From Diploscapter coronatus (taxonomy: Eukaryota; Nematoda; Chromadorea; Rhabditida; Rhabditidae), in contig OZ038422.1 in assembly GCA_964036155.1 (NCBI GenBank), positions 16,825,201-16,889,200 of the forward strand: a stretch of DNA of 64,000 nt, in the 5' to 3' direction. The translations under genes and the position numbers were made by a program. The notes beneath the pieces were generated by a model. That model searched no databases. It was given only the letters and a program-made list of their open reading frames with translations, and was not told the origin of the DNA. This document shows, one piece after another, positions 1 to 64,000 of this stretch. Numbering within the stretch: position 1 is the stretch's first letter; every line of letters begins with the position of its first letter.

Positions 1-768
1 CCTCGGTTCAATATTGTCCATAGTCGATAGCCCTTTCGATTATCGCCGATTTTTTTTTGTTTTTCATAGTTGATCGGTACCTAATATACAATTCGATACC
101 GCTCTTTCACGTGGTGGTATCGATTTATTGATCGGGGTGCGAAAAAAGTCCGCAATTGCGCGTCAAATTATGGTAATGCTAATATTTCGAGTTATAAAAA
201 AGGTGCATTTAATTTTTTTTGATGAATCGGTGCACCTAGTTGACATGTACAACATATTTAAAAATTAGAAAAATCCTGCGTAGAGCGACTGAGATCCTGA
301 TAATCCGCGAAAATATAAAAGAAGCCAATGCTGAATGGAAGAGAGTGCAGAGAAAAAGATCCCCAAAGGCAGGGAAAGAAAGGGGGGAGTGAGCGGCAGT
401 GTCTTTTGCAGATAGACCACGCCCCTTTCCCTTGTTCACGAAAAGGAGCGATTTTCCCGATTTTTCGCGTTAAATTTTATCAAATTTTTTTATCAGTAAC
501 ATATTTTTTCGGTGGGGATGGTTAGAGGAGCACCTCAGCCCCTGAAAAATGTAGAAAACATAGTCCCAAAGTGAATTTGGTAAAATGGCTGGCGGTCCCT
601 ACACTTAGGATACGGATCTTCAATTATGTGAAAAAAACCGCAAGTTTGTTTAGCCGTTACGTTAGACTGGCAATTTACTGTCACAGTAATTTTTCAATTT
701 CTTTCGTTATTTTGAGAATTTTTATCCATTTTCCCAGGTTTATTTTTATTTTTTTCTAAAAAAAAGTT
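1..768. other. No gene seen
   Basis: AT-rich sequence left of the first MITE. Short open frames on both strands show no domain, splice pattern or codon bias that I can support. It is probably intergenic. Confidence 0.5.
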
Positions 769-1014
769 ATAAGTGAATGTCCGGACCATTCAAAGTTTTA
801 CGGAACAGGGGTTTGTGCGATTTGGCTGATTTTCACATATATATAGTAGTTTTTCACGCTGATTCTCATGCTGCAATTCGTTTTTCGAAAAATGGATAGC
901 GTCACGAGAACCAGCGTGAAAAACTACTATATATGTGAAAATCAGCCAAATCGACAGACCCCTTTTCCGCACCCCTTCCTTATGACTTTGATTTTTCCTG
1001 ACATCCACTCTTAA
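769..1014. repeat. TTAA-flanked MITE, copy 1
   Basis: A foldback element whose two halves are nearly complementary. The left end reads AAGTGAATGTCCGG and the right end GACATCCACTCTTAA. The inner arms share GATTTGGCTGATTTTCACAT and AAAAACTACTATATATGTGA-type sequence in opposite orientation. It shares ends with copies at 13188, 19581 and 21392. It lies just past the stop codon of the minus-strand Hsp70-Kelch gene. Confidence 0.8.
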
Positions 1015-1042
1015 GTATGAAGAGCAAAGTGATGATGCAATC

Positions 1043-4000
1043 CTACTTCCCACTATAAAGGGGACTCAAAGCACTGTAGTTAATTTTTTTAATTTTACAC
1101 CATTTATTCGTTTGTGGATCGTATTCCTCGATTGTGCTACACAAAATTGCAGGTATAAGGTTTCGATATCTAAATTAACAAATACTTTGTATAAAGATGT
1201 GAAAATCTCAGCTCACCCTCCGACTGCATATAATTTCTCGTTAGCGACAATGAGCGAATGATCCTTTCTTTCATAATTCATATCAGCGATTTGAGAAATT
1301 CGACTGTCAACTGGAGCTGAGGGATCGAAACACAGACAGAATTTTAATACATCACAACCACTAAATATATAATGATACATTATATATCATACAAAATTAA
1401 TGACTTCCATCCTCCAGTTATGTAAATTCTTCCATTTAGCGATATAACTCCGAAATCAGCTCGTCCTTCTGAAATATGTCCAATTTCAATCCACTTCCGT
1501 TCATCGTCTGACAACTGATATATCTTTCTACTTTTACGACCATCAATAACTGAACATCCATAATTACAACAATTAATATGCTATAATGTGACCGTATAAA
1601 ACTCCATCGCATGTTACTGTTCGAACTTGGCGAATTGAAAGAGGAAAAGTAGGTCCCGTTTGCCATTTTCCATCTATTAGAACCTGAATAAATTATTTCA
1701 TGAATTTTCAAATGGTCGTCTTACATCCACACGATCTGTCAATCTTCCCCTTTTAGAACTGTGTCCACCCAAATAATACAATTTGCCTTTGAAATAAACG
1801 ACAGATACATATTTACGCCATTCAGGAGGATTCGGACCTGTAAAATTATTTGAATCGATCATTCATGGATTGGTTGATAGGACCTATTGAAATTTGCCGA
1901 GTGTTCAAATCATATATTTCAAATGATTTATCTTCGTTGCTAATTGCAAAAATCTGTAATTTGAGAAATTATTCAAAATAACGAGCATAAGAGTTTACTT
2001 TATTCTGTGTAGGTGCTACTTCATATGGCTCATAACAATTGTGAAATCTTGCAATCTCTTCTACTGAGAAGGTATGTGAATTGAACAAGCATATCCTTCC
2101 TTCATTTTTATAATGACTTCGATAATGAACTAAATTATTACGAATCGTCTCAAAGTCTCTTATTTAGCTTTTATCATAAATTCTTACGATAAAACAGGAT
2201 TTTATGCGAACTATCGAATAAGTTGTCTCCACCAATTTGCAAATTATTGATATCCCAGGGTAATTCATTCATTGTGTTGTTAATCAATGGGATTTGATTT
2301 TTCTTCTAGAATATTTTGTTTAAATATTAGCAGTATAATAATTTCTACTTCGATGGCATCAGCCAGAATAGCTGCCCCAAATACGACGGCTTCATCAGGG
2401 TTGATATTGAATCTTAATTTTTCCTTTCTAAATTTCATTTCCAAAATATTCCTTATCGCAGGAATCCTTGTGGACCCGCCAACCAATATCTGAATAAATA
2501 ATTTAAGGAAAATATTTTCGATCAGAATGGAGGGATTTTTCGTGATTATTTACCACGTGATCGATGTCATCTGTCCTAAGATTAGCCATTTTAATCGTCT
2601 CATCAATTAGCCTGGATGTTCTTGTGTAAAGCTCCTCGCATAATTCATCAAACTTTGGCCTCGTTAATTGTACACTTAAATCCAAATGATCATCTGAACC
2701 GATATTCAGCTGAATGTTATAATTCACTACTTCAACTATTATTAATAATGCTAACATGAATATTATAAGAAGAAGCATCGAATGAGAGTGCTTCTTTTGC
2801 CAATCTGCACTCGGCCCTTAGCCGTTTAACCAAACGCTTATCTCCAAAAATATCATTATTCGATAATTCCGTATATTCTCGTGATGCATAGTTCATAATT
2901 ATTCTATCAAAATCCTGGCCACCTATTATACAAATTCAGGCATATTATGAAAAGAATATTAAATGTGACCTTACCTAAATGCTCATCTCCATGAACTGCT
3001 TGTATAGCAAGTTTTCCGTTTTTAATTTTGCAAATGCTAATGTCAAGTGTGCCTGAAAGTTCATTGATATAACTGTTCGGTTATTTGTTTTTAAGTGACG
3101 ATTATTCACCTACCTCCTCCGAAGTCGAATATCATTATGTTTGAATCCTCTAACTTCTTGTCTTCATTGTACGCGATCGCAGCGGCTGTAGGCTCTTTAA
3201 CTAGCATCTTTAACTCGAGTCCAGCCATTTGAACAGCCCTTTTCGTAGCCTCTATTTGTTCTTTCTGAAAGAAGGCCGGAATCGCGACAACAGCTCCAAT
3301 CACTTTATCACTAATGTAATTCTAAACTTCGTTTTACTGGGATTTCATAGATTTCACTTTCCAAACCTCAGCTATTTGTTTGATCTTCTTTAAAATCTCT
3401 GCGGACACTTCCTCTGGTGTTATAAATACCTCATTCAAGGCGTCATTATCGTACTTAATAACGTATCCAACTTTGTCCTAAAGGATGGATAAAGATAATC
3501 ACATTTCAACTGAAAGCACGTATTCAAAATGCGAAACTAACATCTCGTGTATCCAAATTGAATGTCCATAGTGAGCGATTCTCGGCAATAGGCAGACGAT
3601 AAATAAATCCCCAACCGAGAAGCCTTTTTGAATCTACAAAATCAATCCAAAAATAAGGTAGCACTTTGGATATTATTGAGTTCGAAATCTGGGAGGTCGA
3701 AAATGAGGAGAGAACGAATGATTTTAGTTAGTCTCATATTTTCAATAGAAACAGTTTCTTGACAAAAGTCACTCAATCAAATGCGAATTTTCAAAAAGAA
3801 TCATGTACCACTTTCACTTTCCGGATACGGAAAAAAGAATACAAACCGTATAGAACTCGTGAGAGATCAGGATAGTTGAGTGCATGGTTGCCGACTAATA
3901 TTTCGTTATTATCTCCATATGATACAATTGATGGTGTAAAATCTTTGCCTGAGCATAAATTACGATGAAAAGAATGTATAGGGATTTCATAATTGACTTA

Positions 4001-4092
4001 CCTTCTTCATTAAAAATGATTTTAGGCCTTCCATTTTCAACGATAGCAACACATGAATAAGTCGTTCCCAAATCAATTCCGATATAGACCAT
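1043..4092 (-). CDS. Hsp70 ATPase domain fused to Kelch propeller, copy 1
   Basis: The predicted protein joins an Hsp70-type nucleotide-binding domain to Kelch repeats. The first exon starts [13 protein letters not shown] (Hsp70 signature 1). Later exons give IMIFDFGGG (signature 2), [13 protein letters not shown], and [13 protein letters not shown] (signature 3). A short linker containing LQIGGDN leads into Kelch blades such as [16 protein letters not shown] and EKLYAVGG with the [11 protein letters not shown] motif. Introns are short, many near 43 bases, so stops in a simple reading disappear when they are spliced. The usual Hsp70 substrate-binding domain and lid are absent. The C-terminus (ending ALSPLYSGK) differs from the sister copy at 16409 and stops about 30 bp from a MITE. 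The protein should bind and hydrolyse ATP, while the propeller could select a partner; that role is inference. Copy 1 keeps the standard EPTAAAIAY segment, which copy 2 has altered. Exons of this copy were not summed base by base. Confidence 0.8.
2223..2531 (-). repeat. Inverted repeat, identical block 2, left arm
   Basis: This segment appears identical in reverse complement to 17940-18248. It covers the exon with Hsp70 signature 3, the following intron and the linker. The flanking exons of the two genes differ at many positions, so the identity is patchy rather than general. Confidence 0.8.
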
Positions 4093-4764
4093 TTTTGATT
4101 TCTTAATTTTTAAAATTAAAAATATACTGATTTAGGAAATAAATAAATCTTGCATTCATGCGTAAATGAATAAAAAAACAATAATCATTATAAACAAAAA
4201 GGTTCTCTGGGGAGAGTGACCCTTCTGTGGCTAGTTGTTGGTTGGTTAGTATAAAGCGGAATTAACAAGAACACATTTACTGACACATAGGTTTATTATA
4301 ACGCTATCAAAGACCGCTCGATCGCAGTCACAATTTTAACAAAAACAGAAACCGCTCAACCGCGATACAATTCTTAACACAAAGAAAAGGGAGAGAAAAG
4401 TGGGCACGAGAGAAAACGAGAGAAAACGAGAAAAAGAGGAAAGCCGTCCAGAGAAATAGTGAAGAAAAAGAATTGAAGGAAGAAATGTGTTACCATTTTG
4501 GCACACATTAGGAGCAAGCTTTTACATTGAATGAGAATTGATAAGAGAATAGCGATTCGAATGTTTTGCGAGAAAGAATCTCATCATAAAATTAATAATT
4601 TCAATAAATGGTTAGGGATTAGAAATAAACAAATGAAGAGATTTTAATTGGTTGAACAATAATCTGCTCAATTTCGAATGCCATCCAAAATATCATCTCG
4701 CATCCAGATGAAACAAGCTCAGAAGGAAAAGAGTAAGTAAGAAATTTTCATCCATTTTAATAAA
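3615..4764 (-). repeat. Inverted repeat, identical block 1, left arm
   Basis: Reverse complement of 15737-16886 with no mismatch or indel seen in line-by-line reading (paired coordinates always sum to 20501). It spans about 670 bp of upstream sequence, exon 1, intron 1, exon 2 and intron 2. The first mismatch is at 3614/16887. Confidence 0.9.
4093..4764 (-). promoter_or_regulatory. Shared upstream region of Hsp70-Kelch copy 1
   Basis: The 672 bp before the start codon match the upstream region of copy 2 exactly, so the two genes should share regulation. The coding strand has CT-rich runs (complement of 4381-4500). I looked for alternating nGAAn heat-shock elements and saw no convincing array. 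No spliced-leader acceptor could be assigned firmly. Confidence 0.5.
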
Positions 4765-4870
4765 CATCAAAAAGAAGATCTATTTCAGTTACAATCTTCC
4801 CCCATTACTTTTGGATGTCTTCGAGAGTTGTCTGTATCATGTGCATTGAAATTAAATTATTATTTCGCAT

Positions 4871-4876
4871 TTTATT
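4871..4876 (-). terminator. Poly(A) signal of the Kelch array
   Basis: AATAAA on the minus strand, 45 bases past the array stop codon. The surrounding 3' flank is homologous to that of the plus-strand Hsp70-Kelch gene at 19431-19550. Confidence 0.55.
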
Positions 4877-4920
4877 GAATAAAATTTCTATATGAAATCT
4901 GAGATTACTATAACCAAACT

Positions 4921-7900
4921 TTAGTTTATTTTAATTTCTTCGATTTCACGCCATTCATTCATTTGTGGGTCGTATTCCTCGATTGAATTGCAAAAATTTC
5001 CATATAAAAATCTGTGAAATCCAAGTTAGTAAATACTTCGTATAAAGATGTGCAAAATCGCAGCTCACCCTCCGATTGCATACAATTTCTCGTTAGCGAA
5101 AATAAGCGAATGATCCTCTCTTGTATAATTCATATCAGCGATTTGAGAAATTCGATTGCCAACTGGAACTAAGGGGTCGAAACACAGACAGGATTTTAAT
5201 ACTTCACCACTAAATATGTAATGATACATTATATATCATACAAAATTAACGACTTCCATCCTCCAGTTATGTAAACTTTTCCATCTAGTGATGCAACTCC
5301 GAAAGAACCTCGTTCTTCTGGAATCTCTCCTACTTCAATCCATTCCCGTTCATCGTCTGACAACCGATATATCATTTTACTATGAAGTCCATCAATAACT
5401 GAATATCCATCATTACAATAATGAATATGCTATAATGTGACCGTATAAAACTCCATCGCATGTTACTGTTCGAACTTGGCGAATTGAAAGAGGAAAAGTA
5501 GGTCCCGTTTGCCATTTTCCATCTATTAGAACCTGAATAAATTATTTCATGAATTTTCAAATGGTCGTCCTACATCAACTTGATACGTATCTATCTCTGT
5601 TTTAGGATTCTCTCCACCCAAATAATACAATTTATCTTTGTAATAAGCCACAGATGCACCATTACGCCATTCACGAGGATCTGGTCCTATAAAATTATTC
5701 GAATCGATCATTCATGGATTGGTTGATAAGACCTCTTGAAATTTGCCGAGTGTTCAAATCATATATTTCAAAAATTTTCATAAATGGGTCAATTGCAAAA
5801 ATCTGAAATTTGAGAAATTATTAAAAACTAGCCGGCCCGCCTCCAGCCGGCTAGGGGCTGCTTCGCAGCCCGCGTTTTTTTACTTAAATGGAAATTATAT
5901 TAGCGTAATTTCTTGATTCGCCTTCACCAGTTCGTATTACGACACTTCTAAATTAACTTGTGAAAATTCGTTCAGCGAAACTTGCGTCTTGAAACGTATT
6001 TTACTGCACATTCATAACTGCTATCCTTCACCATTGGAAAAAAAACTATTTTTGAACTCTGGTGACTTGTGTTCATGCATAATAGCCCTTTCAACGTTAG
6101 CGGAAAATCATTGAACTTATTTTCTACAAATTTACCGTGAGAGCAGCAAGAATCATACGTATTACTTTTTGACTTATACTCATCTGCAAAATGTAAACTT
6201 TTACACGCACTATATCCTTTATCTCTATCTCCCGATGAATGCTTTTCTATGTTTTCGTTATTGACAACTAAAAGTTTCGTTTCTTGTTGTACGTTGTGTG
6301 GCGTTTCTTATAGTCAGCTTTTTCAACATCACTTTTCCTTTTTCTACCTTTTTTCTGGAGCATTCGTTGACAAATTAGCGATAGATGGGGATAAACTTGA
6401 AACGTTTGACATATTTCTTTGATCTGGACGTAAAGTATCGGAAGTCGTGAATCGTAAAATTTGGCGGACAGGGACAACTATCATTGCTCAAAATTTTCGT
6501 AGTGTAATAGCATACAAATGCTTCACGACTAACGCCATCATTTTGTCTGGCAATTTCTTGATCACTTTTGGCCATTAGCATTGAATGAACGCCTGTTACG
6601 ATTTCGCATATTTCTTGACATAGATCATAAACGTAGTTCGAAATATTCATAAAAAAAGAGCCGTAGTGATACATTTCGAGAGTTTCGAAGTTAATCGTAC
6701 ATAACGTAAAGTGGATTCTATTTTGATCGAAAATTGGAACAAATAAAATCCTACATCCGTTGAAAATCGTAGCATTTGCAGTTATAAATAGAAGGGCCAA
6801 ACGGTTTTTCAAAATAGGTTGAATTGGGTAAATCTGATATCAGTGTGATGGCCGAGATCGGTACAAACTCAAAACTTTAAATTTGCAAAAACGGTCCATC
6901 CTATCAAAAGTTATGATCATTTTTGTGCGGCAATTCGTTCTTTCAGTGGCCTTCCCAATTTTTTCCGACAGAGAAACTGCACTGCGTTTACACCAATTAA
7001 CCTAATTAGACGTGAAACCCCTCAAAATGGTATCTAAATGATAGTAAAATAGATAATTATCATTATCAATCGATTTCCCCTTTTCTCACTCCATATTTGC
7101 GTGTACTGTGGGGAGTACACAATTAAATAGTACGAAAATCGACGTTCAACAAAAGGAATTTTCGGAACCGATGTGGACCTTTGTGATGACCTAAGTTAAC
7201 AAACTGTTAACGCAGATAAACTAAATCGACTATGGAGAATTCGTTGGAAACCTTTTGAAAAGTGACCTGTATCGCGAGATCCTACGTCGTTCATGCCTTC
7301 AGAAAGGCCTTTTTCGAAAAAAACCAACGACATCATCATTTCGGGCGTATTTTATTTTATCCTAATTGGTGTCTTAGTTTCATGAAATTATCAACTAATT
7401 AACGGAATAATTAACAATAATTGAAACGTCGGAAAAATTCATGCATTCTTTCTCTCCCTCAAAAAGGGGACGCTTGGCCTCTAATTATAAAATCTCGAAC
7501 ATACTGTAAGTAATCATCTTGAAGCGTAAAGAAATGATAATGAATCATTTGCCAAATCGTCATATCTACATAAGAAACTGTCTCATGATGAATTTGATTG
7601 TACTCGTGGACTTTAAATCTAACAAATCGTTGACCGTCATGTCAAAAAACATAGTATTGGAACATAAAACTTCGTTGTACTTGTCGTTATTCGCGGTCCA
7701 TACTTTACTATCAATTTTACCTTTTTCCTCGGCGCTCGTCCCCAACTCAATATCATCGTCATAACTAAAAAGGACAACGTTGGCAGACTTGGGACTTTTT
7801 TAATTTGGTTGTCGCACCGCAACTCAATTTCCTCCATCGCACCACAGGAGTAGACTACCGCAACCGCACCGCACCGCGGCTGCGATAGGAAAGTCCCAAA

Positions 7901-10900
7901 TCTGAACGTTGGCTCTTTTGAGACTCACCAGAAGAGAACGAAGCAGGTCAAGAAATAGCTTACTTTCAAATCTTCAACAACTAAACTGAGCATATGCTAA
8001 TTCAACACATGAAAGGGCGAAAAAAATTACGCTGAACGAATTTTCAAAATACCGATACAAATTTAGCATATCAGGCCGTCGAAAATTTCGCACTCCATCA
8101 TTTCTCGAGACGTCCTGACTCTGTATAGAGAAAGGGACACGCAGTGTGGGGTCGTGCATAATAATGAAATGAAAGACTTCTTCTCTCATGAAATGAAACT
8201 TGATACAAAATTAGCATGTTAACGCATTAACGTTCACTTGAATTAATTGTGGTTCATTCTACTTTTATAATATAGAAGATAGATAACGAACATAAGAACT
8301 TACTTTATTCTGTGTAGTTGCTACTTGATATAGCCAATAATAATTGTTGAATTTTGCAATATCTTCGATTGAGCAGGTATATGAATTGAACAGGCCTACT
8401 CTTCCTTCATCTTCATAATTATTATTTCGATAACAAACTAAATTATTACGAATCGTTTCAAAGTCTCTTATTTAGCTTTTATCATAAGTTCTTACGATAA
8501 AACAGGATTTTATGCGAACTATCGAATAAGTTGTCTCCACCAATGTATAAATTAATTTTTCCGATTTCACCCCATTTGTTCGTTTGTGGGTCGTATTCCT
8601 CGATTGAATTGCAAAAATTTCCATTTAAAAATCTGTAAAATCCAAGTTAGCAAATATTTCGTATAAAGATATGCAAAATCTCAGCTCACTTCCCTCCGAT
8701 TGCATACAATTTCTCGTTAGCGACAATGAGCGAATGATCCTTTTTTTCATAATTCATATCAGCGATTCTAGAAATTCGACTGTCAATTGGAGCTGAGGGA
8801 TCGAAACACAGGCAGGATTTGAATAGACCATCATCACTAAATATGTAATGATACATTATATATCATACAAAATTAACGACTTCCATCCTCCAGTTATGTA
8901 AACTTTTCCATCTAGTGATGCAACTCCGAAAGAACCTCGTTCTTCTGGAATCTCTCCTACTTCAATCCATTCCCGTTCGTCGTCTGATAACCGATATATC
9001 ATTTTACTATGAAGTCCATCAATAACTGAATATCCATCATTACAATAATGAATATGCTATAATGTGACCGTATAAAACTCCATCGCATGTTATTGTTTGA
9101 GCATCATCAATTGGAAGAGGAAAAGTAGGTCCTGTTTGCCTTTTTTCATCTATTACAACCTAAATTAATTATTTCATGGACTTTCATTTGATCTTTTTAC
9201 ATCAACTCGATTCGTATTTTTGCTTTTTTTAGAATCCCATCCACCCAAATGATACAATTTGTCTTTGAAATAAGCGATAGATGCAGCACTACGCCATTCA
9301 GGAAGATTTGGTCCTGTAAAATTATTTGAATCGATCATTCATGGATTGGTTGATAGGACCTCTTAAAACTTGTCTAGCATTCAAATCATATATTTCAACC
9401 GAGTTATCTTCGTTGCTAATTGCAAAAATCTGTAATTTGAGAAATTATTCAAAATAACGAGCATAAGAGTTTACTTTATTCTGTGTAGTTGCTACTCCAT
9501 ATGGAGTAGAATTATTGGTGAATTTTGCAATCCCTTCGACTGAGAAGGTGTGTGAATTGAACAAGCATATCCTTCCTTCATTTTTCCAATTATTATTTCG
9601 ATAACAAACTAAATTATTACGAATCGTTTCAAAGTCTCTTATTTAGCTTTTATCATAGTTTCTTACGATAAAACAGGATTTTATGCGAACTATCGAATGA
9701 GTTGTCTCCACCAATTTGCAAATTAATTTTTCCGATTTCACCCCATTTATTCGTTTGTGGATCGTATTCCTCGATTGAATTACAAGTTAGTATAGAACCT
9801 TTTTGAGACCTAAATTAACAAATATTTCGTATAAAGATATTCAAAATCAGCTCACCCTCCGATTGCATACAATTTCTCGTTAGCGACAATGAGCGAATGA
9901 TCCTTTCTTTCATAATTCATATCAGCGATTCTAGAAATTCGACTGCCAGCTGGAGCTGAGGGGTCGAAACACAGACAAGATTTCAATACACTAAAATAGT
10001 TAAATATATAATGATACATTATTTATCATACAAAATTATAAACTCCTCTCCTCCAGTTATGTAAATTTTTCCATTTAGCGATGCGACTCCGAAAGAAGTG
10101 CGTCTTTCTGAAATCTCTTCAATTTCAATCCATTCCCGCTCATCGTCTGATAATCGATATATCTTTCGGCTACCCCATTCAAATTGAGTAATAACTGAAT
10201 ATCCATGATTACAATAATAAATATGCTATAATATGACCATATAGACTTCCATCGCATGTTATTGTTTGAGCAGTACTAATTGGAAGAGGAAAAGTAGGTC
10301 CTGTTTGCCTTTTTCCATCTATTAGAACCTGAATTAATTATTTTATGGACTTTCACTCGGTCTTCTTACATCAACTCGATTCGTATTTTTCTGTGTTTTA
10401 GAATCCCATCCACCAAAATAATACAAGTTGCTTTTGCAATAAGCGACAGATGCCCGTTCACGCCATTCAGGAGGATTCGGACCTGTAAAATTATTTGAAT
10501 CGATCATTCATGGATTGGTTGATAGGACCTCTTAAAACTTGTCTAACATTCAAATCATATATTTCAAATGATTTATCTTCGTTGATAATTGCAAAAATCT
10601 GTAATTTGAGAAATTATTCAAAATAACGAGCATAAGAGCTTACTTTATTCTGTGTAGTTGCTACTTGATATGGAGCAGAATAATTGGTGAATTTTGCAAT
10701 CCCTTCGACTGAGCAGGTATGTGAATTGAACAAGCATATCCTTCCTTCATTTTTATAATGATTTCGATAACAAACTAAATTATTACGAATCGTTTCAAAG
10801 TCTCTTATTTAGCTTTTATCATAGTTTCTTACGATAAAACAGGATTTTATGCGAACTATCGAATGAGTTGTCTCCACCAATTTGCAAATTAATTTTTCCG

Positions 10901-12140
10901 ATTTCACCCCATTTATTCATTTGTGGGTCGTATTCCTCGATTGAATTGCAAAACTTTTCCCATATAAAGTTATCTTTTTCTTTAAATCTAAGTTAACGAA
11001 TATTTCGTATAAAGATATGCAAAATCTCAGCTCACTTCCCTCCGATTGCATACAATTTCTCGTTAGCGACAATGAGCGAATGATCCTTTCTTTCATAATT
11101 CATATCAGCGATTTGAGAAATTCGACTGTCAACTGGAGCTGAGGGATCGAAGCACAGACAAGATTTCAATACACTAAAATAGCTAAATATATAATGATAC
11201 ATTATTTATCATACAAAATTGAAAACTCCTCTCCTCCAGTTATGTAAATTTTTCCATTTAACGATGCAACTCCGAAATGGGTTCGTCCTTTTGGAATTTC
11301 TCCAATTTCAACCCATTTCTGTTCATCGTCTGATAATCGATATATCTTCTCATTATCTTCTCCATCAATAACTGAATATCCATAATTAAAACAATGAATA
11401 TGCTATAATGTGACCGTATAAAGCTCCATTGCATGTTATTGTTTGAGAAAATTCAATTGGAATAGGAAAAGAAGGCCCTATTTTCCATTCTCCATCTATT
11501 AAAACCTGAATAAATTATTTCATGGGCTTGCACTCGGTCTTCTTACATCAACGTGATTTTTATTTCTTGATCCAGAACTCCATCCACCCAAATAATACAA
11601 TTTGTCTTTGAAATAAGCCACAGATGCCCATTTACGCCATTCACGAGGATCTGGTCCTATAAAATTATTCGAATCGATCATTCATGGATTGGTTGATAAG
11701 ACCTATTGAAATTTGTCGAGTATTCGAGTCATATATTTCAAATGATGTATATCTGCCGTTAATTCCAAAAATCTGAAATTTGAGAAATTATTAAAAATAA
11801 CGAGCATAAGAGTTTACTTTATTCTGTGTAGTTGCTACTTCACATGGTAAATAATAATTATGGAATTTTGCAATCTTTTCGACTGAACAGGTATATGAAT
11901 TGAACAAGCATATTCTTCTTTTCTCTTTACCATTATTATTTTGATAACAAACTAAATTATTACGAATCGTTTCAAAGTCTCTTACTTAGCTTTAAATACA
12001 ATTTCTTACAGTAAAACAAAATTTCATGCGGATTATTGAATGAATTGTCTCCACCAATTTGCAAATTATTAATATTCTGGGCTAATCCAGTCACTGTATT
12101 ATTAATTAATGGGATTTCAATTCCTTTCTGAAATTATTAT
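4921..12140 (-). CDS. Tandem Kelch-propeller array protein
   Basis: Four consecutive ~1.17 kb cassettes on the minus strand each encode the same ordered set of Kelch segments: an ICLFNS segment, [15 protein letters not shown], a GP.PPEWR...YYLGG blade, [24 protein letters not shown]...ITGG, CFDPSAP...LYAIGG and IEEYDPQ.NKW. The last exon ends EWREIEEIKIN before a stop at 4921-4923. Splicing of ~43-50 base introns keeps the parts I checked open, so this could encode four tandem beta-propellers, roughly 1,150 residues. The first cassette keeps the same linker (IPLINNT...[11 protein letters not shown]) that follows the Hsp70 domain in copies 1 and 2, so it probably descends from an Hsp70-Kelch gene. 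No Hsp70 sequence is visible upstream of 12140 and no start codon can be assigned, so it may be 5'-truncated or a pseudogene. A Helitron sits inside an intron of cassette 4. Confidence 0.65.
5828..5871 (-). repeat. Helitron 3' terminal hairpins
   Basis: Two adjacent palindromes: CTAGCCGGC...GCCGGCTAG at 5828-5854 and GGGCTGCTTCGCAGCCC at 5855-5871. They are strikingly GC-rich within AT-rich surroundings. A hairpin before a terminal CTRR is the standard Helitron 3' signal. Confidence 0.85.
6375..6812 (-). pseudogene. Ulp1-type (C48) cysteine protease fragment
   Basis: A 145-residue open frame inside the Helitron. The segment ILFVPIFDQNRIHFTLCTIN followed by YHYGS resembles the His and Asp part of Ulp1/SENP peptidases (pattern H(W/F)TL...ID...YDS). 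The later segment RQNDGVSREAFVCYY fits the catalytic N-D-x-x-(D/S)-C-G-x-F-V-C-x-Y pattern. In that alignment the nucleophile Cys is Arg (CGT) and the next Gly is Glu (GAA), each one base change away. The copy is therefore probably inactive as a protease. Ulp1 genes are carried by several eukaryotic transposon groups. The family assignment is by eye. Confidence 0.5.
8537..9707 (-). repeat. Kelch cassette 3
   Basis: Third cassette of the array, 1,171 bp from one CCACCAATTTGCAAATT-type boundary to the next. Blades include [19 protein letters not shown] and EKLYAIGG. Its boundary to cassette 4 reads CCACCAATGTATAAATT. Confidence 0.75.
9708..10873 (-). repeat. Kelch cassette 2
   Basis: Second cassette, 1,166 bp. 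Its blade 3-4 region is distinctive (SVITQFEWGSRKIYRLSDD and ISERRTSFGVASLNG), while the outer blades match cassettes 1 and 3 closely. Confidence 0.75.
10874..12140 (-). repeat. Kelch cassette 1 with Hsp70-type linker
   Basis: First cassette, 1,177 bp from boundary to boundary plus the linker. The linker exon (IPLINNTVTGLAQ...LQIGGDN) is homologous to the exon joining Hsp70 and Kelch in the two fusion genes, including its acceptor site. This links the array's origin to a fusion gene. Confidence 0.75.
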
Positions 12141-12650
12141 ATAATTTTCATTTTAGTAATTTATTTTCAAAATGCGAAAGAAATAACATTTTGAATCACT
12201 CTCATCAAATTTTCTAACAGTTTATGATGAAATGAAGCCTTGCGATAATTTTTCGGCAGGAATCATGCATGGCGAGACCTTGTCGCGCTCTTTCTAATGA
12301 ACGAGAAATGACGATTTTGGGCAATTTTCAATCGTTTGGATGTATTCAAAAATTATGATCGCGAATTCAATTGACGAAAAATGTTAGCAAAATTGAAAAT
12401 TAGGAAGACATCTTTTCGATGTCATAACTTTCAATGGGATTATCCATTCGAAAACGGCAAAGGGCATCGGAATTAATAAAAATTGAACTTTTTATATGGA
12501 CTAAATTTTATCCAGACTTCCCATTTCAAAACCCACTTGCGTCCTCTAAACATATGATCAAAAACACCATTTTACTAAGGAAAATAATGTGATCACCTTT
12601 TCAGATGGCAAAAAATAATGTAACATAAGGTAAAACGTAATCAACTTTAC
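12141..12650. other. Gap between Kelch array and DUF148-like gene
   Basis: No domain-bearing exon was found on the minus strand that could start the Kelch array. Possible short 3' exons of the neighbouring DUF148-like gene may lie at about 12490-12575. Otherwise I see nothing. Confidence 0.4.
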
Positions 12651-13919
12651 ATAAGGGCGTGACGATTGAGCAGTTAATCTAGTTTTCACAGCTCCCTGAA
12701 TTGGAGATTCCTTAAATTTGATTTCTTCATTCTTCATCCATTTCTCGAAAGCATCTGAGTTATTCAACATTGGCTTTATGCTCATTATGGCTCGAGCAAA
12801 TTCTTCTAAACTCATAAAATAGTATTGTTTCAGGTGTATTTGCATTACCTAAATCAGTAGACTTCTCGAACATTCCGGCAATTATCATCTTGATCTCCTT
12901 ATTTTGGGAATCGTAGAAATCTGGCATCTAAAATTTCGTTTGCATTTCTTATTGATAAAAATGCTTCTTGGTTTACCCTCGATCGGTCCATTAGAAAACG
13001 CCATTTTCTATATTCCATTTGTGCTTCTTTAGGCATGTTTTTCGAAATCAAATCGATTTGGTCGATTTTATCAGAAATAGACAAATCATCCATATTCCAT
13101 AGGCCTTTAAAGATATCCTTTTGTGAAACATCCAACATTTCAACAAATGATGGTAATTGCTAAAAGTTTCTGATAAAATGTTATCATTTAAGAGTGAATG
13201 TCATTAAGGACCAAAGTCGGTATAAACAGGGATCCGTCGATTTGGCTGATTTTCAGAGCTTACTCAGTTTTTCACACTGATTCTCATGGTGCTATTCGTT
13301 TTTTCATAAAAATGATCGTATGCAGGATTACGGTAGCTTCAAGTTTTGAGAAATCCGACCTCGGGAAAAAATTCATAACTTTCTTATTTATGGGCCAAGT
13401 CAAATAAGGCTTTCAGTATTGAATAGCCCACGAAAAACTCTACAAATAATGTAACTACGACCACCTGTTACGATCAACAACTTTCCGTTAAAAAATTAAT
13501 TTCTGAAAATGCGGCCCTGACCGGCGACGGTTTTTCGCGATTTTGACCCCACCGATATCTTGGGAAGCAGGCTGGAAATGGTCTTATTTTATAGAGAATT
13601 TAATTCTGAATAAAAGTATGTAACTTTTTCGAAGAAAAAAGGGGTTCCTGGGGTCAAATAACTCGCCGAATTCATAAAATTAGGATGATTTTCATGAAAA
13701 ACGGATAGCACCATGAGAATCAGTGTGAAAAACTGAGTAAGCTCTGTGAAAATCAGCCAAATCGACGGACCCCTGTTTATGCCCCTTTGCTAAGACTTTG
13801 GTTTTTGCTGACATTCACTCTTAAAAGGAAATAATTAGTTACAGAAAATTAAATTTGAATTTGGAACTTACAGGTTTGGAAAGAGGATTTGTAGAAGCTG
13901 GCATAGACTTGTCACTCAT
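12651..13919 (-). CDS. Small protein, possibly DUF148 (SXP/RAL-2-like)
   Basis: Four exons read in frame on the minus strand: 13872-13919 (MSDKSMPASTNPLSKP), 12977-13159, 12849-12927 and about 12651-12805. Introns 2 and 3 are 49 and 43 bases, while intron 1 is long because it holds a MITE (13188-13824). The ~155-residue product is charged and helical, with segments LPSFVEMLDVSQKDIFKGLW and EFARAIMSIKPMLNNSDAF. The pattern (LP.F...LS...., then spaced helices) recalls the nematode DUF148 / SXP-RAL-2 family, but similarity is weak and no signal peptide is obvious. The 3' end is uncertain: splicing at 12651 leads either to an immediate stop or to a ~14-residue final exon. Confidence 0.45.
13188..13824. 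repeat. TTAA-flanked MITE, copy 2
   Basis: Bounded by TTAAGAGTGAATGTC and GACATTCACTCTTAA, with long inner arms in inverted orientation (GATTTGGCTGATTTTCA on the left, TGAAAATCAGCCAAATCGA on the right). It lies wholly inside intron 1 of the DUF148-like gene. TTAA at both edges suggests a piggyBac-class target site. Confidence 0.8.
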
Positions 13920-14137
13920 TTCGACTGAATTTGAATGACTGAAAATTCAATCAGTTCTTATCAACGATTTCTTTGTGTTATAAAGCGAGCCTTATCAACG
14001 GCTTCTTCGTATGTTATAAAGTGAGCTAATATTAGTCAATTAAACAAATATTGGGAAAGGTTATACAAATGTAGGATGGTAGCCTAATGGTACCTTAATT
14101 GGGTCCGCTGCGAATGGCTATTTTATGCTAACTCATA

Positions 14138-15451
14138 CAGGGTGCGTCAAAAGTTCGGAGACAATATTTAATGACCGTGTAAACGGCAAGTATATATTCA
14201 AATGAACCAAATTTTTGATAATTACTTTATTTAGAATTTAATAAGGGATTATGAGTTAGAATTTTCCGATAACATCGCCTTTGGCGCTGATGCAAGCCTT
14301 CAGACGGCGGGGCCACGCATCGACGGCCTTGCAGAGATAGTCGAGGTCAAGCTAGTCCCAGGCTTTCGTAAAAGCTCGTTTGAGGAATTCCAAAGTAGTG
14401 TGGGATGTCGAACAAGCCTTTTTCTGTAAATCATTCCAGATTCTATAATCCAGGGATTCAAACCGGGGGAATGGGAGACCGTTGAGAAGAGTCGATGAAA
14501 TCCGGTATATTTGCGTGGCACCATTGTTGCACGGATTTGGCCTTGTGGGCGAGGGTGGAGTCTCGTTGATAAGTCCAGGAACGTTGTCTGAGGTTGGTTT
14601 GGGTCCAAGAAAGGAGAATATCCTCGAAAATCGCATCTTGGTAGATTTCTTTGTTGATTTTTAGTCCTTTCTTAACGAAGGTCAATGGCGATTTTTCGTC
14701 CGAAGTCGCGACTGTTCAAACCATCACAGATTGGGAATGAGTCTTCCTTCCAATGTTTCGACCACTCGAATTGGTAGCAGAGACATCTGGAGCAATAATA
14801 CAGTCGTTTTGACGGTTGATGGCAGCTTTCACAGTGAAGCACAGCGAAGAATTTCTCATTGTTGAACACAATAGTCGAATGCGTGCCAGCAGAAAATCGT
14901 TGCAGCAACTGCTTACATCTTTGAACCCGTACGAGCATATCTTTGGGAGTCAGGTCGTAAAAGTTTTAGAACTTGTAGGGTATGAGCTTGAGGTTTTTTC
15001 TGACAATTAAACGGGCGGCTGTGTGATTGATGTCCAGGTTTTGAGTCATTTTCCGGATTGACCTTTTGGAATTTTGCTTGATTCACATCCTGATGAGTTT
15101 CTTGGCTCTGGTGACGTTGAAAGTTTTCGGATGGCCGGAACGAGATCTGTCAGAAATAGAGCCAACCTCCTTGAATAGTTTGATGTGGCGTGAGACCACT
15201 TATCGCAACTTTTTGAGCAGCCGAGTGGTTGTTTCATTGCTATATTTTTGCTTGTGCAACTCGATGACTGCAGTCCTTAGTGTTTTCAGGCTCGCCATCC
15301 TTCAAAAATACAATAAAAAGTCATAAAAAGTATGTCTATAGGTAGAATAAATAACGAGGAATGATAAAATAAAAAAAGAAAAAAATTGAAAAACAATGAC
15401 ATTGCTGTAGTTTACGGTGTAAATTTGTCTTCGAACTTTTGACGCACCCTG
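14138..15451 (-). mobile_element. Tc1/mariner element
   Basis: A 1,314 bp element with terminal inverted repeats CAGGGTGCGTCAAAAGTTCG and, at the other end, CGAACTTTTGACGCACCCTG. TA dinucleotides at 14136-14137 and 15452-15453 are the expected target duplication. It sits directly against the left end of another MITE at 15452. Confidence 0.9.
14260..15302 (-). pseudogene. Decayed mariner-type transposase
   Basis: Pieces of a transposase appear in different minus-strand frames. A helix-turn-helix N-terminus starts MASLKTLRTAVIELHKQKYS near 15300. A central piece contains RFSAGTHSTIVFNNEKFFAV, where active copies usually have a DEK motif. A C-terminal piece contains DSTLAHKAKSVQQWC and LKRAFTKAWD followed by DAWPRRLKACISAKG. 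Stops and frame changes break it, so it cannot make a full transposase. The piece order and lengths match a Tc1/mariner transposase of roughly 340 residues. Confidence 0.85.
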
Positions 15452-15730
15452 TAAGACGCACTCTTTGAGTAACCCGAACAAAATATAAAGAGTGGTCGGA
15501 CAACTGCAAAAGTGTCCCGGATCCGAACCAAACTTATATGGTGGATACACTCATGAGCCCTAATCACAAAAATTAGGTTTTTAGATCCCGCCCCCAAAAG
15601 AGGACGGGGCCTGGTCTCCCCATTTTTGTGATTAGGGTCCATAGATGTATCTGCCTATATAAGTTTGGCTCAAATCTGGGATACTTTTGCAATTGTCCGG
15701 TCTTTGTTCGGGTTATTCAAAGAATGCGTC
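15452..15730. repeat. MITE, second family, copy 1
   Basis: Foldback element with ends AAGACGCACTCTTTGAGTAA and TTATTCAAAGAATGCGTC. Inner arms share CCCTAATCACAAAAAT and its complement. It is related to 24891-25330. The mariner element inserted at the TA on its left edge. Confidence 0.75.
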
Positions 15731-15736
15731 AAAATA

Positions 15737-16886
15737 TTTATTAAAATGGATGAAAATTTCTTACTTACTCTTTTCCTTCTGAGCTTGTTTCATCTGGATG
15801 CGAGATGATATTTTGGATGGCATTCGAAATTGAGCAGATTATTGTTCAACCAATTAAAATCTCTTCATTTGTTTATTTCTAATCCCTAACCATTTATTGA
15901 AATTATTAATTTTATGATGAGATTCTTTCTCGCAAAACATTCGAATCGCTATTCTCTTATCAATTCTCATTCAATGTAAAAGCTTGCTCCTAATGTGTGC
16001 CAAAATGGTAACACATTTCTTCCTTCAATTCTTTTTCTTCACTATTTCTCTGGACGGCTTTCCTCTTTTTCTCGTTTTCTCTCGTTTTCTCTCGTGCCCA
16101 CTTTTCTCTCCCTTTTCTTTGTGTTAAGAATTGTATCGCGGTTGAGCGGTTTCTGTTTTTGTTAAAATTGTGACTGCGATCGAGCGGTCTTTGATAGCGT
16201 TATAATAAACCTATGTGTCAGTAAATGTGTTCTTGTTAATTCCGCTTTATACTAACCAACCAACAACTAGCCACAGAAGGGTCACTCTCCCCAGAGAACC
16301 TTTTTGTTTATAATGATTATTGTTTTTTTATTCATTTACGCATGAATGCAAGATTTATTTATTTCCTAAATCAGTATATTTTTAATTTTAAAAATTAAGA
16401 AATCAAAAATGGTCTATATCGGAATTGATTTGGGAACGACTTATTCATGTGTTGCTATCGTTGAAAATGGAAGGCCTAAAATCATTTTTAATGAAGAAGG
16501 TAAGTCAATTATGAAATCCCTATACATTCTTTTCATCGTAATTTATGCTCAGGCAAAGATTTTACACCATCAATTGTATCATATGGAGATAATAACGAAA
16601 TATTAGTCGGCAACCATGCACTCAACTATCCTGATCTCTCACGAGTTCTATACGGTTTGTATTCTTTTTTCCGTATCCGGAAAGTGAAAGTGGTACATGA
16701 TTCTTTTTGAAAATTCGCATTTGATTGAGTGACTTTTGTCAAGAAACTGTTTCTATTGAAAATATGAGACTAACTAAAATCATTCGTTCTCTCCTCATTT
16801 TCGACCTCCCAGATTTCGAACTCAATAATATCCAAAGTGCTACCTTATTTTTGGATTGATTTTGTAGATTCAAAAAGGCTTCTCGG
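15737..16886 (+). repeat. Inverted repeat, identical block 1, right arm
   Basis: Reverse complement of 3615-4764, identical as far as read. It covers the whole upstream region, exons 1-2 and introns 1-2 of the plus-strand Hsp70-Kelch gene. The left boundary abuts a MITE end. Confidence 0.9.
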
Positions 16887-19430
16887 CTGGGAATTTATGT
16901 ACCGTCTGCCGATTGCCGAGAATCTCTTATTATGGACATTCGATTTGGATACAAGAGATGTGCTGAATTTATTTTTACTTGTAATAAAAATATAATATTT
17001 AGGGTTCAGTAGGCTATGTCCTGGATAGAGACACTGCGAAAGAGCGATTTATTTTGCCGGAAGAGGTGTCAGCTGATATTCTACGAAAACTTAAATTGAT
17101 CGCAGAAGTTCGATATTTAAATAATACCTACTTAGCATTTATCTCTTAGACTTACACGGGGAAACCAATAACAGGGGCTGTTGTCGCGATTCCGGCCTTC
17201 TTTCAGACAGCTCAAATAGAGGCTACGAAAAGAGCTGTTCAAATGGCTGGACTCGAGTTAAAGACGCTAGTTAAAGAGCCTATAGCCGCTGCAGTCGCGT
17301 ACAATGAAGACAAGAATTTAGAGAATTCAAATATAATGATATTCGACTTTGGCGGAGGTAGGTACATAATCATCATTTGAAAACACAATCGAACAGTTGT
17401 ATCAATGAACTTTCAGGCACACTTGATATTAACATTTGCGAAATTGAAAACGGAAAACTCGCTATAAAAGCAGTTCATGGAGATGAGCATTTAGGTAAGG
17501 TCACATTTAATATTCTTTTCATAATATGCCTAAATTTTCATTTTATTAGGTGGCCAGGATTTCGATGGAATAATAATGAAATATGTAATACAAGAATATA
17601 TGGAATTATCGAATAATGATATTTTTGGAGATAAGCGTTTGGTTAAACGGCTAAGGGCCGAGTGCAGATTGGCAAAAGAAGCGCTCTCATTCGATGCTTC
17701 TTCTTATAATATTCATGTTAGCATCATTAAAATAATAGAAGTAGTGAATTTTATAATTCAGTTGGACATCTATTCATATTGCCATTCGGATTTAAATGTA
17801 CAGCTAACGAAGATAAAGTTTAATGAATTATGCGGGGAGCTTTACACAAGAACATCCAAGCTAATTGATGATACGCTTAGAATGGCTAAACTTAAGAGAG
17901 ATGGCATCGATCACGTAGTAAATAATCACGAACAACCCTTCCATTCTGATCGAAAATATTTTCCTTAAATTATTTATTCAGATATTGGTTGGCGGGTCCA
18001 CAAGGATTCCTGCGATAAGGAATATTTTGGAAATGAAATTTAGAAAGGAAAAATTAAGATTCAATATCAACCCTGATGAAGCCGTCGTATTTGGGGCAGC
18101 TATTCTGGCTGATGCCATCGAAGTAGAAATTATTATACTGCTAATATTTAAACAAAATATTCTAGAAGAAAAATCAAATCCCATTGATTAACAACACAAT
18201 GAATGAATTACCCTGGGATATCAATAATTTGCAAATTGGTGGAGACAATTTATTCGATAGTTCGCATAAAATCCTGTTTTATCGTAAGAAATTATGATAA
18301 AAGCTAAATAAGAGACTTTGAAACGACTCGTAATAATTTAGTTTGTTATCGAAATAATAATTATAAAGATGAAGGATGGATATGCTTGTTCAATTCACAT
18401 ACCTTCTCAGTCGAAGAGATTGCAAAATTCAACAATTATTATGCTCCATGTCAAGTAGCAACTACACAGAATAAAGTAAACTCTTATGCTCGTTATTTTG
18501 AATAATCTCAAATTACAGATTTTTGCAATTAGAATATCTGAGGAGTCATTTGAATTTTTTGATTTGGATACTCGACAACTTTCAATAGGTTTTATCAACC
18601 AATCCATGAATGATCGATTCAAATAATTTTACAGGTCCGAATCCTCCTGAATGGCGTGAATGGGCATCTGTCGTTTATTTCAAAGGCAAATTGTATTATT
18701 TGGGTGGAAAGGATCCTGAAACACAAAAAAATACGAATCAAGTTGATGTAAGAAGATCGAATGAGAGTCCATGAAATAATGCATTCAGGTTTTAATAGAT
18801 GGAAAATGGCAAACAGGACCTGCTTTTCCTCTTCCAATTAGTACTGCTCAAACAATAACATGCGATGGAGTTTTATACGGTCACATTATAGCATATTCAT
18901 TATTGTAATGATGGATATTCAGTTATTGATGGACTTCATAGTAAAATGATATATCGGTTATCAGACGACGAACGGGAATGGATTGAAGTAGGAGAGATTC
19001 CAGAAGAACGAGGTTCTTTCGGAGTTGCATCACTAGATGGAAAAGTTTACATAACTGGAGGATGGGAGTCGTTAATTTCGTGTGATAAATAATGTATCAT
19101 TATATATTTAGTGATGATGGTCTATTCAAATCCTGCCTGTGTTTCGATCCCTCAGCTCCAATTGACAGTCGAATTTCTCGAATCGCTGATATGAATTATG
19201 CAAGAGATGGCCATTCGCTCATTGTTGCTAACGGGAAATTGTATGCAATCGGAGGGAAGTGAGCTGAGATTTTGCATATCTCCATCCGAAATATTTTTTA
19301 ACTTAGATATAAATATATTGAGGAAGAAATTTATGTTTTCTATCATAAGATAAAATTCTGTGACGCTATTGAAAAATACGACCTACAAACGAATGAATGG
19401 AGTGAAGTCGGAAAAGTTGACATAAAATAA
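16409..19430 (+). CDS. Hsp70 ATPase domain fused to Kelch propeller, copy 2
   Basis: Seventeen exons sum to 2,079 bases, an open frame of 692 residues. Exons are 16409-16499, 16553-16654, 16868-16959, 17003-17107, 17150-17357, 17417-17494, 17550-17716, 17762-17914, 17982-18122, 18166-18283, 18342-18475, 18519-18588, 18635-18747, 18789-18879, 18923-19067, 19112-19258 and 19307-19430. Residues 1-379 form an Hsp70 nucleotide-binding domain with IDLGTTYS (5-12), IFDFGGGTLDI (~193) and [10 protein letters not shown] (~333). Residues ~380-418 are a linker. Residues ~419-692 carry about six Kelch blades ([35 protein letters not shown]). No substrate-binding domain follows. Most introns in the 3' half are 41-58 bases. 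EPIAAAVAY replaces the usual EPTAAAIAY, so ATPase activity may differ from copy 1. The product is expected to be cytosolic, since no signal peptide is seen. Its biological role is unknown. Confidence 0.85.
17940..18248 (+). repeat. Inverted repeat, identical block 2, right arm
   Basis: Identical to 2223-2531 in reverse complement (309 bp), in the middle of otherwise diverged gene sequence. It carries Hsp70 signature 3 and the Hsp70-Kelch linker. Confidence 0.8.
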
Positions 19431-19474
19431 AGCTTAGTTATAATAATCTCAGATTTCATATGGGAATTTTATTC

Positions 19475-19480
19475 AATAAA
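19475..19480 (+). terminator. Poly(A) signal of Hsp70-Kelch copy 2
   Basis: AATAAA 45 bases past the stop codon. The same 3' flank, with the signal at the same distance, follows the Kelch array on the minus strand. Confidence 0.6.
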
Positions 19481-19580
19481 ATGCGAAATAATAATTTAAT
19501 TTCAATGCACATGATACAGACAACTCTTGAAGACATCCAAAAGTAATGAGGAATAATTGTAGATAGAATAAATATTCTTT

Positions 19581-20876
19581 TTAAGAGTGAATGTCAGGGC
19601 CCGTACTAAAGTCCCCCCTCAGTTCAACTCAACTCTCGCAGCAAGTTCAGTTCAACGCAACTAGTTGGCGCGAGAATTGAAGCGGAGTTGTCATGAACTT
19701 TTAAGAAAGATGGAACGAACTTGTTATGAGTAGAGAGCGCAAGCTACGCCCACTTCGTGCGGACAAAGTCAAGGAAGGCAACTTTGCTAAAATTTTCGTG
19801 AATAAAAAATGGAAGAAAAATCATGAATTGTTGTGAGCGAAGGTGAAAAATAATGGAAAGTTCACCGCAACTAGAGAATGTAGAAAATGAGAGAGCAAGT
19901 TCATGACAGGAGTAGACCACACCTTTTCTAAGTCAGGTGCGGTCTACCCTGTCATGAGCTTGCTCTCTCACTTTTCACATTCTCTAGTTGCGGCGAACTT
20001 GTCGACAGCTCACTTCAAGACAAGTTCATTCCAACTATCTGAATGCAAAATTCGCCTCAAGTTCGCTCCTTCTTTTGATATAGCTCACGACAACTCAATT
20101 AAATCTTTAATTAGGCATTTAATTTATCAATATTTTACATCAAATTGTAGCCGATATCCTTGGCTACAAGATCCATATCAATTTGTACGGATTTTAAAAA
20201 ATTTTCTTTGTACTTTTTAAAGTTGATGTGAGCATATGTTCTTTCAGGGTTCATGACAAGTCACATGAAAAACTCGTTCCTTCTTTGAGTTGTTGTGAGG
20301 GGACTTTAGTACGGGCCCAGGGGTCCGTCGATTTGACTGATTTTCACATATGTTGTTCAGTTTTTCACACTGATCATCATTATGTGGTTTGTTTTTCATA
20401 AAATTTATCGTATGCAAGATTACGGTAGCTTGAAGTTTTGACAGTCCGACCTCGGGAAAAAATTCATAACTTCCTTATTTATGGGCCAAGTCAAATAAGG
20501 CTTTCAGTATTGAATAGCCCACGAAAAACTCTACAAATAATGTAACTACGACCACCTGTTACGATCAACAACTTCCCGTCAAAAAATTAATTCCTGAAAA
20601 TTTTCTTTATATTTTATTTTATTTTCCTACTTAAGATCTACAAAATAAAAAAATAATCATTCAATTTGGTTCAGAAATAAGAAAATTATGATTTTTTTCC
20701 CCGAGGTCGAGTCTTGAAAGTTTTGAAACTACCGTAATCCGCTACAATAATCGATTTTCGAAAAACGAACTGCACCATGAGAATCAACGCGAAAAACTGA
20801 ACAACATATGTGAAAATCAGCTCGATTTGCGGACCCGTTTATGCCGACTTTGGTTCTTCCTGACAATCACTCTTAA
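19581..20876. repeat. TTAA-flanked MITE, copy 3, with nested insertion
   Basis: Ends TTAAGAGTGAATGTCAG and TGACAATCACTCTTAA. The interior resembles copies 2 and 4 (ATTCATAACTTCCTTATTTATGG). It is about 1.3 kb because another element (19597-20318) has inserted near its left end. Confidence 0.8.
19597..20318. mobile_element. Nested foldback element
   Basis: A 722 bp element with perfect ends GGGCCCGTACTAAAGTCCC and GGGACTTTAGTACGGGCCC. Inside are further inverted segments, for example GAGAGCAAGTTCATGACAGG at 19890 against CCTGTCATGAGCTTGCTCTC at 19950. Removing it restores the expected MITE sequence GAATGTCAGGGGTCCGTCGA. The open frame 19903-20220 inside it looks incidental. Confidence 0.8.
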
Positions 20877-21391
20877 GGTTGGGTAAATTACACTCCATGT
20901 CATATAATAAATAGTTTTAAATCTTACAAATAGTGGCAATCAAAAGTTTGGAGCATTTATGATTTTGAATATTCTGATAGGCCCAATTTGAGTGAAACTT
21001 ATCAGAAATTCAAAGTTCAGTAGGAAGAGAATATGCAAGATTTCATTCAAGTTAGTCCACGATAATTCAGCCTTCAGACTGTATTCAAAAGCATAATTGT
21101 CCCAAACTTTTTGCCGCCACTGTAGATTAATAAATGATACGTACGATCTGAAAAAATCACTATATAGTTCGATTATTGCCTATTAATCCCAAAATAATTT
21201 CGTTCCTCATCAAACGATAAAATTTGCAGTAACGATCATTGTGTTTTGAGTTAGAAATGGAGTTCCGTTAGCAGAAGATTATGTTATGTATCTATAGACT
21301 TTCGATGAGTACAACAATCTATTTGAAAGTACCGAATTTAAAAATCGATATTGTGAGTAAGCGTAAATGCAAAACCGGAAATTTATTCTCA
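20877..21391. other. No gene seen
   Basis: AT-rich sequence between two MITE copies. Nothing recognisable. Confidence 0.5.
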
Positions 21392-21660
21392 TTAAGAGTG
21401 AATGTCAGCAAAAACCAAAGTTTTAACAAAGGAGTATAAACAGGGGTCCGCAAATCGAGCTGATTTTCATATATGTTGTTCAGCTTTTCACTGATTCTCG
21501 TGGTGCAGTCCGTTTTCGTAAAAATTCAAATGGGCGGAGTTATGCTAGTTTCAAGTTTTTACAGACTCCATGTCAGAAAAAATTTATAACTTCCCTATTT
21601 CTGGACCAAATTTCATGGTTATTTTTTATTTTGTAAATTTCATTGAGGAGAATATGATAA
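21392..21660. repeat. TTAA-flanked MITE, copy 4, partial
   Basis: Starts TTAAGAGTGAATGTCAGCAA and follows the family through ACAGGGGTCCGCAAATCGAGC and the CTTCCCTATTTCTGGACCAA segment. The right half and right terminus are missing, so the end is approximate. Confidence 0.7.
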
Positions 21661-21984
21661 AAATAAAAAGAAATTTTTTGAAGACCGAATTCAGGTTCGA
21701 ATATCAAACTGAATCCGAGTCTGAATTCGCACACCTTTGATCAGGGTTATCATGAGCTTGATTTTCTGATCAAATATACTAGGAATTTACAAATTTTATA
21801 CGTAGCATCGGTAAAAATTGAGATCATCAATGAGTCGCCGGGGTTGAACATCGCTTATTATTCGACTGAGAACTGTTGTACACTTGGTTGTTTTTCGTAC
21901 TTCGAGAATTCGGTTGAATCTGAGCAATCCAACGGCTCAGATATGGAATGTTCCCAAGTATCTCGATCAGGGTCTAAAATGCAT

Positions 21985-23680
21985 TTACACACACTTTTTT
22001 TTTCGAATAAAGCATGGACTAACGTCTCTGAAGGCTTTCACGTAATAGATGATCACAATACAGTCGCAGATGGGGAATAACGTTACCGCGGTAATCACCG
22101 CGTTATTTACTGTTACTCTAAAATTTCGATTCTTCACCAAGTAACATGAAATAGTGATACCTGGAAACCTCGAAGGGCATCAAGGGTAGCGAGAAAGTGG
22201 CCCAGCAGGGGATGTAGGCGAGAAACAGAGGGACCATCGCCTAAATCAAGTTATTTCCGATAATAATTATTCTCCATTTCAATAAAACAATTCATGCGAT
22301 TTTGTCGAATTTGTAAAGTACACCTAGACGCACTCACAAATAATATCTCGTTGCGTGCGCCTTTTCCATTTTGTTGGAGATAATAGAGTATTTCTGAAGA
22401 CTTGCCCATAAAGAAATTTTTTAAATAGTAAAAAGACGCATGAGCCGTTTCTTTGAAATGAAGGGTATTTGCTGAACAATTATAATATAACACTAGTTCT
22501 TTCTGCATTGGAAAAGAAATCCTTATACTCCAAAGTTGAAGCTTACTTTTTCATAAGTGCATTTATGCTCTAGGTGCAACTTGCTAAAATTATATTCATA
22601 CTTGAATTACGAGGGCTTTCAGTAGCGATTTCTGCAGAGCTCGTGTCGAGGAGCTAAGCATCGTTTCGAACTTGTTCAAAGCTTTTTGGCTTTTGTACCC
22701 GCAGTAGATCATTACAGTAAACGTCACGGACTAAATAAATTTATCGTTTTTATTATTTTTTTAATTTGACGAAATTAATTGCCTCGAGGATGAATAAATT
22801 TATAATTCCGGACAAGTTTTGATAGTTGATTTGTATCGTGTCGTTGTTTGAAAGCTAAAAATTGTGAAATTTTCGATAAACCTCGATGCATGTCATAAAA
22901 CCCAATAAACAGGCGAAACGAATCCCAAGTTTCGCACTGAAATGTTGAAGTCCTCTTGTATAGCGTCCTCGAGAAAATCGTACGTCTAGAATACTGTTTT
23001 TGTAAGAAAATAAAAAAAATTGAATACAGTCTCCGTCGGATACATTGTGAACCAACAAGTTAATGAATAATCCAGACTGCCTAGGGCGACTACGACAACC
23101 CAAATCCACGCGTATTTCAGGGTGAATAAGTACATGTACTTCACACTGTAATTCATTATAAGAATTGGAATCATTAAAAATCCTTGCTTGGTTATTGACA
23201 GATATCGATAGAAGAAATGGATTGCCAGCAGTAAGAATGACATAGAGAAGAATGCATTCCAAAGACAGACTCCAAAGACGCCGATTGGAGGTGGATATGA
23301 CAATAGGCCGCCTGAAGAAAATACAACGAACGCTGATTTGTAAGCGTAGACTCCCTGAAATTTTGATCGCATAAAAGCGACTTTCAGGCCTTGATCACGT
23401 GACCATAATCAAGATTTGGAGGCATCCCAAGACAGCTTTTAGCGTTACTTACGGGTTTGATAATGACATCCAGTAGACTGTAAGAGATATCGAAGCAGAC
23501 GAATGCTAGCACCACGTATTTGTAATTACCCATTTTTTGGTGGGGTCGGCTGAGAATTATATAAACAAGTGTACCATTGGCCAGCACCGAGATAGCACAA
23601 CCGATATACGTCTGATAGTAATGTAGGGGTGTGATAAACAACGAGTAGTGCCCATTTGCGTCGACTTGAGACATCCACAT
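21985..23680 (-). CDS. Str-family seven-transmembrane chemoreceptor
   Basis: Six minus-strand exons (23453-23680, 23028-23354, 22902-22985, 22602-22730, 22161-22240, 21985-22117) sum to 981 bases, 326 residues. The order and motifs fit the nematode Str class of chemosensory GPCRs. TM1 contains IGCAISVLANGTLVYIILSR. TM2 contains YKYVVLAFVCFDISYSLLDV. A short stretch GVYAYKSAFVVFSSGG follows, with LLLAIHFFYRY in TM3. TM6 reads VTFTVMIYCGYKS and LQKSLLKALVIQ, and TM7 MVPLFLAYIPC. The tail FPICDCIVIIYYVKAFRDV is the typical Str C-terminus. All introns fit GT-AG and the frame stays open. TM5 looks short, so a small exon in the intron between 22730 and 22902 may be missing. It would act in the membrane of sensory neurons. 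The ligand is unknown. Confidence 0.85.
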
Positions 23681-24890
23681 CTTGAAACTTTCGTCCAGAA
23701 CTGGAATATAGCTGGGTACAGTAAATATAAATTCTGAAGAGAATCAAATTGTAGCACTTCGCTACACTTCGTCTATTTATGAAAAACCATCCCACATATG
23801 AATACAAATTCCAATAGAAGATAAAAAAAAAAAAACCCCCGTCAAGATCCCACTTTTTTGAATTTGATTTCACACTGGATTAAAGTAATCTTCAAATTTC
23901 TTGCTTTAAGAATGCATTATGGCTAAAATTATCTGCAATGTTTTAGTCTTTTATTTTCAAACATTTCTAAGTGGAAAATAACAATAAGTTGGCGGGAATG
24001 AAATAGGCGAAATTTGGATCTTTCTGTGGATTAGGTGAGAGGAAAATAAAATGAAACTAAAACCGTGTATTTTGCGTGTGCTATTATAAAATTGAAATGA
24101 TTATAATATTTGCAAACTGTTATAGCCACTATTTTAGCTCATTGTAATCAAAATAGTTGAACGTTGGAAATGCCCTACGAAGAACGTATCTCGTTGTAAG
24201 AAGCGTACATATGTATGACTAATGTAGGTCGGCTAATACAGAATAGAGCAGAAATAGATTACAAGACAGCACAGATACAGTGACAGAAAGCAGAACAATG
24301 ATAAAACAGCAGTGAAGAAAACAGCTCAATTCCAGTCTAACCCGAGTGATTATGGCCTATTCATTCCCAATTTTGTGCCTTTATGAATTTTCAAAGCTTT
24401 TCTAATGTGCAAATCTAGTATCAAAAACCAATCCCATGTTTCATTTCTTTCCATATTCAGCATCAGCTCCTTTCCATTTCCATTGCCGGGGAATTTTCTA
24501 AACCCACAATACTAGATCAAACTCCACTGCAGAGAGAGCAGTAATGAACTCTCACATCCATTAATTTTCACGCATTCAACTTAGATAAGATAGTAAAGAG
24601 AGGCGAAATAGCGAATACTGTCGGTAATGAGCTCTCGAACATTTTGAAAATTTCGTTATTGAAATTAGCATGTCATAGTTTTTGGCCCTAAGTACCCAGA
24701 AATTAGATCAAAAGTCATCGGAAAAGTTACGTTGCACAAGATGCAACTGAGACTTATCAAACGGTGTATCATACATGGACATATGATAGACAGGTGGTTA
24801 GAAATAAGCTCGGACACAGGCAGACAGACACGCTTTACAAACATACTAAAAAAATTAAAGAAGGAGATTCCTAAACATGGTTTATCATTT
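23681..24890. other. Upstream of Str receptor, no gene seen
   Basis: AT-rich. It contains the presumed promoter of the minus-strand receptor. No exon-like open frame with a recognisable domain on either strand. Confidence 0.5.
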
Positions 24891-25330
24891 AAGACGCATT
24901 CTTTGAGTAGCCAGAACAAAATATAAAGAATGGTCGGACAATTGCAAAAGTGTCTCGGATCCGGACCAAACTCATAGGTGAATACATTCATGGACCCTAA
25001 TCACAAAAATGGGGAGACCAGGTCCTGCTCCCTCAAGTGGGCGGAGCTAGGTGGGGGTCAAAGTTGGAAGTTTTGACGATTTGACTGTAAACAAGGAGTA
25101 CAAAGAAAACTTTTTTGTTATAAAAGATTTTCGAAGAATTTAAAAAGGATGAGCATAGCCATGCAATGTACTTTCTAAAAATATATAGGTTTGGAGAGGT
25201 CAGACATTTACTGGAGGGCGGGACCTGATCTCCCCATTTTTGTGATTAGGGTTCATGGGTGTATCCACTATACAAGTTTGGTTCGAATCCAGGACACTTT
25301 AAAGTTGTTCTGTTTATTCGCGGAATGGTT
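24891..25330. repeat. MITE, second family, copy 2
   Basis: Left end AAGACGCATTCTTTGAGTAG. Inner arms are ACCCTAATCACAAAAATGGG and the complement CCCCATTTTTGTGATTAGGG, flanking an unrelated middle with a GGTCCTGCTCCC / GGACCTGATCTCC pair. The right terminus is degraded. Related to 15452-15730. Confidence 0.75.
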
Positions 25331-26011
25331 TGTTTTTCTTCAGTATCACAAGCCTTTCAAATGGAAGGCTACCAAACTTGAAAAGTTTTCAGGAATCATA
25401 GCAAATTTTTAAATGAAAATTATAAACCTGGAAAATTCCTGGGTCCAGATTTTATCAATTCCTCCTGCCCCGTTTCATTTTCTGTCATCCAGCAATTCCT
25501 GCCTCATTCTGGCTGCAGCTACCTTCCACTTCAGGCAGCAGTCTCGTCATCTCGAGCAAATCAAGCTAAAAATTGGAAATTTGGTGGAAAAAAAACAAGA
25601 AAATCGAGCGAAAAACGATGAAAATGCAAAAAGTAAAAGCAAGTGTCGATGAATGAGCAAAGTGGCCACAGCGCGATTACCGTATTCGTCTGCATTCAGG
25701 CCGGTTGCTCATTTCATTTCCTCTCGCATTCTTTTCGTGAATTTTTTGATATACTGCAAAATTTTCTTCGGATTTTGCCGACGTTGCACTTCGGAGGCGT
25801 CATCCTCGCACGATGAAATGAATCCTCATGAATTTCTACCCCTTCGCTTTTTAGTTGCTCATTTTTGGGCCAAAAGACTTACTTGAATTTTCGTGTTTTC
25901 CTTTCCGCCTTTAAAAGTTTGTTTTCAAATTTCAGACTCAAAAGCTTCCTCAGAAGAGTCCAACACTCATCCATCCGTATATCCAGTCAGTTCAGTCAGC
26001 CCAGGCATCCA
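25331..26011. promoter_or_regulatory. Upstream region of the Argonaute gene
   Basis: A pyrimidine-rich stretch at about 25440-25540 precedes the gene. An acceptor-like TTTCAG at about 25929-25934 lies roughly 80 bases before the chosen start codon and could be a spliced-leader acceptor or the end of a 5' UTR intron. Confidence 0.4.
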
Positions 26012-29000
26012 ATGGCATCGTCGGTGGTCGAGGGTGGCGAGCCCGTTACTGAGGCTGAAGATGTCACTTCACCCACTCCTCCAACAGAGCAGCCGCAGGC
26101 CGAAGCGGCAGGTGCCGCAGACCGGGCGGTGAGTCAACGAATTGGCAGATGAACATTCCAGAGCCCAAGTTCCTGAATGCTCATTTTTCTGAAGAGAAGT
26201 CTTCACTTGTCCAGATTTTTGGTTGAAATCTAAGAAAAATGAAAGCCGAATTTTGGGAAAGGTGGATAACTGGATTCCCCCAAAAGAAGTTATGCAATTT
26301 TAAAATATCATAAGGGTTTCGAAGTGCTTTTCATGTAAATTGATACTTCTTATTGTATAGTCTGGCCTTGCAAAATAATCGTATCCCTGGTGAAAAGAAT
26401 TGAATTGCTGCTTTCAGAAGGACATGCTGGTAGTGAATATGTTCGGCATGGCCATGAAGAGCCGAGTCATCTACCGCCATCTGGTCCACATCCGACTCGT
26501 CACCAAAAAGGGCCAGGAATTCATCCTCTCGTCCTACAACTCATCGTGAGTTTGAACAGATTTGGGAAACTTTCGAAATTGCATTTTCTAGCGCTAGAAA
26601 TTGAACCTGCTCTTCTAGAAATCCCTAATTTACTTTGAAAATTTTTGACAAAGGAAACTGATCTGCCAATTTTCAGTGCCCGCGGTGATCGGGTATCGAA
26701 GCAGATGGACAACCAGCGACTCATTGCATATCTGCTGTCGAAGCCCGGGGCCGGCCAGCCGACAACCACTCGTCCGGGTGCAGAAGTTCTACCTCAGCCA
26801 GACTACGCCACGACCTATGAAGACGGCACTCCTATCAGCGTCTACGACGGCGCCTCTGTCCTCTGTTCGCTTAAGGAGATCGACTTCGTGAGATTACTAC
26901 TAATTTACTGCTTACAAATTTCTTCTAAACAAATGCAAATATTTTCGCTAAATTAAGCAAAATGCTTGTTATCGGCACATCAAAAGCACTCTTTTCGTAC
27001 GGAAAATTAACATTGATTAAACTATTTCAGCATGCTCAAGTGGACGTCGAGGAGTTGAATACTCGAGAGGAGATCACGTTCTACATGCGAGACAGTCTGC
27101 AGTACACAGAGGGACATCTCGACGTGCGTATTTCCCTCGACGTCGATCTGCCGTGGATCAACCAGACCAATCCAGCCATCCTTACCGATCCAAGATTCTA
27201 CCAATACCTGGAGATCCTCACTTCCCAATATCCCCTCATGAAGTAAGTGCTTGAAAAGGGGCAAAGATTCATCAATGCGAAAAGAGCCTTCGAAAATTCC
27301 CCCAACCAAACCACTCATTCGATTAGTGTTATTTCCAAAGCCGATGAGAATTCTCTATTCATCCGAATTATGCCATTGATTTTCCAGAGGCACGTACGTC
27401 TCCTTCCGCAGCGGTCTGATGGTGCACTCGGTGGCCAAGGAGAGGGTGAAGAAGGCCGAGTGGGCCTTCATGTCGACGAGCATCCACAAGGCCTGCAAAG
27501 TCGTCGATGGCGGGGGAAATCCAATGCCTGTTGTGGAACTCGATCGTGAGTTATCAATCAATCAAATCTCGGCGTACACACCCAAAGTTTCCAATAAGTC
27601 GCATGAAATGCAAATGTTTTTTTTCTTGAAGAAATGACATGGTTGCGTTTCAATCAAACAACTTTAATCACATTCTACTCTCACTGACTCGAAAGAAATG
27701 GTAGACATGCAGAAAAAAAAACCATTTTCTCTTTCAGCCCGCTCAGTGCTCATCTTCAACTCGATCACTCTCGCTGAGCTCGTCCTCTCCATCACTCGCA
27801 ACAAGAATTGGTTTGCTTCCAAAGAGGAATTCGAGAAGATCCGCCGTCTCGTGCAAGGTTGGAACTGGAACTTATATTTCTTCTTTAAACACTTGCTTCG
27901 AAAATAAGCAAATCTTGATCGTCCCAAGGATTCATTCATCGTTAACTTTCAGAAGTGAAGTGCTTCCATTTCTTTGAGAACTCGAAGAAGTGGAGTTCGA
28001 CGGTGCACACAGTGAAGAATCTGAAGATGCTGAGTCCCGAGGAGAAGGCCGAGAAATTCAAGAACTACAGTCAGCTGCAATTCGACCACTGGCCTGCGGC
28101 TGTCTGCGGCACTTCCCACATGACCAGATTCTACCCATTCGAGTACCTCCGCATTGTGCCCTGGCAGCAGGTCCACGCAGTCAAACTCGCTCTCTTCGAT
28201 CTCGTGGTTAGTCTTTCAAATAGTCGTGGATGTTTTTTCACTTTTCAACATGAAATTATCGGATCAAAAAATCAACATCTATAGTCCATAAAAAATATTG
28301 ATTGAATTTCGTCATTTTACTTTATTTGGTACGTTATGCAAACATAGATTATTCCATTCCAATTTCATGTTCGTTTTCGTTCAGCCCCGTGCAATGCTGC
28401 CTCGCGATCGCTGGAGTCTCGTGCAGAAACACTTCACAGAGCTGTCTCTGGGCGGAAATCCCATCCTTGAGTCCTTCGGCGTCACTGTCTGCAACAATCC
28501 AATTGATAATGTATGTCATTCTCACACTTGAGTTAACTAAACTCCAAATCGGGCTAATCTTGACACTAGTTTAACGTAAGAATTGAATTGTGTTGACATA
28601 TTTGAGAACTAGGAGGACTGCTCCACAGGTGCCAAAAATCGTGTCTCTCTGTACCCCTTATCTGCTGTGCGCGGCAGCCCTGATTTATTAAATTGCTCGT
28701 CGAGCCTCGATCAATTTTACAATTCTTAATAAGTACCTATTGCTGCAGGTGGCAGTGATCCCCGCCGAGAGAGGACAGGCCCCTTCTGTCAAATTCGATG
28801 GACGAGCCGTGCTTGTCAGTGATGAAAATGTAAGATCAGGAAAAAAGGATCAAACAAAATGGAATTGTGTTTTGCAGCGAGACTGGCGTCCTCGCTCCGA
28901 GAACTACACGCGCGCAGGCAAAGTGGGCTTCCTGGTCGTTGCAGTCATCAGCCATCCCAACTTCGACCCCAACAACATCAAGCGCAACATCGATGAGATC

Positions 29001-31448
29001 ATCCGCAGGGCTCGCGAACGAAAGATCGTCTTCGGTCATGTCGTACGTCAAAGTTGCTTTACATTCTATATATAGTAGGAAAAAGGAATAATTGAAGATA
29101 ATGTTGTTTATCGAGCAGAGATGTGCTTAATTTGAATCTCGAATGCTTATTTTAGAAACAACTTTTCAAAGCACGAAGTTAAATAATTGTATTTTCAATT
29201 GAACATTTGGAAAAGTGCCAATTATCCCTTATTTCAGGAGTACTTCCCAGTGTTCTACGAGCAAGCCAATGGCCATACTGTGTACGACTACGTGGAGGCA
29301 GCCTTCAAGCACACTGCTCAGTACTGCAAGGAAAAAAACTGCACTGGACTCCTCCTGCTCGTCTCCGAAATGATCGATGATCTTCATGGTAAGATGGTGT
29401 GAAATAAAAATGAGATTTTCTAGACTAGAAAGTGACACGATATGAAATCGGATGTGCCGAGTATTGAAACTGACAATTTAACTCGGCTCAACTTTACAAC
29501 TGCCTTAGAGACAACTCAAACTTCAAGTTGAAATGTAATGGAATTAAAACTACAAACTGCCATTTTTTTCATTCTGTAGATGAGAAGAATTTTTCACTCA
29601 TCAAGTTCATTGCATCAAATTTCAGCCTGTCTGAAGTTGGAGGAGCGTCTGAACGACATCCCCTCACAGCACCTGCTCTGCTCGACCATTTCCGATCCCG
29701 TCAATGCAGGCCCAGGGGGATTCCGAGGCGGCGGCAGAGGAGGTCGTGGCGGTCGAGTCGGAGTGGTGGGCGGCAAGTCTCGCTCGCAGACCATCGACAA
29801 CATCGTCCTCAAGCTCAACATCAAGACTGGGGGAATCAACTACACCGCTGATGCATCCGACCATCCGTGAGTTTGCAAACTACTTGTTAGGGGTTTGTGA
29901 GTTGCTAGAATGCGAAACTGCAGAAAATGTTTTATAAACTGAAAAAAAAACTAGGGGTTGATTGGAATGAAGGGAGGGAATTTTCAGTGGAATGAGTCTG
30001 CCCGACAAGAAGATGTTCATCTTCGGTCTGGACGTGGCTCACCCCGAGATCGGTCAGCGCGACGGCCTCACTCCCAGCTGCGTGGGCATGGCCTGCAACT
30101 CGACAGACATTCCCTACAGCTTTCTGGGAGACTTCGCCTACACCACGCCCAAACAGGAGGCCGTATGTTCTTCATTCCAAATAAGATCTAATCATTGAAC
30201 TCGGGAAGGTGAATGGAGTTCATAAAACCAGCCATCCATTTGGAATGTCGATTTTTTGAGCAAAATTATTGGAAAGAAAAACCTCTCCAATTGCGAATCA
30301 CGTTTTGTGAACTCGTGATATCGCCAAAGAAATACGGTAATTTCAGATCCAAGACACGATCCTCGAGACATTCGCGGTGCGACATGCCGAACGCTACGTG
30401 GCGAACCACGGCGAGCTGCCCGAGCGACTGGCCATCTTCCGCGATGGAATGAGTGAAGGACAGGAGACAGATGCAATGCGAGAGTGCCAGACCATCGAGA
30501 AGGCCCTGCTGGCTGTGGCCCACGATATGGGCAAGCACGACTACAAGCCCAAGGTGCTCTGCGTGGTCGTCAGAAAGCGACACAACACCAGACTCTACAG
30601 GAAAGGTCACAACAATGATCCCAGTGTAAGCATGCATAACATTCAACTATTCTTAAAAGAAACGACTTGAGATCTTCCGAACTCGGCTAATTACACAAAT
30701 TTGGTAAATGTTTTTGGAGCTAGAAAAAATGACTTATTTTTCCCTCTCAGATGGAAACCCGTTTATCCAAAAAAAACTCATTGCCGCTCGGAAAATTTAA
30801 ATCTGAAAACGAAGATTATATTCTGCTTCAGAATCCCCTCCCCGACACAGCAGTGACTGGCGTGATCTCGACGTACGGCAAGAGGGAGATCTTCCTGCAG
30901 GCATTCAGGACCATTCAAGGCACTTCCTGCGTGCCCATTTTCTGGGTGATTCGGGACGATGAACAACACTCGGATGCACAGCTCACCGACATGGTCACTG
31001 CCATCTGCAATCTTCACCAGGTTCGAGATTGAAGTCGATTTTTGAGTTAGGAAAAATGATTGAAGCATCCCTTCTTTCTAACTTGCTGATTTTTCAGATC
31101 GTGCACTCGCCAACTTCCATCCCAACTCCCGTCTACGTCGCTCATGAGCTGGCCAAAAGAGGAGCCGATCTGTTGAGAGCCTGGAGGTGAGAGAGAATTC
31201 GTAAATTCGTGAATTTTGAACACATACGTTGGTCTTGAATTTATCTTTTCAGCTGGGAAAATAATCTGTTTCACTCATTGCCTGAATTGTTGAAAATATT
31301 CTTACCAAAAATCTGGAAATAAAATAATGAAAAAAAAAAATTCAGATTGAAAGTTGGCCCAGCTAGTGGGGACGAGAATTGGGCGACCCTGACGAATCTG
31401 CTCTGCTACGAGAGCTGCCCCAATCTGTCCAAACTGCGGATTGTCTGA
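26012..31448 (+). CDS. Argonaute, divergent nematode type with RGG insert
   Basis: Seventeen exons sum to 2,799 bases, 932 residues. The protein binds a small guide RNA and, with an intact site, cleaves the paired target. N-terminal domain: MFGMAMKSRVIYRHLVHIRL, a style seen in worm-specific Argonautes rather than ALG-1. PAZ and linker 2 follow (FYPFEYLRIVPWQQV). MID: VVAVISHPNFDPNNIKRNID. PIWI keeps the catalytic tetrad: Asp in FGLDVAHPEIG, Glu in KQEAIQDT, Asp in FRDGMSEGQ and His in PTPVYVAHELAKRG. It ends PNLSKLRIV. An insert GPGGFRGGGRGGRGGR (about residues 602-620) lies in the loop between MID and PIWI. The start at 26012 gives an acidic, disordered N-terminus rich in E, P and T. A CSR-1-like role is possible given the retained slicer residues, but the clade assignment needs a tree. 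Confidence 0.92.
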
Positions 31449-32736
31449 ACGACTGAATGGACTCCCCCTCACACACACAGTTGATTCCCCTACAACCCCA
31501 TACTCCAATCTGCAAATCAACAAATCAATTTATAAGTCAAAGCTCTTCTCCCTACAATATTCTTCACCATTTCATTCCATTACTCTTTTCGTTTTCCCAT
31601 CGAAACTTCGAAAATTCTGCAGGGTTAACGACTGCTACAGTGTCTGTCTAGTGGGCGTACAAAATTCCTCTCCTCGCGCCCTCTTGTCAATTAGAAGGAG
31701 TGTGGAGTATCAATGAAGAAAATATATCCCCACGCCCACTCGACTTTAAATTTGTCGCAAATCTTGATGAATTTTCAATTTCGATTGTTATTTTTTGTTG
31801 TTGTTCCTTTGGGAAAATCTTGTTCAAATCAATTTTTGCGTGTCAAAACTCTTGCCCCAAAATTATCCCCCATTTTATTTCATTATTTTTCACATCTATT
31901 TTTGTTGTTTTTTTAGGGAACATATTCAATTTTCCGTTTTTTACCGGGGAGTTCATTTCAATTTTTTTCAAAATATATTTCCTAAGCCTTGAGAAATTTC
32001 TTGTTTTTTCTACTGATTTCTGTTGACTTCTTTTGTTTAGAGTTAGGTAATAGCTAAATGATTTTGTTTTGAAGTGAGAACTGTTATTATTGTTTAGAGA
32101 ATAGCTAAATCTTTTTTAGTGTAAAGGTGTTGAGTAATTCCGTTGTTCATGATTTTCATATCATGGCTTTTATTTTTATCGTTTTTCTTCTGGTGTTGTC
32201 TGTTACTAAAGTAAAGTTTTTTTAAAAGAAAAATCATCTATATTTTGATCATACAGAAAATCCTTGACAACTTGGGAGGAAGTATCTTATATTTTTGCAA
32301 AAAAAATTATTTTTCGAAGTAATCATTTTAGGAAATGTGGATTCATGAAAAAATATCCATCAAAGATTTTCCTGTCAGAAAGGAAATGTGTTAAAATTTC
32401 AAAGTTTCGGCAAATGGAACTTGATATTCTTTTCTGCGCCGAGAATTGCAATAAGCCGCCCATTCTCTTCTTCTCTCTTCTCCAGCATTGTATCTAGCGA
32501 TCTCTCGCCTTTTCAATTCCTCGCTTTTTCAAGTTTCGCATTGGATTTCTTCAATTTCTGTTGATAATTGCCGAATATAATTACCATGATTATCAATAGT
32601 TTGCACCCTACCACCCCATACCAAATTCATCCTTGAAATTTGTATTTTGCTTCCCATTCTAGGTCCTAAAAGTTTGCACATTTGCCGTCAATACTTTATT
32701 CAATTTATGTTTTTCAACTCTTCAAAATTAAGGGTG
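31449..32736. other. Argonaute 3' flank and coupling factor 6 upstream region
   Basis: T-rich on the plus strand, with several runs of TTTTT. No gene is supported. It probably holds the Argonaute 3' UTR and the promoter of the next gene. Confidence 0.5.
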
Positions 32737-34479
32737 ATGTTGCGTGCCGTTCAGTCTTCGCGCTCTCTGTCGCTGTCGGCAGTGAGGCAGCAAGACCTCA
32801 TTCAGCAGGCCTTCGTCAAGAAGATTCGCGAGTACGCGCAGAAGGGCGGCGATCTCGCCAGCTCCGATCCAAATGTAAGCCGCTCAGATTTTATGACAAA
32901 TTAAAGGCTTTATTCACTGAATATCGATTTTTAAGATCTCATGAGCATCTAATCTTGAAAAATAGAAAATTTTTGAAATCTGATTTCAAAGTGGAAGAAT
33001 TTTCAAAAATAGGCGAGAATATTCGGCAGTTTTTGCTAATGTTACCGACAATTAATCATATTCAATTCAAAAAGTTCAATATCGATAATCTAACGTGGAT
33101 GATATGTGAGAAAAAGGTCAATTATTTGCTGCTTGCAGGTGAAGAAGGCTCTGCAAGACGAGCTGAGCAGACTGGCGGCCAAGTTCCAGCTGACCAGCAC
33201 GGATGTCGTCGCCAAACTCCCCACCAAATTTGAGGCACCCAAGGTACTAAAATTATTAGAACCATCATTTTGTCGGTACTTTACCCATTGCTGCTTTTTC
33301 AATCATTTCTATGAAACTGACTAACATTCGAGTAATGTTCTGTCAATCCTAGAGAGACGATCGTCAGAAAACCTTTGCAACCTATCCCCCGTATATTTTT
33401 TTCGTCTGAAGAAAGTTTTCCCTAGTCTGCGTTCTGCACACTTGAAGAAAATGAAAAAAGTCTTTGAAAGTGATTTGATAAAGCTGAATTTTTCAAACTT
33501 AAATTATTCATGACAGGAAGGAGTGATTTAAATAATTGCAGGTGGAGTCGGCACTGGCGAGTTCGTTGGAAGGCAAGACTCTGCAGGATCTCATCGAGAC
33601 TCTCAACAAGGTAAACGTAAAATTGTACCTAGTCGAGTAAATAACATAAATATAAATACTCGATGATTGCGAGACGGACCTCGCGTCGAAATGCTCTCTT
33701 AATTCAAGTTTGGAAAATCATTCATTTTCTTTTTGATAAACAAATACTAAATAGATATCATTTTCAATCGTGGGCAAGTGTTTTCTGGGGTTACGGTTCT
33801 AATTCCCAAAAATATTGTTCTATTTCGGAGTAATCGCGCATTGGAAAATCGCTATCTGTTTTGAGTTTTCCTGAACCATTTTTCACGGAAATTTTTATAT
33901 CAGGATAGACCTAATCAATAGGAAACCATTCTGGAATGGATGAATTTTGGGATAAATTCGAGATAAAGCAGGAAATTGGCGAAAACAGACGACAATCGGT
34001 TTAGGTTCATTTTGGCACTGTATTTTCACTCCCCCATTTTCTCTGCACTCATTTCGCATATAGCGCGATTTGTGCGTAATTTTTGAAAACTCGTAGCCCA
34101 CGACTGTATTTGACAAGATAATCTTGTGAGGTTTGACATTGATTTGAATGAATTCATTCGGATTAAATTAGGCAGGAAGTTCGTGTCATGTTCAGCTTGC
34201 TATTTTTAGCATATCATAATTTATCTTGTTATGAACAAACATAAAATTTAGTAGTTTTCCTTTCAATACAATGTCCTCAAAAATAGTTAAATTAATTCTT
34301 GACAATGGGTTACGACTTTAGAATTAAATTTCTGAAAGATTTTCCCCAAAATTATTCTTCATAATCATTTCATAAGACGAAATCTAACTGCTTTCTATTT
34401 TCAGGACAAATCGGCGTATCAGCGCGAGAGAGAAGCGAAGAAGGCGGCGGAGAGACAGCGTAGCGGCAACCCCCAGTAG
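32737..34479 (+). CDS. atp-4: Mitochondrial ATP synthase coupling factor 6
   Basis: Four exons (32737-32874, 33139-33243, 33542-33610, about 34406-34479) encode about 128 residues. The N-terminus MLRAVQSSRSLSLSAVRQQ is basic and serine-rich with no acidic residues, as in a mitochondrial targeting peptide. The segment AFVKKIREYAQKGGD matches the conserved F6 helix, and FEAPK follows the usual F6 pattern. The C-terminus is a lysine- and arginine-rich helix (YQREREAKKAAERQR). F6 sits in the peripheral stalk of the F1Fo ATP synthase in the inner mitochondrial membrane. The gene is on the same strand as its neighbours Argonaute and syndecan, but at 1.2-1.3 kb spacing an operon is not implied. The last exon boundary may be off by a base. 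Confidence 0.85.
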
Positions 34480-34565
34480 ATGAACACAGAACACAGGCAG
34501 TGAGCAGGTTATCTGAAACATGATGCTCCATTTTAGTATGACGATTTACAATTTTTCTAAATCTA

Positions 34566-34575
34566 AATAAATAAA
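34566..34575 (+). terminator. Overlapping poly(A) signals
   Basis: AATAAATAAA about 90 bases past the coupling factor 6 stop codon. Two overlapping AATAAA hexamers. Confidence 0.65.
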
Positions 34576-35679
34576 GATTTTACGAAAAGAATGTGTGTGT
34601 GTGCGTATTTTGCATGCATTACTCATAGATTGAAGTGGAATGTGACAGAGACAGCTATAGTTCGCCAGTTCGTATATTGTGCATATCGTAATGAATAAGA
34701 GGGACTCGCTTCTGAAATAAGACTGAATAATGCGCACTGCGGACTGACGGACTGTTTGCCGTTCAGTTTCTATCCATCACAGAGAAATAGAGATACAGTG
34801 CATATGAAAAGTCGAAATTCGCACGAATCAAACTAGAAAAAAATGTTTCCTAACATTCATAACGAATGAAAACATTTTCCAGACATAACTTTACATCTAA
34901 CATTTTTCATGAATTCTTTTGACAAGTTCATAACTAATAGACAAAAATCCTGTCTTTATCTTCAGTTTGTTCACTACAAAGCTAATTTTTATAGTGAGAA
35001 AAATACTATTGTGTCGTTCATCCAAATCTAAAAATAATAGTGTCAGTCTCTAGTATGCTTGTCATTGGAGTATGAGTGCTTTTTGCAGCTGTAAAGGTGA
35101 TTTTCATATGCGGCAAGCAATATGTGGTGCTCTTTGGGATTACTCCCTCTGTGATTCACTTTTATAACCTCCTCTCTTCTCTGTCTCTCTGCATCTCTAG
35201 CAGTCGGCAGTGTCTTTGCTCCTTTGGCTGTATTGATTGGAGGGCGTTTCTTCTCTCTCTTTTCTTCCTTCCCTTCTTCCTCCATCGGGTTATTCTGCGT
35301 GCTATCCCCCTTTCCCCTTACTAGCAGTGGTCACTTTCCTTCTTCTCGCATATCTTTCCCTCTAGTCCTTCCCTTCACTTTACCCTCTTTCATTCTCGTT
35401 CTTTCCCATTTTCCGTCGATTTCCTTTTCATTCCGTGTCCGTTTCTTCATCCCCCTCCTTATTTCATCTATACGACTCACCCTCCCTATATCTGCAGATC
35501 TTCAGCCCGAATCTCTAATCAGCCACTTCTCCCACTCATCTTCTTCTTCATTTTCGTTCATTTCGCGGATTTCAATTCAACCTTCAAACTTGCGTTTTAC
35601 TTGGTTTTGATTTGTTTCGAGGTTTGTAATCTTTTATTTTCCTAGATCCTTACCCCGATGCCGTCCCCGGGCTAGAACA
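34576..35679. promoter_or_regulatory. Syndecan upstream region with CT-rich tract
   Basis: A GT-microsatellite starts at about 34592. From about 35150 to 35600 the plus strand is dominated by C and T (TCTCTTCTCTGTCTCTCTGC and similar), ending shortly before the syndecan start codon. No other gene is seen. Confidence 0.45.
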
Positions 35680-38600
35680 ATGCGTCTGCCACTTCCCCTA
35701 CTGCTGCTCGTGTTCGGCTCCGGCGTCTGTGCGCAGAAAGTTAGTCCTAGTCTTTACACGTTTACGCCTCTTCGATCAGTCCAGATTTTATCAGCACTAT
35801 ATTTTTGTGATGATTTTTTCCGTGCTCCCACAGGATTTCACCATTCATTCATTCGTTCGCTCAAAAATTTCTTGATTGAAGAATTCAAACGATCCCTTGT
35901 ATGTGGTTTTGATTTCCGTTGTGCTGCTGTAGATTTGCCATTAGTGATGAGACAAAAAATCGATTTTAGTCTATTTGAATTCGATTTCGAAAATTTCGAA
36001 TGTCAGAAAAGGTATTAATTGACTCTTCAAAATCCGATTTTGCCTCATCACTACGTGCCATTTTCAGTCCTCGACTCATCGATCTCCCCCCGCTTCATCA
36101 TCCACCTCTGTTTCTGTCTCTGCCTCTTCACAATCGGGTCAACAGTCACTCAATTCGCCCTCCCCAGTTCCCCTGCCTGCCTCCTCTACTGCTCACAACA
36201 GTCGAGTGCCATCCAACTTAACCACAGAGGTAAACCAATAAGGGAATCGAAGTGGAGAGGAATAAATCACTGACCGCATTTCCAATTTTCAACTTCCATT
36301 CCCTGAGTTTCTCTATTTGATTGCCCATTTGGGTGCCTGAACTGACACTTCATTCGTGTTCAATCCCCCCTCCCCTTGTCTTCCTCGTGTTGTCCTTGGG
36401 AACTCGGCCATTTTCCCGTTAGGAAGAATTACGATCGATGCGATCTGCGCGAGAAATGAGTGCAGTGAGAATATGCGCTAAAATATTCGAGCATGATCAT
36501 CCCCTACGGTTGAAATGAGATGGAGAATTCTATTGTCAGTGCGTCTCCCCTTGTCAATTGTAGTCCATGTCTCAATCATGCAGTCACTGTGTTGTGCCTA
36601 ATTGACCATCCTTCTCCTCTCTTCTATATGAGCCATTGTTTCGTATTCCTTCCTCATTCCTCACACATCTTCTGCTAACCTAATTATGCTCTCTCCCTGC
36701 AGCTCACAACAATTTCCCCCTACCATCTGCACACATCCTTATATCTAAAGAAAGAATTGTAGCCTTCATCAGGGAATGTCATGCAAATCTGCATGTGATC
36801 TGTTAGTGACAACCATATTTAGACGAATGGAGTACTAGAGTACGAAAGAAGAGAAGTGTGAATTCAAAATGGTAAATGAATATTTTCAGATAGAAGGCAG
36901 TGGCAGTCCTCCAGAAACCAGCCCCGGAAATACAGGGAATGCGGATCTGGAGACTCACGGCTCAGGAGGATACAGCAACGATGACGAGGATGGAGATGGT
37001 GTGCAAGGGTCGGGCGGAGGACGTGAGTGAAACATGACATTTTAAAACCTCAGAATCATGCTAAATAATGTGAAGATCAACCATTTGCCTAACTCTCTTT
37101 ATTACATTCTGCAGTTTTTTCCTGATTTTCAAATATCACAACGATAGCAGTTAATTTCTAACTGATATTCATTTTCAGCTCCATCTCCGAATATCATTTC
37201 CACGAGCAAGCCCCCTCTATTCATTTCTACAACTACCTCTACAGCCCGCCCATTCTCACCCACTACTCAGGTACTAGTCTCGAGTTATAGACATTTTCAC
37301 ACGATATGCTTCTGTTTCAGACAGCCATATTCCGACCTGTGCCTGTAGAAAAAATTCCCGTTGAGGAGCCCGCACGAAAGGTGAGAATAAAGGGGTTCTT
37401 TAGTTTCCATAAATAGATTTGGTATAAAACTTTGCTCTTTTACAAAACAAGTAAATTAAATTCTCAAGGGATTTGAATGACGGAAACTTCATCATACTTG
37501 ATGTCTGAATGACAAGCGTTTTAATTCACATAGAGACTTGAAAGATTTTCTAAAACGCAATTTAAATTTCTCATAAAGCTCTAGTAAAACATGGATCCAT
37601 ATTTGAACAATAGATTTGAAAGAAAAACATACTGCACACCATATTAATTGTTTTTCATTTTTGTCGGGATTTATCCTATGATCTTCATGAAATAGTCGGT
37701 GTGTAAATTTCAGTTCGATGAGGCGCCTACAACGGCAACGATTCCTACGATGCGAACGACGCCGCCGCGCTTCGTCGCTCCCTCAACCACTCCGTCGCCA
37801 GAAGATCGATCTGCCTTCATTCCCTTCCATCACATGCTCAAGCCTGGAATCTTCGCAGGTCAGTCATTTTCTTGCCTTCAGTCTTTGATCATTTTGTTGA
37901 TTTTTTTTTCTCCTTTTATTTTACTGAAGCGTGATTATCGTTCTTGAAATTGGGATTGAAGAATGTAAACAATTTGTTCTCCAACAAAATCAATCGGGTT
38001 AAAGAAGAAGAAGAAGAAAAAAAGCGCTGAGGAGGAATGAGAAGGAAAGAAAATTGAGATGCACAATTTGGGAGATGTAGAATAGAACAGCTGGAATGGA
38101 ATGAAAGAAGAGAAGGAAGATAGAAAACTAGGCAATCTCAAATCTAATCACTCAAAACAAGCCGCCATCAACCACCAGAACATCCCATTCTCATTAGATC
38201 CGCTGATTTCTCTAGTCGGATGACACTTACAAATTTCCCTCTTCATTCCTTCTCTCTCTGCCCAATCATTTGCTCATTTCTCAATTCCTCATTCCTTGCT
38301 TTGCTTTTATTCGAAATCGCAATTCGATGGAGTGTAATTTTGTTGGCCTTTGGCTGTTCTCCTCTAGGCGCGAAACGTTTTGCTTTCACTCTGCTGCGTC
38401 GTCCACTCGACCATCAAATTTGATAGCTCAAAATCAGCTACTCGACATTTGATTTGAAAAGAAAGAAAAAGACATCGAGAAAAGAGGGGATTTTTATTGT
38501 TAGACAAAATTCGTAGGTTAATTATTGAAGGAAATTAGGGGCTAATGCGAATTTTTATCTGATTAAAATAAGAAATAGAAGATGATTTACGAAATTATCC

Positions 38601-41143
38601 TTCTATTGGAATATTTGTTTCAATGCTGATTATGAGGCTTAACCTCTTTTTTCTTGTTAATTTATAAAGCGATTTTTATTTTTTAGCTGATGTTAATTGT
38701 TGGTGATCTTGGTAGTAGGGGTATATGATCGAAATTTATGATTGAATAGGATTCCTCATGGGAAGATTTAGTACAAATCTTCTCTGAATTTTAAAAAGAG
38801 AAATACTGTTCATTATTGCCAAATTTGCAATTTTCGTACAATCGCATTGCGTTCTATTCTTTGGGTAGCAACGAGCGCAATATCTGTTCGCAATCCTCTA
38901 ATCTGCTTGCTCAATCGAACCTGCTCGCAAACAAGTCTGGCAACTTTTCATGTTTCATTCCATTTCATCTTTGCCATATACTTGCTATTTATGGTTGTTG
39001 AATCGGTATATAATCTATAATCGGTAATGTGTCGATTTGTTATGGGACATAACTCGAATGATGATGGCTTGGCCATAAGGGGGCAGGGGAAAAGGGGAGA
39101 AGGAGAAGGGAGATGGATAGAGGTCACAGCCACGCAGCCAGGACTGTCATTCAGCCCACAGCCTGCAGATCACACATATTTCACTCCAGATTGCGCATAT
39201 TAGTGATGCGATACGGGATATGATTGGGTCAGATGAATGCTCGAATTCTCCCTGCAGGAATATGTATATCGCTTTCTTTTGAAGTTTGCATAAAATCATG
39301 CTATGATGCGATAATTTCCCATTGAAACGAATATTTCGGCATTTAAGGATGAATTGAATAATTGAGGATATTCAAAACGCCAAAGTCACTTCGTAAACTT
39401 TCTGAAAGGTCAAACTAAATACCATCCGCGTTTTTTTTTAATAAACTCTGTCATAATCCAATGTGATTCAACTCTGCCTTCCTTCATCCTTTCTCCAGCT
39501 AATTGTTTATGTGAGAATAGGACGTGTTTTTGCTACGCAATCTCCCTTTTGCCTGACTGCTTCTGCCTCATTTCGCATTTCAACGGCCCGTTTACTGATT
39601 TGAAAGGAAGAGGAAAAAGCTGCAAATGGGCACAGAATTGGAGGGAAGGGAGAATGACCAGAAGATTTGTAGAGAGAGAGAGCGTATGTGGAAGAGAAAG
39701 AGTGATTGATACTCGAAGAGAGGAGGGTGTTTGTTTTGTTGGCGGCAGATGGCTCAGGGATAGGCCCGACTATGAGAGGGGACAGGAACAGGGCAAGAGG
39801 TCGGTCAGTTGAAACTAAGCCAGCAAAGTTGAAGAACTGAGGGACACAACATTACAATCACTACAAATGATCGGAGCCGGAGAGAGAGAGAGAGGAGATG
39901 ATACATGAACAGAGAGTTGACCACCAGAGCTGTGTTGTACAACTGCAGGGGTATTTTGAGTGAAACAAAGACTGAGCGGACAACGAAGAGCCGTTTGAAT
40001 TGAATTCTAGCTCTTACACAAAAGTTTAATAAAGTCTAGAAAAATGAAACTCAAATTGGTCTGATAAAGACGTACAAAGTGTGTCATAAATACTGTCAGA
40101 TTTCTAATTCAATTTCATGCTACCGAAATGCAATGTTTCCCATTATGAAATGAAAATACTTGGCACCATTTATCGGTATTGGTTCTCTTGAAAGCTTCAT
40201 CAAGTACAGATATGATTCTGGGTGGTCTGATATTAGCATTTCACGGTAACTCTCATTCTTTATGAACGAAACCCGGACAGCAATAATGACACTCGTTAAA
40301 TAAGCGAAATTTAATGTGTTAAAATTTTACATATGATGTGGGGAAATGATTGATTGTCTTTGAGTATAGGAATTTTGATATATCGTTTTCATTGTGTCAT
40401 CAGTGATTTGAAATATTACTGAACGGTTTGTGAAGTGGGATAAAATTGAGGAATAGAGAAATGTTGGTTTTCATTTCCTTCTCTTCTGCCCAGCTGCAGC
40501 CATTCATCGCGAATCGCTTCATTCCTCTGCTTCTTTTGCATTTCAATCGACTCTGTCAGATCCCCATTGAGTAATGTCCATTACGGACAGGGATCGACAA
40601 TAAAATAGGAAATCCATTTACGTTTGTTATATTTTTTCGGACATCTTGAATTTTAGATTCAAGTCTTGTGTTTATCTTGGAAATAATTATAAGATTTTAA
40701 TACAATTGCGAAACTTAGAGTTATTCTCTTAAATTTGTATTCTTCATCTTATTATTTCATAACGTTAAACGATGGCAATAAAAAATAACAGCAGAACGGC
40801 ACAGACTGCAAACATTTTTTTCCTACAATATGACAAAACAACTTCTATCAAATTATACCAGTCTTCATGAGAAAATCGTACCGTTCTGCCGTCATTTTGC
40901 AACTGTCTTAGATGATCACTTTTCATGAAAATAAATTATGGCGGTTATTATTTGGGCAATGATTTAATTTCAGCGATAGTTGGAGGCACGATAGTGGGTC
41001 TTCTGACTGCAATTCTACTGGTGATGTTTATCGTATATCGAATGCGGAAAAAAGACGAGGGTTCCTATGCTCTCGATGAACCAAAGCCACGACACTATGG
41101 TTATTCCTATCAGAAAGCACAGAACAAGGAATTCTATGCATAG
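35680..41143 (+). CDS. sdn-1: Syndecan
   Basis: Six exons (35680-35739, 36890-37022, 37179-37270, 37321-37380, 37714-37858, 40974-41143) give 219 residues. A signal peptide MRLPLPLLLLVFGSGVCAQ opens the protein. The ectodomain is low complexity, rich in Ser, Thr and Pro, with glycosaminoglycan attachment Ser-Gly sites in acidic contexts (IEGSGSPP, THGSGGYSND, VQGSGGG). The last exon holds the transmembrane helix AIVGGTIVGLLTAILLVMFI and a cytoplasmic tail RMRKKDEGSYAL...KEFYA. The tail has the C1 RMRKKDEGSY motif and the C2 EFYA PDZ-binding end that define syndecans. It is a heparan sulfate proteoglycan coreceptor in axon guidance and cell migration. Intron 5 is 3.1 kb and the first intron 1.15 kb, so control elements may lie inside. 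Confidence 0.95.
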
Positions 41144-42410
41144 TAGGTAATTATGATTCTTTCATCATTTTCCATGTGGAACAAATCAGACTAAACATCG
41201 TCCATTTCAAGGAATTATGTGCAGTTCACGTTTAGAAAGAATTATCTGCAAGTTATCTTTATGTAGGCTCATGAATTAGTTATGAGAATAATTGAAATGA
41301 ATGATGGTTAAAGATTTTCGCGGTATTTTGATTGTCTACTTATTATTTATCCAACCCAAAAATCAATATTGACTGATATACCGTTTGCCATTTCTTGCAT
41401 TACCCGTGTACCAATCTCAGCTTTCTTCATTTCGTTGTTGAATATCTTTCCTTCGAATGTCACTTTCCTCACCAACTTTTCATCATCGTGTTTTTCTAGA
41501 TTTTAGAATTTGCAATAGCCATTTTTGAAATGACAAGTTTTCTAGAACAAAAACTGATGAAGTTCGCGTATTTTTGTCCAATTGAAAATACAATAACTAA
41601 ATAGAAGTGGGCAAAAATATTTGAAATTGAACAAGTCTAATGTGCTAAACATCTATTTTATTGATTTCTGTTGTTGTTATTTGATGACCGCTTCATTACT
41701 CGTGCTACCATCACCTTAATAGAATATTATTTCAGGTTGTTCAGATGATTTATTGCCAAGTCGTCTAGAATTTTCTCGTTTTGAATTTTAATTTATGCAC
41801 CTTTCATCTTTCTGCACTTTCATTTTAGTTGAAATTACATCACAACGCAGAATTTCGTCGTCATTTTGGTCGTACGGCAACAGTGATAAATCTATTGGCG
41901 CTATGAATTTCGTCTCAATATTGTATTTATATATTGAGTTGTTGCATAAGCTCTGATCAAATGTTTAAATTTGTATTCCTCTAACATGGTTCATGAAATC
42001 AGGTGGCGTTTTCGGTAATAGAACTATCTGGTCTTGGGCTTTCACTCCATACCATTTTTGACTTTGTCGCTTTACTGATAATGCGTAAACAGCATACATG
42101 AAATAGGAACACTTTTCGAAACTCCTAAAAAGCTCACAGCTAGTGAGGAAATTAGTTTAAAGCATTCATTACAAAATTTTTGCGAATATTCTTCTAAAGG
42201 GTTCAGTCTTCCATTCTGCACGCTGTTTATCCGGAATCGGAAGTGACAGTCGAAAAGTATACCAAATGATAGCCCAAGACAAGATGGGTCTACCACCGAA
42301 AACCCATTTGATTTCATAAATCTATGCTAGAGGAATAAATTTTTCAAAAATTTGGCCCGAGCTTATGCGACAACCCAATATTTTCAATTTTGTTTATCAT
42401 TGACTAATTT
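41144..42410. other. Probable long syndecan 3' UTR
   Basis: No open frame of interest on either strand. The first good plus-strand AATAAA lies at its end, so this may be mostly 3' UTR. Confidence 0.4.
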
Positions 42411-42416
42411 AATAAA
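42411..42416 (+). terminator. Candidate syndecan poly(A) signal
   Basis: AATAAA on the plus strand, about 1.27 kb past the stop codon and about 440 bp before unc-45. Confidence 0.35.
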
Positions 42417-42624
42417 GATTATAAATTATCTGAAAATGCTGTAATATTTTGAATTTACGAGTTCAGACGACTGTTCAATATCGTATTGTTTGTTGTGAAA
42501 AGCATTTCTTGGCACAGGCAAATCTAAAGAAAACGCAATAGAAATGAAAAAGAAGAGTAAAGAAAGAAAGGAATTGGAAAATAGTCGAGGGAAGGAAAGA
42601 TTTGCTGCCTCGAGCAGACAGGCA

Positions 42625-42853
42625 AGGCAAGTATGTGCTTTCTCTCTCCTCTTACACTACCTCCAGATTCTTTCTTTGCTCTGTCTCTATCTTTATCCCG
42701 TTATCTTTTCTTTATCTTTATCTTTTCTCTCTTCTCTAACAATTCCAGTTTTCTAGTAGCTTCTCCTTCCTTCTATTCTTTATTTTGCCACCCTCACCTT
42801 TCTTCGTTACCTAAATTCCTTCGGTCTTTCATAATTCATTTCAAAAGTTTCAG
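42625..42853 (+). promoter_or_regulatory. CT-rich tract and trans-splice-like acceptor of unc-45
   Basis: The plus strand is CT-rich from about 42625 to 42830 and ends in AAAAGTTTCAG at 42853. The start codon is only 3 bases further on. No upstream exon is needed, so this is best read as a spliced-leader acceptor. Confidence 0.55.
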
Positions 42854-42856
42854 AGG

Positions 42857-45800
42857 ATGGTAGCTCAGATCGAATCGGCGGATGGTCTCAAAGATGCAGG
42901 AAACGAGGCCATCAAGGAGGGGCAGTTCGCCATCGCTGAGGAAAAGTCAGTAAAAACGTTTTGATCATTTTTATGATTTATCAGGATTTTTCTTAAATTT
43001 ATCAAGTAAAACCTTTTAATGATGGCGTTTGAAAATTTGTATACGAGTTTTAAACTCGAGACAAATGTTCTTGTTAAGATTATTTTTCCTATCATACAGA
43101 ACTGAATTCGAGTATCTCAGATATACGGAGGCACTGCAGTTGGTGACTGAAGACGACAAGCAGCTGAAGGCTGTTCTTCACAGAAACAGAGCCCTGACTC
43201 GACTGAAGAGGGACGATTTCGAAGGTGCTGAGCAGGATGCTACGAAAGGTATTTCCGACTACTAATTTCCTTGAAAACTACTTTAACCGTCCTAATTTTT
43301 GGTGATCAATAATCAGCAGAACAATTTCAGCACTGGAGTTTGACGGAGCAGATTCGAAGGCCCTGTACAGGCGAGCATTGGCCAGAGAGCAACTCGACAA
43401 CATCGCCGGGGCGTTTACTGATGCCAAAGAGGCACTCAGACTTACGCCTAATGACAAGTGAGTGCCTTTCTTGAAATGTTGAGAAGGAGAATTATCTATG
43501 TAGTAGGGTCTCGTATATATTAAAATGTGGTTATTTTAAATCGAAATATCAATTATTTCCCTGCGTTTTAATCCAAACTAAAGCTATAAAATCTCAACAG
43601 CAACCTAAATTTGAATTTATATCCCTTAATTTGGGAAAAGTAAAACGATTTTGCTCATTTCATTTTATATAGTGAAAAAAGGGAAATTCGAAATATTTAC
43701 TACCAATTTAGGATTGTTTAAATTTTACAATCGTAAAAGTTCAGAGCGATTCCCGTATTGCTGCAGCGACTCGTGAAGGCTAACAACGAGAAAGTGAAAA
43801 AGGCGACGTCGATGGAGAGCAAAGTGACTGACATGTACAGACTGGCCTTCGAAGGGCAGGCTAAGGACGAGGAACAGAAACTCAAGGCACTCAACAATCT
43901 GCTTGTCCTTGCCAGAGAGAGTGAATCGGGAGCTATCAGAGTTTGGAACGAGGTTAGAACGTTCTATTGAAAAAATAGATCGTTACTCAACATTTCAGGG
44001 CAAAATAGTCCCGATTCTTCTGAAAATAGCATCGAGCACATCGGAATCGAGCGAAGTCTCTGTGACGGCCATCAGAATTCTCGACGAAACGCTCAAGAAT
44101 CACGGAAGGGTTGGGTTTTGTACATACATTGAAATAAGTCCGGTTGAATCTTCATAGCTGCTAAAATCGTTCAAAATTACTCTATGAAAACTCCATCTTT
44201 TCTTTTGCATTTCAGCATTGATGAATAGCATTTTTAAGGTGAAATTTTACGATTATTGACATACTGAATGATTTCAATTTATGAACCTTTCTCAACAATT
44301 CGACTTATTTTCAGTGTCTGCGTTTCATCTCGATGCACAACGAGGATGGGATGAAGAGTGTGCGATTCATCTGCCGCCTGATGTGCCTCAGAGCAGAGAA
44401 TGCATTCGTAGACGCGGCAGGGCTGATCGTGCAGAGGTCATTCAATGCAATGGCCAAGATGGATAGACAGAAGGAGATGAAACCTGATCCTGAAGTTGCT
44501 GAAGGTAAACTGATTATTTCATTGTGATTATTATGGAAAGAAAAAAACATTAAGTTATTGGGAATAGTGATTTTCCTTTTGTGTCTCGATGTCTCGATCT
44601 AATTAATTTATCTTTAGCCAACAAACTATGGATCGTGCGATTTGTCCTCGAACTGCAGGACATGCTCATTGACAAAACTATCACTGCTTATGTAAAAGTT
44701 CAATTTTCAAACTGTAGATTTTTTCTGAATTCAGAATCGAGAAACGGTGATTGACTTGTTGTTGAAGAATCTGATGCACATGGACGGGGGAATTCCCAGA
44801 GGGTGGTCTTGGAAATTCACTGAGGAAAGAGGTAGGAAAATTTTTATAAGATGAAAGTGACATTCTTTCCTTTTCAAATTTTTCATTTCTGCTCTTCGGA
44901 GTGTTCATACGATGTTTATCATACTATTTTCTCTCAGCTTGATCCTCTAAGAGGCTAAAATATCAGTTTGAGATTATCCAAGCGAATTATTTCCAGGACT
45001 ACTAACTCTCTTGGACGTGAGCACTCAGATTCCCGAACAATGCGACTACCCCGTCTCTGCAGAGACGAGGCAGCATTTGGCCATCTGCCTCAATCGACTC
45101 TACGACGACATGGTTTTTGACACGAAACGAGCCATTTTCACCGATAAAATCAATCACTTCTTCAAGTAGGAAATCTTTCTGTCAAAAACAATAATTCTTG
45201 AGCATTTGCAGCGGTCTGATGGCTAGAGCTTCTGACGACGAACCTGGAAGAAAAATTCGTGTCAAGTTGGCTTCTTTCTTGATCACTATGCTGCAGGTAT
45301 AGCACATATAATTCATTATCTTCCTGAAAGAGGTTTTCATTCTTTCATTCAATAAGGCTAAAGTATTTTGTATGAGTAATAATCTAATTTTAGGGTCCAG
45401 TAGATGTGGGTCTGAACTTGGTGACGAACGACCAAGTGACTGCAGTAATGATGCAAATGGCTGCTTCTGACGACCATCTCATGCAGGGCATCGCTGCTGA
45501 ACTCATCGTTATGACTGTCAGCAAACACGAAAGAGCTACCTCTATTCTCAAGGTTCGTTATATATTCATGGATTATTCAATGAATTTAAAGGCTTGAGCA
45601 TTACATTTTTATCAAAGTTGCTCTAATTTGTTCTAGCTTTCTAACAATTCTGTCTTATTTCTTAAAATCTAAACTTTTGGCTAGTCTGAAAAACGCAAAT
45701 TCATTCCAGGTCGGCGTCCCAATTCTCCGCAAACTCTACGAATCAGAAGATGAGAATGTTAAAGTGCGAGCTCTCGTGGTATGTTTCATAAAAATTACAT

Positions 45801-48703
45801 TCTTTGTCTAAATTTGACGATTTTCAGGGTCTGTGCAAATGTGCCTCTGCGGGAGGAGATGATACGGCGCGAGCCACAATGAAGGAAGGAGCAACGCTCA
45901 AATTGGCTCACACTTGCAAGAAGTTCCTTCTCGATCATGAGAACTACAGTGTCGATGTTAGAAGGTTGGTGGATTGAATAGCTTTCATTTATATTCTCAA
46001 ATCATAACTACTACCTAAAATCACATCTGTTTCTGGAAAATGAATAAGAAAGCATTTAAGTGTGGGCTATTTCGAAACCTCAAGCCTTCGAGCAATACGA
46101 AATAGGGTGAGGGTAGTAGAGAAAAGATTTATTCCTACACTATTTCGCATGCTTGAAGACTAGATTTCTACGTCCTATAAATCTGTAGTTTTACAAATGA
46201 AAAATATCAAACCTCCTGTATTAATATTTCAGATTCGCCTGTGAGGGATTGTCGTACCTCTCCCTGGACGCAGATGTGAAGGAGTGGATTGTGGAGGACT
46301 CGCTGCTGTTGCAGGCTTTGCTACTCCTCGCTCAGAAGGCAGGAGCCCTTTGTGTGTGAGTCTCTCTTTCTGCATTCATCTATTCCACATTGCATATTCG
46401 ATTGCAGCTTCACTCTCGCTTCCATCTACGTTAATCTGACCAATTCATACGAGAAGCCGAAGGTCGATGAGGAGCTCGTCAAATTGGCTCAGGCAAGATT
46501 CATGACATTTAAAAGGGAACATTTTCCACGAAAGCAATTTCGAGACTTCTTCTTTAATCAAAACCCCACAATTGACTAAATTCAAAGAGTCGAATACTCA
46601 TAATGTTGTGGTTGAATATTTTTGTTATTATCACATTCAGATAGATCTATAATTAGCAGATCTCTAAGCCAAGATAAAATCTGGTAATTGCAGTTTGCGA
46701 AGCACCACGTGCCAGAGACGCACCCAAAAGACACGGACGATTTCATCGAAAAGCGAACACGAATGCTCGTTGAGGAAGGGTCTGTCAGTGCCTGTATCGC
46801 TGTATCCAAAACTGAAAGCAAGAATGCACTCGAACTTATTGCCAGGTACATTTTTCTGCTTTTATCCTAGTAAAACGAGTCGATGACATAAAATACAGTC
46901 AAATAAAATGGTTATTTTATAATCGGCACTCACGACGGACGCTGTGAGCGTCTATCGCTGCGCCTGATGCGCGTTGAGGATAGCGGTCATTCTAGAGTTT
47001 AAGAAAATGAATAGTTTAGCCTCAAATCCTGCCAACATCAAATTTGAGTAACAACTTGCGCTCTATTTGTATATAAAAAAGATAGTTTGTCAAATTTTCG
47101 AAAAAAAATCTGAATATGATTATAGAGTTTCTGGAGGGCATTCCTATCCCATTTTTTCTAATTTAAACTCGGAGTACCCTAATTGATAATGCTTTTCAGA
47201 GCAATGCAGGCCTTCACAGGCATCGAAGAATTGCGAGGTCGAATAATCAGCGAGGGAGGCACGAAGCTGTGCCTGAGACTGATCAAGGAAGCCACTTCTG
47301 AGGGGAAGATCAAGGCCTCGCACGCGATTGCTCGACTCGGCTGCAATGCCAACCCAGAGATTGCCTTTCCCGGACAGAGGGCCTATGAGGTCGTCAAACC
47401 ACTCGTAGATCTGCTCCATCCCGAAATCGATGGAAAGCCCAATTATGACGCGTTGCTCACGCTCACCAATCTGGCAAGTCCTTTTTTATTAACTTTTTGA
47501 TGCATAGATGCAAATATCGATACTGAAGAAATGAAGATCAAACCTGTGCAAAAAGTGAAACGTCAGAAAATCTGATGGAAAGCCTATCTATCTCTTGATG
47601 AAAATACCTTCTTTTTCACATTTTATTTATGATTTCAGGCAAGCATGAGCGATTCTGTCCGTAAACGCATTCTCAAAGAGCGAGCAGTACCAAAAATCGA
47701 GGAGTTCTGGTTCATGACAGACCATCAGCACTTGCGCGCGGCTGCAGCTGAATTGCTTCTCAATCTCCTCTTCTGCGAGGATTTCTTCAATGATACTGTC
47801 AAAGTGAGTCAATTCGATAATGTATCAAGTTGATGCAATACTTTTTTTAATAGCCATCTTCTGATATATGCAATTAAAAATGTCTAAATTTATTTATGAT
47901 GATACACTATGATTTCATATATCCTGTCATTACTAATTGCTCTGCGTTTTATCATCAAACTCATTTTTGATGAATAACGAAAATTTCGAATTAACTTGGC
48001 ATTTTATGCGAACAAATGAGTAATGATGTGTATTTGAGCCGGGAACAGATCGACTGAAACTGTGGGTACTGTACTCAGCAGAGGACGACGTGCGATTGGC
48101 CAGATCATCTGCGGCTGGGTTCGCCATTCTGACCGAGGACGAGGCTGCTTGTCAGCGAATCATCAATGAAATCAAGAGCTGGCCTGAAGTATTCCAGGAC
48201 ATCGCAATGCATGAAGATCCCGAGGTAGGAAAATTTAATTTAATTTTTTCCGTAATTTCTGAATCAAAAGATTTTCTTGAAAGACGATTTCTATAAATTT
48301 CAGACCCAGAAACGAGGCCTAATGGGTATCGCAAACATGATGGCCAGCAGCGAAAAGATATGCGCTGAGATTGTTGCTGTGAGTAAATTATGTATTTTCA
48401 AACTTCCGGTATTCACTGTTTCTAAATTCACAATATTTTGTGCCAAAATTACGATTTTTCCCTAACTCTCATTATTCGCCATTTATATTTCCAGTTATGA
48501 AATGCAAATAGAGAATATTTTAGGGTGAACTATTCCGAGTCCTCGTGGCAATCACGAAATTGGCGGATGTCAACCAAGAAAGAAAGGGATCGACAGAACA
48601 AGCGAAACGAGCTCTGGGAGCTGCAGAGAAGTTCGGACTGATCAAGCCCACAGAAAGGGAATTGTACGAGAGGACGACCAACATGCCCACTATCCAGGAA
48701 TAA
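42857..48703 (+). CDS. unc-45: UNC-45 myosin chaperone
   Basis: Twenty-one exons sum to 2,904 bases, 967 residues, close to the known ~960 of worm UNC-45. The N-terminal third holds three TPR motifs (GLKDAGNEAIKEGQFAIAEE, YTEALQLV, LHRNRALTRLKRDDFEGAEQDA, ALYRRALAREQLDNIAGAF), which bind the Hsp90/Hsp70 C-terminal EEVD. The rest is an armadillo-like central and UCS domain, including LTNLASMSDSVRKRIL, DDVRLARSSAAGFAILTED and RGLMGIANMMASSEKICAEI. The UCS domain holds the myosin head during folding and thick-filament assembly. Introns after exons 15 (46492) and 17 (47473) appear to use GC donors (CAG|gcaaga and CTG|gcaagt), and exon 19 uses an unusual TTTGAG acceptor at 48038. It acts in muscle and other myosin-containing cells. 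The product ends NMPTIQE. Confidence 0.97.
46938..46983. repeat. Two tandem GC-rich hairpins in an unc-45 intron
   Basis: GACGCTGTGAGCGTC (46938-46952) is a short perfect stem. It is followed by CTATCGCTGCGC...GCGTTGAGGATAG (46952-46983), a longer imperfect one. They stand out against AT-rich intron sequence. They could be a remnant of a transposon end or a structured RNA; I cannot tell. Confidence 0.45.
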
Positions 48704-50076
48704 ATGCAAGTGTTTTTTTTAGTTCTTCGGTTCATTTGATTAAAAATTTCTTTTTGATTTTATCGTTTTTGCTCTTTGAATATTTTCTGATAGATTGAAA
48801 ATGCCTTAGCCTTACTATGTGTGCGTGAAATCTCTTTACGGCAATGTAATCAGCCTTGTGTGGATATTTGTGCCTTACCAGAATTTATCAAGCATTTCAA
48901 TTTTCCCCTCTATCTATGCATTCTGTCTGCTGATGATGCAATTCAATCCTCTAGTCCCATTTTCTGAAAGTCATTTCTTTATCTCCCACAAAATCAAATA
49001 TGAGAAACTTATGGAAAGATCTATTCAAAGTCCTTATTACAATTATTTTGCGTCTAATCCATAAATGGAAGCATTTGTACGTGAATATCTGAAAGTAGGA
49101 TGGAACTTAATTTCCGAATGAAATTTTTTCTCATCGAATTTCTTCGATTTCATAAACTTGAACTCTAAGATTGTTATTGTTGAAATCTTGAGTCTAATTT
49201 TATAAGTTGTTGTCTCAGACACAAGTGAAATGGGATCTGATATTTGAACTCAACTAACTTTTATTGCATCTCTGAATAAGTATCAACACGAAAAATTTTA
49301 ATCGTAACACAGACTTTATTTTAGGTTAAAAGCATTCTCCCATTTCATTAGTGTCTTGAGTCTGTTGAATTGCTCCGCGTCTTTCCAATATCATTAGTTA
49401 AATTTTCATTTTTGTCTTTATTATATTATTGCATAATGAAAATAATCATCGAATCATCTACAACCAACTATTTGTTTTGTATGTAATTTTAATGAAAATG
49501 AATTTAGACTTAGATCACAAAAATTTTGAATCTGAAATGAGTTAATAATTTGTTGCTGTATCGGTCAAATTAAGTGACAGTTCGTATTTTAAGAAGCGCC
49601 TTACGAGAAATGCGCGTCACAACTATGCGCAAAGAGAGAAGCTAGAGTCAGCGGGAGACTATCAAAAGATAGTACTCAATTTCCTCGGCCGCTCGTCTTT
49701 TCTTCCTATTTTTCGATACACGAACCTTCACTTAGTTTGACCGAAGCAATAATAGCAATAAATTAGACACGTACTGTGAGCAGGGCAAGTGAATATTGAT
49801 GAATCTGATTGTGAACTGGAGTGAAAGACAGGAAACTGGGGGCGAAGGAAAGGAAATGAAGGATACTCTCCAACGGCTTTCCATAACATGGGCCAAATGA
49901 TTTCGGATGTGCAAAATATGTAGGTGATAAATTGAGGCTACTGATTTAATCTCATAGTAGGAAGTCAGAATCATCTAGATCAAGTAAAACACTGTATTGG
50001 AAGTGAAATGTGCGTGCTAAATTAAATTTTTGTAACTTGGAAGGCAGTTGACATATGAGAGGAAAAATGATAGGAA
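48704..50076. other. Convergent intergenic region
   Basis: Lies between the 3' ends of unc-45 (plus) and the PDZ gene (minus). It presumably holds both 3' UTRs. No gene supported. Confidence 0.5.
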
Positions 50077-53000
50077 TCAGCAGAAAGCAGCGGAGCCGAC
50101 AGAGGGAAATAGGACCAAACTGATGGATGTCTTGCCGCGAATCAAAGACTGCACCAATTCCAAGCTAGCGCCACGCACCCACTCGCCATCCACGTACAGA
50201 ATTTCATCTCCCACTGATAACACTGGGGATAAACTGGCTAGAGTTAGACGGGATATGAATATTCCTGAAACAATAATAGGAGAATTAGTGAATTTAAAAG
50301 AAAAAGTATGCAAACCTGGTTGCCCATTCAGAATTCCATGAGCTATGAAAAATCCGAAGGGTCCAGCTTGATTTTTGGAGATAATGACTGTTCGATATCC
50401 GCATGGAGATAATGAAACAAGTTGAGCTCTATATTATGTAATGATCATAATACTATTGAATCATAATAATTACCGAACTGGTGGTGCATCGGCGTAAGAA
50501 TAATGCTGGTTGACAGGAACGTATGGAATGGGAACAGGTGAGTGAGATCGGAACGATGTTAGGGGATGGATTGGAGAGGGTGAAGTGAAAGACAGGGATG
50601 CTGGAGGTCGAGAGGGGCAGGGAGTGGCTGGAAGCCGCTTCCGACGAGCTAACATTTCGACCGAACCGACACGATCTCGATACAATCGAGGTTGTCGTGG
50701 CTAAAGTAAGTATAATTCCACATTTATTTAGTGCATTAAAGAATGATAATATAGAGCTTGTAAAAATGTTCGATATTTTTCTTAAATCTAGTCCAACTCT
50801 AAAGATGAGCATGAAGCATTAACCATCACTACAAAATGAACTTTCTGGAAAAAAGAATTGCATACAAATTTTTATGCAAAAATCAATCTATCTTTAGAAG
50901 CATTCTAACTATATCAATGATTCAAGAAGCCATTTTTATGCCAAATCCAACATTCACCATGTTATTTTTGTAATTTTGAACATTATATTTTCTTTGAATG
51001 TAATATAATGTTAACCAACGATCCGCAATAATTATCTAAATTCCTAAAAGCTCCGATAAAATTCAATACTGACCACCTCGTCGTAAGGCAATTCTTCATC
51101 GAATAGACTCGAATGTCGAGGCAAAGAATTTGAACTGCAATTAATTATTATTTCAAATATCTTGCATATTTATAAAAGTACCGATATTTCCTTCTCATCA
51201 CTTCATCGACATTGTTCCTGATGAGAGTATCTCGAAGAGACTCTCTTTCTAAGCTCTGCTTTCTCATTTCTTGAACTGCCATATACGATGGAGGCGGATT
51301 TCGATAGGGCGGTCCATTACCTGAATTTATTCACTCAGAATGTATATTTAAAAAAAAAAAAAGAAAAACTATAATGTAATGAAATTTCGATAAATAATAA
51401 AGTGAATTCTCATTGTCGAAGCTGTCAAAAATGGGCGAAACTGAAAGAGAATTTCGAACTCTTCCCGTTGTGTATCCTAGGCGACTTTTGATTCAGAACA
51501 TCAAATATTTCAAAGTGTGTAGATTTTAGATTTAGACAGATCATATCATCTGGCTCTTATTAAGCCGAATTTTATCGATATAAGAAAAAAAAACAAAAAA
51601 AAAAAAGAACTAATATCCGAGGTATCATAGATGACGAAGAACTATATTGAAGATCGCACAAAATGTAAAGAAAGAAAAGTGCGCCAAAAGAGTGGATATG
51701 TAAATATTGAACGAGTAAATGTACTTACTGTATAATGAACCTCTTCGTATCTCCTCAGCCCCATTCTGATTCCTGTGTCTCTGTCTGCTGTATCTTTCAG
51801 CAGCTCCAAATGAGTTTCCCCCAGAACTTCTTTCTATTTCCTGCTGCAATCGCTGTTCTGCACCTTTCACATTTGTGTTGTTGCGAGCTGAAAATAACAA
51901 AGGTCGTGAATAAAAATGCCGAAAAGAAAGAAATAATTACTCTCTATCGCAGAAAATGGAAATTGTTGCGATATTTTGAGAAACTCAAAAGAACTTACAA
52001 GAACAAATGACCGAAACAGTATCTGCAGAGGCAGACGGAGATAGATGATGAATAGCCTGATCAGGAACTGGGGAAGTTGAAGCATCTACCGAGTGAGAGC
52101 TGTACGCATTAGGCTACAAATTTTAGAATGAGAAACAAAAAACTAGCGTTGTTAAATCATTAGATTAACATATTTTTCCAAAATGCATTGCGATTTTTAT
52201 AAATTTTCCTTCAACTTGTGATGGCTAAAATTGGATAAAATCTACGCTAACCGTTGATCGGGTAACGAGTTGATAAAATTAGAGTTAGCGTAACTAAAGT
52301 AGTACGAAAATTAGCTCACTAAAAACTCGTTAGCGGTTTAATTAAAATGCTTAGTAAATCTATTTAGAAGTAAATTTTACATACATATCAATATCAAATC
52401 AATACATTTTGTGCAGCTACTTCCTAAGTCATGAGAATGCAAAACTTTGTGGGCCATTTTCGACTCAACCACTTCAGAAATGATAATTCATTCATTCGCG
52501 CACGAAATTGTACGTGATAGTTGAGCACTAAGAGTGAATGAATTATAAATAATTCGAGGGAATGTCTGCTGCTTGAGAAGGGGGAAGGAAAGTAGAGGAA
52601 ATTAGATTGGTGAAGGAGAAGAGCGACTCACTTGGTCAGCGAATCTGACACGCAAAGGACGACGAGAGTCGAGAGTTGCACAGGCAGAAGAAGAGGCTGA
52701 GGCATCGGGAGGGAAATCGCCTGGACGAGTGGGCAGACGGCGATGAGTCGAAGACAGGGGCACAGAATAGGTGTCTGTTCGATATCTCAAAATGCAAATA
52801 GTTAATCACTGCTATACTTTAAATAGCATGATTTCTAGCATATTCAGGAGCGTATAACAATTTAATGATGGTCATTATCGCTTTTGCAAATGTCACTCCC
52901 AAAATGAATTAGCATTTCAATAATGATGTATTACCGATTCATCATAATCAATTATTAACTGGCAGAATCGATTCTTAGACCGCAAATATTCAGTTTTAAA

Positions 53001-54653
53001 TTATTATATTGCAGCTTAAAAGCAACTCTAAATTCGATTATTTAGTCTTACATTAGGAGACTATATTCATAAAAAGGCTAGACTTCGCCTATTATGCTTA
53101 TTTAATCATTTCTCGTAAGGTCAAATCATATTCGATTATAAGTTGAAGAAACACATTCTAACTTTTCACTAGTTTCCCGCGAAATTGCTTTCGTATTTGT
53201 GTATACAGAAGTGGCCTGAATCTCGGAATCTCGAAAAACGCGCAGGACAGTGATTTGCATATTTTGTTAGACTCTGATTGTGCGGGGAAATCTTTGCACG
53301 GCCAGACGAAGAAGTAAGTGGAGATGCAAATTACCTGAGCGAAGTGTGAAGGGGATATTCAGCAGAGTGCGGAGTGGCAAAGGGCTGTGCGCGAGGAGAG
53401 GACTGATCTGAGTCTGCCGAATCCGTGCCCGTCCCGATGCCTGAGTCCGTCTCGTCCTGGTCCAAGCCTATTTCGACTGCAACTATGCGAATTTACAATG
53501 ATTATTCAAAATAACTATAGACGATATACAAGATAAAAAGAAGATTTAGAAGCCCCATTTCTTAGATATACTATTCAAGATATCACTCCATTTGTAGCAT
53601 GAAACAACTAAATGTATCGACTTTACATCTATATATAATTTTTCACATCTCGCCATCATCCCATATATCATATGCCTCAAATTCAAAACAAATATGACAA
53701 GATTTGTAGAAAATGCTATGCAACTATTCTATTGAATGTGGCATCAAATAGGAGGATTATTCGATAAGTCCGATGAGAAGAATGAGAAGATGAAGGAAAT
53801 GAAGAGGAAGGGGAAGAGAAGATCGAGTCTGACCAACTGAAGGCATGAATGCCTGACTCGTCATGACTGAGACGTCTCATATGCGAATCAACCGCAAGTG
53901 CATGAGGATTTTCGAATTCTTAGAGCAGGAACTGGACAAACTGGAAACGAAAAGGGAAGGAGGGCGAGCAGGGCAGGGCAGAGGGGAAGAGAGGAAGATG
54001 CAAATTTAGTGAGGGAGAGAGAGGAGAAAGGTATCCGAAAGGAGAAGGAAATGAGAGAAGAGGAGAATATGCACCCTAATTTGGCTGAAACAGGGAAAAA
54101 CGATTGCAAAAATCTCGAGCAGCAGGAAAGCAAAGAGTCTGAAAAATAAGAGGCACACAAGTACGCGGGGTTGTGTTGAATAGGAGAATGAGAAAAAGGG
54201 GGAAGGGAACAACAGGCAGAGCAGAGCCGAGCCAAGACAGGGGCAGTTTTATTGTAGAGGGGAGAGGAGAGGAGAGCAGAGGGAGGGGGGACTCGTGCAG
54301 AAGAGCAGAAGCTGAAGCAGCACAAGGAGGGAATGAATCGCCCTCTTCGGCAACGGACAGAGGGCCGTCACACTTCACGCAAAGGGACACGGAAAAATGC
54401 TGAACGAGAGAAAAAAGCGGAGAAACACAGAGGGTAAAATGAATTTGGCCCGCTAAAGGGTAAAGCCTAAAGAGACAGGGGAAAGGGGAAGAGGAGAGGA
54501 GCAAATGAGGCGAGACATCAAACACGACCAAATCAACTCACCTTTCCGGCAAACAAACGGGGATGAAGTGGAAGCTGCAGAGGAAGGGGTTGATAGATTG
54601 GCACGCAGCAGAGAGGACATCCAAACATAGGAGATGATGACAGATCTGAACAT
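50077..54653 (-). CDS. PDZ-domain protein, unassigned
   Basis: Ten minus-strand exons (54542-54653, 53335-53482, 52632-52785, 51999-52113, 51729-51887, 51182-51320, 51077-51134, 50474-50700, 50316-50428, 50077-50264) sum to 1,413 bases, 470 residues. Only the C-terminus is a recognisable domain, a PDZ module with a GPFGFFIAHGI carboxylate-binding loop, GIFISRLT and VGDEILYVDGEWV, ending at SVGSAAFC. It most resembles PAR-6-type PDZ domains in GIFISRL and DEIL.V(D/N)G, but no CRIB motif is evident. The N-terminal part is disordered, rich in Ser, Pro and Arg. It contains PLRVRFADQ, which fits the RVxF docking motif for protein phosphatase 1, and a PPPSYMA motif of PY type. The first exon's Met is a choice; the true 5' end may lie further upstream, where CT-rich sense sequence continues to about 57 kb. 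A scaffold role is inferred. Confidence 0.75.
53750..54520. other. Long polypurine tract in PDZ gene intron 1
   Basis: The plus strand is dominated by A and G (GAGAGGAGAGGAGAGCAGAG and similar), so the sense strand is polypyrimidine. It ends a few bases before exon 1. Long open frames across it, for example 53888-54325, are low-complexity artefacts. Confidence 0.6.
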
Positions 54654-57600
54654 AGAGGAGATAATAACTGGGCACTTAGATGGACTATGAGAACGACTGG
54701 CTAGAATAAGCCACGCTCATAGTTTCAGATTCAGTCAAACTGCCTTGCAGAATTCACAAGACAAACGCAAGAAATCCCGCATCCGCGAAAGAATAGCGAA
54801 ATAACGAACAAATGTGCGAATGTGTGAATAAATAGAAACGGGAAAAAATGACTGATAAATGAAGCCAATAAAGTTGCAGTAGAAGCTGAAAGAGGAGAAA
54901 ATGAACGAGTGGAAGGGAATGGGTTTGGGCGATGGAGGAAGAGGGGACGAGGACGGATCAGATGAATTGAGTAGAATAGGGGATGGAGGATTGAACGCAA
55001 GCATGGAACAATAAGAACAGAGGCACGAGGATAGGAACTTCAACTTCCATTCAACCCAAGTCCAGCGAGCGTTCAAGCTAGCGGGTTTTTTTTTGTGAAG
55101 TTCAAGTTCGTTGAAGATTCTTTTTCAGAAATTTCTTCTAAAGAAGAAAATTCTCGTAGTCTAGGATGAAGCAAAAGGTGTTCGATCACGCAAAAAGAAT
55201 GAAAATTTACCACGATCTCTAATAGTTAATGTCATTGCTTCAAAATAGTGAGGGGGTATCTATTTAACTATCATTTCCCTTAAAATCGGAACTAAACTTC
55301 ATACACTATTGCATAATTCCATTGTCCTTTTTTATTCGAATTTTCGCTACTAAAGAAATAAAGAGGACAGCAAAATGTCGAAACCAAGCGTGCATCTAGT
55401 CAAACTAGAATTTACTAGCCATAGATCGAAATCGATATAATCAATATTAAAAATATCTTTAAAAAAAGCTTCTAGTCATAAAAATCGATCAAATTTCAGT
55501 AAAAACTAAATGGAAAAGCTGATTTTCAGTATATTTCAGCGTCGTCTTACTCCAAACTCTTATCCGCTGCACAAGAAAGTTCTTTTGCGAACTATCTTTC
55601 ACACGCTATATTCTGACAGATGGTTCATCTTCTATACTCGTACTCATAAACGCATCGGGAGGCTGCTGGACATCTCCCGGTCGCTTTCTTCATAGTAAAA
55701 AGTGATCTCGGGAGCCTCCCGATACGTTATGAATATGAACACTGAATGAAACGTGAAATTTTACGACCTTTTGTAATGAAAATGCGTGGTAGGATCATGA
55801 GGAACTTAATAGAAATTTTGCAGGCGGGGAGTCGCTACGTATCTGATCCGAGTAAATCTGAAGGGAAAGCGATGGGAAAAAGAGCTGGGAAGAATTAACT
55901 ATGCTCAGGGTTAAGATAAAGGGCTAAAGGTTGGGCAAAGAGACGAAAAAGGAGAGGCGAAGGGGTGTGAGGAGGAAACGAATGCCTGATGGCCTGAGAC
56001 TGGAGGAGGAGACCTAGAACTAGGGAACTGGAGAACTAGGCTGGAAAAGCAGGAAAAGAAGGGCTGGGGCTGAACCGATGCAACATTCATGACAACCGCA
56101 TAAATTTGCATGGCCACACGGCCGGCTGCCTGATGTGTAGATGAACGCAATTAGGGAAGACAGGAGGAAGAGGGGGATAGAATAAAGAATCACAAATTGA
56201 AGCTGTGACTGAAATGACAAATGTCGTTTTTCCGGACTTTTCTTAAGTGTATTGTTGCACAAGTTCACATGAATATCATAAAGGCTCGAGTTACAACACA
56301 TAAAAATTGTAGTTTAAGACCATGATATTTTTGGCAATGACGTAATTGGCATTTCAAAGTTCTTTTTTTTTATAGAGTTGACGAAACGAAGATTGTTTTC
56401 TTCTAATCAACCATAATGACTGGGTAAGATATTAACATTTTTAAATAGCATGAACAATCAATGTTCAGATAAAAAAACTTCGCAGAATCTTAGCAACATA
56501 ATTTATATGTCAAGTTCAGCTTTTTTTAACAACAGACAAAACTTCAAATGATAATTCTCGGAATGCACGGAGCCGAAATTCACAGAAACCAACACAAAAT
56601 GGGAGCAAAAAGCAACGAAGAGCGGAAAATGACAAATGACCAGAGGGATCTTGAACAGACACAACATAGCTGAAGACTAGAAGAAGGTCGACGAAAAAGG
56701 AAAGAATGGAAGTAATGAAGGAGAAGAGGAGGAGAGGAGAAGACAAGACGGGGAGGGAAAACAACTCTGAGAGTGGAGCTGAATATGAATCTGAATGAGA
56801 ATAGGAATAGGTTGATGATGCAGAAGAAGGAGAAAGGTGGAAGGTGGAAGGAAGAGGGAAATGGAAGATTGAGTTGAATGAATGCAGCTGGATGTTTTGC
56901 ATTTGAATTGGCAGGTTATGACGACGGCATAACAATTTGAATATCTAAATGCAAAATGCTGCCCTGGGTGCTAGAAGTGGACGTCCCTGCATGCGAATTT
57001 GCGCAAACTGAAATTCGAAAGTTTCGTCACAAATGTCTCAGAGCTTTGGATATTTCTAAGATCCACTTTTCAAAATAGAATTTCGACATCATTCATTTAG
57101 AAAGGAATAAGTTAACAAGTGTGAACAAGAACGAAATATAGGCGACTTAAAGTTATTTTGCCATCAGAATTTACTCGGAAAAATATCTGAATCAAAGAAT
57201 TCGTTCTCATATTCGAGGAAGAAAACGACAGATCGCCTCATTTTTGTCCATGTTTAGTATCTAACATGATTGTGTATCGTCAATCGAGGCAAAATGCAAC
57301 AAAGCCGAGCGCGAATTCATGCATATTTTAGAATTCCCCAGGCAGCATTTCGAGGGTGTGGATTGATTACGCCATATCCAAGAAAATACCGCGCATTCCC
57401 ACTATTTATGGAGGAAGGCGTTCGTTGTTACGACTTATGAATCTGAAATAGCACTTCTAACATATGTTTCTAAATTGTCAAAAATCTGAAAATCGAAGCA
57501 AAATATACAGAAGCCATGCAATTTCGGACCCATGGATGATAATTGAAATAGCTTCTTTATTGATTTTCATTAAATAAACTTGGATTGAATTCTGTAGATC

Positions 57601-58400
57601 ATAGTCACTCGATATCATCTTCAAATCTGTTTAATTTCAGGTAAGCTATTTCAAAAATAAAAAAAAAACCTAAATATAAAAAATTGCAAAAGCAATAAGC
57701 TGTTTCAGACTTTCTGTGCTATTCTAAAAGTAATCGATTTATGCATGTCAAATGTATTATACGTAATAATGAAATTAGTGGATATATAAAAACCACTACT
57801 TGAATCATTGAAATATTATCAAATCATCTGCTTATGATGTACTAATAACCATGCATGAAATTTGTGTCATACATTTTGGTTTCCTGTATTTATTCTACAT
57901 CAATTATTGTCTTTGAAGATGCCAAAATTGTGATGTTCATTGATCATAGCTCTTCCCAAATTTCATATTAAAATTGATCTTTGACCCGTGAATTATCCGC
58001 GTAAGCGGATTTGATAAGCGATGCGCAACATTGACGCCGTAAATGGAATGTGATTCGAAGAGGTTAGAAGCGTGAAGAAAGGCGAAAAAACGATTCCCCT
58101 CGCCTTACACAGCGAGAAGACGAGGCGATGTGGAGGGGGCTTTCTGACTGGCTGACTTGACCTGTTTCTCTCTCCTCTGTCTATCGCTGTATCCTTTCTG
58201 CGTCTGCTTTTCTCCTCTCTACCGAATCCAAATCTCTTCATCTCTTTCATCCCATTTCTTCTTACCCTCACTCACTCCTTACCCTGCTTTTCTTTTCTAA
58301 CTGACTTCAAGTTGCAGACCTGTCAACTTATTCCACCTCTATTCATTTTCCTCGTCCCTCAATCCTATATAAAGTGTATCAATGAGTTTGCGGCTTCAAA
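54654..58400. promoter_or_regulatory. Divergent intergenic region
   Basis: Separates the minus-strand PDZ gene and the plus-strand SDR gene. Several purine-rich plus-strand blocks (54880-55020, 55860-56060, 56690-56880) could be 5' exons or promoters of the PDZ gene. A CT-rich plus-strand block at 58150-58320 precedes the SDR gene. One hairpin is listed separately. No domain-bearing open frame was found. Confidence 0.4.
55635..55740. ncRNA. Hairpin, candidate precursor RNA or small MITE
   Basis: About 28 bases of near-complementary sequence (ACTCATAAACGCATCGGGAG on one side, CTCCCGATACGTTATGAATA on the other) enclose a loop with a second short stem (CTCCCG / CGGGAG). The ~105-base size and long stem are compatible with a microRNA precursor, but also with a short foldback repeat. 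Expression is unknown. Confidence 0.3.
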
Positions 58401-61400
58401 ATGGATGAACACAAGAAATGGTCGTACAAAATTCTCTCGACCCTGGGCGTTCTTCTGCATCTCGTTTTCGTCGATCTGGCCAGAGATTTTATCCGATGGA
58501 TCAAGTTAAAGCCCAAGGTGATCTTCATCATCAGTATTAACGAGAATGGGAAAATATCGATTTTTTCTTAGCGATTCTGCTATCTATTTTATTTAACAGA
58601 AATCTCTAGTCCAAGCATGAGACTTCGGTTTTTTCACAAATAAAATCAGTCCTTATTCCTATCGCAGAGGACCATACAGTTCAATACTTCATGCTTTCAG
58701 GATGTGACTGGACAAGTGATAGTGATCACTGGAGCCGCATCTGGGTTGGGCAAGGCAATGGCACTTCGGTTGGCGAAAAAAGGAGCGAAAATTGCTGTTA
58801 TCGACATCGATTCAGTAAGAATCTTCATGTGAGTGGGGGAAATGCTTGAAGTGTCATCATTTAGACGGGGCTCAACTCTATCGTTGATAAGATAAGAGAT
58901 TCTGGAGGAGAAGCATCGGGATGGAAGGGCGACATTTCGAAGGAGGGCGAGATCAACCGAATATCTGCAGAAATCATCGAAAAATATGGTAATCACACTC
59001 CCTTGTGCATTATAAATTTAGCGATAAGCTTTGAATAGTAATTTATTTCATCGACATTTTCTTAACTGTGAAAGATAGCGAATTTAACACAACTCTAAAT
59101 TGTAATTCGTCGAAATTTCGCCAATTGATTCCAATAATTTCTCGATGAAAACTTCAAATCAAAACTCGATTTTTTCTGTCAATGATCTTTCATTCGCAGT
59201 AGGAGATTAATAAATCTAGGTCGAATCGATATAATCATCTGTAATGCAGCTGTGTTGTCGTTTGCCTCGTTCATGGATCTGCAGATCGATCGACTGAAAC
59301 GAGCCTTCGATGTGAACGTCATTGGAACCGTCAATGTACGTGAAAACATGTCTTTCGCCATAATATGAATAAATCATGGTTGCAAGTTAAATACGACATA
59401 ATGCCGAATAATGAAATATCTACCATCATGCTCTCTCCATTATCATTTTTGTGAAAATTGACGAATTTTTTACCTGAAAAAAATTTCTCGTCTAATTATT
59501 AAATTCCTGATTGCAATATCACGGGAGATTTTTATGCCGCGAAATCTATAAATAACTTTTCTGAGATTATCCTTTCGACAATATGAACACAGTTTACTCC
59601 AATGTAGAACAAATAGCTCAGGTTTCCTCATCTAATCAAATTAGAAAGTTTTCCTAACGTTTTAATGACTAATTAGGTCTCTTATCTTCGTGCTAAAATA
59701 TGCTGGTTTAGACAATTCGGGCCTTTTTGCCTGAGATGCAGAAGCAGCGAAAGGGACAGATCGTGTGTGTTTCATCCATAACCGCATTTGCTGGGGAGGC
59801 TTTTGGACTCGCATATTGGTGAGTTTATCTGATCACTGATTGTGAGATAAGTTGAATTAGTCATAAACCAGAGATGCCTTATTATTGATGCTAGAAAATT
59901 AGAAACATATATATCTAGCCTTTCTTTAACATAAAACAATTCAACAACCTGTTGATCTGACTATTTATAGTGAAGACTAGGTTGAGTAATCTGAATTGTA
60001 AAGCAAAAATGGTATTATTCTTTTACAGAAATCTAATCATTAATTTTATGCATTTGAAAAGTCACAAAAGTATATTTAGCCCTACAAAAGCGGCAGTCCG
60101 AAGTGCGATGGAATGCTTACAAATGGAGTTGAAAGATAATGGATTTGATGATATCAAATGCACAAATGTAAGGAATTTACATGGAAAGTTTATCCCCTTC
60201 AAATCTCTGACGATAGTTCTTATTTTGAATAGAAAAAAAAATTAAAATAGGTCAACGACGACGAATATGTAATTAGATAAAGGCAAAGGATAAAATCAAT
60301 CCTTAGAACGTCGATTTTTCTGTAACTATTTCATTTTCTTGAAGAATCTAATTATGCAGCACAAATAGAAAAAAAATGCGACAACTAAAAGAGTTCGATG
60401 AAACTATGAACACTGGGAAATTCCTAAATTAGACAAAAGACCACTGTGAAGGGAATAATATCATATTTTCGAGCATATAAATTGTGCTAAATTAAATACT
60501 GCAAGTTACTTAAATAAATTTCAACTACTTCAAATTCCAGATTTACCCATACTTCGCTCGAACTCCTCTCGTTCTCAATGCAGGAATGCGTCCAACGAGC
60601 ACGTAAGAACTAAATTATTTAGAAGACTGCAAAATGTTTACCTTACTACAGATGGTTTCCATTTATGAGCGTTGATTCATGTGCTTCTCGAATGGTGGAT
60701 GCAATTCTCAAAGAGAAAGTCCACGCTTTTGTGCCTTCATACATCACACTTATTCCTATGTTCAAAGGGTAAGCAGTTTTATAATGGGGGCAAAGTGATA
60801 GGGCTGGTAAGAAAGTTTCGTCATTCTATTTTCTGGATTCCTCCATAGCCAAAAATGAAGAACGAACTTGGTGAAATTAGGCTGCATATTCTTTACCTTG
60901 AAGATAAGATGAAGATATAGCGAAGTTTCATCGGGAATTGACTTAACAAGAAACGTGAACAGCGTGTGTACAACGGATCTTTCTCAAAATTGGTAGGAAA
61001 GTCAATTCGAGTAGACTGATAGCGAATATCATTTTGGAAAGTGCTCACCGTGCATCCTGATTCCAGGAATTGATGTCGAAGTTTTTTCTTTGAACTCACT
61101 ACTGCCACAACGAATAATGACAATGTTAATGATTGTTTTGGGATGTAAACTAATTTTTCATTTGAAATGCTGCAAAGTGAAGAAAGAAGTAAATTTTGAT
61201 GGAAAACCCTGAAAACAGAAAGTACGGTGAGCACTTTCCAATATGATATTCGTTATCAGTCTACTCGAATGGACTTTCCTACCAATTTTGAGCAAGATCC
61301 ATTGTACACACACTATTCACGTTCCCCTTGCAACACAAGTCGAAAAAGACTCGAAGAAAATATTGCATCTGGCAGAGAGAGCTTTCTTACCAGCCTAATA

Positions 61401-62355
61401 TTAGCCCAAAATTAAAATAACGAAAATTTCGATGCTAGACTAGACTCTCGAGTAGTTTGTTTTGGTGCTGAAACGAGTGCATAGTACTTTCCATCAAATC
61501 ATTCTCTGATTTCAGTCTCTTATCACTACACGCCTCGCTCTCCTTGCGGCAGTACCTCAACATTCAATACGTGCCGACAACCAGCCCTCTGACTTCCTCC
61601 TCTTCAGGCTCGGACTCTTCCCCTGAATCCTCAGTTCCTTCCTCACCTGCCCTCTCTCAATCCTCATATTCATCGCTAAATTCGGCCAAAACTCGATTTC
61701 CCTTCGACATGGCCGACTTTTTCCGGTTACCATCAGTATTTTGGATGATTATTATTCCAACTAGTCTATTCATTGTTTATGTAAGTCGTATTTTAATTGA
61801 TGGTAGGAACGTATTATAGGGACCCTATTGCATTAATGACAGTAAAAATAACGTATTTTATACGTGTAGAATTTAGCAATTTTCTATCGAGATTTTACAG
61901 TAAATCTAACAATTGAATAGAGATGAGAAAATTTTCGTGAAATAATGCATATTTGTGTAATCCTATTGCACATTTGGAACCTTATTTTTCTTATCTAGAA
62001 AATTCATTATCAAGTAATCAGACACATGATCTTCTGATTTAGCTAGCCGGTTTCCATCCGGAAATATCTCTGCTTTACGGAAAACAGCTACTCCAATTTA
62101 CGAATTCACATCCTAATGCATTGCCATTCTTCAATTATTTCCTGTGGAGTCTTCATGTCATCGAATCAATATATTCACTATGGGTTTGTGACCGTCTTAA
62201 AATGAGGTAAATTTTTCAAATAAAAGAAGAAAACGGAATCTTGTTTCAGTCTTTCAACATCAGCAAAATGGTTCCTCTCTGTGCTGGTATTTGGTTTTCC
62301 ATCTCTATCGATTCTTCTAGCTCATTCACGACAAATCTCAAAACAAAAGCTTTAA
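58401..62355 (+). CDS. Short-chain dehydrogenase fused to TMEM254-like domain
   Basis: Eleven exons (58401-58517, 58701-58814, 58865-58988, 59220-59335, 59712-59818, 60080-60167, 60541-60602, 60652-60768, 61516-61780, 62043-62206, 62250-62355) sum to 1,380 bases, 459 residues. An N-terminal hydrophobic anchor precedes a classical SDR Rossmann domain: cofactor motif VITGAASGLG, structural CNAAV (usually NNAG), active Ser in VCVSSITA and Tyr/Lys in YCPTK. The arrangement resembles membrane retinol or steroid dehydrogenases (SDR16C, HSD17B11 type). After YLNIQYVP comes a Ser-rich linker, then MADFFRLPSVFWMIIIPTS, LLYGKQLLQFTNSHP, LHVIESIYSLWVCDR and FGFPSLSILL, which match the four-helix TMEM254 family. 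Everything is in one frame and the exon phases fit. A separate TMEM254 product starting at the internal Met is an alternative. The substrate is unknown. Confidence 0.8.
60801..61397. repeat. Foldback MITE in SDR intron 8
   Basis: Ends GGGCTGGTAAGAAAG and CTTTCTTACCAGCC, with a ~100-base inner inverted repeat (GGATCTTTCTCAAAATTGGT against ACCAATTTTGAGCAAGATCC). About 600 bp, with no coding capacity apparent. The ends look mariner-like. Confidence 0.75.
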
Positions 62356-63260
62356 CTTTTTGTAAACGATATTTTTTAGTGATTTTTAGTGCAAGATAAA
62401 CATTTTCGAAAATCGAAACTTATTGAAAATACGCTGAATAGGAAATTAATTCAATATTGCAACGCAGAGGCAACGCAACTCGTGCGGAACATATTAGAAT
62501 TGACATTAGTAATCTAGCAAGGGTTTCGGAACTTCATTAAAAAAATTCAAGTTAGATTTCAGAAAAATTAGCTAATTCGAATTTCAACATTTTCAAATCC
62601 TCGAAATCTCTGGATTTTAGTGAAGCTTTCCAGATATTGAAGCTATTTTTCAAGATTTTCGAAGAAATTTTTTCTATTATGTTTTCATGATCGATGAAAA
62701 TAGCCAAAATGAGTGCTGCATCATATATAGTGCAAAATGCAGCATAAAATAGTAGATGTTTTGTCAGAATAAAATAATTTTGACAGATATAGACGGAAAA
62801 CCATTTTAATCTGTAAGAAAACATTTTTATAAGCCTAAAAACCCTTATCTTGAATCATGACAATGATATCTAGAACCACAATATAAACCAAGAATAATTT
62901 ACGTAAATCCAAATTCTTACAGTAATGAACAAAAGATGGCCAGTACTTTTCATCGTCTTTATATCAAATATCAGTTACATCTTAGGAAAAAAGCTCAAGA
63001 CTCATTTAGAAATAAATAGAGTTGCATGAAATAAGGTACCTTAATGAAAGAACTAACCGCGTGATTCAAATAGCAAAGTGTCATTTGTCATCTTTCATGA
63101 AAATTTCTATCAAGTTGTTTAGATTTAACCATGACATAAACGAAATTTAGGATTGGATTGGATAAGTGAATGAGTGAACGAGGATGAGGTATTGAAAGAA
63201 TCGGTGAATAGTCGATAATTGACCTGCCTTGTCCAATTGGAGCAGTGAAATCTGGCTGCT
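62356..63260. other. Convergent intergenic region
   Basis: AT-rich, between the ends of the SDR gene and the minus-strand shugoshin-like gene. Nothing recognisable. Confidence 0.5.
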
Positions 63261-64000
63261 TCAGTAACTAGTCTTGATGTAAGGCGAGGGCGCGTCCAGC
63301 TTGTCCGGTCTACGCATCTTGTTGTTCAGCTTCGGCTCCGCGAACGACTGGATCTTCATCGAGGCAGTCCGCTTTCTGCGTCCCTGCAATTCAAATAAAG
63401 ATGATCAGAAGTTTGCAACAATAGTCATTTCGATCTGACCACTTCGTAAACTTATTAGGAACCGATTTGTATAAAAATTTGCACAATTATTTAATTCATA
63501 TAAGATCTCATCGTGTTGTTAAAATTTGAACTCGATTGAGTTATAAAAATGAAGTGAACAAGGTGTATATAAAAACGCTCTAAAGCAAAGTTTTTCACAT
63601 TTAGATCGACATTGCTTAGCAGGAAATCTTTCAAGCTAAAATTCGGTTGGACATTTTGAAGTGAATACCGCAATACAAATGTAAATATTTGAATTATCTC
63701 CAACTAGCTGGCAGATTAAATTTAACTCTGTTGTGTTCATCGACCCGCTTCCTATTGAATATCGAAAGTTACCGTAGTAGCGACTTGATCATCAGCATTG
63801 TTGCTCGTGGAAGAAGTCGACGAGTCAGGAGTGTCGCGTCTGGCCTTCCGATGTCTGGCAGTGGCCACGGGGGTGGAGAATTCCTCGTCGATGGGGGCGG
63901 AAGTCGCATTCGCAGTGTCCTTGGCTTTGTCGTCTCCATCGATTGTCTCACTCGAGTCCTCTCCAGCTTGCATCTTCTCTTCGTTGTCATCATTGCCATC
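63261..64000 (-). CDS. Shugoshin-like protein, C-terminal part, cut by window edge
   Basis: Two minus-strand exons are visible: 63773 to beyond 64000, and 63261-63383, joined in phase 0 across an intron with GT-AG ends. The upstream exon is acidic and disordered (EEKMQAGEDSSETIDGDDK, then TARHRKARRDTPDSSTS). The final exon reads RRKRTASMKIQSFAEPKLNN followed by KMRRPDKL and ends PYIKTSY. The basic stretch followed by EPKLN.K(L/M)RR is the conserved C-terminal motif of shugoshin / MEI-S332 proteins, which protect centromeric cohesin through PP2A and bind histone H2A. The N-terminal coiled coil that would confirm this lies outside the window. Confidence 0.55.

What the first reader, a model, noticed from the sequence alone, without database searches (positions are those of the whole stretch)
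16409..19430. Hsp70 ATPase domain fused to a Kelch propeller
Seen: a 17-exon frame of exactly 692 codons before the stop, with three Hsp70 signatures followed by about six Kelch blades, and a second copy at 1043-4092 with the same layout. Known: Hsp70 couples ATP turnover to a substrate-binding domain, and Kelch propellers are adaptor domains. Inferred: the propeller may replace the peptide-binding domain, giving an ATP-gated adaptor or a chaperone with a fixed client. I know of no standard family with this architecture.
Basis: partly seen in the sequence, partly recalled or inferred. Interest (0 to 1): 0.92.

Follow-up and report, generated by a model that had tools for sequence, protein, structure and literature searches.

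The report
Hsp70 ATPase–Kelch propeller gene family
A nematode carries a large scattered family of genes, some of which join the ATPase half of the Hsp70 chaperone to a Kelch propeller with fast-changing presumed binding loops; this may be a set of ATP-linked recognition proteins, not the heat-protection chaperones that such an Hsp70 expansion was taken for.

Summary
The fusion is real. Gene A (16409-19430, +) and gene B (4092-1043, -) each splice from 17 exons into an open 693/694-aa protein: a complete Hsp70 nucleotide-binding domain (NBD; ATPase residues kept), no substrate-binding domain, and a Kelch propeller of about six blades. It is not a one-off: full-length NBD+Kelch models were obtained in 21 of 22 other loci fetched from this genome (9 of 22 without frameshift or stop), and relatives occur in Diploscapter pachys. 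Patterns find 256 NBD first exons and 1082 Kelch units in the 170-Mb two-haplotype assembly; how many NBDs carry a Kelch was not counted. Between A and B lies a four-propeller frame without an NBD. The Kelch part has hypervariable sites (pN/pS 1.56-1.82 in window units) clustered where, by motif, Keap1-type propellers bind ligands. The NBD is conserved (dN/dS 0.20) but lost residues that, from recall, couple Hsp70 to J-proteins and its substrate domain. A published Diploscapter Hsp70 expansion, very probably this family, was read as heat adaptation; its main text never mentions Kelch. Best reading: ATPase-linked adaptors with diversified targets. The boldest, an NLR-like recognition repertoire in a nematode, is untested; no expression or biochemical data were available.

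The parts
16409..19430 (+). Gene A: 17 exons, 693 aa, Hsp70 NBD (residues 4-380) plus linker plus Kelch propeller
16409..18122 (+). Gene A exons 1-9: complete Hsp70 nucleotide-binding domain
18166..19430 (+). Gene A exons 10-17: linker (from residue 381) and Kelch propeller (about residue 413 to the end, my reading)
15737..16408 (+). Upstream region of A, identical to that of B (part of a 1150-nt identical run 15737-16886)
1043..4092 (-). Gene B: 17 exons, 694 aa, same architecture as A
4921..12130 (-). Tetra-Kelch reading frame: four propellers, 28 GT-AG introns, 1143 aa open to a stop; no NBD recognised upstream by tblastn; first exon not found
5803..8303 (-). 2.5-kb intron of the tetra-Kelch frame (43-45 nt in A, B and the other units): looks like an insertion

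Best explanation
A and B belong to a large, dispersed Diploscapter gene family in which an Hsp70 ATPase domain lacks its substrate-binding domain and carries a Kelch propeller instead. Most likely these are cytosolic ATP-binding adaptor proteins: the propeller's presumed binding face holds a target chosen by hypervariable loops, and the ATPase domain gives a nucleotide-dependent state that controls grip, partner recruitment or assembly. Copies multiply, exchange segments by gene conversion, sometimes gain extra propellers, and their binding sites diversify. Shown: architecture, open frames, copy numbers by pattern, NBD constraint, hypervariable sites, A/B mosaic. Inferred: that the proteins are made, the ATP cycle, its coupling to the propeller, and target binding.
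For: Open 17-exon fusion twice in the window; full-length NBD+Kelch models in 21 of 22 fetched loci, 9 of 22 free of frameshift or stop in the script. PF00012 stops at profile 376-378 of 599 in 5 of 5 fusion proteins scanned. Relatives with both domains in D. pachys. D10, T13, K71, E175, D199, T204 and K271 kept in 11 of 11; R155, R171 and N174 changed in 11 of 11 (human residues in the alignment). NBD dN/dS 0.20. Hypervariable sites chosen from 9 genes outside the window give pN/pS 1.65, 1.82 and 1.56 (top 20, 30, 52 sites) in six window units, site-bootstrap 95% ranges above 1; 1.71 in an earlier run, other Kelch sites 0.66, intron divergence 0.087 against HV pN 0.43. 20 motif-defined contact-type positions: mean entropy 2.06 against 0.71 elsewhere, 0 of 20000 random sets reach it, zero shift is best of -24..+24. 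A/B: a 1150-nt identical run, with 150-nt windows elsewhere differing by up to 49%, gaps counted.
Against: No transcript, protein or biochemical evidence. The AlphaFold model of a D. pachys relative was poor (pLDDT 58.9). pN/pS on the 20 contact positions alone is 1.43 (0.90-2.58), not distinguishable from 1. Over the whole Kelch domain of 11 intact genes dN/dS is 0.64 and dN exceeds dS in 0 of 55 pairs. Synonymous divergence in the window units (0.25 at HV sites, 0.16 elsewhere) also exceeds intron divergence (0.087), so the intron comparison overstates the effect. The HV sites are not independent of the test set, because paralogues exchange segments. One of two loci sampled by NBD exon 1 (L043) has no recognisable Kelch in the 4.7 kb fetched.
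Confidence: 0.6

Rival explanations
1. Heat-adaptation chaperones: the expansion raises Hsp70 dosage in thermotolerant worms, as published for the Diploscapter cluster (Weinstein et al. 2019).
For: PMC6872716 (passages and the Hsp70 section seen) reports a 59-gene Diploscapter cluster and links it to thermotolerance; the expanded H. mephisto Hsp70 genes are heat-induced there (abstract).
Against: No substrate-binding domain, and J-protein and interdomain residues changed (roles recalled). No perfect three-unit heat-shock element upstream of 23 of 23 family gene models (600 bp, 430 bp for L041) nor of A and B, but only one of four canonical hsp70 loci had one anywhere in the fetched stretch, so this control is weak.
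Confidence: 0.1
2. NLR-like recognition repertoire, a special case of the best explanation: ATPase switch plus hypervariable propeller senses foreign or non-self molecules in a lineage whose model species lacks NLRs.
For: Large dispersed family, A/B mosaic and hypervariable sites at the presumed binding face; the same pattern is described for WD40 propellers of fungal HNWD NLRs (PMC12222747, passages incl. abstract); C. elegans lacks NLRs (PMC11260149, PMC7308585, passages).
Against: No domain N-terminal to the NBD; no infection or expression data; hypervariability also fits other conflicts; NLRs of Diploscapter itself were not searched for.
Confidence: 0.25
3. Amplified repeat family spread like a mobile element, many copies non-functional.
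For: 1082 Kelch units and 256 NBD first exons; the block with A, B and the array was not found in the 9.5 kb examined at the allelic place on the other homologue; 13 of 22 loci show frameshifts, stops or a partial model in the script, which over-counts them.
Against: Open multi-intron frames in at least 9 of 22 loci, NBD dN/dS 0.20; flanking similarity ends at variable distances, not at a shared boundary.
Confidence: 0.12
4. Two neighbouring genes (an NBD gene and a Kelch gene) misread as one.
For: Kelch-only tandem units exist and Kelch hits outnumber NBD hits; NBD without Kelch at L043.
Against: Models spanning both domains in 21 of 22 loci; an A-type short junction intron is visible in 13 of the 21 and another short one in L030 and L041 (my count); D. 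pachys annotation joins the domains too, though it also seems to merge genes.
Confidence: 0.03
5. Ubiquitin-ligase-type adaptors: the propeller presents targets to a ligase, the NBD replacing the BTB/BACK part as recruitment module.
For: Kelch relatives in the PDB are KLHL proteins, substrate receptors of ligases (recalled).
Against: No BTB, BACK or F-box domain reported in the 6 window and genome proteins scanned.
Confidence: 0.1

Closest known systems
Cytosolic Hsp70 / Hsc70 (HSPA1, HSPA8)
   Same: Complete NBD with ATPase residues; best PDB sequence hits E about 1e-83
   Different: No substrate-binding domain, no DLLLLDV-type linker and no EEVD end in A or B (motifs recalled); J-contact and interdomain residues changed
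HSPA13 (STCH) and HSPA12 (recalled)
   Same: Hsp70-type ATPases with a missing or atypical substrate domain
   Different: Neither carries a Kelch propeller; STCH has a signal peptide, here the NBD begins at residue 4
KLHL / KEAP1 Kelch propellers
   Same: Kelch propeller; variable positions fall, by motif, where Keap1 contacts ligands
   Different: BTB and BACK are replaced by an Hsp70 NBD; contact-type positions vary between paralogues
Diploscapter Hsp70 expansion, 'Cluster III' (Weinstein et al. 2019)
   Same: Very probably the same family: their Table 3 lists dp_WR25_05901, the locus of NBD-family protein P0052
   Different: Described there as Hsp70 genes for heat; 'kelch' absent from the main text. 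P0052 itself carries no Kelch Pfam; I did not see the list of the 59 genes
Fungal HNWD NLRs (het-d/het-e)
   Same: NLR with a propeller sensor showing concerted evolution and hypervariable sites
   Different: NACHT (recalled) and WD40, not Hsp70 and Kelch; no homology claimed

Membership tests
Hsp70 chaperone | Hsp70 nucleotide-binding domain with ATPase residues | tested here: met
   PF00012 profile 2-376, E 2.5e-104; D10, T13, K71, E175, D199, T204 kept 11 of 11, D206 10 of 11, D366 9 of 11
Hsp70 chaperone | Substrate-binding domain (PF00012 beyond about 390) | tested here: not met
   Matches end at profile 376-378 in 5 of 5 fusion proteins scanned
Hsp70 chaperone | J-protein contact and interdomain residues (R171, N174, R155; roles recalled) | tested here: not met
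   Changed in 11 of 11
Hsp70 chaperone | Heat induction (heat-shock elements) | tested here: inconclusive
   0 of 23 upstream regions, weak positive control
Hsp70 chaperone | ATP-dependent client refolding | not testable with these tools
   needs protein
KLHL (BTB-BACK-Kelch) | Kelch propeller | tested here: met
KLHL (BTB-BACK-Kelch) | BTB and BACK domains | tested here: not met
   none reported at E<=1e-3 in 6 proteins
NLR | NACHT or NB-ARC domain | tested here: not met
   none reported in 6 proteins; the nucleotide-binding domain is Hsp70-type
NLR | Variable C-terminal ligand-binding repeats | tested here: inconclusive
   hypervariable sites shown; ligand binding unknown
NLR | Immune signalling | not testable with these tools
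   needs infection assays

The most novel reading that the evidence does not exclude
Diploscapter evolved an NLR-like recognition system from a chaperone: an Hsp70 ATPase switch coupled to a hypervariable Kelch propeller, in perhaps a hundred copies per haplotype (256 NBD first exons over both by pattern; the share that carries Kelch is not counted), diversified by gene conversion and selection on the binding face, some members expanding to several propellers.
Probability: 0.25. Interest if true: 0.95.

Novelty: new variant of a known kind. Interest (0 to 1): 0.8.

Why it matters
It shows an Hsp70 ATPase domain detached from peptide binding and re-used with a different binding module at large scale. 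If it is the published Diploscapter Hsp70 expansion, as seems very probable, it corrects the reading of that expansion as extra heat-shock chaperones. If the hypervariable face binds diverse ligands, it offers a recognition repertoire in a relative of C. elegans, which lacks NLRs, and a natural library of re-targeted Kelch propellers.

Tried and rejected
Structure prediction of D. pachys P0049 with 13 relatives (14 sequences) gave a poor model (pLDDT 58.9, pTM 0.44); I drew nothing from it and ran no fold search. Heat-shock-element scan: weak control. A pattern meant to show the coupling residues in 9 database proteins found nothing in any; the human residues are those of the alignment. Trees of NBD and Kelch (11 genes) had no starred branch, so I claim no discordance from them; Spearman correlation of NBD and Kelch distances was 0.09 and 0.16 over 11 genes but 0.37 and 0.53 among the 8 closer ones, so domain shuffling stays open. 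Pfam found nothing for ORF 6375-6839(-), which I had thought C48-peptidase-like, and nothing above its cut-off for a stretch near 14.6-15.2 kb that I read as Tc1-like: both readings stay unproven. The spliced-alignment script mis-handles last introns of some copies (it reported a frameshift in A), so its counts of broken copies are upper bounds. Loci L001-L016, brought by searches, were not modelled.

Full report
Observation. Hand-made gene models give gene A at 16409-19430 (+): 17 exons, GT-AG introns of 41-213 nt, 693 codons and a stop. Gene B runs from 4092 to 1043 on the minus strand with 17 exons and 694 codons. Pfam assigns residues 4-380 of A to PF00012 (profile 2-376 of 599) and the C-terminal part to Kelch families. 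The best PDB sequence matches of the N-terminal part are human Hsp70 ATPase domains; a profile of six Kelch parts matches SAKe6 proteins (designed six-bladed Kelch, recalled), KLHL20, KLHL3 and KEAP1.

Organism. G000 has 169.7 Mb in three contigs, two of them 87.7 and 82.0 Mb. Hiraki et al. 2017 report a 170-Mb diploid assembly with 2n=2 for Diploscapter coronatus (PMC5483258, passages incl. abstract). The D. pachys protein P0055 finds its best locus here at 86-94% identity in three pieces. I infer a Diploscapter species other than D. pachys, probably D. coronatus; this is not proven.

A family, not a single gene. A pattern from the Kelch exon 16 (35 places, up to 3 mismatches) has 1082 matches with 0 in the reversed control. 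A pattern from NBD exon 1 (35 places, up to 3 mismatches) has 256 with 0 in the control. Both counts cover both haplotypes, and neither says how many NBDs are followed by Kelch. A spliced-alignment script gave a full-length NBD+Kelch model in 21 of 22, with 14-20 introns; the exception is L022, aligned only from residue 136. Nine of 22 have no frameshift or stop; L024 became a tenth with another query. The script errs at last introns, so these are lower bounds. Two further loci come from the NBD exon 1 list (2 of 8 asked for): L044 has NBD and Kelch, with two stops reported inside its last intron; L043, the best match of P0055, has an NBD without recognisable Kelch in 4.7 kb. Outside this genome, D. 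pachys proteins P0001-P0004 and P0049 carry PF00012 with Kelch families. Among the best 120 hits listed in each (about 8000 scored in each) and the 37, no other species showed both.

The window's third member. On the minus strand from 12130 to 4921 four Kelch propellers follow each other in one open frame of 1143 aa with 28 GT-AG introns (the last introns of units 2, 3 and 4 were set by hand). The junctions between units run in frame. One intron is 2.5 kb where A, B and the other units have 43-45 nt. No NBD was found upstream by tblastn with A and B, and the first exon is unknown, so this may be a gene that lost its NBD.

Selection and gene conversion. A and B are identical over 15737-16886 and 17940-18248, the latter holding the NBD-Kelch junction, while 150-nt windows between these runs differ by 7 to 49%, gap columns counted. 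Among 11 intact genes (55 pairs) mean dN over mean dS is 0.20 for the NBD and 0.64 for Kelch, with dS 0.955 and 0.344; dN exceeds dS in no pair for either domain. Hypervariable Kelch sites defined from nine genes outside the window were tested on six window units (A, B, K1, K2, K3, K5): pN/pS 1.71 (0.43 and 0.25) for 52 sites against 0.66 for the other 200, while introns differ by 0.087. Synonymous divergence is itself above intron divergence, so introns are constrained or more homogenised and the intron comparison flatters the effect. A second run, in which ties between equally variable sites probably fell otherwise, gave 1.65, 1.82 and 1.56 for the top 20, 30 and 52 sites, site-bootstrap 95% ranges 1.16-2.49, 1.30-2.77 and 1.12-2.31. 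Because paralogues exchange segments, the two gene sets are not independent, and choosing variable sites favours high pN.

Where the variable sites lie. I marked 20 positions by motif: the two residues after the R (or its equivalent) in strand A, and the two after the GG (or equivalent) of strand B, in five blades. Their mean entropy over 11 genes is 2.06 against 0.71 for the rest; 0 of 20000 random sets reach it; among shifts of -24 to +24 the unshifted set is best; 12 of the 20 most variable Kelch positions are in the set. I chose the motif after seeing the variability plot, so the test is not blind. On these 20 positions alone pN/pS is 1.43 (0.90-2.58), inconclusive; the rest of the domain gives 0.85 (0.64-1.14). 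Residues of Keap1 that contact a ligand include Tyr334, Ser363, Arg380, Asn382, Asn414, Arg415, Arg483 and Ser508 (PMC4506958, passages). That these fall at the two motif places within a blade is recalled. Ser363 to Arg380 is 17 residues, as is the spacing of my two motif places in four of five blades.

The ATPase. D10, T13, K71, P147, E175, D199, T204, K271 and G338 (Hsc70 numbering, recalled, placed by motif) are the same in 11 of 11; D206 in 10 of 11 and D366 in 9 of 11. R155, R171 and N174 are changed in 11 of 11; R272 is E in 11 of 11, and E268 is R in 9 and K in 2. That R155, R171 and N174 serve the interdomain signal and J-protein binding is recalled. I infer an ATPase freed from the usual Hsp70 inputs.

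Copy-number difference between homologues. Window 24866-26800 and 29000-31496 are colinear with C2:15997657-16004400 at 81-89% identity. The C2 stretch 15986000-15995500 has no BLASTN match (E 1e-8) to the window and no tblastn match to A or B. So the block with A, B and the array is not in the 9.5 kb examined there; 2.2 kb next to the break and places further away were not examined.

What is in print. Weinstein et al. 2019 (PMC6872716; passages and the Hsp70 section seen) report a Diploscapter cluster of 59 Hsp70 genes, positive selection at its root, and a heat-adaptation reading; 'kelch' does not occur in the main text; supplements were not seen. Their Table 3 names dp_WR25_05901, the locus of P0052, an NBD-family protein without Kelch Pfam domains. 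The main text of the D. coronatus genome paper contains neither 'kelch' nor 'hsp70'. Searches for Hsp70 with Kelch (20 of 85 papers listed, 10 of 31) and for Diploscapter with Hsp70, Kelch or heat shock (5, 2 and 10 papers, all listed) showed no paper whose title or abstract start describes this architecture; the library holds open-licence papers only.

Interpretation. The architecture is near certain. The function is inferred: a nucleotide-driven module with an exchangeable target-binding propeller. The pattern of concerted evolution with hypervariable binding sites is known from fungal HNWD NLRs (PMC12222747, passages incl. abstract), and C. elegans lacks NLRs (PMC11260149, PMC7308585, passages); hence the bold reading of a recognition repertoire. 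It rests on analogy and needs expression, binding and infection data.

Noticed in passing
window 5803-8303 (-), ORF 6375-6839: A 2.5-kb stretch sits in an intron of the fourth Kelch unit; its longest ORF has no Pfam match and only reminded me of a C48-type peptidase.
   Followed up: partly
window about 14600-15200 (-): A stop-containing stretch that reads to me like a decayed Tc1-type transposase, between the Kelch array and gene A; Pfam gave no match above its cut-off.
   Followed up: partly
window 22300-24870; C1:16917562-16920111: A segment repeated at 95-97% identity about 70 kb away, beside a Kelch-unit hit at C1:16920457, and at lower identity elsewhere on C1 and C2.
   Followed up: no
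P0003, D. pachys WR25_13422: Annotated protein with kinase, Kelch and Hsp70 NBD in one chain; probably merged neighbouring genes, but worth a cDNA check.
   Followed up: no
P0042, P0052, P0059, P0004 (D. pachys): Annotated chains that read as having a second, divergent Hsp70-like NBD behind the first; real tandem domains or merged genes.
   Followed up: no
upstream of L017, L018, L019, L023, L024, L025, L033, L035, L041, A, B: A shared promoter-like block within about 100 bp of the start codon (ATTTATTTCCTAAA, then TCAGTA), while other loci have different upstream sequences.
   Followed up: no
About four times as many Kelch units as NBD first exons by pattern, so many Kelch units may lie in arrays or lack an NBD.
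   Followed up: partly
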